From Eubacterium sp. (GTDB lineage: Bacteria; Bacillota; Clostridia; Lachnospirales; Lachnospiraceae): 46,601 bases of DNA. Below, piece after piece: positions 1 to 46,601 of this stretch (its first letter is position 1; every line of letters starts with the position of its first letter). A program made the position numbers and the translations under genes. The DNA is taken from NCBI GenBank assembly GCA_017433615.1, contig JAFRGW010000035.1:1-46601 (forward strand). The letters run 5' to 3'. Under the pieces are notes generated by a model that saw nothing but the letters and a program-made list of their open reading frames with translations, did no database searches and had not been told where the DNA came from.

Positions 1-14
1 GCCCTGTCTGTTTC

Positions 15-1109
15 TCACGTACTGATTGCGGCAAGCGACGAATTCTTATACGCTTCCTCATCCGTCACTTCCCGGATCACCTGCAGCATATCCGGAAAGC
101 GGATTTCCTCATCCGGCCGGGTCAGCTCAATTTCCATGATTGCTTTATCGTCCCAGAATGGATAAATATCGATTTCAAAATATTGTCCCCTGTCCGCGAG
201 GCAGTACCGGTCTTTCCGGATCTGTCTTCTGGAGGGATCAGCTTTCATCAGACAGGAAAGATATTCATCTTTTGTCAGACGCCGCTCGATCTCAACACGC
301 TTCAATCCTGTGACAGTCCGTTTTCTGGTCTCATAATAGGTATAATACCCATCGCCCCCTCGCTGGCGGACGCGTACCTCTTCCCCGGGATCCGATGTTA
401 GATATGTCTGAATGATTTCCACCTTCTGGCAGTTTGGAATCGCTTCCAACAGTCCAGTATCCGGATATTTGATCAGGAATTTCCGCTCAATCTCATAAGG
501 TTCAGGCTCTCCCAGAAAGGATGCAATCTCAGCAATCAGATGACGCATCTTTTCCTCGAAATCACCGGAATTATCAATGATCCGCAGATGTGGATGACCT
601 GTCCATGCCGCGATCAGCTTATCATCAAGCGCCGCAGCTTCTTCCACTGTCTCCGTTCTTGCGTGATTATTGTCGGTGGTATAGAATTGCTCTGCCCCCT
701 TGGCAGCTGTCACGAGATGGAACACCGCATCATAATTATCCCGAAGTTCCACTTCATTTGTACCTGCGCTTTCCAGCACCTGTTCAAATTCCTGTGCAGA
801 CATATAAGCCTTGTTATCCAGCGCGCCTCTGTCGCAGACAATCAGAATCTTTTCTGCCTGCATGCCGGATGCCGCCTCCTCGAAAATCCGCTCTTTCTCT
901 GTCTGCAGCCGCATCTGATACTTCTGGTACACAGTATTTGAGGCGCAGCTCCATGGCGCAACGCCTCCGGAAATCAGTTCTGTTGCAGTCTCCGGAACAA
1001 ACAGCACACTGTATCCGCGTTCTTCAAACGCATTCTGGATCCAGCTCATGCCGGTTGTTTTCCCCGCACAGGGACCTCCTGTTAAGACAATCTTGCTGAT
1101 ATTTTTCAT
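15..1109 (-). CDS. AAA_28 (NadR/Ttd14-like) ATPase fused to a CYTH domain
   Basis: This 364-residue protein has two domains. Residues 1-195 form a P-loop NTPase of the AAA_28/NadR-kinase type, with Walker A GGPCAGKTT at 11-19 right behind a hydrophobic strand. From about residue 205 a CYTH (triphosphate tunnel) domain begins with EIERKFL, which fits the ExExK signature, followed by the Arg/Lys and Glu-rich strands (VRVRQRG, RVEIERRL, FEIDIYPF) that bind triphosphates and metal in this family. The same arrangement occurs in Ttd14-like proteins; the bacterial substrate is not known to me. The start has GGAGGAGA about 8 nt upstream. It is the last visible gene of a seven-gene unit beginning at 10273, 24 bp after the J-like gene, so a role linked to nucleotide or polyphosphate sensing in that unit is an inference. 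Confidence 0.85.
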   Translation of the reverse strand: MKNISKIVLTGGPCAGKTTGMSWIQNAFEERGYSVLFVPETATELISGGVAPWSCASNTVYQKYQMRLQTEKERIFEEAASGMQAEKILIVCDRGALDNKAYMSAQEFEQVLESAGTNEVELRDNYDAVFHLVTAAKGAEQFYTTDNNHARTETVEEAAALDDKLIAAWTGHPHLRIIDNSGDFEEKMRHLIAEIASFLGEPEPYEIERKFLIKYPDTGLLEAIPNCQKVEIIQTYLTSDPGEEVRVRQRGGDGYYTYYETRKRTVTGLKRVEIERRLTKDEYLSCLMKADPSRRQIRKDRYCLADRGQYFEIDIYPFWDDKAIMEIELTRPDEEIRFPDMLQVIREVTDEEAYKNSSLAAIST

Positions 1110-1133
1110 CCTGTTTCTCCTCCCGATAATTGA

Positions 1134-2303
1134 TTACGTATGATCTGCCACATGAAGTTTTTTCTTATTCTCACGCACAATCATTCTGACGTCCTGCGGC
1201 ATGTCAAAAAACAGTTCTTCCATACTGCCAAGAACAGCTCTTCCGCTTTTATAATCACCGCAGGTATTCACCATAAAAACACTGCAGTCATTCACTTGTT
1301 TCATCAGCTGTTCTGCCGCCTGATCCATATAGCCCTTACACCTTGTGATCATACGTTCCGGCTTCGTCAGTGTATTCCACATCTGCAGGTGTTCCAGCAG
1401 TTTTGCGCACTGACGTTCTCTCCTCTGTGCTTCTTTTCTGAAAGCGCCGGCCGGAGACACGGCTGACGTTTTTCCGGAACCCTGCTGACTTCCGCCTGAC
1501 ATTCTTCCGGCTTCCGCCGCCCTGTATGTCTGCATCACCCGAACAGCTTCTGTCCGGTGGTAATCCGCCTCAGCTGCTCCTGCATGTCCCAGATGGCGGC
1601 ACACAAGCTCATCCAGTATCTGCGACCGGAAATACCGGCTGTCCTCCTTACAGTACTGTTCTGCCAGTATCGTCCGGAGCCTCCGAAAAGCACAGGGCGC
1701 AAGCGCTTCCATACATCGCTCTGCCATATCGCTCAGAATGGCTTCCCGGTGGTCCCGCAGACAGGATGCGACTGCAGGAAGCGATTCTTCCGGCTGATGT
1801 CCTGCTGCCGCGCGGTCCCGGTTAATCTCTTCCTGTACGGTTTCTGCCCGGATCTGACCAAGAAGCGACACGATGCTCCGGCAGGCAGTACAGGCACGTT
1901 CAGCTGTTGAAACAGGCCAATATGGCAGCATGGCAGCTGCGCCGTTCAACGCGGCCAGTGATGAAGATGGTGCAAAACAATCAGCCGCTCCCGGAACGCT
2001 GTCATCTGGATCTGCTGCGGCATCTGCCCTCGTGCAGGCTGCACAGCGCAGCTCTGCCTCCTCCAGCCACGCACGAAGCGCTTCCACCTCTTCCTCCGGT
2101 GTGTCAGGCAAAAAACCGATTTCCGCAGCGAGACGACTGCCCGGATGCAGCAGCGCTTTTTTCAGGACGTCCGCTTCTTCTGATGAGATGCCACAGAGAA
2201 GCTTCATCTCCTGAACGCGTTCCAGCAGTTTTTGATCAGATTCACGCGGCATGGCATGCAGAAAATAGAACGGGTTCGCTTTCAATCCATGTTTATTCTT
2301 CAA
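1134..2303 (-). CDS. Degenerate J-domain-like protein of the Hsp70 locus
   Basis: This is a 389-residue soluble protein with no signal peptide or membrane segment. Residues 9-65 resemble the short N-terminal module I know from Firmicute Hsp70-linked genes: NPFYFLHAMPRE, a helix, then LLHPGSRLAAEIGFLPD. The pattern mimics a J domain (an early 'yxxL' turn and a late 'L..P..R' helix), but there is no HPD tripeptide, so it should not stimulate an ATPase the way DnaJ does. The rest is helical and Cys-containing, with no motif I recognise. Its start is a TTG that overlaps the 3' end of the TPR gene by 11 bp; GGGGTGG lies about 9 nt upstream, which suggests translational coupling. A second TTG six codons on is a possible alternative start. 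Function is unknown; co-chaperone of the locus Hsp70 is an inference. Confidence 0.7.
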   Translation of the reverse strand: MKNKHGLKANPFYFLHAMPRESDQKLLERVQEMKLLCGISSEEADVLKKALLHPGSRLAAEIGFLPDTPEEEVEALRAWLEEAELRCAACTRADAAADPDDSVPGAADCFAPSSSLAALNGAAAMLPYWPVSTAERACTACRSIVSLLGQIRAETVQEEINRDRAAAGHQPEESLPAVASCLRDHREAILSDMAERCMEALAPCAFRRLRTILAEQYCKEDSRYFRSQILDELVCRHLGHAGAAEADYHRTEAVRVMQTYRAAEAGRMSGGSQQGSGKTSAVSPAGAFRKEAQRRERQCAKLLEHLQMWNTLTKPERMITRCKGYMDQAAEQLMKQVNDCSVFMVNTCGDYKSGRAVLGSMEELFFDMPQDVRMIVRENKKKLHVADHT

Positions 2304-3960
2304 TGATGATATCCACCCCTTTCTTCAGCATCTTCCTGCAGAACGCCGGATCCGGTTTTCCAAAAAAATACTCTGCCATCTCTTCTGCCGACAATTTCAG
2401 CGGATCATAAGGAACCGGTATAACCGGCATAGATACCGCATCTTTTCCCGTAAGCTGCTTCTGCAGTTCCGGAACTGTCATCTGACAGCCGGCCACTTCA
2501 CATTGCTCCGGATTACCGGATGCATAAAATGCACCTGAACTCACTGCACCCAAAAATGGATAGTAATAGTTATTCTTCATTGTCATGGTCCGCCCGTTCA
2601 GCTTTGTTCTGAATTCATTTTCCATCACGGCTGTTCCACTTACGCGGTAAACCGTATCCGCCAGATAAATCCAGCTGCATTCTGCAATACTCTCCGCGCG
2701 TCGTTCTTCCGGCAGCTGATACAGCTCCGCAGGCTGCAGCTTCACCCGGTACAGACTGTCATCTGCCGGATTCCATGGGCGTTCGACGATAACATGCTCT
2801 GTTTGACTCAGATACTGTTTCGGATCATCCGGAATGATCTGTTCCCGGGTGAAGATGAGGCCTTTTCCTTCCAATGGAACTGTCTGGTTTTGATCAGCCT
2901 GTGCCGCTTTGCGGTCCTCCGGCAGCTGATAACTCCCTGTCGGGACGTCGATTACTTCAACACCGTCCGGATAAACCGCGCCCGGTTCATATCCACATTC
3001 TGCAAGTGCACGGAAATATGTGAGGATACTGTCCACATCATCCAGTTCTGCCCCGATTTCAGCAGCATATTTTATATCCCGTACCGTGTGTCGGGCCGGT
3101 GCGCCGTCTTCCGATTCTTTAATTTCCTCCTCTGCGGGAACAGCAGCGCGCAGTGACCGGACCGCCTCCTCACAGCGCTGCAGCCGCAGATCTGTCAGCA
3201 GTTCACTGGTTTCATGCGAAGGTCTGGCCTGAAGAAGGATCTCTATGGCCTCCTGTATTCTTCCATCTGCCGCCTCCGCCCTGCTCCATGACAGATAGGT
3301 CTCCTGTTCTCTCCGGGAATTCTCAGCCTGTACAAACTGTCCGACGGCTTCTGAATAATTTTCTTTCTCTACAAAGTATTCACCCCATGCATTATGCGCC
3401 CTTTTTACACCGTCTGTATCTTCCAGTTCTGTATAGATATCGACTGCCTGCTGAAACTGCTGTTCTGCAAGCAGGCTGTCCGCATATGCATTCTGCAGTT
3501 CCGGAATTTTCTCAGACGCCTCCCTGTAAAACGGTCCTGCCAGCAGTTTCCAGTAACATCCCAGTGCTTCTGCATATGCGCCGCCCGCTTCATGCATGCG
3601 CGCCTGATCGAGCACCTGCTTCTGCCATCCCAAAAAGACTGCCGCCGCAAGCACTGCCGCGAAGATTCCTGCCAGCAGCCATGCCCGGGCTGTTTTCAAT
3701 GTATACAGACGGCCTTGCGCTGTACGTTTCCTGTCCGGCGGTTTTCCATTGACACGTCCGATGTCTGCCGCAGGTGCATCCTGCAGCTGCCGGAGTTTCT
3801 CTGCACACCTGCCGGACAGTTCTTCAGAATCCAGGTACCCGCCAAGAAACAAAAATGTATTCCGCGCCTCTTTGAGCGACAGAACTGTTCCCTGTTTTAA
3901 TTGTTCATTTGCATATTCATACAGCGGCTCCCGCCAGTCTGTATATCGGTTCCTGTCCAT
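2293..3960 (-). CDS. Membrane-anchored TPR protein
   Basis: A 555-residue protein. Residues 1-90 are cytoplasmic in character. One strongly hydrophobic segment at about 93-112 (AWLLAGIFAAVLAAAVFLGW) is followed by a helical-repeat region at roughly 115-320 that reads like degenerate TPRs (YAEALGCYWKLL, FQQAVDIYTELED, YSEAVGQFVQAE). The C-terminal 230 residues carry no motif I recognise. ATG is preceded by AGGAGC about 7 nt upstream. It follows the AAA+ gene by 18 bp and overlaps the J-like gene by 11 bp. A scaffold that brings the Hsp70/AAA+ machinery to the membrane is plausible but inferred. Orientation is not certain; the short basic stretch before the segment (PDRKRTAQGR) favours an N-in topology with the TPRs outside, which would be unusual and worth checking. 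Confidence 0.75.
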   Translation of the reverse strand: MDRNRYTDWREPLYEYANEQLKQGTVLSLKEARNTFLFLGGYLDSEELSGRCAEKLRQLQDAPAADIGRVNGKPPDRKRTAQGRLYTLKTARAWLLAGIFAAVLAAAVFLGWQKQVLDQARMHEAGGAYAEALGCYWKLLAGPFYREASEKIPELQNAYADSLLAEQQFQQAVDIYTELEDTDGVKRAHNAWGEYFVEKENYSEAVGQFVQAENSRREQETYLSWSRAEAADGRIQEAIEILLQARPSHETSELLTDLRLQRCEEAVRSLRAAVPAEEEIKESEDGAPARHTVRDIKYAAEIGAELDDVDSILTYFRALAECGYEPGAVYPDGVEVIDVPTGSYQLPEDRKAAQADQNQTVPLEGKGLIFTREQIIPDDPKQYLSQTEHVIVERPWNPADDSLYRVKLQPAELYQLPEERRAESIAECSWIYLADTVYRVSGTAVMENEFRTKLNGRTMTMKNNYYYPFLGAVSSGAFYASGNPEQCEVAGCQMTVPELQKQLTGKDAVSMPVIPVPYDPLKLSAEEMAEYFFGKPDPAFCRKMLKKGVDIIIEE

Positions 3961-3978
3961 GTTCTGCTCCTGTCCGGC

Positions 3979-5457
3979 TCAAAATCCGATTTTAAACTTT
4001 GGTGCAGCTTCAGGTTCCAGCTGGTCGCAGGCCTTGCGCAGGGCATCCGCATCAATCAAAGATTTTCCCTCCCGCACACAGATGCGGCCGGCCTCTTTTA
4101 CGACAAATGCAGTGTCGCTTAACGGCCGGCCGGCAAGACGGCCGGCAAACCGCAGCAAAGGCAGATTCTCCTCTGAAGGCAGTTCTGCAAGCGATTGCTC
4201 CAGAACAGCCAGAACCTCTTCTTGGGAAGGCATATCAACCGCAAGCACATGGTCAAATCTCCCTTTCCGCAAAATTGCTTTGTCGATAGAATCCAGCATA
4301 TTTGTCATGCCAAACAGCAGGACATGCTGCTCTGCCGCATCTGGAATTCTGCGCAGGAATTCGCCCACCTCTTCCAGATGGATTTCCGGGGATCCCCCTG
4401 CCTTCTCTCTGGACGACAGAAACGCCTCCAGCTCATCAATGATCAGAACGGACGGCGCTTCCCGGATCGCAGCGTCAAATACGTCGGAAATCATCTGGCT
4501 GGTCTCATGGACGTACTTGCTTCCGATTGTCCCGGTAGTAATCCGGAATACCGGCCACCCAAGATAATCCGCCAGTTTTTCGACTGCAAACGTTTTCCCG
4601 CTGCCCGGCGGTCCATACAGAAGCATCGCCCCCGGAAATCCGACGCCGAACCGCCGGTATTCCGCTTCTCTGTCAATTACATCGAGAATCTCTTCCCGGA
4701 AAAACCGTTCCAGTTCTGTACGACCCGGAAGTGAAAACGTTCCTTCTCTGCGTTTCCTTCTCTTTGTCTCACCACGCCCTGCAGCCGCCTGGCCGGATGC
4801 ATCCGGCGTCTTCTGACCATTTACCGAAGACTCCAGCGGAGCCGGCATGGAAAGCATGGAGCCATCGTTCTCCTGCATTTTTTCCGCAAGACCGAACTGT
4901 TCCAGCAAAGATTTTCTGGCATCCTCTGTGAGCCATGACGCATATTTTCTCATGCGAACCGTATCGCAGAGAGAGATATTCATACCGCCGCAGATCCATC
5001 TGCCGAGCAGCAGATCATCCGGCAGCTGCTCCGTATCCTGAAACGAAGGAAGGATGACGGCCAGCTGTGAAATATAGATCCCGTCCGCAAGAGACGCATT
5101 CGTCCGGATGTGCGCCCCGCGAAGTGCCTGCGCAAACCGCCGCACCTGCAGCGCACTTTTTGTGTAGGGACCATATTCCAGCGAGGAAATCAGTCCCCCC
5201 GAAAGAACGCTTATAACAAAAATGAGGCTTCGAGCCGCTTCATAACCGGCATTTTCCTCAGGTATCTCATACCCCAGAAAAATCCCTTCTTCCAGCAGAT
5301 CATGACCGATCCAGTTCTGATACAATCCTGCATCCACCGCCAGTGCATAGCCCCCGGAACGCGTCGTATAGATCTGCCAGTTTCTGCCGCGCAGATACAA
5401 ATTTGCTGTAATCTCTCCGTCCGGCAGCACTGCACCGTCTGTAATCCACTGATTCAT
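3979..5457 (-). CDS. AAA+ ATPase of the Hsp70/TIR locus
   Basis: A 492-residue protein whose C-terminal half is a classical AAA+ module: Walker A GPPGSGKT at about 282-289, Walker B VLIIDELEAF with the catalytic Asp-Glu near 341-342, sensor 1 (LLFGMTN), an arginine-finger strand (ILRKGRFDH) and a lid with GRPLSDTAF. The N-terminal 240 residues form a domain I do not recognise, joined by a basic linker (KRRKRREG). The frame is open to a GTG at 5514, but AGGAGA sits 7 nt before the ATG at 5457, so I use that start. The protein resembles CDC48/FtsH-type classic AAA ATPases acting as unfoldases or remodellers. It lies 11 bp after the Hsp70-like gene by the longer start, about 67 bp by mine, and is co-transcribed with it. 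Confidence 0.85.
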   Translation of the reverse strand: MNQWITDGAVLPDGEITANLYLRGRNWQIYTTRSGGYALAVDAGLYQNWIGHDLLEEGIFLGYEIPEENAGYEAARSLIFVISVLSGGLISSLEYGPYTKSALQVRRFAQALRGAHIRTNASLADGIYISQLAVILPSFQDTEQLPDDLLLGRWICGGMNISLCDTVRMRKYASWLTEDARKSLLEQFGLAEKMQENDGSMLSMPAPLESSVNGQKTPDASGQAAAGRGETKRRKRREGTFSLPGRTELERFFREEILDVIDREAEYRRFGVGFPGAMLLYGPPGSGKTFAVEKLADYLGWPVFRITTGTIGSKYVHETSQMISDVFDAAIREAPSVLIIDELEAFLSSREKAGGSPEIHLEEVGEFLRRIPDAAEQHVLLFGMTNMLDSIDKAILRKGRFDHVLAVDMPSQEEVLAVLEQSLAELPSEENLPLLRFAGRLAGRPLSDTAFVVKEAGRICVREGKSLIDADALRKACDQLEPEAAPKFKIGF

Positions 5458-5524
5458 GTTCATTCTCCTGTTCCTCTGTTTCGCCTTCTGCTGAACCACA
5501 CGAGAATCATGCACCCTGCTGTGT

Positions 5525-8137
5525 TTAATACTTATAGATATTCACGTCCGCTAACATCTGCTCCGGATTCATCTCCACCTCATCCTTACGGATCTCTGCA
5601 AGTTTATGAATGACTCTGCGGAGGCCGTCCATGTCCTTGTTCTCCAAACAGGTATTTCCCTCCGCTGTCAGACGGTCGAACACAGCTTTGTCCGTATATC
5701 CCGCTGACGAAGCTGACAAAACCAGGAATGTTCCGATCACGACATCATCCCGGCGCCACCGGATCCCGCTGATGATCTGTTTCATCGACTCCAGCTGGGC
5801 GTCAAAATCAGAGGAGCCCATATCGATCGAGTATTTTGCAAGTTCCACGAGATTATCAAATGCAGCTTTCTCGGATTCAGTTGCCCGGTCAGCTTCCAGC
5901 TTAAATTCATCTGCTGCCTGCTTCAGATCCCGGCTTCTGATTACATTTGCATATCGCTGCTGCAGTCCCGCAACGCGCCGGATACAATCCGTCAGCCGGC
6001 TCTGCTCCTCTGCAACAGTTTCCTGATCCGCAGTGTGAGACACCGCTGTCCTGATCTCCATCAGCACCCGGCGTATTTCATCCAGTTCTCTGTCAATAAT
6101 TCCACGCTTCATCCCGGCAGTGCGGATCAGCAGCTTATTTACCTCTTCAACAATCGTATGCGTATCATTCAGATCAATCTGGCCTTCCGCACGGCTGTAA
6201 AAATTTCTGTCCTGCATACGCAGTCCGATACACGGCACGGAGACACCCAGTCTGAGATTTCCCGCTTCGTTCATTTCATAATCACATACAATCTCCGCAC
6301 CTGCCGGAATTGTGCCGCCCGAAACAGCTGCTCCCGGAATACGGTAGCTTCCGATATAGCGGTTATCATCGACCGGGTCAGCAATTTCCCCCTCCCAGAG
6401 GCTGAAGGAAAGCGCGCCGCTGCTTCCGCCAACCAGCTGTTCCGCCGCACGGAATGTCACAGACCCGCTTTTCGGCAGCGGCTCATTGGCCCGGACCAGA
6501 TACACAGGCAACGGAATGCCGCCCGGTTTATCCAGTGCTTTTACAGCAATCGAATAGGAAGCCGGAATTGCATCAACCACCGCAAGGGTCCGTGTAATTT
6601 CAAGAAGCTGCTTTAAAAACGGTTCCGCTTCTTCCGTCCGGAATACTTCCAGACAAAACCTCCAGGTTCCCGGCTGCGGCAGCGGCACATGCAGGATTGC
6701 ACGGTCTTTCACATGGACCCGCCCCGAATCATATCCATCCGATTTCGGATCCGTATCTTTTTCCTGTGAAAAGATCCGCACATCTCCGCTTTCTCCCTCC
6801 GGCAGAATCACGGCGATTTTCCCCTGACGCTTTGCTGTACGATTCTCATACCGCACAGCAGCCCGGGGCATCCTGTCCGCCGGCTCTCCTGCTTCAGCAT
6901 CCTTCCGGGCATCCGGTTCTGCTTCTCCGGCCTCATCACCTTTCTGCCGCCCAGTCTGTGTACCGGTCAATGCCGGCTGCTGATCTGTCAGTTCTGCAAT
7001 ATCTGTTTTGCGCCGGTGCAGCGGATTTTCCCAGTCGATCATCTCTGCATAAACTGCCGCCCCTTCGGCAACCGCCGTCATCGGGTTGACCGCGACGCCC
7101 TTTTCAATCTCCAGTTTTCTGCAGACCTGCTCACGCAGCGGCGCATACATGGTCGGGCCGCCAATAAATATGATCTGATCAACCTGCGCAGAAGTCACAC
7201 CTGCACAGAGCATTGTTTCCCGCGCAAGTGCCGATGTCTCCTCCGCCATCTCCTCTATCACATCTGCCAGATCATCCCTGGAAATTGTCAGATCCAGATA
7301 CATCTCTGTTCCGTTCAGGTCCTTTGCACGAAATTCTTCTTCACCTATCCAGAGATCAACCGGACTCTCTGACGCAGAAAGTGCAATCTTTGCCTCCTCC
7401 ACTGCAAACAGTGCCGTCCGCTTCATCTCCAGAAACACCGGATCAGCGTCGGGATCATCCGGAAGGACAAACCGCTCTTTCAGCCAGGGCAGGACCTTCT
7501 TTCTGTAAATCCGCCGGTCCAGATCTCTGCCGCCGCACATCTCCCGGCCGCCCTGTGCCAGAATACTGACATGACCGTCAATATGCTGCGCCACCGATAT
7601 GTCAAACGTTCCGCCGCCGAGGTCATAGATCAGAAACAGCTTTTCCTCTGCGTCCTGTTTCAGAACACTCATGACTGCCGCCACCGGCTCCTGCATCAGT
7701 GCGGTCTGACCGATTCCGGCAAGTTCCGCAGCCTCCAGGGTCGCATCTTTTTTCATCTGATTAAATGCAGACGGAACGGTAATGACCGTAACCGTCTCCG
7801 GGTCACTGCGGATCTCTTCGGGCAGATAACCGTACAGGACTCGCAGCAATTCTGCACTGCATTCAACCGGTGTCATGGAAATGCCGGAGGCCGCAAATGT
7901 AAACACCTTGCCGGTTCCCATGTATCGCTTAAACAGCATGGCGGCATTCTCTTCATGATGCGAAGCCATTGTAAATGCTTTTCTGCCGTAAAACCGGTGT
8001 CCTTTCCCATCGATATATATCGCGGAAGGGGTTACGTCTGCCTGCTCCGGACTCTTCCAGATTCTGGCTTCCCGTCCGTCAAATGAACAGACTGCACTGT
8101 TCGTCGTCCCAAGATCAATGCCAATATAATGTCTCAT
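5525..8137 (-). CDS. Hsp70 (DnaK)-family protein with long C-terminal extension
   Basis: At 870 residues this is much longer than DnaK (about 610-640). The nucleotide-binding domain (1-375) is intact: phosphate-1 loop IDLGTTNSAV at 7-16, VPSAFN near 121, phosphate-2 loop YDLGGGTFDIS at 171-181, and adenosine motif IIFIGGPTMY near 318. A low-complexity linker (about 385-425) leads to a beta-rich region (about 430-645) that replaces the usual substrate domain. Helical coil-like segments follow to the end. The DVVTP-like interdomain linker and the NRTTPS segment of DnaK are absent, so its client mode probably differs. AGAGGTG precedes the ATG; the gene begins 3 bp after the zinc-ribbon membrane gene. 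It is flanked by AAA+, TPR and J-like genes and is not a housekeeping dnaK (no grpE or dnaJ nearby). Confidence 0.9.
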   Translation of the reverse strand: MRHYIGIDLGTTNSAVCSFDGREARIWKSPEQADVTPSAIYIDGKGHRFYGRKAFTMASHHEENAAMLFKRYMGTGKVFTFAASGISMTPVECSAELLRVLYGYLPEEIRSDPETVTVITVPSAFNQMKKDATLEAAELAGIGQTALMQEPVAAVMSVLKQDAEEKLFLIYDLGGGTFDISVAQHIDGHVSILAQGGREMCGGRDLDRRIYRKKVLPWLKERFVLPDDPDADPVFLEMKRTALFAVEEAKIALSASESPVDLWIGEEEFRAKDLNGTEMYLDLTISRDDLADVIEEMAEETSALARETMLCAGVTSAQVDQIIFIGGPTMYAPLREQVCRKLEIEKGVAVNPMTAVAEGAAVYAEMIDWENPLHRRKTDIAELTDQQPALTGTQTGRQKGDEAGEAEPDARKDAEAGEPADRMPRAAVRYENRTAKRQGKIAVILPEGESGDVRIFSQEKDTDPKSDGYDSGRVHVKDRAILHVPLPQPGTWRFCLEVFRTEEAEPFLKQLLEITRTLAVVDAIPASYSIAVKALDKPGGIPLPVYLVRANEPLPKSGSVTFRAAEQLVGGSSGALSFSLWEGEIADPVDDNRYIGSYRIPGAAVSGGTIPAGAEIVCDYEMNEAGNLRLGVSVPCIGLRMQDRNFYSRAEGQIDLNDTHTIVEEVNKLLIRTAGMKRGIIDRELDEIRRVLMEIRTAVSHTADQETVAEEQSRLTDCIRRVAGLQQRYANVIRSRDLKQAADEFKLEADRATESEKAAFDNLVELAKYSIDMGSSDFDAQLESMKQIISGIRWRRDDVVIGTFLVLSASSAGYTDKAVFDRLTAEGNTCLENKDMDGLRRVIHKLAEIRKDEVEMNPEQMLADVNIYKY

Positions 8138-8140
8138 AAT

Positions 8141-9280
8141 TCACCTCTGTCTATATGCTCTGCCCGGCTGCTTATTCTTCTGGCCCAGAATTTTCCGGGC
8201 CGCGCCTGCCTCACGGCTGCCGAGTCCCGTGTACCTGCAGATGTCATCTGGTGTTTCCGGATGAAGATCCCGCTCGATTTCACGGCACATCCGGATATGT
8301 GCGAACCGCTGCCTGAATACGGCTGAAAGAATATAAAAGCATGGAAAAAGCAGAAAACATACGAGCAAATAATTCAAAAACTGCGCCGCGCCGGGATCCG
8401 GGAGCTGATCGCGTATAAAAAAGACGCCTTCGCAGAAGAATAGCACAAGACCATATAACAACATTCCGGTTCCGCAGCTGTGGATCAGCCGGTAATCCGG
8501 CCGCTCCCGGCGCAGTTCCATGATACAGGCTGCAGCAGTCAGCAGGAGACAGAGCGGCCAGAGAAAATATCCGGCAAGTGCCGAAAGGGCCGCCCCTGTG
8601 ATCCACAGCGACTTCCTGATCACAGAACCCGTCTGCTTTACAGTTCCGGTTTCTGGTTCTGCAGGCATCTGCATGACCGGCAAGCCGCCGCAGTCCGGGC
8701 AGACCGTAATTCGCGAATTATCCAGAATCACGGCACGTCCACAGGTACTGCAGTACCTGACAGATGCTTCTTCGGAATCTTTCCGCATAATTTGCTGTCT
8801 GTCATAGCTGATATAATAATCTTCCAGAAACCCTTCTTCCATGAGCAGTATCATATCCGTGAACATCTGTTTACGGCCTGTTTTCAGTTCGGCACAGGCC
8901 TCATCAACATCGCAGGAAGATCTGTCACGCAGCAGTGCGCGATATCGACGGATTTCCCGTTCCTGGCACAGATAGAATAAGCCGGTACACAGAAAGCAGC
9001 ATCCCTGTGTCCCCAATATCAGCAAAAACGCCGCAATGTCCACAAAATGCCCCATCGGATCAATCCCCTCATGCAGAATCCCTGCAAAACACAGCAGTGC
9101 GAGACCACACAATACACACCCTGCAATCAAGACAATGTGTGCTGTGCGGCCTCCTTTCCCGCATTCACGGCGAAGTTTCCGGAGCAAAAGCCAGAATCCG
9201 AGCGGGAACAGACACAGCAGAAGAATCACATATCCAATCACACGCCCAACAATTAATATGTATGATTTCCGCTCTCTCAT
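8141..9280 (-). CDS. Polytopic membrane protein with cytoplasmic zinc ribbon
   Basis: A 379-residue protein with about six predicted membrane segments: roughly 7-34, 46-69, 79-105, 226-254, 271-289 and 301-322. Between the third and fourth lies a soluble domain of about 115 residues ending in a zinc ribbon with Cys177, Cys180, Cys194 and Cys197 (CSTC then CPDC). The three-plus-three layout places the ribbon and both termini on one side, most likely the cytoplasm. The C-terminal tail is short and basic. I do not recognise a family. It is the second gene of the unit that starts with the pseudo-transglutaminase and lies directly before the Hsp70-like gene, so it could be the membrane platform or sensor of the system. 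GGAGGA lies about 10 nt before the ATG. Confidence 0.75.
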   Translation of the reverse strand: MRERKSYILIVGRVIGYVILLLCLFPLGFWLLLRKLRRECGKGGRTAHIVLIAGCVLCGLALLCFAGILHEGIDPMGHFVDIAAFLLILGTQGCCFLCTGLFYLCQEREIRRYRALLRDRSSCDVDEACAELKTGRKQMFTDMILLMEEGFLEDYYISYDRQQIMRKDSEEASVRYCSTCGRAVILDNSRITVCPDCGGLPVMQMPAEPETGTVKQTGSVIRKSLWITGAALSALAGYFLWPLCLLLTAAACIMELRRERPDYRLIHSCGTGMLLYGLVLFFCEGVFFIRDQLPDPGAAQFLNYLLVCFLLFPCFYILSAVFRQRFAHIRMCREIERDLHPETPDDICRYTGLGSREAGAARKILGQKNKQPGRAYRQR

Positions 9281-9361
9281 TCTTCAAGTTCCTCCGGGTG
9301 TTTTACCTGCAGATGATTCATTTCTGCAGTACATACGGCAGCAGCAGCCCTGCCGCCTTTC

Positions 9362-10273
9362 TCAGAAATCCAGATATACTCTGAATGTCATCGTATCATC
9401 ATTACACTCCCACCGGACATATTCATATCCGTTTACCTGACCGATTCCGTACAGAATGTCCCAGATCATATCCATATCATTCCGGGTCAGCTGCTCACAG
9501 GCCTCTTTGTAGGCCGCCTGGTTATCATACCGGACCTCCAGCAGGGTTCTGCCCAGTTCATACTGTGTCTTGAATGCCTGATAAACACCGTCGTAAGTGA
9601 ACCCGGACATCTTATAGTCGTTCCGCTCCCAGAAACCGACCTCTGGATCATAATAACCCGTATACCAGTCAAATCCTTCTGCAGCCACATGCTCCCGGCC
9701 GTTCTTTTCCAGATCCGACTTATTGACAATGTAGTTATCATAGGAAATATATTCTTTTCCGTTTGCATCATAAGTATCTGTATCATCCCAGCAGACATCC
9801 ACGAAATAAGAAAGTTCCCCATTCAGTTCAACCAGGTTCCATGCGTTCGTTTCGCTGCATACCAGCAGGCAGAAGACGCCGGCACTGTCACAGAGAAATT
9901 TGAAGGCATCTGCATACCCGTGGCTGTTGGCCACACCAAGTACCAGCGCACCATATACATCATCCATGTGCGGTGAACTTTGCGTATAGTCATACCGCAC
10001 CCTGCGGCAGAGTTCATCATGAAACAGACGGACTTTGTCGCGCTCCGATGCATTTGCCGGTATCTTTGCCAGAATCTCATTTGCGGCATCAAAGACTTCC
10101 CGCATCATTCCATTGTCAATTGATCCCGCAGAAGCCACAGGATCCGGCCCGAAATCAGCTGCCTTTGTATCTGCCGCAAGCATCCCGTATGCCATTGTGA
10201 ACACAACAATCGCAATAATAGTTCTGATAAAAAGCGCTTTCAAAAATGCTTTCAAAATACTTTTCATAATCAT
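9362..10273 (-). CDS. Exported transglutaminase-fold pseudoenzyme
   Basis: About 304 residues with an N-terminal signal or anchor segment (about 10-34). The body matches the bacterial transglutaminase-like core: RVRYDYTQ, a GYADAFKFLCDSAG helix, then AWNLVELNG and FVDVCWDD. In active members the helix begins with VCEGYA and the strand with HAWN; here they read NSHGYA and NAWN. The catalytic Cys is therefore Ser (about residue 117) and the catalytic His is Asn (about 143), while the Asp (about 159) remains. It is probably a binding protein rather than a protease. The frame is open to an ATG at 10303, but AGGAGG is spaced 6 nt from the ATG at 10273, so I use that one. It is the first gene of unit C, directly behind the triple-repeat promoter. 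Confidence 0.8.
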   Translation of the reverse strand: MIMKSILKAFLKALFIRTIIAIVVFTMAYGMLAADTKAADFGPDPVASAGSIDNGMMREVFDAANEILAKIPANASERDKVRLFHDELCRRVRYDYTQSSPHMDDVYGALVLGVANSHGYADAFKFLCDSAGVFCLLVCSETNAWNLVELNGELSYFVDVCWDDTDTYDANGKEYISYDNYIVNKSDLEKNGREHVAAEGFDWYTGYYDPEVGFWERNDYKMSGFTYDGVYQAFKTQYELGRTLLEVRYDNQAAYKEACEQLTRNDMDMIWDILYGIGQVNGYEYVRWECNDDTMTFRVYLDF

Positions 10274-10339
10274 CATATTCCTCCTTCTATCCTGCTCTTT
10301 CATTTCTTTTGAACAATGTCCTGTTGTTTCTTTATCTGC

Positions 10340-10405
10340 AGTATAGAGGAATATATTTTAATTGTTCATGATTGTGATTTTAATAATCAATATTTATATT
10401 TTAAT
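10340..10405 (-). promoter_or_regulatory. Triple direct-repeat promoter of unit C
   Basis: Read on the minus strand, three ATTAAAA repeats lie at 10405-10399, 10384-10378 and 10362-10356 (steps of 21 and 22 bp). A TATACT -10 box is at 10345-10340, 17 nt from the start of the last repeat. No TTGACA-like -35 box is present. The distal repeat overlaps the stop codon of the TIR gene. The same arrangement is found at 16753-16817 and 24421-24485. Confidence 0.8.
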
Positions 10406-13400
10406 TTTCATCTCCTTCCTGAATGAATGTGCTGTCAGGCGTCTCACGCAGCTGCTCTTTTCCCATCTGAATCAATTCTTCTGTCGTATAATGCGGCAGC
10501 TTTCCGGGCATCCGCTTCTGGCCGCCGGCAATCACATAAAACGAACCGTGATCCGGTGAATATCCAAGGCAGTCATGCACGGACGTGCGCAGACACCCTG
10601 CATCCAGATCAACGACCGCCAGTTCTTCCGCACAATGGATCCAGAGCATGCGGCCGTCCGGATCTTCTTCCCACTGCACACGTTTTTGAGCACTTTCTTT
10701 TCCGCTCTTCATATTTGTTCCGGCTGTCTTTTCGTCAAATGGAACCGTTTCAATCTGCGCCGTTTCCTTCAGACTTTTTCTGTCATAACGGTGCACCCTT
10801 CCGTTTTCTTCCAGCACAAAGAGATCATCCCGGCACAGAAACAGATCAAATACTGCATACTGCAGACTGCCTGTTGTCCGGATCTCCGTACCTTCTGCAT
10901 CTGAAATCTGTATGACACTCCCGCCTCTTGCAGCAGCCGCTGTCTCTGTGCCATCTGACGAGATACAGACCGGATTATCTGCCGCGATTGTAAAGGGCAG
11001 CACAGTCAATTCATCTCCATTTACCGGAATCTGCATCCACACAGCTGTACCGTTTATACCAGAAAATCCGACAACCGCCTCAGCTGTATCTTTCTGCCAG
11101 GTAAGCACCGGACTGCTTACCGGCTCCTCCGCGATCCTGCAAAACTTTGCAGACCCGTCTGCAACATCGTATATTCCCGCCTGCGAGCCATTCATGCCGC
11201 TTAAAACATAAGCAATCCGGTCCTCATACAATGAAGAGACCGCCAGAATCTGATCTGCAGACGCATCCGGCAGCAGCATCCCGCCCGGCATTCCTGTCCG
11301 TTTCTCCTCCGTCTTTTCATCTGCTGCGGGCTGCGGCAGTGTCACATACTGCGCACGCCCGTCTGCAGCATTCAACAATACCAGCCGCCAGGTCACCAGA
11401 CCGTCTGTCAGCGAGCGCTCTGTCAAAACAATTGTCTGTGCGTCTGCAGTAACTCCCGCAGGGGTGACAGATGCCATATCCGGCTTCCTCCACTGCCACG
11501 CACACGCTGTCTCACCGGCCGGAAACCATGAATAGGTACCGCTGCCGTCCGCCGCCGTTTCCAGAAGGATCCCGGCTTCCGATGTCAGTACCGCCGCATT
11601 TTCTGCCGCCTCTTCCTGTTCCTTGAGTCCCGAAAATTCTTCTGCTTCCGGATTACCTGAACCAAGCTGATACTGAATGATCCTGTCCGGATTCATCAGA
11701 AACCACATCGTATGTCCTGTCACTGCATGCTCCGCAGAAACTCTGACCGTGTTTTCCGCAGAATCGACAAACCCGTACAGAAGAGCTTCCCCGGAAGTGA
11801 CCGCGCCGCTGCGCAGAAAACAACTGACATCGGTGTCTTCTCCGGCGACATCTGTCCCCGATGCCGGCACCGTTTCCTCATATAGAGACAGGATTTCTGC
11901 CGGCTCATGTTCCGCTTTGCACTCTTTTCCGGATGCAGGGCTGAATACGCGCAGCTCTTCTGAGACAGCTACCGCAAGATATACCTGATCCTGCTGCGCG
12001 GCAGTCTCCTGCTCGCGTATGCCCTGTGAAGCATTCTCCTGTTCCGGTATGTTCTGCAGGGTATCTGCATTCCCCCCATACAGCAGCATATGGACGCCAC
12101 TGTCCGTTCTTCCGCTGTACGGAATCTGTTTCCGCCACTGTGCCTTCCCTGTTTCATGATCAATCCGCACAATGGTAAGTTTTCCGCTGTTCCGCTGTTC
12201 TTCCTGCGGCGCAGTGAGTGTCTTTCTTACAGCCGTATTTCCGGCAATATCCTCACGCTTTGAAAATCCTGCAAAAATCAGATCGCCGTCCGGCAGCAGC
12301 AAAACGGACTGCCCCATCTGAAATGTCTGCTTTGGTTCCAGAATTCTGAAGGACCCATCTGCAAAATCCCAGCACACAAGCTGATCGAAATGATAATCAA
12401 CACCTGCGACCCCGGCGCAGATCCACAGCTTTTTCCCATCCGCAGAGGGAAGGAGTCCCGGGTGAGACGGTTCCGCTGTGTTCTGTATATTCTGCCCTGC
12501 TGAATAAGACGGCAGAAAGCGGTAGTGTACGGTTTCTGTAGAAATCTGCTCTGCACTCAGTTTTCCGCTGACTGTTTTCTGAACCGGATCAATCAGAACA
12601 ACCGAATCATATGTTGCAGCCGCAACCTGACCCCCGTCTGTTCCGGGCACCAGCGCGATGCTTCTGATTCCGGTTTCTTCCGTTTCCGGCAGTTCCAGAC
12701 TCCAGCGTTCTGCACCGTCCGAAAACCGGATGTTCATGAGCTTCGCGCCATCGCTGATATAAAATCCGTCTGTTCTGTCATATACAGGCTGTGCGGCATC
12801 CCTTCTGTGCTGATACTGAAACGGCAGCGTTGTAACAACTGTACCGCTCTGTGTTTCAAACACCATAAGCTTCTGCTCTGTACAGACAACCAGATATGCA
12901 CCGTCTGGAGACACCAGACTCGCATAAATCTCCTGCTGTGTCGAAAAGGTACGGGTTGCCTCGATATGAAAGCATCCCTCGGGTACATAAGCACTCAGTG
13001 ATTCCTCCAGTGCGTGAACCGCCTCTGAAGTCTCGGGTCTTTCTTCGCCCGGTTCTGTGCCGCAGAGCGCCTCCAGCGCAAGAGAGATCGCCCGGATCCG
13101 GTCTCCCGCTTCCAGTGTTTCCATGCTGTTGCGCGCCAGAATCTTTGAAGATGCAATCTGGGATTCCCTGAGCAGACCGCGAATCCGTATGTTATTCCAT
13201 GTCAGATATCCTGATACACAGACAAACGCGGCTGACACACCCGCCGCAATCACAGCGTTTCTTCTGGCCCGGTACTGACGCTGCCGCTGCCGGAGTGCAT
13301 CATAGGAGCATCCGAGCATTGCCGCGGCAAGCCGGGGCAGTTCCTCACGTTTTGCCGTCTTCAGCGGCATACGGCAGTCACAGGAGAGCGGCTCCTTTCC

Positions 13401-13793
13401 ATTCGCCCGCAATCTGGCCGGAATTACATCTTCCGGTTCCCCTTCGGCGAGTACGGTCAGGATCTTCTCATCACCGTGCAGCGAAGTAAAAAGCGCGATT
13501 TCCCGCTCAACCCACTGTGACGCAGATGCCTTTGCCGAGCAGACCACAATCAGATATTCCGTCTGCGCGAGCGCTTCCTTGATTTCCTGGCTGAGATCCG
13601 TTGTAAGAGATAATTCTTCCACATCCCGGAAAACCCGTCCGATCCGGTTCTTTCCGGTCTCTATCTGTATGTTTTTCGGAATCCGGAAATGCTCCAGCTG
13701 CCGCTGCAGCCATGCCGCGATCCGCATATCTGGTTCCGCATGCGTATACGATATGAATGCGGAATAGATTTGATTTCTCGCCTGTTCCTGCAC
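10401..13793 (-). CDS. TIR - transmembrane - beta-propeller protein
   Basis: About 1130 residues. An N-terminal TIR domain (about 8-155) shows AFISYTH as box 1, the FRDVEEL loop and WVEREIALF, whose last Glu of WVERE aligns with the catalytic Glu of TIR NAD hydrolases such as SARM1. One membrane segment follows at about 180-200, and then a large beta-rich region with repeated short WD40/quinoprotein-like blades to the end, probably outside the cell. This TIR-TM-propeller order suits a sensor whose outer part detects a ligand and whose inner part acts on NAD or binds partners; that role is inferred. The frame is open to a TTG at 13811, but GGAGG lies 8 nt before a GTG at 13793, so I place the start there, 2 bp after the upstream stop codon. 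Confidence 0.85.
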   Translation of the reverse strand: MQEQARNQIYSAFISYTHAEPDMRIAAWLQRQLEHFRIPKNIQIETGKNRIGRVFRDVEELSLTTDLSQEIKEALAQTEYLIVVCSAKASASQWVEREIALFTSLHGDEKILTVLAEGEPEDVIPARLRANGKEPLSCDCRMPLKTAKREELPRLAAAMLGCSYDALRQRQRQYRARRNAVIAAGVSAAFVCVSGYLTWNNIRIRGLLRESQIASSKILARNSMETLEAGDRIRAISLALEALCGTEPGEERPETSEAVHALEESLSAYVPEGCFHIEATRTFSTQQEIYASLVSPDGAYLVVCTEQKLMVFETQSGTVVTTLPFQYQHRRDAAQPVYDRTDGFYISDGAKLMNIRFSDGAERWSLELPETEETGIRSIALVPGTDGGQVAAATYDSVVLIDPVQKTVSGKLSAEQISTETVHYRFLPSYSAGQNIQNTAEPSHPGLLPSADGKKLWICAGVAGVDYHFDQLVCWDFADGSFRILEPKQTFQMGQSVLLLPDGDLIFAGFSKREDIAGNTAVRKTLTAPQEEQRNSGKLTIVRIDHETGKAQWRKQIPYSGRTDSGVHMLLYGGNADTLQNIPEQENASQGIREQETAAQQDQVYLAVAVSEELRVFSPASGKECKAEHEPAEILSLYEETVPASGTDVAGEDTDVSCFLRSGAVTSGEALLYGFVDSAENTVRVSAEHAVTGHTMWFLMNPDRIIQYQLGSGNPEAEEFSGLKEQEEAAENAAVLTSEAGILLETAADGSGTYSWFPAGETACAWQWRKPDMASVTPAGVTADAQTIVLTERSLTDGLVTWRLVLLNAADGRAQYVTLPQPAADEKTEEKRTGMPGGMLLPDASADQILAVSSLYEDRIAYVLSGMNGSQAGIYDVADGSAKFCRIAEEPVSSPVLTWQKDTAEAVVGFSGINGTAVWMQIPVNGDELTVLPFTIAADNPVCISSDGTETAAAARGGSVIQISDAEGTEIRTTGSLQYAVFDLFLCRDDLFVLEENGRVHRYDRKSLKETAQIETVPFDEKTAGTNMKSGKESAQKRVQWEEDPDGRMLWIHCAEELAVVDLDAGCLRTSVHDCLGYSPDHGSFYVIAGGQKRMPGKLPHYTTEELIQMGKEQLRETPDSTFIQEGDEN

Positions 13794-13795
13794 CG

Positions 13796-16708
13796 TTATG
13801 TCCTCCAGCAATTTCTTACCATAATCCGGTCACTCTCAATGAAATCGCGGTCTTTCCACTCCGGGTTCCGGCTCTGCATCAGATGATTGAACTCTGTTTC
13901 CACATATTTCAGGCGGTTCCAGTCCACAATACACGGATGGAGTTTTGCCAGATAAAGCTGCTGTCTCGGATTGCCCATTCCGATATACTGCTGCATCCGC
14001 GCGACAGAAGCCTGCCGCCATCCGCGGCTGCACACAAAATAATTCCAGCGTATGTGTTCATCCCTGGTTGCCTTCTCCTCGTGCACGGGCTCTTCGAGCC
14101 ACCGCTCCCAGAGTTCTCTTCGCTGCACCTCTGCCTCCGGTGACTGATCGCCTGCTCCGGCCCCGGCAGAATCCGGACGCAGCAGTCCCGCAAGATACAG
14201 TTTATAAATGCCTGACATGGCAGACCGTTCACTTGCCTCACGGTTATAACATCTGGACCAGTAATCCAGACCGGCGTCAAAAAGATGATTCCCCGCATCA
14301 CCATAGTAGGCGCAGTGCAGTGCAAATGCACGCGTCTTCCACGGACTGTCAAGAAGCGTCTCCTTTGTGTACATCTGGCCGCTGCTTCCGAAACAGCAGA
14401 TGTCATAGCGGTTGTACCAGGCAAAGCCGATGCGCTCACCGGGCACCTGAAAACGCGCCGCCTGCCCTGAGAGAACCTCCGATTTCACGTACGCTGCGAT
14501 CAGCGGCCGGTTTCTGAGATCCATTCTGGTAAGTGTCTCCCGCAGACGGACTGCCCTCTGCAGATTCTCCCTGTCATCATTCCCGGCCGCAATGTAATAA
14601 TTCCAGCCGAACCGGAGACGTTCCCACGCAGGATCTTTGTCTTTATTGAACTCCAGTTTTCTGAAAAAATCGCCTTCTGACACTTCCATGAAGCTGACAG
14701 AAACCGGAAGTTTTTCCGGGGCATTTTCCTCAAAAAGAGCCGGCGCCAGATCCAGAAGCTTTTGCTTCACTTCTCCGGCCTGCTCATCAATTACTGTAAT
14801 AGAAAGCGGCTTTCCGTCGCGGTCTTCCGGCAGCACGGAAAGCATGTCACAGATCAGCTGCGGTACAATCCCACCCGCACCGAGCACTGCCACTGCCGGT
14901 TTTCTGTAACGTCCGGATATCACCGGCGCAAAAAGCGGCGCATGTGTCAGCAGCCATGCGGATGCGTCCTTCGCAGGGTCGCAGAGCGTGATTCTGAAAT
15001 AAGCTTCTCTGCGGAATTCGTGTGCCGCGTTACAGGTGTCAACAACCCTCTCAGCTGTCTCGTCCCCCGCACTGCAGCGCACAAAAAACCGGATATTTTC
15101 CAGCAGCCGGGCATTGTCTTCCCCGGCGTTCCGGATCTCCTGATTAAATCTGCCTGTGATCCGTACCAGGCATTCAAGATTGTTTTCTGTATCTGTGTCG
15201 AAGAGGAAGAAGATGGCACGGCTGTCTGCTGCGCTGTTTTGCATCCATTCCTCCAGGCAGGGGTCAATCCCATTTCCTGCCTGCATAATCAAATCCCATG
15301 CTGCATTCCACATCAGCATTTCATTTTCACTCTGCAGTCTCACTGCACGCCATCCGCGGCCGAGTGAACGGAGAAATGTCCGTGTGGATTCATTGTCGGC
15401 ATTAAAGAAACAGACACGGTCGGTATGATCCTCTGTTTCTGTCTCCTCCCGGATATCAGACACGTTTTGCGCGGCATTGCCGGGCTGCATCCAGTAATAT
15501 GCAGCCTCTTCATCACCATTCTGCGCAGCACGTCCGTACCAGGTGTCAGCCTCCTGCAGTCTGCCAAGTGCCTCCAGACACTTCGCCAGCATCCGCTGGC
15601 TGACGGCATCCGAAGCCCCGGCGCCCTGCCGGTAATACGCTGCAGCAGCAGAAATATCTTTTTCAATCCCGAATGCTTCTGCCCCTCTGTAATAAAGATT
15701 GCCCAATTCCCGCATGGCTGACGGCGATCCCGCTCCGGCACTCTGCCGCAGCGCTTCCAGTGCGTCCTGATATTTCTTTTCTTCTGTAAAACATTCATAC
15801 AGCGCATAGGAGGCAGCCGGATGAACACCCCCTGCCGCCAGCTCATTTGCCTCTGTAAAACTGGCAATCGCACTGGCCGGATCCCGACGGCATTCCAGAC
15901 CGTTCTGAAACATTTTTCCGATTGCGCACGCCGCATCTGCCGCGCGGGCACCGCCCTCACGCAGCAGCTGCCGCCAGAGTTCCCGGGCCGCTTTATATTC
16001 ACCTCGCGCTTCCAGTGCCAGTGCTGTTTCTTCAAGACTTTCCGGACTGTCATCTTCCCTGGCGTCCGCCGGAAACAGCTGCGGCTGACAAGCCTGTGCC
16101 TGTTCTGCCAGAAGAAGTGCAAGCACCGCACGCGCAAATGCTTTTTCCGGTGCCAGATCATAGAAGTAACTGAGCTCTTTTCTGTAAGGTTCCTTCTGCT
16201 TTTCGTCTGCTAACGGAATGCACACATCCATCAGGAGCGCATCACGCAGACGCTCCCCGTCAAACTGCGGTTCACCGTCTGCATACAGGAGCCGCACCGC
16301 TTTCTCCTCTGCCTCCCGCAGAACCGCTGCAGGCTGCTCCTTAAGAACCCGGGCCATCTCCGCACGGCGGGCCTTTACATTGTTATAGCCGTTGTACAAA
16401 AAGGCCGCAAATGAATTGCCTTTCTGCAAAACCTCTGCTTTCCCGCAGGCAGCGCTGTCACCGGCCACACTGCTTTCTGCCTGCTCCGGCGGCTGTCCGG
16501 TTTTTGATTTCCGCGGGCGTCCGCGTCCGGTCTTTTTCTTCTCTGTATCAGAGGGCGTCGCGCACATGAGCAGAACATCCGGAATTGTCCGCTCCAGCTT
16601 TTCTGCAGTCGTGCGGATGTCCGCAGCCGGCCATATGACCGGTTCCGGAACATCCAAAAGCAAATGAAAGAGTTCGGCGAGCGAAGCGCCTGTTTCGTTA
16701 TAAACCAT
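13796..16708 (-). CDS. Sel1-repeat / Rossmann / RyR-like multidomain protein
   Basis: A 970-residue soluble protein. An N-terminal region contains an AT-hook-like GRGRPRKSK at 61-69. Residues about 230-410 hold Sel1/TPR-type helical repeats (AAASYALYECF, SAMRELGNLYYRGA, DAVSQRMLAKCLEALG). Around 600-640 is a Rossmann-like strand-loop-helix, VAVLGAGGIVPQLICDML, with an acidic strand (ITVIDE). The last 100 residues have EHIRWNYF....GW and LHPCIVDWNRL, a signature I associate with the C-terminal domain of bacterial RyR/TrkA-N-like proteins. AGAGGA lies 8 nt before the ATG. It is the first gene of unit B and its last codons carry the ribosome binding site of the TIR gene, so the two are tightly coupled. 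Ligand or nucleotide sensing for the TIR protein is an inference. Confidence 0.7.
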   Translation of the reverse strand: MVYNETGASLAELFHLLLDVPEPVIWPAADIRTTAEKLERTIPDVLLMCATPSDTEKKKTGRGRPRKSKTGQPPEQAESSVAGDSAACGKAEVLQKGNSFAAFLYNGYNNVKARRAEMARVLKEQPAAVLREAEEKAVRLLYADGEPQFDGERLRDALLMDVCIPLADEKQKEPYRKELSYFYDLAPEKAFARAVLALLLAEQAQACQPQLFPADAREDDSPESLEETALALEARGEYKAARELWRQLLREGGARAADAACAIGKMFQNGLECRRDPASAIASFTEANELAAGGVHPAASYALYECFTEEKKYQDALEALRQSAGAGSPSAMRELGNLYYRGAEAFGIEKDISAAAAYYRQGAGASDAVSQRMLAKCLEALGRLQEADTWYGRAAQNGDEEAAYYWMQPGNAAQNVSDIREETETEDHTDRVCFFNADNESTRTFLRSLGRGWRAVRLQSENEMLMWNAAWDLIMQAGNGIDPCLEEWMQNSAADSRAIFFLFDTDTENNLECLVRITGRFNQEIRNAGEDNARLLENIRFFVRCSAGDETAERVVDTCNAAHEFRREAYFRITLCDPAKDASAWLLTHAPLFAPVISGRYRKPAVAVLGAGGIVPQLICDMLSVLPEDRDGKPLSITVIDEQAGEVKQKLLDLAPALFEENAPEKLPVSVSFMEVSEGDFFRKLEFNKDKDPAWERLRFGWNYYIAAGNDDRENLQRAVRLRETLTRMDLRNRPLIAAYVKSEVLSGQAARFQVPGERIGFAWYNRYDICCFGSSGQMYTKETLLDSPWKTRAFALHCAYYGDAGNHLFDAGLDYWSRCYNREASERSAMSGIYKLYLAGLLRPDSAGAGAGDQSPEAEVQRRELWERWLEEPVHEEKATRDEHIRWNYFVCSRGWRQASVARMQQYIGMGNPRQQLYLAKLHPCIVDWNRLKYVETEFNHLMQSRNPEWKDRDFIESDRIMVRNCWRT

Positions 16709-16752
16709 TGATCGATCCTCTCTTTTTATGTTTTGCTGTTCTTTATGATTGT

Positions 16753-16817
16753 ATCATAGGAGAACATTATTTAATTTGAATTCCTTACTTTTTAATATAT
16801 CATGATTTTATTTTAAT
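16753..16817 (-). promoter_or_regulatory. Triple direct-repeat promoter of unit B
   Basis: On the minus strand, ATTAAAA at 16817-16811, ATTAAAA at 16796-16790 and ATTAAAT at 16775-16769 are spaced exactly 21 bp. TATGAT at 16758-16753 starts 17 nt after the last one begins. The start of the transcript (CATAAAGAACAG) is nearly the same as that of unit A (CATAGAGAACAG). Confidence 0.8.
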
Positions 16818-16835
16818 AAAAATACTCCTTTGTAC

Positions 16836-16890
16836 AAAAAGGGGATGCGGCATTACGCAAACGACTGCATAAATGCTGCATCCCCTTTTT
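16836..16890 (-). terminator. Terminator of unit A
   Basis: A long hairpin with stem AAAAGGGGATGC.GCATT pairing AATGC.GCATCCCCTTTT, flanked by A/T tracts on both sides, lies directly after the metalloprotease stop codon and before the unit B promoter. It separates units A and B. Confidence 0.9.
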
Positions 16891-16906
16891 ATTCAAATGG
16901 TACCGG

Positions 16907-18541
16907 TTATCCGGCGACCGGTTCTGTGATCACATTGAAATCCTGATCCAGACCAATGTAGAGCAGTCCCTCGTCTGCATCATCCGGAATGGTATAACGG
17001 CCGCTCTCTGTCGCGACGAGCATTCTTCCGCCGCCCTCGACATCCTGCGGGTTTACTTCCGTATAGAGTGATACCGCGCGAAGATTGTCCTCGTACTCCT
17101 TCATCTGCGCAAGATCACCGGACAGGGTCTCAATAAAGAAATCCAGTGCCAGCTTACTCAGCCACTCTTCGTTATCATTTGCAAAACTGCCGGCAACTTC
17201 CTGCGGGAAGGTATATTTTTCATCAATTTCTTTTTTGAACGACGCCGGAACAACGGACGCAAGGCAGTTTGCCTCTGTTTTATCGTGTTCACTCGTGCTT
17301 CTCCAGTATTCATGCACCTTCGCAAAAATATCATCCCCTGCGTGCTGGGACAGATACTGTGAGAAAAGATAAACCGCGCCGTACGCACCGATATACTCGT
17401 CATTATCCGTTGCGAAATTATACAGCGACTGACCCTTGCGGTAGGAATCACTCGCATACATCATCAGGTTGTATTCACCGGCCTCCTTAATGCCCGGATA
17501 TACCATTTCTTCGGCATAAGCAGACATCGCCTCGTTCAGCCAGGTCCTCATTTTCGGTGTGTCATTTGTATAGAAATAATCCGATGCACAGATCTGATGC
17601 TGGAACTCGTGGGCAAGCGTGGATTTTACAAAATCATTGTCAACGCCGATCATATCAGAATTGACACTGATAATTGCATGATCTGTATTCATGCCATAGG
17701 ATACTCGCATCTCTTCCGATACCTCTGTTCCGGAGAAGATATCATAGATACAGAACAGGCCGCCGATTCCCTGCTGCATAGGATAGAACAGCATATTAAC
17801 CTTACCGCCGTTTTCAGTGAAACGTCCCGGTCCAAAGGCATCCACATCCTTCTGGTAGATCACCTCGTCGAATTCTTTTCCGAATTCTTCGGCAGAGGCG
17901 TCATCTATGGAGCCGTCCAGTGACCAGATGTAACAGTGTTCGCCGGCGTAAATACAGTCAAATGTATCTTCGCTTCTGGCTGTCATCATCCCGGTAAAAT
18001 GATAGAAGTCATGACTGTCGCCGACCCTGTAGACCGGATCCAGCCCCCCGGCTTTCGCGCCGCTCCGGTTTGTCTCGCCCAGATCAACGTCATACGCACT
18101 CTGTGAAATAACAGATTCCGGATTAATTCCGCTTCCCAGATCCCCGGCGCGGTTCATCCCTGTGATAATCTGCGAGCTGAGATCACCTGTGTTCAGTGAG
18201 GACAGCGCCATCATTGATTCTTCAATCTCATCAAACAGCTTCGGGTTATAAATCATTACAAAACTTGCATCAATCGCTCCGCTGCCGCCTGATGCTCCGC
18301 CGGAAGCCATCTGGGACGCATTCACTGCATCCTGATCTTCTACCGTTCCGGCAACATCCGATGCGCTCTCCAGTGCATTGACATCCGCATCACTTCCGGC
18401 AGAAACAGAGGATGCCGCCGATGAAGCTGCGGTTTCGGATGCGGATGATGCTGCTTCCTCTTTTTGTGCGCCGCCGCAGCCTGCCAGCAGACCGGCAGAA
18501 AGTGCAAGTGTCAGAATTGCTGTAATCAGTCGTTTTTTCAT
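16907..18541 (-). CDS. Lipoprotein zinc metalloprotease (HEFQH, M30-like)
   Basis: About 544 residues. It starts with a lipoprotein signal peptide (MKKRLITAIL, lipobox LLAGC with Cys22), followed by a long Ala/Ser-rich spacer that would reach through the wall. The catalytic region has AHEFQHQI at about 310-317 and WLNEAMSAYAEE about 20 residues later, giving the HExxH plus Glu arrangement of gluzincins such as hyicolysin (family M30). The second half contains YLSQHAG and other helices of this fold. The frame is open to 18619, but AAGGAGGAGAAC precedes the ATG at 18541. It is the last gene of unit A, followed by a strong terminator. A cell-surface protease is well supported; its substrate is unknown. 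Confidence 0.85.
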   Translation of the reverse strand: MKKRLITAILTLALSAGLLAGCGGAQKEEAASSASETAASSAASSVSAGSDADVNALESASDVAGTVEDQDAVNASQMASGGASGGSGAIDASFVMIYNPKLFDEIEESMMALSSLNTGDLSSQIITGMNRAGDLGSGINPESVISQSAYDVDLGETNRSGAKAGGLDPVYRVGDSHDFYHFTGMMTARSEDTFDCIYAGEHCYIWSLDGSIDDASAEEFGKEFDEVIYQKDVDAFGPGRFTENGGKVNMLFYPMQQGIGGLFCIYDIFSGTEVSEEMRVSYGMNTDHAIISVNSDMIGVDNDFVKSTLAHEFQHQICASDYFYTNDTPKMRTWLNEAMSAYAEEMVYPGIKEAGEYNLMMYASDSYRKGQSLYNFATDNDEYIGAYGAVYLFSQYLSQHAGDDIFAKVHEYWRSTSEHDKTEANCLASVVPASFKKEIDEKYTFPQEVAGSFANDNEEWLSKLALDFFIETLSGDLAQMKEYEDNLRAVSLYTEVNPQDVEGGGRMLVATESGRYTIPDDADEGLLYIGLDQDFNVITEPVAG

Positions 18542-18615
18542 GTTCTCCTCCTTATCTGGCTGATTTTTTCTGCTGCATATATATTTTTCTATTTCTACAG
18601 ATAACTGCAGGATTA

Positions 18616-20178
18616 TCACTGCATTTCATCCGGTGTGATCGTCACCACATCCTCCGCATAATTCAGCAGTGCGCCGCCGCCCTGCTTGCGGACCTGGATC
18701 CGGAAGGAAATCTCAGGTACCTGGTTTTCCTGAATTCTCAAAAATGCAGATAAATTCCGCTTCGCATGTGCACCGATTTCATCAGAGCGAAAATATGGTT
18801 TCGCTTCACTTTCATCCGCCGGCACACCGTTGACAACCGCATCTTCCATACGCAGTTCGATGTTCTCATCTGTCTTATTCACGACTGCCAGATCCCAGTT
18901 ACAGTAGCCGTGTGCCTCCTCCTGGTATTCATCTTCCGGATACCAGTCAATCCGGGTACCGATATAACCGAGCTGAATCCAGTCATCTTCATAAATCACT
19001 TCACCGGGTGCAAATACATCTGACAATTCTCCGTGCTGCGTCAGTTTCACCGGGTACCAGTTGCCGCCTGCGCTCCGCATCATGACACCGGTATTCTGTT
19101 CTGTATCAGTCAAAACCTGAAGTTTCATCTCCGCAGCGGATGTGATTCCGGCTTCTTCCAGCTCGCTTTCACCAATTCTGAAATCAAAGTATCGAAGAGC
19201 TCCCGCCGGGAGACTGCCTGATCCGCTTCCGTCTGAATAGAGTTCAACGGTTCTGCCATTTACTTCCGCAGCCGATATATGATATGGAATTGTCTCCTGT
19301 GAATCGTTCTCAATACAAAGAATTCCTGAGATCCCGTCTGATGCGCCGTAGTATCCGCCGCATCCAACAAGCGAAATCTTAATGCCGCCTTCATCACGCA
19401 GCACCTGCGCTTCCGCCAGCATATCATATGCCGGTTCACAAATCAGTTCCGGCGCATAATCTTCAGGGAAAGAAACTTTAAACGGTTCTTCTGTCAGCAA
19501 CTTCTGATTTCCATTCTCGTCCTGTTCCCAGGAATAAACCTGTGCCATACCGGATATCGACTCCAGTGCGATCCCGTCCCGCTCCATCAGCAATATGGAC
19601 TGGGTGAGGGAATCCGACTGACTGTCAGCCGCACTCCCGGGTTCTGTAGAGACAAACACATTTGCATCCGTACAGATATCATCATTCAGATGAATGTCAT
19701 TGATCTCAAAAATCAAGTTATCTTCCGCGGCACTGGAAACACGGAATACATCACATCTGACGCCGCTGTCATAGCGAAGCCCGCACAGATATTCCGCCGT
19801 AATCCCCAGTTCGTCAAATACCGGCCAGCGATACTGCTGTCCGGCAGCATCCATTCCGGTCTGAAGTGTGCCCGTACTTTCTCCTCCGGCGTCTTTTTGC
19901 AGCCCCGCCTCTGATCCGGCTTCAGCGTCTGCTCCTTCTGCCGGTTCTGCCGTTGATCCGGCATCAGTGCCTGCTCCTTCTGCCGCTGATGCGGCTTCAC
20001 TTCCCGACGCCTGCAGACCTTCTGATAAAAGCGATGCAGAAGACGACGATGCACCCGCACCCTGATCCCGCGGAATTTCGCCGCTGCAGCCCGCCGCCAG
20101 CAGGCCAAATGCACAGAAGCCCGCCAGAATCCATTTCCTGTATTTTGTTATGATTGTGCTCTGTTTTTTCACACGCAC
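18616..20178 (-). CDS. Lipoprotein sharing a domain with the adjacent C11 protease
   Basis: 520 residues, GTG start (a second GTG two codons on is possible), GGGAGAGG upstream. The signal peptide ends in a lipobox, LLAAGC, and is followed by about 70 residues of Ala/Ser/Glu-rich spacer. The mature part is beta-rich. Its last 250 residues parallel the C-terminus of the neighbouring clostripain-like protein: WYPVKLTQHGE versus WCPVELSQRGE, then VIYEDDWIQL versus VLFENEQMQI, then CNWDLAVVNKTDENI versus CWDLWLINKTDDVI. I infer a shared binding or structural domain. I do not recognise a named family. It begins 9 bp after the protease gene and is co-transcribed with it, so it may be a partner that presents substrates or holds the protease at the surface. 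Confidence 0.75.
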   Translation of the reverse strand: MRVKKQSTIITKYRKWILAGFCAFGLLAAGCSGEIPRDQGAGASSSSASLLSEGLQASGSEAASAAEGAGTDAGSTAEPAEGADAEAGSEAGLQKDAGGESTGTLQTGMDAAGQQYRWPVFDELGITAEYLCGLRYDSGVRCDVFRVSSAAEDNLIFEINDIHLNDDICTDANVFVSTEPGSAADSQSDSLTQSILLMERDGIALESISGMAQVYSWEQDENGNQKLLTEEPFKVSFPEDYAPELICEPAYDMLAEAQVLRDEGGIKISLVGCGGYYGASDGISGILCIENDSQETIPYHISAAEVNGRTVELYSDGSGSGSLPAGALRYFDFRIGESELEEAGITSAAEMKLQVLTDTEQNTGVMMRSAGGNWYPVKLTQHGELSDVFAPGEVIYEDDWIQLGYIGTRIDWYPEDEYQEEAHGYCNWDLAVVNKTDENIELRMEDAVVNGVPADESEAKPYFRSDEIGAHAKRNLSAFLRIQENQVPEISFRIQVRKQGGGALLNYAEDVVTITPDEMQ

Positions 20179-20187
20179 CTCTCCCGG

Positions 20188-23100
20188 TCAGCCCCTGACC
20201 GCCCTGTCAGCCGGCAGCACAAATAATTCTGTCTCTGTATACCCTTCTCTGCTTATTTCTTTGATCTCAGCAAAGACATCGTATCCGGAAGGATCCGGTT
20301 CTTCGGCGTTCAGATACTTCTTTGCTTCTACAAGTTCTGCACTTCCGGGGCCGATTTTTCCCACTGCCGTATAATTCGGCGCTTCCTCTCCTTCTTCCAG
20401 AATATCCATCATGATGACGTCATCTGTTTTATTGATCAGCCAGAGATCCCAGCACAGCGAACTAAGGGCATCGTCGGCGTATGTATACGCAAAATCAGAA
20501 GAATCTGCTTCTTCTGTTTCCGGATCAGCTGCTGTATTATACAGCCGGATCTGCATCTGCTCATTTTCAAAAAGGACATCACCAAATGCATCCGGATTTA
20601 CCGTATCCTGTTCTCCCCTCTGAGAGAGTTCAACAGGACACCAGACAATCTCCCCGCCCAATACCGTCAACACACGCATGCTGCCGATCGATGCAATCCG
20701 TTCCGGGCGCTCCTCAAAGCTGTTCTCCACAGCCCCCCGGATCCTCTTGAACGGAATGGACAGACTTTTATACCACTTCCCGCCAGGTGCAATCTTATTA
20801 TCGGCATCGTTCCGGAAAAACACGCCGTCAATCTCTACGCCCCAGGCACAGACTTCTTTCTCTTCCTTCGAAAGATTTTCCATACAGAGCACCAGATTTG
20901 CATCTGCGTATTCTCCGTCCGGATCTTCGTTCGGTGTCAGGTACTGTCCGAAATCCAACAGTGTAACACGCACATCGTTCGTCTCTGTCAGGACCTGCCG
21001 TTCCGCCAGTGCACCGAGCGCCGGCATAAGAACCGTCTCAGCCTGTACCTGATCGGCAATCTGCAGTTCCACCGGCCTGTCATAAATAAGATAGGCAGAA
21101 TTATCTTCCCGGCGCAGTTCCATCCGGAAAGCAAGTTTCTCAACTGCATCAATCCCTGCCAGTCTGCACATATTAGATATATCTGGTATCGCCTCATAGC
21201 CTTTCTCACCCGGCTCCAGCGTCATATAAACAGATCCATTTACCGACAGCGTGTTATTCACATACAGATCTCCGATCTGCAGCCGAACCGGATATTCATT
21301 CTCGTTGACAGCGGAAATCATATAGAAATCTTTGCCGCCGGCCGGATCTTCAGCTATCCGTACATCCGCCTTCACACCGGCCTCCTCCAGGATTGCGCTT
21401 TCGCTTCCCTTCTCCCACCGGATCGTCTGAATCTGCTCATTTGTTCCGGCGGCTTCGACAGGTGCCTTCTCCAGTGTAACCGGAAGCAGCTCGGATTCAT
21501 AGTGGTTCCCCTGTACGTCCTGTACATCAAACATGATGTAATATTCCATGCCGTCATCGTACATGGACTCGTAATAAAAATGAATCCCGTTCGCGACCGC
21601 CAGTTCATTGCCGGTGATCCAGTCACCCTCCGGCCACTCCCAGAAATTGATGATCCTCCCTGCATCATCCCGGGTCAGATAGCGCTCCCGGACATTATAA
21701 AACCTGAGCCATTCCCATTCGTCGAGATTCAGAGGCTGTTTTTTACCGCCTGAGATCCCGCTCTCATCATCTTCATTCTCATAAATACCCTTGACCGTCA
21801 GCTCGCCAGTTTCCTCATTTACGGCAATGGTTCCGGTCGCATTACAGATCTCATATTTTTCATCTGAATCCTCGTCTGCCAGAAAATCCCCGCGGCTCGC
21901 CTGCATATTCAGGACAGAGTATTCCGTAACGCCTTCTGTCGTGTCCCACATCCGTGTCACGGGTATATGTCTGCTGCCGTATTCATCCGAAACATAGATC
22001 GCTTTTCCGCCGAATTCTGCCGTCAGAAGTCCGTTCTTGTCCGTAACATTTGTACTCATAAAGACCGGCGCATACAGTTCCTCTCCGCGCCGCTGCAGAA
22101 TATAATATGCCGCACTGGCGAACTGTTCTTCCTGCTCCGGTGTCAGCTGCATCTGGTAAACAGACGGTCTGTCGCCCTTGACGGGCTGCATCTTTTCCGT
22201 GAATGCCTCTTTCAGGTCAGTTCCGAGCCAGATCTTTTCATACCGCTCCAGATAACTGTGGTAATGCGGAAAAAATCCCATTTTGGCATATTCATCTTTC
22301 CACGCAGCCATATAATAGTTTTTATTGTAGTAGGGATAAAACAGACTCAGTCCGCAGCATCCGTCCACATTTGCTTTCGAATACAAGACGCAGTCATCCA
22401 GTGCATGCAGCGCAGCCTGCGCTTCTTTTGGATAGCGCTGTGACATTTCCTGCAGCATACTTTCCATGTCTACCAGATCATATTCCGATCCGGTACTGGC
22501 TCTTCCGAGACCATGTGTGTGTACACGCGCAACTGCCAGCTTGTTAAAATCACCACTGACATCATCCTGTGCAGCGGCAAACAGCGCATCAATTGCTTCC
22601 GCCAGTTTCTCCGTATAGCCAAGATCCAGCGCCGCAAGCGTCACGTCACTCTGGAAAAACTCCTTGTCCTGAAAGTAGTCTTCGCAGAAAGAAATATATT
22701 GTTCTACAACTTCTGCCGCCAGCACATCGGAAGACTTATGACCGACATCCTTCAGAAACTGATAATTCCAGCCGAAGCTCGGTTCCGTTTCCTGGGATGC
22801 AATCAGATAATCCGCATAGTCCGATACCGTACAGGCAAGTTCTGCCGATGCCATCAGACAGGCATCAAACCCGATGATTGATAATTTTTTCCCTGCTTTT
22901 TCCGGGACGCCGGATTCTGCCGAAGCATTGTTTCCCGCAGCGTCATCGCCGCCGGTCCCAAAAGGCGATGCCTCCAGCGCCTCCTTCATCTCCGGCAATG
23001 TCAGACCGTCGCCGCCAAAAACCGTGTCACTCCCATAACCAATCACAGGACCGCTTCCATGATCCCAGAGAATCAGGTCATAGGCATCCGCAGGGTAGTT

Positions 23101-23697
23101 CTCGTAACCATACTGCAGAAACCGCGCCAGATTTGCCGGGTCGCCCATGGAAGTCTGTTCGTATGTCTCCAGTTCCGTCCATCTCCCCTGCTCCAGATGG
23201 AACAATGTATTGGCGTCACTCGGAACATCGCTGTGCCAGTCCGTGGATCCGCCTGCGTAGATCAGTACATTGGTACAGGACGGATCAATCCCGCTGGCGG
23301 CGATCTCCGCCATATCATCTGTAGCGGCAGAGCCGGACGATTCCAGATCTGATCCGACCATATAAATCATGAGCGTAACGGTCTCCGGCTCTTCCAGCAC
23401 ACCTGCATCCGGCAGAACATCATCTTCATCAGTGCCGGGAAGCTTCGGCGTCCATACAGCCGGCTTATCAGCGTTCCCGATCTGGAACGGATCCACTTCC
23501 GGTTTCTCCGTATCACTGATCCGGAACGGATTGCTCTCCGCATCGCCCACGGTGCCCGTGGTGCTGCTCCGATCTATGTTTGCATCTGCAGAAATACATT
23601 GATTACATATAACAAAAAAAACACAGCAGATCAGCATCCGGATGATCCTCCGGATGCGTCTGCTGTTATGATTTTGAATACCTGTATTTCTCTTCAT
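20188..23697 (-). CDS. Clostripain-family (C11) cysteine protease, large secreted form
   Basis: About 1169 residues, against roughly 500-800 for many C11 proteins. A signal peptide (about 15-36) is followed by an acidic spacer, then the C11 catalytic domain: LMIYMVGSDLES, LILWDHGSG with the catalytic His at about 213, and IIGFDACLMASAEL with the catalytic Cys at about 280, then ASQETEPSFGW. The remaining 700 residues are beta-rich modules, the last two homologous to the lipoprotein encoded next. C11 enzymes cut after Arg or Lys and mature by self-cleavage. The frame is open to an ATG at 23868, but that part does not look like an exported protein and has no ribosome binding site, so I start at 23697 (GGTGGG just upstream). 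Second gene of unit A. Confidence 0.88.
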   Translation of the reverse strand: MKRNTGIQNHNSRRIRRIIRMLICCVFFVICNQCISADANIDRSSTTGTVGDAESNPFRISDTEKPEVDPFQIGNADKPAVWTPKLPGTDEDDVLPDAGVLEEPETVTLMIYMVGSDLESSGSAATDDMAEIAASGIDPSCTNVLIYAGGSTDWHSDVPSDANTLFHLEQGRWTELETYEQTSMGDPANLARFLQYGYENYPADAYDLILWDHGSGPVIGYGSDTVFGGDGLTLPEMKEALEASPFGTGGDDAAGNNASAESGVPEKAGKKLSIIGFDACLMASAELACTVSDYADYLIASQETEPSFGWNYQFLKDVGHKSSDVLAAEVVEQYISFCEDYFQDKEFFQSDVTLAALDLGYTEKLAEAIDALFAAAQDDVSGDFNKLAVARVHTHGLGRASTGSEYDLVDMESMLQEMSQRYPKEAQAALHALDDCVLYSKANVDGCCGLSLFYPYYNKNYYMAAWKDEYAKMGFFPHYHSYLERYEKIWLGTDLKEAFTEKMQPVKGDRPSVYQMQLTPEQEEQFASAAYYILQRRGEELYAPVFMSTNVTDKNGLLTAEFGGKAIYVSDEYGSRHIPVTRMWDTTEGVTEYSVLNMQASRGDFLADEDSDEKYEICNATGTIAVNEETGELTVKGIYENEDDESGISGGKKQPLNLDEWEWLRFYNVRERYLTRDDAGRIINFWEWPEGDWITGNELAVANGIHFYYESMYDDGMEYYIMFDVQDVQGNHYESELLPVTLEKAPVEAAGTNEQIQTIRWEKGSESAILEEAGVKADVRIAEDPAGGKDFYMISAVNENEYPVRLQIGDLYVNNTLSVNGSVYMTLEPGEKGYEAIPDISNMCRLAGIDAVEKLAFRMELRREDNSAYLIYDRPVELQIADQVQAETVLMPALGALAERQVLTETNDVRVTLLDFGQYLTPNEDPDGEYADANLVLCMENLSKEEKEVCAWGVEIDGVFFRNDADNKIAPGGKWYKSLSIPFKRIRGAVENSFEERPERIASIGSMRVLTVLGGEIVWCPVELSQRGEQDTVNPDAFGDVLFENEQMQIRLYNTAADPETEEADSSDFAYTYADDALSSLCWDLWLINKTDDVIMMDILEEGEEAPNYTAVGKIGPGSAELVEAKKYLNAEEPDPSGYDVFAEIKEISREGYTETELFVLPADRAVRG

Positions 23698-23891
23698 TTT
23701 CCCACCAGGACATGCTTTGCAAAGTATCTCGACGTCATCAACGGGTCCTGCTGTATCTATCATATCACAAAATTGATTCTGCCGAGATAGAAACTTATTC
23801 CTGCGGGAAAATTCAGCTGTTTGCGGCAGATTCCGGTCCCGCCCGTCCGAGGCGGGGGACTCCCCCATCTGCGTTGATCCAGTCTGTCACA
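23698..23891 (-). other. Intergenic spacer with GC-rich overlapping hairpins
   Basis: A 194-bp gap inside unit A. At 23838-23866 CCCGCC pairs with GGCGGG (7-nt loop), and the same G run can instead pair with CCCCC to the right, giving two mutually exclusive hairpins. No T tract follows. It may attenuate expression of the protease relative to the small first gene; I see no other feature here. Confidence 0.4.
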
Positions 23892-24323
23892 TCAGGCAAT
23901 CTGTCCCACTTCAATCTGAATGATTACTCTGTCTTTATCACAAATAACATGCACGTTGTCTTTCTCATCTCTCTGCAGAATCTCATACACTGCCGTCCAG
24001 ATCAGCACAAGATCATCCCAGCCCAGATCATCCTTCATTTCACGATAATACCCGTCTTTATCTTCATCTCTGGTTTCAAAATATTTCTCTACGATTTCCA
24101 AAAGCTTATGCAGCCAGGAATCTTCATTCTCATTCGGATCGTCCGGCAGATCTGTTTCGTCATCAAATGAACCAGTCGTTTCAATCGCGATCTTCTTGAC
24201 CTGCGGAAGCTTCTGAGCAGATGCTGCAAAAACAGATACATCCCCCGCTAACAGATAGAGGATCCCGACAGCCGCAAACCCAATCATCATCCTGACTATA
24301 AAATGTCTTACAACCGCTTTCAT
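23892..24323 (-). CDS. Small exported protein, first gene of unit A
   Basis: About 143 residues with a signal peptide (hydrophobic FIVRMMIGFAAVGILYLLAG, probable cleavage after VFAASA). The mature part is acidic. It contains DEDKDGYYREM near the middle, which resembles the start of an EF-hand/calcium loop (D-x-D-x-D-G) but lacks the usual Glu at position 12, and it ends in alternating strands (VHVICDKDRVIIQIEVG). AAGGAGGAAATT precedes the ATG at 24323; a longer frame to 24350 has no site. No family recognised. It lies directly behind the triple-repeat promoter and could be an inhibitor, propeptide-like partner or signal for the proteases that follow; this is only inferred from position. Confidence 0.65.
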   Translation of the reverse strand: MKAVVRHFIVRMMIGFAAVGILYLLAGDVSVFAASAQKLPQVKKIAIETTGSFDDETDLPDDPNENEDSWLHKLLEIVEKYFETRDEDKDGYYREMKDDLGWDDLVLIWTAVYEILQRDEKDNVHVICDKDRVIIQIEVGQIA

Positions 24324-24420
24324 AATTTCCTCCTTCTGCTGTATCAGCAAATATTTTCATTTCGTTGTTAACTTTCGTCAGTTCCTTCTCTCGATTTGTT
24401 TTTCTGTTCTCTATGGTTGT

Positions 24421-24485
24421 ATGATAACGGAACTATTTTTAATTGGCTTTATTATTATTTTAATACGCGTGCCTTTCCCTTTAAT
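24421..24485 (-). promoter_or_regulatory. Triple direct-repeat promoter of unit A
   Basis: On the minus strand, ATTAAAG at 24485-24479, ATTAAAA at 24464-24458 and ATTAAAA at 24443-24437 are spaced 21 bp. TATCAT at 24426-24421 begins 17 nt after the start of the last repeat. TTCC lies between repeat and -10, as at the unit C promoter (TTCTCC at unit B). No -35 consensus is seen. Confidence 0.8.
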
Positions 24486-24487
24486 AA

Positions 24488-24874
24488 TTCACTTGTTTTT
24501 GCATTGAAGAACAGAGCGACGTAACTCCATACGATGCTCCTGTGCTTGGATATGTACAAGGTGAAGCCGATATTTTCACCTATGACCTTCGAACTGTTAC
24601 ATTTGATCTATCATCAAAATCTGCGGAAGGTGAAGAACCCGAAAACGAACGATATGAAAAAACAGGAACTGTAATAGGCCCGAATCCTCATAATCCAAGT
24701 TTGAATGAAAAATACGGAAACAATTCCTGGGATATTAAATACGGAGATAATCCCGTTCGCGAGTTGGTTTTTTTCAGAGATGATATCGATGTTAGCGCTT
24801 ATATCGGAAAAGAAGTCACATTTTCTTTTGTATATGGAGACAATCACGCAGTTGATGCTTACATCGTCGAATAA
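24488..24874 (+). pseudogene. Orphan plus-strand gene remnant
   Basis: An open frame runs from just after a stop codon at 24485 to TAA at 24874, about 128 codons. It encodes a protein-like sequence (TPYDAPVLGYVQGEADIFTY, then YGDNPVRELVFFRDDID and VTFSFVYGDNHAVDAY). It has no ATG, no ribosome binding site and no promoter; the only usable start is a GTG at 24542 without a site. Base composition is clearly more AT-rich than its neighbours. It looks like the 3' end of a longer gene whose 5' part was replaced by the unit A promoter. I do not recognise the family. Confidence 0.5.
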
Positions 24875-24875
24875 T

Positions 24876-24909
24876 AAGGAACTGCCGAACATAAAGTCGG
24901 CAGTTCCTT
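24876..24909. terminator. Bidirectional terminator
   Basis: A perfect 13-bp stem, AAGGAACTGCCGA with TCGGCAGTTCCTT, and an 8-nt loop are followed by ATTTT on the plus strand and by TATTATT on the minus strand. It ends the orphan plus-strand remnant and probably also the binding-protein gene. Confidence 0.9.
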
Positions 24910-24994
24910 ATTTTCGCTTATCGAGACAGGTTTTCCAAATAAAAGCTGTTTTTTCGAACATGAACTACATTGGGATTCGCCTCCTGCTGAAACA

Positions 24995-26044
24995 TCATCC
25001 ATTAAACCGGTCAATCACATCCCGAACCGTTCCGTCAGCGATCAAATCATTCAGTGCGTCCGAAACTGCCTGATAAAGGTTCGAGTGATCTTTTTTGATT
25101 CCAATCGCATAAGATTCTGATTCCAGCCATGCATCGGATCCCTCAATCTTTACCAGATCGTCATTCCCGCTCACATAATAATCTGCCAGTTCCTCAGACA
25201 TAAACAGTATGTCAACGGCACCTGTACGCATCTGCGTAACTGCTGAATTGAGATCCGCAAATGAACTTATAGAGTGATCAGATCCAAATTCTATTTGGCA
25301 CATAGCCTCTGTTGTTGATGCCGTCTGACAGCCGATAACCAGCCCTTCGAGATCTTCTACTCCGGCAGCTGCAGCCGCATTGCTGTTTTTCACTGCAACA
25401 GCAGCCTGATATGTCTCATAATAAGGTTCTGTAAAATCAAGCACCTGCTTCCTTTCTTCGGTCGCCGTGATGCCTGACATCGCAATATCCTCCTCTCCCT
25501 CCTCGGTAGAAGAAAGGATCTCATCAAAATTCATCGGGTCCACGGCAAGCTCAAGTCCGAGTTTTTCTGCAATTTTTGCAGCGATCTCAATATCAATTCC
25601 AGTATATGTTCCATCATCATTCACATATTCGAACGGAGGATAATCAATATCTGTTGCCATGTGCAGTTTTCCACTCTCTGTCAGTTCAAGATCATCCGCG
25701 ATGCCGGAAGCACTGTCACTGTCAGCTTCCGGGGTACTCGATCCCGATGTATTTGAAACCACATCCACTGTCCCCGATCCCGGATCAGGCTTCGGAAGTG
25801 TTTGAAGACGCAGCAGCTGCCAGATAACAACGACCACAGCCGCAGCCAGAAGAAGCAGCCACCATTTTTTGGAGAAAGCGTGTTTGTGACGATCATCATG
25901 TGGAATGCCAACGGCATCATTCTCCCTGATATAATTCTTATCAGTATTATTTTTATCCAAAGACTTTTCTTCCGGAGATATTCCGCACTCCTGCAGTGTC
26001 GGTTCCGCATGCAGAGATCTTTTTTCCAGCATATAATTCTTCAT
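24995..26044 (-). CDS. Membrane-anchored amino-acid-type substrate-binding protein
   Basis: 349 residues. The C-terminal 230 residues are a family 3 solute-binding domain: LHMATDIDYPPFEYVNDDG, GIDIEIAAKIAEKLGLEL, DIAMSGITATEERKQVLDF, then the hinge and second lobe to DVIDRFNG. Instead of a lipoprotein signal it has a hydrophilic N-terminus of about 60 residues containing HDDRHKHAFSKK, then one membrane segment (WWLLLLAAAVVVVIWQLL) and a Ser/Asp-rich linker. No permease or ATPase gene is adjacent, so it is either served by a transporter elsewhere or is a receptor. It has its own promoter at 26080-26109 and ends at the bidirectional terminator. AGGGGG lies 4 nt before the ATG. Confidence 0.88.
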   Translation of the reverse strand: MKNYMLEKRSLHAEPTLQECGISPEEKSLDKNNTDKNYIRENDAVGIPHDDRHKHAFSKKWWLLLLAAAVVVVIWQLLRLQTLPKPDPGSGTVDVVSNTSGSSTPEADSDSASGIADDLELTESGKLHMATDIDYPPFEYVNDDGTYTGIDIEIAAKIAEKLGLELAVDPMNFDEILSSTEEGEEDIAMSGITATEERKQVLDFTEPYYETYQAAVAVKNSNAAAAAGVEDLEGLVIGCQTASTTEAMCQIEFGSDHSISSFADLNSAVTQMRTGAVDILFMSEELADYYVSGNDDLVKIEGSDAWLESESYAIGIKKDHSNLYQAVSDALNDLIADGTVRDVIDRFNG

Positions 26045-26079
26045 CGGGCCCCCTGTTCGTTATTGAAAAATGCATTTTC

Positions 26080-26109
26080 AGTATATCATCCTTCCTGTTT
26101 TTTAGACAA
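26080..26109 (-). promoter_or_regulatory. Vegetative promoter of the binding-protein gene
   Basis: On the minus strand, TTGTCT at 26109-26104 and TATACT at 26085-26080 have an 18-bp spacer, about 35 nt before the ATG. Confidence 0.6.
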
Positions 26110-26166
26110 TAATATATAAAATAATGCGTGTGAAACAAATTTAGAGTATGATTGAGGCTTTTCAGC

Positions 26167-26247
26167 TTAGCCAAAGTATCTGTCAAGCAGTCTCTTGCGT
26201 GCCTTGCCGTGTCTTGCCTCGTCGCGGGCCATCTCATGAATTCTGTC
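26167..26247 (-). pseudogene. Rubrerythrin 3'-end remnant (second copy)
   Basis: 81 bp encoding [21 protein letters not shown] and the stop codon. By eye it matches the last 27 codons of the intact rubrerythrin gene (26327-26407) at about 73 of 81 bases. It lies directly behind that gene's terminator. There is no start, so it is a relic of a tandem duplication, most of whose second copy has been deleted. Loss of the body with retention of the tail is clear from the sequence. Confidence 0.85.
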
Positions 26248-26254
26248 GTCAAAT

Positions 26255-26312
26255 AAGGATGCAAAAACGGGAGAGAAACATAAATGCTTCTCTCCCGTTT
26301 TATTGCATCCTT
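26255..26312 (-). terminator. Terminator of the rubrerythrin gene
   Basis: A two-part hairpin: outer arms AAGGATGCAA/TTGCATCCTT and inner arms AAACGGGAGAGAA/TTCTCTCCCGTTT, with T runs. It separates the intact gene from the remnant. Confidence 0.85.
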
Positions 26313-26326
26313 ACAGGACTCGTTAC

Positions 26327-26869
26327 TTAACCAAAGTATCTGTCAAGCAGTCCCTTGAGTGCCTTGCCGTGTCTTGCCTCATCGCGAGCCATCTCATGAA
26401 CGGTGTCATGGATTGCATCGAGGTTCAGCGCTTTTGCTCTCTTAGCCAGATCTGTCTTGCCTGCGGTTGCGCCGTTCTCAGCGTCTACGCGCATCTGAAG
26501 GTTCTTCTTGGTGCTGTCTGTAACAACTTCGCCGAGAAGCTCCGCGAACTTGGCAGCATGCTCAGCCTCTTCCCATGCAGCCTTTTCCCAGTACAGTCCG
26601 ATCTCCGGATAGCCTTCTCTGTGTGCGACGCGTGCCATTGCGAGGTACATACCAACCTCAGAGCACTCGCCTTCGAAGTTTGCGCGAAGGTCAGCCTTGA
26701 TGTCATCCGGAACATCGGATGCAACGCCGACTACATGCTCAGCTGCCCATACAAGATCCTCAGCCTGCTCTGAGAACTTGGAAGCCGGTGCCTTACATAC
26801 CGGACATGCCTCAGGCGGAGTATCTCCCTCATGAACGTAACCACATACATTACAAACCCATTTCTTCAT
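26327..26869 (-). CDS. rbr: Reverse rubrerythrin (rubredoxin domain first)
   Basis: 180 residues. An N-terminal rubredoxin domain has CNVCGY and CPVCKAP as the two Cys pairs for the Fe(Cys)4 site. A ferritin-like four-helix domain follows with the di-iron ligands ([38 protein letters not shown]). With the rubredoxin domain first, this is the reverse type, which in clostridia reduces hydrogen peroxide and oxygen with NADH through rubredoxin partners. AAAGGAAAG precedes the ATG at 26869; the frame is open further upstream but without a site. It lies downstream of perR and has a candidate PerR site upstream, so peroxide induction is likely. A broken second copy follows its terminator. Confidence 0.93.
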
Positions 26870-26917
26870 CGTTTCTTTCCTTTCTTTGAAAAAAAATAGT
26901 GAACTGTTTCTGCTGCG

Positions 26918-26928
26918 AATAATTACTA
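26918..26928. promoter_or_regulatory. Candidate PerR half-operator upstream of rubrerythrin
   Basis: AATAATTACTA here is identical to 11 bases of the palindrome upstream of perR. It is 49 bp before the rubrerythrin start. It fits the AT-rich PerR consensus only partly. Confidence 0.4.
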
Positions 26929-27013
26929 CCTTCCGGATCTGAAATGCCTTGTGAAGCCATGGATCTTCTTCACACATCAATTCATGGATTCTGATCCACA
27001 GCCTGCAGAATGC

Positions 27014-27430
27014 TTAACGCACGTCTTCAGTCACCTTCGCCCGGGCTTCCTCTTCCAGACAATCGGCACACACTCCGTAAAACATAACACTGCAGTCATC
27101 AATTCTTCCGTCGAACTGCGCGTCCGCCTGTTCTTTGAGTCTGCTGATCGGCTGTCCGTCCATGTCCTTCACACAGCCGCATTTTCTGCACGTAAAGTGG
27201 TTGTGCGGCTCTGTTCTCCAGTCATAGCGGTCAGCCCCGCCTTCTCCGGAAAACTTCCGGATCTCGCCCAGATCGGAGAGAAGTGCCAGATTCCGGTATA
27301 CAGTCCCGAGACTGATATTCGGAAATGTCTTCCGGATATCTGCGTAAACCATATCCGCTGTCGGATGATCCGTCCGGTGCATCAGATTCGCAATGATCGA
27401 TTCGCGCTGTCTGCTGTACTTCAGAGCCAT
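27014..27430 (-). CDS. perR: Fur-family peroxide regulator (PerR type)
   Basis: 138 residues. A winged helix (ISLGTVYRNLALLSDLGEI is the recognition region) precedes the dimerisation domain. Metal ligands expected for PerR are visible: His22 in HPTAD, Asp70, His76 and His78 in DRYDWRTEPHNHF, and Asp89. The structural zinc site is CRKC (81-84) and CADC near the end. The His/Asp set and the linkage to rubrerythrin favour PerR over Fur, though Zur cannot be fully excluded. CAAGGAGAG lies before the ATG at 27430. The promoter and a palindromic operator just upstream suggest autoregulation. The next gene is rubrerythrin, 144 bp on, with its own candidate site. Confidence 0.85.
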   Translation of the reverse strand: MALKYSRQRESIIANLMHRTDHPTADMVYADIRKTFPNISLGTVYRNLALLSDLGEIRKFSGEGGADRYDWRTEPHNHFTCRKCGCVKDMDGQPISRLKEQADAQFDGRIDDCSVMFYGVCADCLEEEARAKVTEDVR

Positions 27431-27446
27431 CCGTCTCTCCTTGATC

Positions 27447-27462
27447 AATAATAGTAATTATT
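27447..27462. promoter_or_regulatory. Candidate PerR operator
   Basis: The palindrome AATAAT-AGTA-ATTATT lies between the perR -10 box and its ribosome binding site, where bound repressor would block transcription. It shares 11 bases with the site upstream of rubrerythrin. Confidence 0.5.
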
Positions 27463-27476
27463 TTTGTTATTGTCAG

Positions 27477-27504
27477 ATTATCCCATGAACCCCATAATAG
27501 TCAA
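27477..27504 (-). promoter_or_regulatory. perR promoter
   Basis: On the minus strand, TTGACT at 27504-27499 and GATAAT at 27482-27477 have a 16-bp spacer. Confidence 0.6.
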
Positions 27505-27634
27505 CACTAATTATCAATTTGTCAGAAATCTTTCAAACGAAGAAACGTCGGTCTTTATTAACTCGTGTTCAGTCGTCGTCCCCTTCCGTCTGCAAAGCAG
27601 TCTTCAGACTCCTTTGGACAAATTCACACGCGTA

Positions 27635-27666
27635 TCATAAAAGGCCCCCGCTTCTTAACGGGGGCC
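27635..27666 (-). terminator. Terminator of the DUF1002 gene
   Basis: GGCCCCCG with CGGGGGCC, 8-nt loop, followed on the minus strand by TTTTAT, directly after the stop codon. The stretch 27505-27634 upstream of perR holds no other feature I can see. Confidence 0.92.
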
Positions 27667-27679
27667 CTGCAAGCATTTA

Positions 27680-28600
27680 TTATCCTACATACCGGTTCCA
27701 CAGATCCTGGAACCATTTTACCAGCTTCTGGAACCAGTTCAGTGCCTGTTCCTTGCTGATGCCAAGGTCTACACCTTTTTCCTTGAGTTTGTCATAGACC
27801 GAGCCGGCCTGCTCACGCAGACTGCCGGAGTCCAGATCCAGCTTACCGATTTTCTCCATCAGCCCGGTGATGTCTTCGGTATTGATATTTGACGGATCGA
27901 TATCCAGCTGCTGGGCAGCTTCATCGATTACATCCTCGATCTCCTCCTTGCTGATGTCTTCTGATGCAACTGCTTCTTTAACCGATGCAATCAGTTCTGC
28001 TGCCTTGTCCTGGTCACCGATTTCATCACCGACTTCACCGGTCAGAATCAGTTCTTCTGCCGCTGCGTCAATGCTCTCTGCTTTCAGGGATTCACCGGTA
28101 ATCTCACTGTAAGCTTTTGTGACGCCGACCAGCGCTGCGCTTCCGGTTGCACCACCGGGTGAAGCGATCACGACATCTGCATCCTTGATTCCCGCCGTTG
28201 CCAGTGCGTTCTGATACATCGAGACAGTGCACCAGTTGATATTCTCTGTGCGGACCTGAATGCCGTAACCTTCCTCGCGGGTGGTGATCATCGAACTGGA
28301 AATTGATACATTACCGATGACACTCTGCGGCAGGTAGCTGTCAAACATCTCGTGCTCTTCCTGATTCTTGACAGTGATCACTGTGCAGTTCTCCAGATCT
28401 GCTTCGGTAAGTCCAAAGAGCCGCAGCACTTCCGCGCGTCCTTCCGGGCTCAGATCCTCGCCGAGCGAAACAAATGTCTGCCCTGCTTCAACCGCTGCTG
28501 ATGCTGTGTGCGGCACTGCAAAGATGGCTGTCATCATCAGAACAGCGAGCAGAAGTGCTGTCCATTTGCGGTGCTTCCGAATTGGCTTGTTACATTTCAT
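27680..28600 (-). CDS. Secreted DUF1002 protein (YpuA-like)
   Basis: 306 residues. The signal peptide (KWTALLLAVLMMTAIFAVP, cleavage near ASA) is followed by the DUF1002 core: FVSLGEDLSPEGRAEVLRLFG, VITVKNQEEHEMFDSYLP, SMITTREEGYGIQVRTENIN and VVIASPGGATGSAALVGVTKAY. The family includes B. subtilis YpuA and has no proven function. The C-terminal third is helical and amphipathic, ending in a Trp-rich segment (WFQKLVKWFQDLWNRY) that could contact membrane. GGGGAGGAAAAG precedes the ATG. It is monocistronic: terminators lie on both sides. Confidence 0.88.
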   Translation of the reverse strand: MKCNKPIRKHRKWTALLLAVLMMTAIFAVPHTASAAVEAGQTFVSLGEDLSPEGRAEVLRLFGLTEADLENCTVITVKNQEEHEMFDSYLPQSVIGNVSISSSMITTREEGYGIQVRTENINWCTVSMYQNALATAGIKDADVVIASPGGATGSAALVGVTKAYSEITGESLKAESIDAAAEELILTGEVGDEIGDQDKAAELIASVKEAVASEDISKEEIEDVIDEAAQQLDIDPSNINTEDITGLMEKIGKLDLDSGSLREQAGSVYDKLKEKGVDLGISKEQALNWFQKLVKWFQDLWNRYVG

Positions 28601-28821
28601 TTCTTTTCCTCCCCTGTTGGAAAATATCGTTCGTACCCTTCCTGCATGCGTTCAAGTCCCGTCACTGAGACTTGTTTACTGCCGCTGCCTGTAAAGGCGG
28701 GGCATCTTCCGCTGAGATATTCATTCATCTCACGCGAACCTTACTATACACGCATTCTGTGTACAATCTGTGTTTCACGAGAAAACTGTGTTTCACACAA
28801 ACCGTTTTCACATAGAAAAGA
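28601..28821. other. Intergenic region upstream of the DUF1002 gene
   Basis: Contains the leader and promoter region of the DUF1002 gene. An 11-bp direct repeat, CTGTGTTTCAC, occurs at 28768-28778 and 28786-28796 and may be an operator. No ORF with a ribosome binding site was seen. With the rsmA terminator beyond it, it makes up the 339-bp gap to 28939. Confidence 0.4.
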
Positions 28822-28860
28822 CACTTTTACACGCGCAGATGTCTGCAGATCGTAAAAGTG
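28822..28860 (-). terminator. Terminator after rsmA
   Basis: CACTTTTAC and GTAAAAGTG form the stem, with an inner CAGAT/CTGCA-rich loop. TCTTTTC follows on the minus strand. It lies 80 bp after the rsmA stop codon. Confidence 0.75.
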
Positions 28861-28939
28861 CCTGTATTACCGGCATGTCTGCCTCACAATGAGCTCCAGA
28901 TGCTGCCTCAAATGCGTCGGTTATTGTTCAAATGTGCCC

Positions 28940-29923
28940 TCAAAGTATATCCGACAGTTTTGCAAATTCCTGCAGTCCGAGTGCCTCTCCCCGGATTGTC
29001 AGTGGAAACCCGCAGGCCGTAAGTGCCTGTTCCGCTTCTTCGCGCGAGTAGGATGTTCCGTCCTCTTTTCGCAGATCCGCAGCATTGCGCAGAGCATTTA
29101 CCAGTGTTTTTCGGCGCTGCGCGAATGCTGCCTTGATAATCGCAAACATTTTCCCGGAATCCTGCACCTGAATGCGTTCCGCCGGTGCACGCCGGGCAAG
29201 ATGAATGACTGCACTTTCTACATTCGGCCGCGGCACGAAACAATTCGGCGGAACGATGGCCGAAAGCTTTGGTTCCGCATAATACTGCACGGCAAGTGAA
29301 AGCGCCCCGTAGGCCGCCGTCCCCGGTGCCGCCTGCATCCGGTCGGCAACTTCCTTCTGGATCATAACCGTAATCGAATCGATCGGCAGTTCTTCCTCCA
29401 GCAGCTTCATCAGAATCGGTGTTGTGATGTAATACGGAAGATTTGCGACGACCTTGACGGATACGGAAGATGCTCCGGCATCTGAAACAGCCGGTTCAGC
29501 CGCTCCCGCCTCTGCCGGTTCACCCGTGATTCCACCAGCACCCGCCTGCAGCGCTGCAGCCAGTTCGGCTGTCTTCGCTTCAATCAGCGCTGCCAGATCC
29601 AGCTTCATGACATCGCCGCTGATTACCTCGACGTTGTCCCAGTCCGCCAGTGTCTCCTCCAGAACCGGCAGGAGGTGACGGTCAATCTCGACTGTTGCAA
29701 CGCTGCCCGCCGCCTGACACAAATATTGCGTCAGCGTACCGATTCCGGGACCGATCTCTATTACGAAATCGGTCCCGGTGATGTCTGCTGCCGCAACTAT
29801 TTTCTCAGGTACGTGCGCATCAATCAGAAAATTCTGTCCGAATTTTTTCTGCATGCGTATGCCGTACCGCTGCAGGATTTCTTTTGTTTTCTGCGGCTTC
29901 AGAAGCCATGGTTCATTTCTCAA
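28940..29923 (-). CDS. rsmA: 16S rRNA dimethyladenosine transferase (KsgA/RsmA)
   Basis: 327 residues, against about 270-295 in the family. It methylates A1518 and A1519 (E. coli numbering) of 16S rRNA with S-adenosylmethionine. KKFGQNFLID, the SAM loop IEIGPGIGTLTQYL, VEIDRHLLPVLEETL, and the catalytic NLPYYITTPILMKLL are all intact. The extra length is an Ala/Gly/Glu-rich insert of about 35 residues (around 118-152) just before the NLPY motif, probably a surface loop. The start is a TTG whose last bases overlap the TGA of the giant TPR/AAA gene, and GAAGG lies just upstream, so translation is coupled to that gene. It ends with a terminator at 28822-28860. Confidence 0.95.
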   Translation of the reverse strand: MRNEPWLLKPQKTKEILQRYGIRMQKKFGQNFLIDAHVPEKIVAAADITGTDFVIEIGPGIGTLTQYLCQAAGSVATVEIDRHLLPVLEETLADWDNVEVISGDVMKLDLAALIEAKTAELAAALQAGAGGITGEPAEAGAAEPAVSDAGASSVSVKVVANLPYYITTPILMKLLEEELPIDSITVMIQKEVADRMQAAPGTAAYGALSLAVQYYAEPKLSAIVPPNCFVPRPNVESAVIHLARRAPAERIQVQDSGKMFAIIKAAFAQRRKTLVNALRNAADLRKEDGTSYSREEAEQALTACGFPLTIRGEALGLQEFAKLSDIL

Positions 29924-32900
29924 TTGCCTTCAAAATCCTTTTCATGAATGATCAGCAGATCCTCTTTCCCTCTGCGGCGTCCGCGGCGTCCGCGCTTCGG
30001 ACCTTTTCTGGCACTGGTAATTGCCTCGTCCACCATCGTTTTCACCTTAGAAATTGTCATCGGTGATTCATAGGACTGGTCATTACCGATAATCGTGTAC
30101 AGTGCAAGTACAGCCATATCATCCAGTCTGCAGCCATTCTCTTCTGCATAAGTACGTGCAAATGAGATCAGCTCATCGTTGGTGAAGATCGGAATGGAAA
30201 TAACTTTCTCGATGCGCTTCGAGAATTCCGGATTCTTCCGCAGGAATCCGCGCATTGCCGATTTCTCATCTTCCAGAATCAGGATCATGCGGTCTGTGCG
30301 GAAATCCATTGCGGTTCCCAGTTTCTGGACGGTTTCTTCGTCCATCTCACTGCATTCTTCAATGATCAGGAATCCGCCTGCCATCTTCCTGACAATTTCT
30401 GCAGGATCCTTCTTATTCAGGACATATCCGGTCACACGGGCGATCTTTGCCGCTTCCATGCCAAGATCCAGACACATTGCAGAAATCATATTCTGCGCCA
30501 GCTTGGATTTACCGCTGCCCTGTGCACCCATGATCGCCAGATTGCCGTGTGTGGATGTTTTCTCATCCGCATGCTGGTATACCGCGCTCATAGCGCTCAG
30601 AATCTGGTGATCCATGCCCGGAATTCTTGCAAAATAGGTAAAGATTCTGCGCTGTTCATCATTCATGCGCAGCTGTTCTTCATTATGAAGGATCCGGATT
30701 CTGCGTTCTTCGGGTGTCTCGCTGGAAATAATTTCATCCAGTGAAACCGGTACTGTATTCTCACCGACCTTGCTCAGATCAAGGGTTCTGGAATGAGAAA
30801 GTTTCTCCTTCTCTGTCGGCTCCGGATCCGGCACTTCCAGTTCCTCGTTGTAGAGCGGCTTTTTCTTCGGCTGTCCGGATGTTTCAGCTTCTGCCGCAGT
30901 TTCCTGCTGCTCTTCTTCCGTTTCGGACAGTTCATCTTCCTCCGGAATCTCTTCCATAAACTCTTCCGCAAACTCCTCAACAACTTCCTCTTCTTCTGGT
31001 GAGGCTTCGGAAATCTGTGTCTCCGGATTCTGCTGTTCAAATGCAGCAATTGCTTCTGCGAGTGCAGCTTCTTCTGCCGGCGTCACCTCTTCCGGCACCC
31101 GCACAGAATCCTCTGCATCAGGCTCTGCTGCAAGTGCATCCTTAATTGCCTGCAGATCTTCACTGTCCAGGGTGAATTCCTCAACATCCTCGAATTCATC
31201 TGCAGACTGATCTTCAGCTGCTTCCCGGGCTTTCTGTTCTGCTTCTTCAGCAGCCTGACGCTCGGCTTCCTCTGCCGCCTGGCGCTCAGCTTCCTCTGCG
31301 GCCTGGCGCTCCGCTTCCTCTGCGGCCTGACGCTCTGCTTCCTCGCGGGCCTGGCGCTCCGCTTCCTCTGCTGCCTGACGCTCTGCCTCCTCGCGGGCCT
31401 GGCGCTCCGCTTCTTCTGCGGCCTGGCGCTCGGCTTCCTCGCGGGCCTTGCGCTCAGCTTCTTCTGCCGCCTGGCGCTCTGCCTCCTCGCGGGCCTGGCG
31501 CTCCGCTTCTTCTGCGGCCTGACGCTCCGCCTCCTCGCGGGCTTTGCGCTCTTCCTCTTCGCGGGCCAGACGTTCCGCTTCTTCACGAGCCTGACGTTCC
31601 GCCTCCTCGCGGGCTTTGCGCTCTTCCTCCTCGCGGGCCAGACGCTCCGCTTCCTCGCGGGCTTTGCGCTCTTCCTCTTCGCGAATCCGGCGCTCTTCTT
31701 CCTCTTTCGCACGCCGCTCTGCCTCAATCCGTGCAAGGCGTTCTTCTTCCTCACGACGGCGGCGTTCCTCTTTCTCGCGAAGTACACGCGCTTCCGCTTC
31801 TCTCGCGAGACGTTCCGCTTCTTCCTTTGCCTGACGCTCTGCTTCTTCTTTCGCCAGACGTTCTTCCTCCTGACGGCGTTTTTCTTCTTCAGCAAGGCGC
31901 TGTCTGCGCTCTGCTTCTCTTGTTTCGACTGCACGCCGGATACTCTCTGCAAATGCGCTCCGCTGTTTTACCGGCTCTGCGCCTGCATCCTGTGCCGCTG
32001 TCTCCAGGTCCGTCTTTACAAATTCGTCTGTATCTCTCATCCTATCACCGTCTGTTTCCGCCTGATCAGGCTCTGCGGGTGTCATATTATCCACAACTGC
32101 AGTCGTTTCTGCTGTCTCTTCTGCTTTTGTCTCCTGCACATCTGCTTCCGCTTTCTCCGGAGCAGGTGTCACTTCTGCTGTCATTTCTGAAGATACCGCT
32201 GTTTCAGCCGTCTCTTCCGGTTCATCCTGCGGTTCTTCCGCCAGGCTGTTCTCAGATTCTGCAGCTTTTGGGCCTCTTCCGAATAACCTTCGGAAAATAC
32301 CGCCTACAACAGATTCTGCTTCGACATAACGGCTGCCAGAACTGCTTTTCGCTGAAGATTCCACTTCACCGGCTGCGGCCGGTTCGTCCTGCTGTTCCGA
32401 ATCAGTCTCTTCTGCAGTATCTTCCTGCATTTCTGCCGCATCGGCATCTCCGGCACTGTCAGCCTCTTCCGAAATCTCTTCTGAGCCGGCATCATCTGAT
32501 ATCTTAGCTGCGCTGATATCATCCGGTTCATCCGATGCCACTGCCGCGCCGGCGCTATCCGGTTCTTCCGGCATTTCTTCCACAACGGCATCTCCGGCAC
32601 TGTCAGCCTCTTCCGGCATCTCTGCCGCATCGGCACTGTCGGCATCTTCCGGCATCTCTGCCGCATCGGCACTGTCGGCATCTTCCGGCATCTCTGCCGC
32701 ACCGGTATCATCAGGCATTTCTGCAGAATCTGACGTTTCCGGAACCGCATCGTCTGAAGTATATGATTCTGCCGCACCGGCCGTGCCGTCATCTGCCAGA
32801 TTCAGCGAAGCTTCAAATGCCTGCACTGCAGCTTCCGCGTTTTCTTCCTGCTTTTTTGTCAGTTCCTGTACAGCCGCTTCGTCTGCATGCTCCTGTACAG

Positions 32901-34128
32901 AATCTTCCTGTTCCGGAAGGCCGAATATATTTTTGCTGTCATATGGGATATCCCGGCTGAACTCGAGCTCTTCCTCTGTTTCCAGTTCCGGAATTGCACT
33001 GAGCATATCTTCGTCTGTCGTCTTCTCATAATCGCCGGTCGAGATTTCCTGTGAAAAAGTTCCGGCTGTCTCCTGCAGAAGCGAGTCCAGATCAAACTGC
33101 GCGACCTTCTCGGCAGCAATGTCCTCCTCGGTTTTTCTGGGCGGCAGACCAATGTCTGTCCATACCTTCTCTTCCTCCGGTTCCGGTTCCTTCACTTCCT
33201 TTTCCGGCTTTGGATCCGGCAGCGAGACAATTGTCTCTGCCGAATAGTCCGGCTCTGTCAGTGTTGTGTCTGTCTGTTCCGGTTCCAGATCAGAGATATG
33301 AAGATCCTCGAGGGACAGCGTGTTGTCAGTCTTGCTGACATGATGCTTTTCCTCACGCGGCGGCTCTCTGCGGATTCCCTGAAATACCTCCTGAAAACTT
33401 TCCCGGAGCTTTCCCTTCATCTCATCCTGCTCGTCATCCGGTTCCGGCGCTGCCGCTTTGGCAGGTGCCGCCGGATACGGCTCAGTGATCTGCGGTGTAA
33501 TGGTCTGCGTATCTCTTGCAAGTTCCTCGTTATAAAGCTTCCGCTGCGCAGGTGTAAGACCTTCGTATTTCATCTTCAGTTCCAGTGCACGCAGAACATA
33601 TTTTCCGGTTCCGAACCAGAGAACCATGTCATCGCACTCTTCCACGCATCGTTTCTCATCCCCGGCCTTCGCATACAGCGAAGCAAGCTCAAACGCCCAC
33701 TCCTCCGTATATTCACGCTCACGGTACTCCCGCAGCACTGCGATCTGTTCAGAGAGCGGTGCACGTCTGGCCTTCAGCAGCTTATAATGCAGCAAATACT
33801 GTGCATTGTCATTTCCGGCCACTTCCATAAAACGTGCGTAGTAATCCTCCGCGTCGTCAATCTCCCCGAGACGGATACTGACCTCCGTAAGCTGTGCCAG
33901 AACTGTGCGGCTTCCCGGCGAGCGCTCAAGCGAAATCTTCAGTATCCGCTTCGCGTCGTCAAACTGCCGGTTTGCCTCGTAAACATCCGCGACCATACTC
34001 AGCGTCTGTACACTCTTCACACGCTTCCAGTCAACCTCATTGACAATATTAAGCGCACTCTCATAGTCCCTGTCCCTTACATACGACGTAAGTTCTTCAA
34101 GCTTTGCCTGATATTCGGCCTTATCCAT
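29920..34128 (-). CDS. Giant TPR - charged helix - AAA ATPase protein
   Basis: 1402 residues. Residues 1-200 are TPR-like (ESALNIVNEVDWKRV, FDDAKRILKISLERSPGS). A long acidic, disordered stretch with 12-residue repeats of the form MPEDADSADAAE covers about 470-580. Residues about 737-977 are a Glu/Arg/Ala helix built of 8-residue units (AREEAERQ, AAEEAERQ). The C-terminus (about 1130-1380) is an AAA domain: Walker A GAQGSGKSKLA, Walker B GGFLIIEECSEM, and a lid with SKRIEKVISIPIFTNDEL, resembling the CbxX/CfqX group. It ends in a basic tail (KGPKRGRRGRRRGKED) that could bind nucleic acid. GGAGGGG precedes the ATG. The 4-bp overlap with rsmA suggests a link to ribosome biology; this is inferred. 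No membrane segment seen. Confidence 0.85.
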   Translation of the reverse strand: MDKAEYQAKLEELTSYVRDRDYESALNIVNEVDWKRVKSVQTLSMVADVYEANRQFDDAKRILKISLERSPGSRTVLAQLTEVSIRLGEIDDAEDYYARFMEVAGNDNAQYLLHYKLLKARRAPLSEQIAVLREYREREYTEEWAFELASLYAKAGDEKRCVEECDDMVLWFGTGKYVLRALELKMKYEGLTPAQRKLYNEELARDTQTITPQITEPYPAAPAKAAAPEPDDEQDEMKGKLRESFQEVFQGIRREPPREEKHHVSKTDNTLSLEDLHISDLEPEQTDTTLTEPDYSAETIVSLPDPKPEKEVKEPEPEEEKVWTDIGLPPRKTEEDIAAEKVAQFDLDSLLQETAGTFSQEISTGDYEKTTDEDMLSAIPELETEEELEFSRDIPYDSKNIFGLPEQEDSVQEHADEAAVQELTKKQEENAEAAVQAFEASLNLADDGTAGAAESYTSDDAVPETSDSAEMPDDTGAAEMPEDADSADAAEMPEDADSADAAEMPEEADSAGDAVVEEMPEEPDSAGAAVASDEPDDISAAKISDDAGSEEISEEADSAGDADAAEMQEDTAEETDSEQQDEPAAAGEVESSAKSSSGSRYVEAESVVGGIFRRLFGRGPKAAESENSLAEEPQDEPEETAETAVSSEMTAEVTPAPEKAEADVQETKAEETAETTAVVDNMTPAEPDQAETDGDRMRDTDEFVKTDLETAAQDAGAEPVKQRSAFAESIRRAVETREAERRQRLAEEEKRRQEEERLAKEEAERQAKEEAERLAREAEARVLREKEERRRREEEERLARIEAERRAKEEEERRIREEEERKAREEAERLAREEEERKAREEAERQAREEAERLAREEEERKAREEAERQAAEEAERQAREEAERQAAEEAERKAREEAERQAAEEAERQAREEAERQAAEEAERQAREEAERQAAEEAERQAAEEAERQAAEEAERQAAEEAEQKAREAAEDQSADEFEDVEEFTLDSEDLQAIKDALAAEPDAEDSVRVPEEVTPAEEAALAEAIAAFEQQNPETQISEASPEEEEVVEEFAEEFMEEIPEEDELSETEEEQQETAAEAETSGQPKKKPLYNEELEVPDPEPTEKEKLSHSRTLDLSKVGENTVPVSLDEIISSETPEERRIRILHNEEQLRMNDEQRRIFTYFARIPGMDHQILSAMSAVYQHADEKTSTHGNLAIMGAQGSGKSKLAQNMISAMCLDLGMEAAKIARVTGYVLNKKDPAEIVRKMAGGFLIIEECSEMDEETVQKLGTAMDFRTDRMILILEDEKSAMRGFLRKNPEFSKRIEKVISIPIFTNDELISFARTYAEENGCRLDDMAVLALYTIIGNDQSYESPMTISKVKTMVDEAITSARKGPKRGRRGRRRGKEDLLIIHEKDFEGN
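31240..31560. repeat. 24-bp coding minisatellite
   Basis: About a dozen imperfect 24-bp units inside the giant gene encode the octapeptide (A/R)-(A/R)EEAERQ. Alternating AAEEAERQ and AREEAERQ units suggest growth by tandem duplication of 24 or 48 bp. Confidence 0.85.
32595..32700. repeat. 36-bp coding repeat in the acidic region
   Basis: Nearly identical 36-bp units encode MPEDADSADAAE. Degenerate relatives extend to about 32400. Confidence 0.8.
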
Positions 34129-34142
34129 ACGCTTTTCCCCTC

Positions 34143-34165
34143 CTGCCGCCGGCCTGCGCCGGCAG
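34143..34165 (-). other. GC hairpin between glgP and the TPR/AAA gene
   Basis: On the minus strand, CTGCCGGC and GCCGGCGGCAG form a stem with a 4-nt loop and a 3-nt bulge. It ends next to the ribosome binding site of the TPR/AAA gene. There is no T run, so it may be a weak terminator or modulate translation. Confidence 0.4.
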
Positions 34166-34204
34166 CTGATTTTCTGCTAACCCCTTCAATAATACTGTAA
34201 TAAA

Positions 34205-36670
34205 TTACTTGACCGTAATCTTCTCCAGTTTCCAGATATCATCAACGTAATCCTGGATGGTTCTGTCGGAACTGAACTTACCTGCTTTTGCGGTGTTCAG
34301 GATCGCACTCTTCGCCCATGCAGCCTCATCCTGATATTTCTCTTCAACCTTCGTCTGTGCCTCAGCGTAAGACTTGAAGTCTGCCAGGATGAAGTAGCGG
34401 TCTGCCGGATCGCTTCCCTGACGCTGCAGCAGAGAATTGTAGAGATCACGGAACATTTCCATATCCCCGTTGGAATACATTCCGCTGACCATCTGCATCA
34501 TGACCTGACGGATGTCCGGATCATTGTTGAAATAATGCATCGGATCATATCCGCCGTTCTTCTCATAGTTCATGACCTGCTCTGCAGTCAGACCGAAGAT
34601 AAATGCGTTCTCTTCACCGACTTCTTCGACGATCTCGACGTTTGCACCGTCGAGTGTGCCCATTGTCAGCGCACCGTTCAGCATGAACTTCATGTTGCCG
34701 GTACCGGAAGCTTCCTTGCTGGCTGTGGAAATCTGCTCAGAGACATCTGCAGCCGCAAAGATCCACTCAGCATTGCTGACGCGGTAATCCTCAATGAAGA
34801 CAACCTTGATCTTGTTGTTGATGGAAGCATCATTGTTGATGACATCACCGACGTTATTGATCAGCTTGATGATGTCTTTCGCGCGCTTGTAGCCGGCACT
34901 TGCCTTTGCGCCGAAAATGAAGGTACGCGGATAGAAATTCATCTCCGGATGCTCTTTGATCTGGTTGTACAGATACATCACATGCATGATGTTCAGCAGC
35001 TGACGCTTATACTCATGCAGACGCTTAACCTGTACGTCAAAGATCGAGCGCGGATTTACTTCGATGCCGTTGTGCTCCAGAATGTAATTTGCAAGGCGGA
35101 CCTTGTTCTGATACTTGATGTTCATGAACTCAGCCTGTGCCTTCTTGTCATCTGCGTAAATTGCGAGGCCTTCATTCTTGGAAAGGTCTGTGATCCACTC
35201 TTTGCCGATGTGGTCTGTGACCCAGTCAGCCAGAAGCGGATTGCCGTGGAGCAGGAAGCGGCGCTGTGTGATGCCGTTGGTCTTGTTGGAGAATTTCTCC
35301 GGCATCATCTCATAGAAGTCGCGCAGCTCGCGCTGTTTCAGGATCTCTGTGTGCAGCGCAGCAACACCATTGACGGAATAACCGCCGACGATTGCCAGAT
35401 TTGCCATACGAACCATGCCGTCGTAGACAACTGCCATGGAGCGGATCTTCTCTTCGCTGTTCTGCGGATAATGCTCGCGGATCTGGTGGCAGAAGCGGCG
35501 GTTGATCTCTTCGACGATCTGATAAATACGCGGAAGCAGGCGGGAGAACAGCTCCAGCGGCCATTTCTCGAGTGCCTCAGACATGATGGTGTGGTTGGTG
35601 TATGCACAGCACTTCGTGGTGACTGCCCATGCCTCTTCCCATGTCAGGTTGTACTCATCCAGCAGCAGGCGCATCAGCTCTGCAACGGCCAGTGTCGGAT
35701 GGGTATCGTTCATGTGGAAGGTAACCTTCTCATACAGTTTATGAATGTCATTATGCATGCGCATGTATTTTGCAGTTGCCGCCTGCAGTGTTGCAGAGAC
35801 GAAGAAGTACTGCTGTTTCAGGCGCAGCTCCTTACCGGACATGTGGTTGTCGTTCGGATACAGGACGCTGCAGATTGTGCGGGCAAGATTTTCCTGCTCG
35901 ACTGCCTTGTAGTAGTCACCTTTGTCGAAAGAAGCCAGCTCGAAGTCGTTGATTGCCTCAGCATCCCAGATACGCAGGGTGTTGACGACGTTGTTATCAT
36001 AGCCGAGGATCGGCAGATCATACGGAACTGCGAGGACAGACTGATAACCCTCCTGCCTGAAGAAGCTGCGGCCGGTCTTTTCATCAAATGTCGATGTAAC
36101 ATATCCACCGAACTTGATCTCCTTCGCATACTCCGGACGCTTCAGTTCAAACGGGTAGCTTCCGTCTGACAGCCAGTTGTCCGGTTCCTCAACCTGACGG
36201 CCGTCCTCGATTTTCTGACGGAACATACCGTAGTGATAGCGGATACCGCAGCCGTATGCAGCGTAGCCGAGTGTTGAGAGAGAATCCATGAAGCAGGCTG
36301 CCAGTCTTCCCAGACCGCCGTTGCCAAGTGCCGGATCGCGCTCCTCATCCTCGATCGCATTCAGGTCGATGTTGAGCTCTTCCAGTGCCTTCTTAACTTC
36401 CTGATAAGCTGTCAGATCCAGCAGGTTGTTTCCAAGATAACGTCCTGTCAGGAATTCCATGGACATGTAGTAAACAATCTTCGGATCAGCATTATCCATT
36501 TCCTTCTGTGTCTTCATCCAGTTGTCGATGATGACATCCTTGACGACATAGCAGACCGCCTGGTAAATCTGATGCGGGGTCGCATCCTCCAGTGTCTTTC
36601 TGGAGAGATTCTTCAGCGCCTCCTTCAGTTCCTTCTTGAATGTTTCTTTCTCAAATGCGGGGTTAATCAT
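34205..36670 (-). CDS. glgP: Glycogen phosphorylase
   Basis: 821 residues, the normal length for the family. It releases glucose 1-phosphate from alpha-1,4-glucan ends with pyridoxal phosphate. The N-terminal domain has LGNGGLGRLAACFMDSL and YGIRYHYGMF-like sequence (CGIRYHYGMFRQ). The C-terminal PLP segment has EASGTGNMKFMLNGALTMG, whose Lys in NMKF binds PLP, then DGANVEIVEEVG. HMNDTHPTLAVAELMRLLL and FDVQVKRLHEYKRQLLN are also conserved. AAGGTG lies before the ATG. No other glycogen gene is adjacent; it stands between ileS and the TPR/AAA gene behind a large palindromic element. Confidence 0.97.
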   Translation of the reverse strand: MINPAFEKETFKKELKEALKNLSRKTLEDATPHQIYQAVCYVVKDVIIDNWMKTQKEMDNADPKIVYYMSMEFLTGRYLGNNLLDLTAYQEVKKALEELNIDLNAIEDEERDPALGNGGLGRLAACFMDSLSTLGYAAYGCGIRYHYGMFRQKIEDGRQVEEPDNWLSDGSYPFELKRPEYAKEIKFGGYVTSTFDEKTGRSFFRQEGYQSVLAVPYDLPILGYDNNVVNTLRIWDAEAINDFELASFDKGDYYKAVEQENLARTICSVLYPNDNHMSGKELRLKQQYFFVSATLQAATAKYMRMHNDIHKLYEKVTFHMNDTHPTLAVAELMRLLLDEYNLTWEEAWAVTTKCCAYTNHTIMSEALEKWPLELFSRLLPRIYQIVEEINRRFCHQIREHYPQNSEEKIRSMAVVYDGMVRMANLAIVGGYSVNGVAALHTEILKQRELRDFYEMMPEKFSNKTNGITQRRFLLHGNPLLADWVTDHIGKEWITDLSKNEGLAIYADDKKAQAEFMNIKYQNKVRLANYILEHNGIEVNPRSIFDVQVKRLHEYKRQLLNIMHVMYLYNQIKEHPEMNFYPRTFIFGAKASAGYKRAKDIIKLINNVGDVINNDASINNKIKVVFIEDYRVSNAEWIFAAADVSEQISTASKEASGTGNMKFMLNGALTMGTLDGANVEIVEEVGEENAFIFGLTAEQVMNYEKNGGYDPMHYFNNDPDIRQVMMQMVSGMYSNGDMEMFRDLYNSLLQRQGSDPADRYFILADFKSYAEAQTKVEEKYQDEAAWAKSAILNTAKAGKFSSDRTIQDYVDDIWKLEKITVK

Positions 36671-36712
36671 GCTTCACCTTACCCTTTCTTTTTTTCTTTG
36701 CGAAGGTGCGGT

Positions 36713-36826
36713 GTTACAGTTCCATGAGCTGACCGTCCGAATCCCGCCGGTACTTGCTGAGCTTCGCGAAGCTTAGTACCGCTGCGAGGATGAGCGAGCG
36801 CAAGCGTGTCAGCGATGGAATGTAAC
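36713..36826. repeat. Long palindromic intergenic element (glgP-ileS)
   Basis: Outer arms GTTACA.TTCCAT..GCTGAC (36713-36733) and GTCAGC.ATGGAATGTAAC (36808-36826) pair over 18 bp with small bulges. Inside, CGGTACT/AGTACCG (36748-36754, 36775-36781) enclose the 14-bp perfect palindrome at 36760-36773 (AGCTTCGCGAAGCT). No T run and no ORF. It looks like a mobile palindromic repeat rather than a plain terminator. Confidence 0.65.
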
Positions 36827-36862
36827 AACGTACCTCCTCATCTTATATAAATCCAGTCCCAA

Positions 36863-39800
36863 TCAAAGCTTCTCTACACCCAGACGCACACTTTCACCAT
36901 TGATATCCCAGTCCTTCTCGTAGCCGGCCATATTTCCGGTCTCGATACGGTCTGCGAGAACGACATCTGCGATTTCTCCGCTGTGTGCCTCGAGCAGGCC
37001 TGCAATGCGGTCGTTTCCGCTCTCATATACTGCGATGCGGTCCATGACCTCAAATCCTGCCTCTTTGCGCATGGTCTGGATCTTACTGATCAGTTCTGCG
37101 ACAAATCCTTCTTCGATCAGTTCGTCGGTCAGGACTGTATCCAGAACAACCGTGACGCCGTTGTCGGATTCTGCCACGAGGTTTTCATCCTCAGCAGTCT
37201 CGATCAGAAGATCTTCCTCGACAAGTTCCACACTTTCACCGTTGACATCCAGTTTCAGAACACCTGCGGAGCGCAGCTCTGCGACTGCCTTGCTGCCGTC
37301 CAGTCCTGCGATCACGCCGCGGAGCGGACCCATCAGCTTCGCGTATTTTGTCTTGAGCACACGGAAATTCGGCTTGACGGTGTACTGTGCCTTCTCGGCA
37401 AATTCCAGTGTGCGGACATTCAGCTCATCACAGACGATTTCCTGATAAAACGCATTCAGTTCAAAGTCGCAGTTTACGTAGATCGCTGCCAGCGGCTGAC
37501 GGTTCTTGATGTTGGATTTATTTCTGGCTGCGCGGCCGAGAACGACGATCTGCATGACATGGCTCATGTCTGCCTCAAGTGCTTCATCGATCCAGGCTTC
37601 ATTTACGACCGGATAATCGCACAGATGAATGCTCTCCGGCGCATCCGGGGATACGGAGCGCACGAGGTTCTGATAGATCTCCTCTGTCATAAACGGAATC
37701 ATCGGTGCTGCCAGTCTGCTGATTGTCTCAAGCGCGGTGTACAGCGTCATGTAAGCATTGATCTTGTCCTGCTCCATGCCTTTTGCCCAGAAACGTGCAC
37801 GGCAGCGGCGGACATACCAGTTGCTCATGTCGTCTACAAACGCTTCCAGAGAACGTGCCGCCTCCGGGATCCGGTAATTTTCCAGATGATCATCTGTCTC
37901 GCGGATCGTGGACTGCAGACGGGAAAGAACCCATTTGTCCATAACCGGCAGTGCGTCGTAGTCAAGCGTGTAGTCTGCCGGATTGAAGTTGTCAATGTTC
38001 GCATACAGCACATAGAATGCGTAGGTGTTCCACAGGGTTCCCATGAACCGGCGGGAATACTCGCCCACAGTGCGGCCGTTGAAGCGGTTCGGCAGCCACG
38101 GTGCGCTGTTGATGTAGAAATACCAGCGGATCGCGTCAGCACCATACGTATCCAGCGCGTCAAACGGATCAACCGCGTTGCCCTTGGACTTGGACATTTT
38201 CTGACCGTTCTCATCCTGTACATGTCCCAGAACGATGACATTCTCATACGGGGACTTGTCGAACAGCAGAGTGGAAATCGCCATCAGGGAATAGAACCAT
38301 CCGCGGGTCTGATCCACTGCCTCGGAAATAAACTGTGCCGGGAACTGCTGTTTGAAGATTTCCTGATTCTCGAACGGATAATGATGCTGTGCAAACGGCA
38401 TCGCACCGGAATCGAACCAGCAGTCGATTACCTCCGGCACGCGGTGCATGGTTTTGCCGCACTCCGGACATTTTACTGTCACTTCATCGATGTATGGACG
38501 ATGCAGTTCGATATCATCCGGGCAGTCGTCCGACATGGACTTCAGCTCTTCGATGCTTCCGATGGAATGCATATGGCCGCAGTCTTCGCAGGTCCAGATA
38601 TTCAGCGGCGTTCCCCAGTAGCGGTTACGGGAAATACCCCAGTCCTGAACATTTTTCAGCCAGTCGCCGAAACGTCCCTCGCCGATGCCGGTCGGGATCC
38701 AGTTGACGGTCGCATTGTTTGCCAGCAGCTGATCGCGCACTGCGGTCATCCGGATAAACCAGGAATCACGCGCATAGTAGATCAGCGGTGTGTCGCAGCG
38801 CCAGCAGTGCGGGTAATCATGCTCAAACTTCGGTGCCGCAAACAGCTTGCCTTCCTTGTCCAGATCCTGCAGGATGACCGGATCAGCCTTCTTGACGAAG
38901 ATGCCCTCGTAAGGCGTCTCCTTCGTCATGTTGCCCTGTCCGTCTACAAACTGGAGGAACGGCATGTCATAGCGGGCGCCGACGCGGTTATCATCTTCAC
39001 CGAATGCCGGTGCGATGTGAACGATACCGGTACCGTCGGACATCGTGACATAGCTGTCGCAGATAATATAGAAGCCCTTCTTGCCTGTCTTTGCTGCGGC
39101 TTCTCCGCCAAATGCAAAGAGCGGCTCATATTCTTTGTACTCAAGGTCTTTGCCCTGGCATTCTGCGAGAATTTCATATGCCTTCTCGCCCTCTTCCTTT
39201 GCCAGCGGTCCGAGAACGGTATCCAGCAGCGCTTTAGCCATGTAATAGGTATAGCCGTCAGCTGCTTTTACTTTGCAGTAAGTATCATCCTGATTGACGC
39301 AGAGACCGACGTTGGACGGCAGTGTCCACGGTGTCGTGGTCCATGCCAGGAAGTACGCATCCTCATCCTTCACCTTGAAGCGGACGACAGCGGAGCGCTC
39401 CTTGACCAGCTTATACCCCTGTGCCACCTCCTGCGCGGAAAGCGGCGTGCCGCAGCGCGGGCAGTACGGTACAATCTTAAAGCCCTTGTAAAGCAGTCCC
39501 TTGTTCCAGATCTCTTTCAGTGCCCACCACTCGGACTCGATGAAAGAATTCTCATAGGTAACATACGGGTCGTCCATATCCGCCCAGAATCCGACCTGGC
39601 CGGAGAAATCCTCCCACATGCCCTTATACTTCCAGACACTTTCCTTACATTCCTTAATGAACGGCTCCATGCCGTATGCCTCGATCTGATCCTTTCCGTC
39701 CAGCCCGAGCTTCTTCTCAACCTCCAGCTCAACCGGAAGTCCGTGGGTATCCCAGCCTGCCTTACGCGGCACCTGATAGCCCTTCATGGTGCGATAACGC

Positions 39801-40006
39801 GGAATCATATCCTTGATGACACGTGTCAGCACATGTCCGATATGCGGCTTGCCGTTCGCCGTCGGCGGTCCGTCATAAAACGTATAACGCGGGCTGCCTT
39901 CCCGCTGTTCCATACTCTTCTCAAAAATCCGATTTTCTTTCCAAAAAGCCTCCGTCTCCCGCTCGCGGTCGACGTAGTTCATTTTCGGGTCAACTTTCTG
40001 ATACAT
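36863..40006 (-). CDS. ileS: Isoleucyl-tRNA synthetase (type 2)
   Basis: 1047 residues from the ATG at 40006, chosen because GGAGGAAAT lies directly before it; the frame is open nine codons further. It charges tRNA-Ile. The HIGH motif is in GKPHIGHVLTR near residue 48. The MKGYQVPRKAGWDTHGLP region is typical of the eukaryote-like type 2 enzyme. The editing domain has WTTTPWTLPSN. KMSKSKGN follows DENGQ. The anticodon-binding region ends without the C-terminal zinc finger of type 1 bacterial enzymes. Type 2 enzymes are less sensitive to mupirocin, which is known of the class and not shown here. A clear promoter is at 40076-40105. I see no T-box antiterminator in the short leader. Confidence 0.97.
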   Translation of the reverse strand: MYQKVDPKMNYVDRERETEAFWKENRIFEKSMEQREGSPRYTFYDGPPTANGKPHIGHVLTRVIKDMIPRYRTMKGYQVPRKAGWDTHGLPVELEVEKKLGLDGKDQIEAYGMEPFIKECKESVWKYKGMWEDFSGQVGFWADMDDPYVTYENSFIESEWWALKEIWNKGLLYKGFKIVPYCPRCGTPLSAQEVAQGYKLVKERSAVVRFKVKDEDAYFLAWTTTPWTLPSNVGLCVNQDDTYCKVKAADGYTYYMAKALLDTVLGPLAKEEGEKAYEILAECQGKDLEYKEYEPLFAFGGEAAAKTGKKGFYIICDSYVTMSDGTGIVHIAPAFGEDDNRVGARYDMPFLQFVDGQGNMTKETPYEGIFVKKADPVILQDLDKEGKLFAAPKFEHDYPHCWRCDTPLIYYARDSWFIRMTAVRDQLLANNATVNWIPTGIGEGRFGDWLKNVQDWGISRNRYWGTPLNIWTCEDCGHMHSIGSIEELKSMSDDCPDDIELHRPYIDEVTVKCPECGKTMHRVPEVIDCWFDSGAMPFAQHHYPFENQEIFKQQFPAQFISEAVDQTRGWFYSLMAISTLLFDKSPYENVIVLGHVQDENGQKMSKSKGNAVDPFDALDTYGADAIRWYFYINSAPWLPNRFNGRTVGEYSRRFMGTLWNTYAFYVLYANIDNFNPADYTLDYDALPVMDKWVLSRLQSTIRETDDHLENYRIPEAARSLEAFVDDMSNWYVRRCRARFWAKGMEQDKINAYMTLYTALETISRLAAPMIPFMTEEIYQNLVRSVSPDAPESIHLCDYPVVNEAWIDEALEADMSHVMQIVVLGRAARNKSNIKNRQPLAAIYVNCDFELNAFYQEIVCDELNVRTLEFAEKAQYTVKPNFRVLKTKYAKLMGPLRGVIAGLDGSKAVAELRSAGVLKLDVNGESVELVEEDLLIETAEDENLVAESDNGVTVVLDTVLTDELIEEGFVAELISKIQTMRKEAGFEVMDRIAVYESGNDRIAGLLEAHSGEIADVVLADRIETGNMAGYEKDWDINGESVRLGVEKL

Positions 40007-40075
40007 ATTTCCTCCAGCCGTTGATTGGCGCACGGAGTCTTACAAACGCCAATAGTCTTAAGTTACTAACACTTT

Positions 40076-40105
40076 AGTATAGGAATTTTCTCCCATCTAT
40101 GTCAA
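40076..40105 (-). promoter_or_regulatory. ileS promoter
   Basis: On the minus strand, TTGACA at 40105-40100 and TATACT at 40081-40076 have an 18-bp spacer. The leader to the ATG is only about 65 nt. Confidence 0.75.
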
Positions 40106-40153
40106 GTGATTGCAGGCAATTCCACTGTTTTTTCCCTGCCGGGCATGCCTGTA

Positions 40154-41107
40154 TCACCCACTCTGTCTCTTTTTCCGCCTCTTTTCCCGCAGCACCCGCC
40201 TGCGCTCCTGCAGTTCCGCTTCTTCCTCCATCTGGGCAGCGCGAATGGTCTTGATGCCGTAGACGCCCCCGGAATCGCTGTGTCTGATCCGGACCTCGCC
40301 GGTCAGCTGTCCGTGCGCTGCACACACTGCCAGGCACTGGCTTCGCTTTGCGGCTGCAGAAAACCACTGGATTTTCCTGTGGGCGCGCTTGCCGCAGAAA
40401 CAGCAGTGAACCGCGCGGATCTCTGAATCCTGCATCAGTGCTTCTTTACTTGCAAATTCCCTGGAAATAAACAGCGAATGATCAGCATAGACCATGTAGA
40501 TCTCATCGGTCTTCTTCTTCGGGTTCTGGTAGACGTCGATGGAAATATTTTCCCGGATGGTTTTATCATCGATCCGCTGCATCACTGCAGTCGTATACCA
40601 GGCATCGGAAAGCGCACTGTGAAATTCTCTGTGCTTTTCAATCAGAAGTGAGTCAATGGCATACTCCAGAGAACGCCGCTCGTGTTCCGGGTCATAGGCA
40701 ATCGCATACAGCTTCTGCACATCGTAAAATTGTACAGGTCCCGGCAGAAGCCGCAGCATATTGTAGAACTTCAGATTGCGCTGCAGCTCTGCGAGATCAC
40801 TCTCGCCCCAGGTACAGAAGACGGAATCGCCGCCCGCCCAGGTGAGAAAACGCCGCGCCGCCTCCGGAAACGGGATCCCCTTGTTGTAGAGATCCGCCTC
40901 CCGCATCTGCACAACTTCCCGCGTGCGAAAATGAAGACTCCGGTAGATCTTCGGCCGTACCAGCAGATGCAGACTGTCCACCACAGCGAGATCCTGATTC
41001 AGTTTAACAGCTCCGATTTCGATGATTTCGAAAGGAAGCTTTTTATTCTCGCGTGCCTTGCCGTAAGGACATTGGTTCCACTCGAGGTCGAAGATGATGT
41101 AGTTCAT
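40154..41107 (-). CDS. DEDDh 3'-5' exonuclease (KapD/ERI-1-like)
   Basis: 317 residues from the ATG at 41107; the frame is open to 41197 but that part lies in the upstream terminator. The exonuclease domain (1-185) shows YIIFDLEWNQ (exo I Asp-x-Glu), CTWGESDLAELQRN (exo II) and EFHSALSDAWYTTAV (exo III with His and Asp), the DEDDh set of RNase T/KapD-like enzymes that trim RNA or single-stranded DNA 3' ends. A C-terminal part has CCFCGKRAH and later Cys/His residues (CLAVCAAHG), likely a zinc site, and a very basic tail (RRRVLREKRRKKRQ). The ribosome binding site is weak. It follows the phosphoglycerate-mutase-like gene after a terminator and a palindromic hairpin and may depend on readthrough. 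Confidence 0.88.
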   Translation of the reverse strand: MNYIIFDLEWNQCPYGKARENKKLPFEIIEIGAVKLNQDLAVVDSLHLLVRPKIYRSLHFRTREVVQMREADLYNKGIPFPEAARRFLTWAGGDSVFCTWGESDLAELQRNLKFYNMLRLLPGPVQFYDVQKLYAIAYDPEHERRSLEYAIDSLLIEKHREFHSALSDAWYTTAVMQRIDDKTIRENISIDVYQNPKKKTDEIYMVYADHSLFISREFASKEALMQDSEIRAVHCCFCGKRAHRKIQWFSAAAKRSQCLAVCAAHGQLTGEVRIRHSDSGGVYGIKTIRAAQMEEEAELQERRRVLREKRRKKRQSG

Positions 41108-41121
41108 GGTCAGTCTCTTTT

Positions 41122-41148
41122 GGAGACAGGGGACGGTTCTCTGTCTCC
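41122..41148. repeat. REP-like hairpin
   Basis: GGAGACAG and CTGTCTCC enclose GGGACGGTTCT. I recall this core from abundant short palindromes in clostridial genomes. It lies in the leader of the exonuclease gene. Confidence 0.55.
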
Positions 41149-41150
41149 TC

Positions 41151-41182
41151 AAAAAAGAGGAAGTCCGCACGCGGACTTCCTC
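41151..41182 (-). terminator. Terminator of the phosphoglycerate-mutase-like gene
   Basis: GAGGAAGTCCGC and GCGGACTTCCTC form a perfect 12-bp stem with a 2-nt central spacer, followed on the minus strand by TTTTTT. Confidence 0.93.
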
Positions 41183-41193
41183 CAGGATCCAAA

Positions 41194-42399
41194 TCAACGT
41201 GAAAACAGATACGAAATCATATCGCAGCCGCGTGCGACGAGATGTCCGCTGGCTGCCGCTTCGCGTTCGTTATAGTGCCATTTTTCAGTCCGGGGACTGG
41301 TGCTGTCGTAGAGCAGGTAAGGTACCGGGTCTCCGACGTGGGTCCGCAGACGGATCGGTGTCGGGTGGTCCGGCAGGATCAGAATCCGGTAGTCTTCACC
41401 GGATGCGTCCATTGCTTCTTTGATGTGCTTCAGGATGCGCTGGTCCATGTTCTCGATTGCCAGAACTTTTCGCTCGACACTGCCCTGATGCCCCATTTCA
41501 TCCGGTGCCTCCAGATGAATGTACGCAAAATCATAGCCGTCCTGCAGAAGTGCCTTGACGGCCGCGTCTGCCTTGCCTTCATAATTGGTTTCGAGACCGC
41601 CGTTTGCGCCCGGTACATCAACGTTGTCAATGCCCGCGCCGACTGCAATTCCCTTCAGCAGGTCAACCGCAGAAATCATGACGGCGCGCTTGTGGTGCTG
41701 CTCATAGAAGGATGAGAGCGCCGGCTTTGTTCCCGCACCCCAGAACCAGCAGCTGTTGGCCGGTTTGAGTCCCTTCTCTCTGCGTGCGACATTGACCGGA
41801 TGATTTTCAAGAATCTGATAGCTTCGCTCCATCATCTTGCGCAAAACCGGATCGATCGGCAGATACTGGCCGATCACCTGACCCAGCACGTCGTGCGGCG
41901 GTGTCAGCGGCACAACACTCCCGTGATTCCAGATCACGCAGTGCCGGTAGCTGGTGCCGACATAAAACTGATAGGTCTCATCCTGCAGTTCGTCTGCAAC
42001 TGCCTGCAGCAGAACTGCGGCATCCTCTGTACTGATCTCATCCGAACTGTGATCGATGATGGTACGTTCCTCATACGGAATGTCCGGCTCCTCCGAGAGT
42101 GTCACGATATTGCAGCGCAGCGCCACATCCGTGTCCTTCATCGGCACGCCGATGGATAGTGCCTCCAGCGGCGAACGGCCGGTGTAATACTGCTTCGGGT
42201 CATAGCCGATGACAGAAAGGTTTGCCGTATCCGAACCCGGACTCATGCCTTCCGGAATCGTTGCGACCATACCGATCTCACCTTCTGCCGCATAGGCGTC
42301 CAGAACCGGTGTGACAGCAGCTTCCAGCGGCGTCTTTCCGCCAAGCGCCTCGATCGGCTCATCAGCCATACCGTCTCCAAGCATCAAAATATATTTCAT
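41194..42399 (-). CDS. ApgM-like phosphoglycerate mutase / proposed homoserine kinase
   Basis: 401 residues of the alkaline-phosphatase superfamily, archaeal-type cofactor-independent phosphoglycerate mutase group. KYILMLGDGMADEP gives the first metal Asp; MSPGSDTANLSVIGYDP carries the active Ser; later DEMGHQG and LPDHPTPIRLRTH carry metal ligands. In many Clostridia this subgroup sits beside threonine genes and is modelled as a 'proposed homoserine kinase' (TIGR02535). Here it follows homoserine dehydrogenase directly, which favours that role over glycolysis, but the family assignment alone cannot decide. CAAGGAAG precedes the ATG at 42399; the frame is open further without a site. It ends at a strong terminator. 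Confidence 0.88.
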   Translation of the reverse strand: MKYILMLGDGMADEPIEALGGKTPLEAAVTPVLDAYAAEGEIGMVATIPEGMSPGSDTANLSVIGYDPKQYYTGRSPLEALSIGVPMKDTDVALRCNIVTLSEEPDIPYEERTIIDHSSDEISTEDAAVLLQAVADELQDETYQFYVGTSYRHCVIWNHGSVVPLTPPHDVLGQVIGQYLPIDPVLRKMMERSYQILENHPVNVARREKGLKPANSCWFWGAGTKPALSSFYEQHHKRAVMISAVDLLKGIAVGAGIDNVDVPGANGGLETNYEGKADAAVKALLQDGYDFAYIHLEAPDEMGHQGSVERKVLAIENMDQRILKHIKEAMDASGEDYRILILPDHPTPIRLRTHVGDPVPYLLYDSTSPRTEKWHYNEREAAASGHLVARGCDMISYLFSR

Positions 42400-42442
42400 A
42401 GTTATCTTCCTTGTGTCAAAATTCCGTCCGGCAGCTTCCATT

Positions 42443-42619
42443 CATTCTTCAACGCATTCCTCTCGTGACTTCAGTCATGAGAGGAATGCGCAGAAACAAA
42501 TTCGTCTTCAACATGGGTTTAAAGCCCGCGTTGAAGAATGAGCCTCCGGCGGATCGCAGAGCTGCGTAGAGGAAGACGCACAAGTGCGTCCCGCAGCTCA
42601 CGCGCGATCGGAGATCGCG
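42443..42619. repeat. Nested palindromic intergenic element (hom-apgM)
   Basis: Outer arms CATTCTTCAACGC (42443-42455) and GCGTTGAAGAATG (42528-42540) enclose an 11-bp stem, GCATTCCTCTC/GAGAGGAATGC (42454-42464, 42479-42489). A second TCTTCAAC (42505-42512) can compete for the same right arm. Further right are GAGCTGCG/CGCAGCTC (42559-42566, 42592-42599) around GACGCAC..GTGCGTC (42575-42590), and CGCGATC/GATCGCG (42603-42619). No ORF. Confidence 0.65.
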
Positions 42620-42665
42620 ATTTACAGTTTTCTGTGGTTTCCCCCGCCACCGGTACAAAGTCCAT

Positions 42666-43883
42666 TTATATTCTGGCGCGAATCATGGAAATAATGCCCG
42701 GCAGCTTCGCTGCTTTCTCTTTGTACTCGCGCTCAGACATTTCCTGTGTGACAAATCCGAATTCGCCGGCTGTTCCCGGGATACTGACCGCCTCAACATC
42801 GCCGAATACTTCTTTCACGCTGTTCAGTTCGCCTGCAAGACTGCCTGCGACACGGACGAAGAATCTGCCGCGGACCTCGTTGACATCGACCAGACCGATC
42901 TCCTCATCGCTCCACTGATTCATCACATTATCGCCCTTGTGCTTCGCGCAGTCGACCACGTCGGCCACGACCGCACTTGCAGTCGGCAGAGAACCTGCGC
43001 CGCTTCCATAGAACATCGCATCGCCGAGCACGTTGCCGTGTACGAAGATCGCATTGAACACGCCCTGCACACTGTACAGCGGATTGTCAACATTGATCAG
43101 GGTCGGGCATACCATCGCATAAATGCCGCCGTTTACAATCCGACTCTGGCCGAGCAGCTTGATGCTGCAGCCCATTGCATTCGCGTACTTCATATCTTCT
43201 GCCGTGATTTTGGTAATGCCTTCTGTATAAACCTTCTGGTAGCGCACATCCTTTCCATAAGCGATCGAGGAAAGAATTGCGATCTTGCGGCACGCATCTC
43301 TGCCCTCAATATCCGCTTCCGGATTGCGCTCCGCATAACCATTCTGCTGCGCTTCCTTCAGTGCCGTATCGAAATCAGATCCATCCTTTGCCATCTTGGT
43401 CAGGATGTAGTTTGTTGTTCCGTTCAGAATACCGCTGACTTCATCAATCTCATCAGCTGTCAGTGAAGAATTCAGTGCACGGATAATCGGAATACCGCCG
43501 CCGCAGCTTGCCTCAAACAGATAATTTGCACCATGTGCTTCTGCCGTATGCATCAGTTCCAGACCGTGCTCGGCAACAAGTTCCTTGTTGGAAGTGCAGA
43601 CACTCTTGCCCGCCTCCAGCGCACGCTTCGTAAACTCAAATGCCGGCTTCAGTCCACCCATGGTTTCTACGACAATGGAAACCTCCGGATCATTGACAAT
43701 GATGTCAAAATCATGCACCAGCACATCCTGAATCGGATTGCCCGGAAATTCGCGCAGGTCCAGCACATACCGGACTTCCACTTCATCACCGACGCGCTTG
43801 TTGATGCTGTCGCGGTTCCGCTCAATAACTTCTACGACGCCGGAACCGACTGTTCCATAGCCTAATACTGCAACATAAATCAT
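42666..43883 (-). CDS. hom: Homoserine dehydrogenase
   Basis: 405 residues. It reduces aspartate semialdehyde to homoserine in threonine/methionine synthesis. NAD(P)-binding VAVLGYGTVGSGVVEV is at residues 4-19; the catalytic core has TSNKELVAEHG, FEASCGGGIPIIRAL, SGILNGTTNYILTKM and GYAERNPEADIEGRDACRK. The C-terminal part after about residue 330 is a short ACT-like domain (GRFFVRVAGSLAGELNSVKEVFG), which would give threonine feedback control. AGGAGGAAG lies before the ATG. Its promoter is at 44019-44047, with a leader of about 130 nt that has some stem potential but no riboswitch I recognise. The proposed homoserine kinase follows after a large palindromic element. Confidence 0.96.
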   Translation of the reverse strand: MIYVAVLGYGTVGSGVVEVIERNRDSINKRVGDEVEVRYVLDLREFPGNPIQDVLVHDFDIIVNDPEVSIVVETMGGLKPAFEFTKRALEAGKSVCTSNKELVAEHGLELMHTAEAHGANYLFEASCGGGIPIIRALNSSLTADEIDEVSGILNGTTNYILTKMAKDGSDFDTALKEAQQNGYAERNPEADIEGRDACRKIAILSSIAYGKDVRYQKVYTEGITKITAEDMKYANAMGCSIKLLGQSRIVNGGIYAMVCPTLINVDNPLYSVQGVFNAIFVHGNVLGDAMFYGSGAGSLPTASAVVADVVDCAKHKGDNVMNQWSDEEIGLVDVNEVRGRFFVRVAGSLAGELNSVKEVFGDVEAVSIPGTAGEFGFVTQEMSEREYKEKAAKLPGIISMIRARI

Positions 43884-44018
43884 GGAATCTTCCTCCTGGT
43901 TAAATATACTACAACTGCTCCGCGCAGTATTGATCGAAAATTGCCTGACCCCGCAGCTTACAGATTTTCTTAAAAATGATTGTAAATCCGCGGTTTCACG
44001 AGATTTTCAGCAAGCCTT

Positions 44019-44047
44019 ATCTTACCATAAGGCGTTATTCTTTGCAA
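44019..44047 (-). promoter_or_regulatory. hom promoter
   Basis: On the minus strand, TTGCAA at 44047-44042 and TAAGAT at 44024-44019 have a 17-bp spacer. A 7-bp hairpin, GCCTTAT/ATAAGGC, overlaps the -10 box and may be an operator. The rest of the gap 43884-44153 shows nothing else clear. Confidence 0.55.
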
Positions 44048-44153
44048 CTTTTATACCGTTAATCGCTCCCGCGCCGCCGGAATTCAGATTTCGTTCCCGC
44101 TGCTGTAATGCAGGTTCCGTCCCGGCAGACTTTTCACATCAGGTGTGTATTTC

Positions 44154-46526
44154 TCAATACACCAGGAAGTCACTCCAGTAACTCTGCCCGTAAATATCCG
44201 TGAAGCAGTATGCCGCATGAATGTCACCGCTGCCGACATCCAGATTCTGGATCTCCATCTCATCCATGCCGTGTTCGAGAACCAGTGTATCGCCAAGATA
44301 ATAGCGGTCCTGGAAATTGCCGTCGTAGTCATAGAAATCACAGACGAAATCAATCTCGTCACCGGCCTGAAGCTCCGTCAGATTCTTCGCGATGGTATCG
44401 GTCTCTCCGTCAACATAGTCGTAGACGGCACCTGACACGTAGCCGTTCTCGTGTTCCGAGTCAAATACCACAATCAAGTTAACGTCATCGCCGTTAAGCT
44501 TCGCCGGAACACGTCCCATGATCGTGTAATCATCTTCATCTCCGCTGCTCAGGATCCTGTAATAGGACACGATCTGTCCGTCAATCGCAAGCCAGGTGCG
44601 GTCTTCCGGCGCCAGCAGATTGCCATTGTCATCGAACGAAAATACATTATCCATGCCGAGGTCCACGTATCCGCTGCCATCATCATAGAAGACAGACAGA
44701 TCCAGATCCTGAATCATCTCCGTCTGTTCCTTCGTCAGGCTGATATACGGCAGGCTGCCTTCGCCATCCGCATCCGGCATCTCCCATGCCAGTGACGCGC
44801 CGTCGAACTGGTGCTTCGCAATGTACTCCGACGCGTAATCGATATCGAGGGTCCGGCCGAGGAAGCCCGTATTTTCACTGGTAAGCCCCGTGATGCCCGA
44901 GAAGTCACTGCCCATAAATGCGCCGAGCAGCTGTGCGATCGCTTCGCTGCTTCCGAACGCCTGTGATGCCTGCGAAGCAGACTGGCTGCTGCCGGAAGTC
45001 GTACCATACGCGCTGCCTGCATTGCCCAGAAGACTGCCGAGCAGTCCGCCCAGCGGAGAACCCGCCTCAGATCCGCCGGCTGCGACCTGGCCTGCGACAC
45101 CCATAGAAGCAAATTCCTGGATGCACCGCGTGTAATCCTCATCCATGCCGATGGCCTCATACGTGTTGACCATCTGATCCACACCGGACGCCTTCTTATA
45201 CGGGAAATAGATTGAGACACCATAGGAATTGGCCATTCTGGAGGACGTCTGGTTGTATTTTACTGCCCCGAGAATTGCGTCCGCCAGTTCTGCGCCGGAA
45301 TCCGTTCCCATTTTCTTCGCCAGATGTACCAGATCTACCTGGTCAATGCGGCTGCTCGCTGCAAATTCACGCGTCCCGCTGCGCGCCGTGGAGACCGTCT
45401 GGTATTCATCACTCTTAATCAGGCTGGAAGTATCCTTTGCAAAATCCGTCATCTTCGCCGGAACGGTGTTGACCAGCTCAGCCAGATCTACCAGCGAGAG
45501 CGTCGTATCCTGTCCAGGTGTGCCGGACGCACATGCCTGCGTATACGAGTCAATAATAATCTTGCCGAGCTCCAGCGTCGGAATCGACGTGTTTTTCGAG
45601 AGCTCTGTCAGCCAGGTTGTGTAGTACCAGCCGACCCCGGGTTCTGTCTCCTCCGAGGCGATCAGATAATCTGCGTACTGCTCACACACAAATCCCGTCT
45701 CAACGGTTGCCATCAGGCAGGCGTCAAACCCGATGAAATCAAATGTCAGTCCGCCATCCTTGAGCGCTTTACTGATATTCGCAAGATTCATAGAGCCGGC
45801 GCGCGCATTCTTCTCATCGTAGCCGTAGCCGCTGTTGGAGCCGCCGCCGTGATCCCAGAAAATCAGCTCATAGCGGTCTGCCGGGAAATTGGATTTTCCC
45901 CACTTGATAAATTCAGACAGCGTAGCCGGATCTGTCATGACCTTATTGCCCATGTCATCCACCAGCCGCTCCATGCCGCCGGATTTCACACGGTAAATCT
46001 GATTGGTCGAATTGCTGATCCCGCTGGTCTGCCATCTCGCGCATCCGCCGGTGTACACGATTACATTGACCTGATCACTGAGTGTGGCATTCGCCATTTC
46101 CTGCAGATCCCGGCTCGCCATGCCGCTTCTGGACTCCAGATCCGTGCCGCACATATAGATCAGAATCGTCACCTGATCCTTGCCGTTTCCGACGATCTTC
46201 GTGCGCTTCTCGCGGGATCCGGACGCAACTGTCGTGTCCAGCGTGCCGGTATTGGCCTGTCCGCCCTCCCAGGAGGCAGACGTTGTACCCGTGTAGCTTC
46301 CGCCGAAGAGGCTGGAAAGATCAAATCCGGAACTGCCGGAAGTCTGCGCCTGCGCACCCGAACCGCTGCCCGCCTGCGCATTTGTATTCGCTGAGGCGCC
46401 TGCCGTGCCGCCCGCTGACGCTGAACCGCCGGCCGCGGTCTGGCCGCTGCCGCTGTCATAGCTGCCACCGCACGCACCACTTCGCATCATGAAAAAGACC
46501 AGCGCGATAATGATAATCACGCCCAT
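44154..46526 (-). CDS. Clostripain-family (C11) cysteine protease, membrane-anchored
   Basis: 790 residues from the first ATG. A hydrophobic segment at 2-14 (GVIIIIALVFFMM) is followed by about 90 residues rich in Gly/Ser/Ala. The C11 domain has TILIYMCGTDLESRSG, LIFWDHGGGS with catalytic His226, GFDACLMATVE with catalytic Cys270, and ASEETEPGVGWYY. Beta-rich sequence fills the C-terminal third. It is not a close copy of the clostripain-like protein at 20188-23697: only the catalytic blocks correspond. No ribosome binding site precedes the ATG, and the same frame continues upstream for 12 codons (RPQRGGGIGI) to a stop codon at 46563, so the true start or a frameshift is uncertain. Confidence 0.9.
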   Translation of the reverse strand: MGVIIIIALVFFMMRSGACGGSYDSGSGQTAAGGSASAGGTAGASANTNAQAGSGSGAQAQTSGSSGFDLSSLFGGSYTGTTSASWEGGQANTGTLDTTVASGSREKRTKIVGNGKDQVTILIYMCGTDLESRSGMASRDLQEMANATLSDQVNVIVYTGGCARWQTSGISNSTNQIYRVKSGGMERLVDDMGNKVMTDPATLSEFIKWGKSNFPADRYELIFWDHGGGSNSGYGYDEKNARAGSMNLANISKALKDGGLTFDFIGFDACLMATVETGFVCEQYADYLIASEETEPGVGWYYTTWLTELSKNTSIPTLELGKIIIDSYTQACASGTPGQDTTLSLVDLAELVNTVPAKMTDFAKDTSSLIKSDEYQTVSTARSGTREFAASSRIDQVDLVHLAKKMGTDSGAELADAILGAVKYNQTSSRMANSYGVSIYFPYKKASGVDQMVNTYEAIGMDEDYTRCIQEFASMGVAGQVAAGGSEAGSPLGGLLGSLLGNAGSAYGTTSGSSQSASQASQAFGSSEAIAQLLGAFMGSDFSGITGLTSENTGFLGRTLDIDYASEYIAKHQFDGASLAWEMPDADGEGSLPYISLTKEQTEMIQDLDLSVFYDDGSGYVDLGMDNVFSFDDNGNLLAPEDRTWLAIDGQIVSYYRILSSGDEDDYTIMGRVPAKLNGDDVNLIVVFDSEHENGYVSGAVYDYVDGETDTIAKNLTELQAGDEIDFVCDFYDYDGNFQDRYYLGDTLVLEHGMDEMEIQNLDVGSGDIHAAYCFTDIYGQSYWSDFLVY

Positions 46527-46601
46527 AATCCCGATGCCGCCGCCGCGCTGCGGACGTAGAGCTCAAATACTTCCGCGAAGCTGTCGTTTACATCAAAGGG
46601 A
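46517..46601 (-). CDS. Possible 3' end of an upstream gene (partial)
   Basis: One minus-strand frame is open from the window edge and ends in a TGA at 46517-46519 that overlaps the first codons of the C11 gene. It reads DVNDSFAEVFELYVRSAA and would be the last 27 residues of an overlapping upstream gene. The fragment is too short to identify and could instead belong to the C11 gene through a frameshift. Confidence 0.3.
   Translation of the reverse strand, partial: PFDVNDSFAEVFELYVRSAAAASGLWA

Follow-up and report, generated by a model that had tools for sequence, protein, structure and literature searches.

Do the three minus-strand promoters of a rare gene island in a Lachnospiraceae genome answer to one DNA-binding protein and, if so, how would it act on them? 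The window analysed here is an entire contig of 46,601 nt from Eubacterium sp., one end of which cuts the island; each promoter has three ATTAAA boxes ahead of its −10 box. We consider it fairly probable (about 0.6) that these nine boxes are sites of one dedicated transcription factor, likely an activator, for the three island operons.

Architecture of the repeat arrays

The repeats listed below were read directly from the sequence; the −10 boxes are putative.

Promoter A, 24485-24421, minus strand: three ATTAAA copies to −10, spaced 21+21 bp
24479..24485, minus strand: repeat 1, ATTAAAG
24458..24464, minus strand: repeat 2, ATTAAAA
24437..24443, minus strand: repeat 3, ATTAAAA, starting 17 nt ahead of the −10
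24421..24426, minus strand: putative −10, TATCAT
Promoter B, 16817-16753, minus strand: three ATTAAA copies to −10, spaced 21+21 bp
16811..16817, minus strand: repeat 1, ATTAAAA
16790..16796, minus strand: repeat 2, ATTAAAA
16769..16775, minus strand: repeat 3, ATTAAAT
16753..16758, minus strand: putative −10, TATGAT
Promoter C, 10405-10340, minus strand: three ATTAAA copies to −10, spaced 21+22 bp
10399..10405, minus strand: repeat 1, ATTAAAA, overlapping the TIR gene stop codon
10378..10384, minus strand: repeat 2, ATTAAAA
10356..10362, minus strand: repeat 3, ATTAAAA, 22 bp past repeat 2
10340..10345, minus strand: putative −10, TATACT

These coordinates and spacings, taken from a first-pass annotation of the sequence, were exact on re-check, as was the distance of 17 nt between the start of the last heptamer and the putative −10 box in all three promoters. 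ATTAAA is invariant in 9 of 9 copies, and heptamer position 7 is A in 7 of 9. In the nine-copy profile every ATTAAA position carries 2.0 bits, and each position from 10 to 15, counted from the box start, carries 0.25–1.08 bits. Outside the boxes and the −10, the promoters are identical at 20 (A and B), 22 (A and C) and 22 (B and C) of 58 positions. Invariance of the boxes amid diverged spacers, together with a −10 distance common to all three promoters, was counted in favour of a dedicated binding factor.

Boxes that are AT-rich and in helical phase could also be phased A-tracts, producing intrinsic curvature or UP-like help with no specific protein involved. We regard this as improbable: curvature would tolerate other A-tracts, whereas the same hexamer recurs in every copy, and the usual UP region is upstream of where the last box is found.

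The early transcripts of two units had been described as nearly identical, and indeed promoters A and B agree beyond the −10 at 27 of 34 positions, a likeness reached by 0 of 2000 shuffles. The corresponding bases of promoter C are unlike both (1479 of 2000 shuffles were as good against A and 505 of 2000 against B). The agreement between A and B is what functionless copying of one promoter cassette might leave; still, such copying, or mere chance, is hardly credible given the invariant boxes amid diverged spacers and the failure of shuffled sequences ever to match the arrays. No Rfam match was found in 8000-26500; leaders A and C have no notable RNA fold, and the fold of leader B is weak (16 of 200 shuffles as good).

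Occurrence of the pattern in this genome and in others

The window contains the triple pattern three times; none of 100 dinucleotide shuffles contained it. When all hexamers were considered at spacings of 20–22 bp, ATTAAA and its complement alone reached three triple arrays; among 60 locally composed shuffles, 54 lacked triple arrays altogether and six had a top hexamer count of 1. A two-copy pattern with the −10, searched genome-wide, gave three matches in the 2.97-Mb assembly, all of them in promoters A, B and C (control 0). The triple, allowed up to three mismatches over 22 fixed positions, was found in the same assembly at A and B only (reversed control 0; about 0.015 matches expected at equal base frequencies), promoter C being missed because of its 22-bp interval. 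The pattern might have been equally common elsewhere in the genome, a finding that the annotation had named as fatal to its proposal; no further site turned up in the assembly.

Since the triple repeat is common to the three promoters and occurs nowhere else in the assembly, the promoters are probably co-regulated, with one control protein switching the whole cluster. Judging by the distribution of the boxes, the control exerted by this factor would extend to the three island operons, no other target being detectable in the assembly, for which completeness is 94% and contamination 6.9%. Contamination was ruled out as the source of the motif's uniqueness: the IleRS encoded on the contig, single-copy in this genome, is 99% and 95% identical to those of the congeners G299 and G081.

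Across the family, the two-copy pattern was detected in 36 of 299 genomes, the present one included, at 49 sites (hand count). The 46 sites in other genomes compare with 37 matches of the reversed control, so that the two-copy pattern is near background at this scale. A third exact box 20–22 bp upstream was present at 1 of the 29 loci examined among these 46, within an open frame. The three-copy scan returned at least 119 stretches in the genome contig collection and 23 in the viral contig collection; many of the 45 rows inspected were simple repeats. None of these 142 loci encodes a cluster protein: when 26 queries from the window were compared with them, the sole matches were KsgA and isoleucyl-tRNA synthetase. 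More distant clusters in genomes G058 and G129 also have clostripain-like and metalloprotease genes; they have no exact two-copy site and no ATTAAA-like triple, and thus provide no phylogenetic footprint. A literature search for ATTAAA direct repeats of 21 bp in Lachnospiraceae gave nothing relevant among the matches listed.

Mode of action and candidate regulator families

The reported absence of a −35 consensus was borne out in so far as any −35 is poor, the best TTGACA matches being 3, 4 and 4 of 6 (15–20 nt spacing). Boxes 1 and 2 end 8, 8 and 9 bp above the −35 position, and box 3 falls within the −35/−10 spacer, at about −29 to −23 if transcription starts ∼7 nt past the −10. The centre of the last box is 16.5 bp, or 1.57 turns, from that of the −10, which in steric terms would place it on the opposite DNA face. 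Three subunits, or three DNA-binding domains, may line up along the same DNA face as a tandem row, with two helical turns from each to the next. By analogy with the SARP protein AfsR, the bound protein would activate by replacing the missing −35, in a manner resembling sigma adaptation. With no promoter having a good −35 (at most 4 of 6), activation by standing in appears most likely.

Alternatively, a repressor, whether LytTR-like or of another kind, could use the boxes as operators. CoxC occupies three repeats that overlap the −35 and blocks its promoter (PMC11347149), and the position of the last box between −35 and −10 would suit such a role. However, a repressed promoter should carry an adequate −35, and these promoters do not; we therefore hold repression to be unlikely.

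An activator standing in for the −35 has a parallel in the SARP operators (AfsR, DnrI, ActII-ORF4). Like the island arrays, these consist of heptameric direct repeats, sometimes three, one or two turns apart, and combine a short fixed −10 distance and a poor −35 with control of gene clusters (PMC10936776, PMC10972967). Their repeats are 11 or 22 bp apart, and 8 bp separate the 3′ repeat and the −10 (PMC10936776), whereas the island has 21 bp in five of six intervals and a gap of 10 bp; moreover, SARP operators are described in Streptomyces and the island host belongs to Lachnospiraceae. Another parallel is PafBC, which reads a −26 motif and sits between promoter DNA and sigma domain 4; this regulator is mycobacterial, and the excerpted description mentions no triple repeat (PMC11804915).

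The first-pass annotation had pointed to LytTR-type regulators. The part of this proposal that stands is the two-turn direct repeat, with a triplet precedent; the fixed −10 distance and the lack of a −35 recall equally well the SARP operators, a class absent from that annotation. The intervals of 21 and 21, 21 and 21, and 21 and 22 bp agree with the LytTR-type period (about 19–22 bp). The LytTR triplet operators share with the island three direct repeats two helical turns apart: RcoM1 has three short repeats with 12–13 bp spacers, and CoxC has three 8-bp repeats at intervals of 18–21 bp, all three being needed (PMC11347149). Their repeats read TTCNNGCA / TTNNNGCN, as compared with ATTAAA, and CoxC is encoded inside its target cluster, whereas the island cluster has no recognised regulator gene. 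LytTR pair operators (AgrA, PlnC, HdrR) have the ∼21-bp period of the island, but only two repeats, both upstream of the −35, instead of three with the last inside the −35/−10 spacer; the proximal repeats of AgrA are centred near −60 (PMC4227749). The PlnC box TACGTTAAT has only TTAA in common with ATTAAA (PMC2714321), and the LytTR consensus has been termed broadly defined (PMC6193735).

Tandem 11-bp units of the PhoB/OmpR type, also suggested earlier, were not found, as positions 10 to 15 carry too little information for a conserved unit in the interval from one copy to the next. RemA-type binding was rejected as well: RemA sites are AT-rich 7-bp repeats that recur periodically with gaps of 3 bp and are modestly conserved (PMC8481266), unlike the ATTAAA arrays. 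As to family, a SARP/OmpR-like and a LytTR-like factor seem about equally likely.

The gene cluster and the search for its regulator

Each promoter stands at the head of one unit of the cluster, and all three lie inside ∼26 kb absent at the same site from two close congeners.

1..26159, no strand: region for which congeners G299 and G081 show no match in their syntenic contig stretches
16907..24350, minus strand: unit A, four genes, headed by promoter A (152-aa protein, Peptidase_C11 of the clostripain family, lipoprotein-like protein (by eye), Peptidase_MA-like protein)
16835..16895, minus strand: strong hairpin then T-run, after unit A and just upstream of promoter B
10401..16708, minus strand: unit B, two genes (Sel1/TPR protein, TIR protein with PQQ_2-like repeats)
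15..10303, minus strand: unit C, seven genes up to the contig end, headed by promoter C (transglutaminase-like, membrane, Hsp70-family, AAA+, TPR, 389-aa and AAA_28/CYTH proteins)

The hairpin after unit A has a folding energy of −38.8 kcal/mol (16906-16828; z −7.45). A simple scan listed no terminator between units B and C, so unit B may read into unit C; the case for such read-through is weak, since the same scan missed the hairpin after A. The regulon had been put at exactly 13 genes; with the island cut by the contig end, 13 is a minimum. By the same token, absence of a regulator from the window would not mean its absence from the island.

The window was also said to hold no regulator gene. 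This is contradicted by a Fur family gene (27014-27448), which lies in the conserved flank and whose product is not a likely candidate for regulator of the three promoters. Among the 13 cluster proteins no DNA-binding domain scored above the Pfam cut-off, and Pfam revealed no SARP/BTAD regulator. A permissive rescan of six of them yielded only an AT-hook and some weak matches to zinc ribbons, of which the best had E 0.004 and was in the membrane protein. The AT-hook falls at residues 61-70 of the Sel1 protein (P0005), which has a GRGRPRK stretch, and raises the idea that a cluster protein regulates its own cluster. We find this very unlikely: the match has E 0.96 and scores 10.0 bits where the cut-off is 17.4, and one hook would not be expected to set a 21-bp array.

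A LytTR regulator linked to its targets was likewise not found; the only LytTR match in the genome, a response regulator, sits on a separate contig (C108). If this protein activated the island, the two upstream boxes would occupy the position of a LytTR pair: their gap to the −35 position compares with 4–11 bp in S. mutans LytTR regulatory systems and a bias to 10 elsewhere (PMC6193735). Its FIRCHNS stretch also resembles the AgrA motif FFRCHNS (PMC4227749). Yet counterparts conserved at 90% and 79% exist in G299 and G081, respectively, in neither of which a TIR gene was found, and this argues against the LytTR proposal as far as this protein is concerned. Furthermore, the G081 genome has 0 two-copy sites, and no ATTAAA triple precedes the LytTR gene itself (by eye; the 3-mismatch scan gave none outside the window). 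Its role as the island activator is thus improbable. A linked LytTR regulator may lie in unassembled DNA beyond the contig end. More generally, the gene for the dedicated factor may be on the portion of the island past the contig end, or somewhere else.

The arrays define a compact candidate regulon, from sequence alone, covering one rare accessory gene cluster. Its products comprise proteases, lipoprotein-like, TIR, Sel1, Hsp70 and AAA+ proteins, and the combination of TIR, clostripain-family, Hsp70 and AAA+ proteins suggests a possible conflict or defence cluster, for which the ATTAAA box offers a testable handle on the regulator and the inducing signal. A more speculative view, which we advance only tentatively, is that of a mobile island that brings along a sigma-adapting activator from a family so far not linked to such operators in Clostridia. 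With a three-box array in place of the −35, this activator would switch on a surface-protease/TIR/Hsp70/AAA+ conflict system as a unit. The present gene set does not appear among the Hsp70-bearing conflict systems in the excerpted text of Kaur et al. 2020 (PMC7159879).

Of five genus genomes, only the present one yielded the TIR protein, and the viral contig collection yielded none. The Sel1 protein was matched in two of 299 family genomes, this one among them (the second match is partial, with no other cluster genes in the 40 kb covered there), and was not found in plasmids. A joined metalloprotease/TPR query matched 3 of 397 genomes including this one (two first-look candidates scored per genome), and a metalloprotease profile matched 2 of 392 order genomes, namely this one and, partially with E 6e-22, G675. 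For clostripain-like relatives the genome contig collection gave three pattern matches, 0 of them confirmed. The AAA+ protein matches IetA defence models (best 7.9e-24); identification as IetA was rejected, and its 80 bits, far under the NCBIfam cut-off of 510, were taken as a general AAA+ match. Relatives of the Hsp70–AAA+ pair adjoin Tn7-like transposition genes or lie near zorA on plasmids of distant bacteria.

Three ATTAAA arrays and their promoters

Triple direct repeats at a fixed distance from a −10 box had been claimed in the first-pass annotation for three promoters of the cluster; the repeats, their spacings and the 17-nt distance are exact in the sequence.

Putative promoters of the cluster
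Promoter A: 24485-24421, minus strand; three ATTAAA copies at 21+21 bp, −10 TATCAT 17 nt from the start of the last copy
Promoter B: 16817-16753, minus strand; three ATTAAA copies at 21+21 bp, −10 TATGAT 17 nt from the start of the last copy
Promoter C: 10405-10340, minus strand; three ATTAAA copies at 21+22 bp, −10 TATACT 17 nt from the start of the last copy

The hexamer is identical in all nine copies (boxes, numbered 1–3 toward the −10) and is followed by A in seven of them; in the rest of the sequence, the −10 also excluded, pairwise comparison of the promoters gives only 20, 22 and 22 identities over 58 positions. A gap of 8, 8 and 9 bp separates box 2 from the −35 position, and box 1 lies further upstream; box 3 sits between the −35 and −10 positions, 16.5 bp from the −10 centre to centre and thus on the opposite face. 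A −35 consensus is missing, as had been noted (best matches of 3/6, 4/6 and 4/6 at A, B and C).

The triple pattern occurs three times in the window vs none in 100 shuffles. With no hexamer preselected, only ATTAAA and its complement formed three triple arrays; among 60 local shuffles scored for any hexamer, 54 had no triple array and six had a largest count of one. Recurrence of the pattern elsewhere in the genome had been named as evidence against the promoter code; in the 2.97-Mb assembly the two-copy pattern (two boxes and a −10) matched A, B and C only. The three-copy pattern with up to three mismatches matched A and B only (random expectation ∼0.015 at equal base frequencies), promoter C falling outside this fixed pattern by its 22-bp interval. 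Both reversed controls gave 0. Across 299 family genomes the two-copy pattern was near background, with 46 sites outside the source genome (counted by hand) vs 37 in the reversed control. The promoter code is real and exclusive to the cluster.

The reported near-identity of two early transcripts was borne out for A and B, which have 27 of 34 bases in common after the −10 (none of 2000 shuffles aligned equally well); the bases following the −10 of promoter C are not in common with either. This likeness of A and B past the −10 (24387-24426 and 16719-16758, minus strand) exists despite diverged DNA between their boxes.

The gene run headed by promoter A (unit A) ends in a strong hairpin with a T-run immediately ahead of promoter B. 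A terminator scan listed none from unit B to unit C, but it likewise failed to pick up the unit A hairpin. The TIR gene runs into promoter C, its stop codon overlapping box 1. An open frame adjoining promoter A (24488-24874, plus strand), listed without an ATG and ending in a strong hairpin with a T-run, represents either the remains of a gene or a short gene that begins with GTG.

Cluster genes and candidate regulator types

Gene products of the three units
Unit A: 152-aa protein; clostripain-family protein (Peptidase_C11); lipoprotein-like protein (judged by eye); Peptidase_MA-like protein
Unit B: Sel1/TPR protein; TIR protein with PQQ_2-like repeats
Unit C: transglutaminase-like, membrane, Hsp70-family, AAA+, TPR, unknown and AAA_28/CYTH proteins

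All 13 proteins were scanned against Pfam at E 0.001, six of them also permissively, and no DNA-binding domain was found above the cut-off in any of the 13. The nearest candidates in the permissive scan of six were an AT-hook in the Sel1 protein (E 0.96) and zinc ribbons in the membrane protein (E 0.004 at best). The statement that the window holds no regulator gene has to be corrected, since a Fur-family gene is present at 27014-27448; it lies in the flank, with relatives at the same place in three of the compared genomes (G299, G081 and G010).

The operator type is of an already known kind. LytTR proteins are described in PMC11347149 as binding direct repeats of ∼21 bp, three of them in the case of RcoM1 and CoxC, and the CoxC repeats as lying over its −35. 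SARP operators, according to PMC10936776, consist of direct repeats spaced by 11 or 22 bp, with the last one 8 bp from the −10; AfsR acts from a box centred at −29.5, within the spacer of a promoter whose −35 is poor. The LytTR-type reading named earlier is partly supported: the box interval is nearer to LytTR operators, the −10 distance and the missing −35 are nearer to SARP operators, and neither pattern is fully matched.

A single LytTR protein turned up in the source genome; it is conserved in the congeners G299 and G081, both without a TIR gene in a search of five genus genomes, and G081, the one of the two scanned, has no two-copy site; this protein is therefore unlikely to be the regulator. 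The boxes most likely serve as operators for one dedicated activator.

Borders and distribution of the island

IleRS, present in one copy, assigns the contig to the genus: it is 99% identical to that of G299 and 95% to that of G081. G299 has the same gene order from 46.5 kb and G081 from ∼41 kb (where the stretch compared begins), in both cases down to rubrerythrin at ∼26.2 kb. For the DNA between this gene and position 1, the rest of each contig (9 kb in G299, 13 kb in G081) gave no match. We infer that this island (1-26159) was gained here, rather than lost by the relatives. Since the window is a whole contig, the island is truncated at the contig end, and a regulator gene may lie beyond it. 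A short copy of the rubrerythrin gene 3′ end lies at the edge (26159-26240), with a partial second match in G299 too.

The TIR protein was found in one of five genus genomes, the source genome itself, and the solute-binding gene at 24995-26044 has genus relatives at 42–45% only. A joined Peptidase_MA-like and TPR query matched 3 of 397 family genomes including the source (two first-look candidates scored per genome); the family, with at least 334 genera sampled, is probably Lachnospiraceae. In G058 and G129 the metalloprotease is accompanied by a clostripain-like gene, and in G058 by a TIR gene as well; both clusters lack exact two-copy sites and ATTAAA-like triples. The Sel1 protein was found in 2 of 299 family genomes and the metalloprotease profile in 2 of 392 order genomes, the source included each time and the other match (G289 and G675, respectively) being partial; the 40 kb around the G289 match held no further cluster gene.

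Hsp70–AAA+ pair of unit C
5525-8137: Hsp70-family gene
3979-5514: AAA+ gene

Plasmid records matching the Hsp70 protein numbered 242, and in 10 the match spanned at least 80% of the protein. In all four records examined (Polaromonas, Shewanella, Aeromonas and Vibrio) an Hsp70 relative at ∼40% identity, annotated as two pieces in Aeromonas, is followed by an AAA+ relative (32–37%). The pair adjoins Tn7-like transposition genes in the Shewanella and Aeromonas records, and zorA lies a few genes away in that of Polaromonas; these neighbours suggest a mobile conflict or defence module.

In the flank, a second clostripain-family gene (44154-46526) is 91% conserved in G299. A 1402-aa gene (29920-34128) has a repetitive middle that aligns poorly between congeners; strong AT skew (−0.54 and −0.33) lies within it at 31000-33000.
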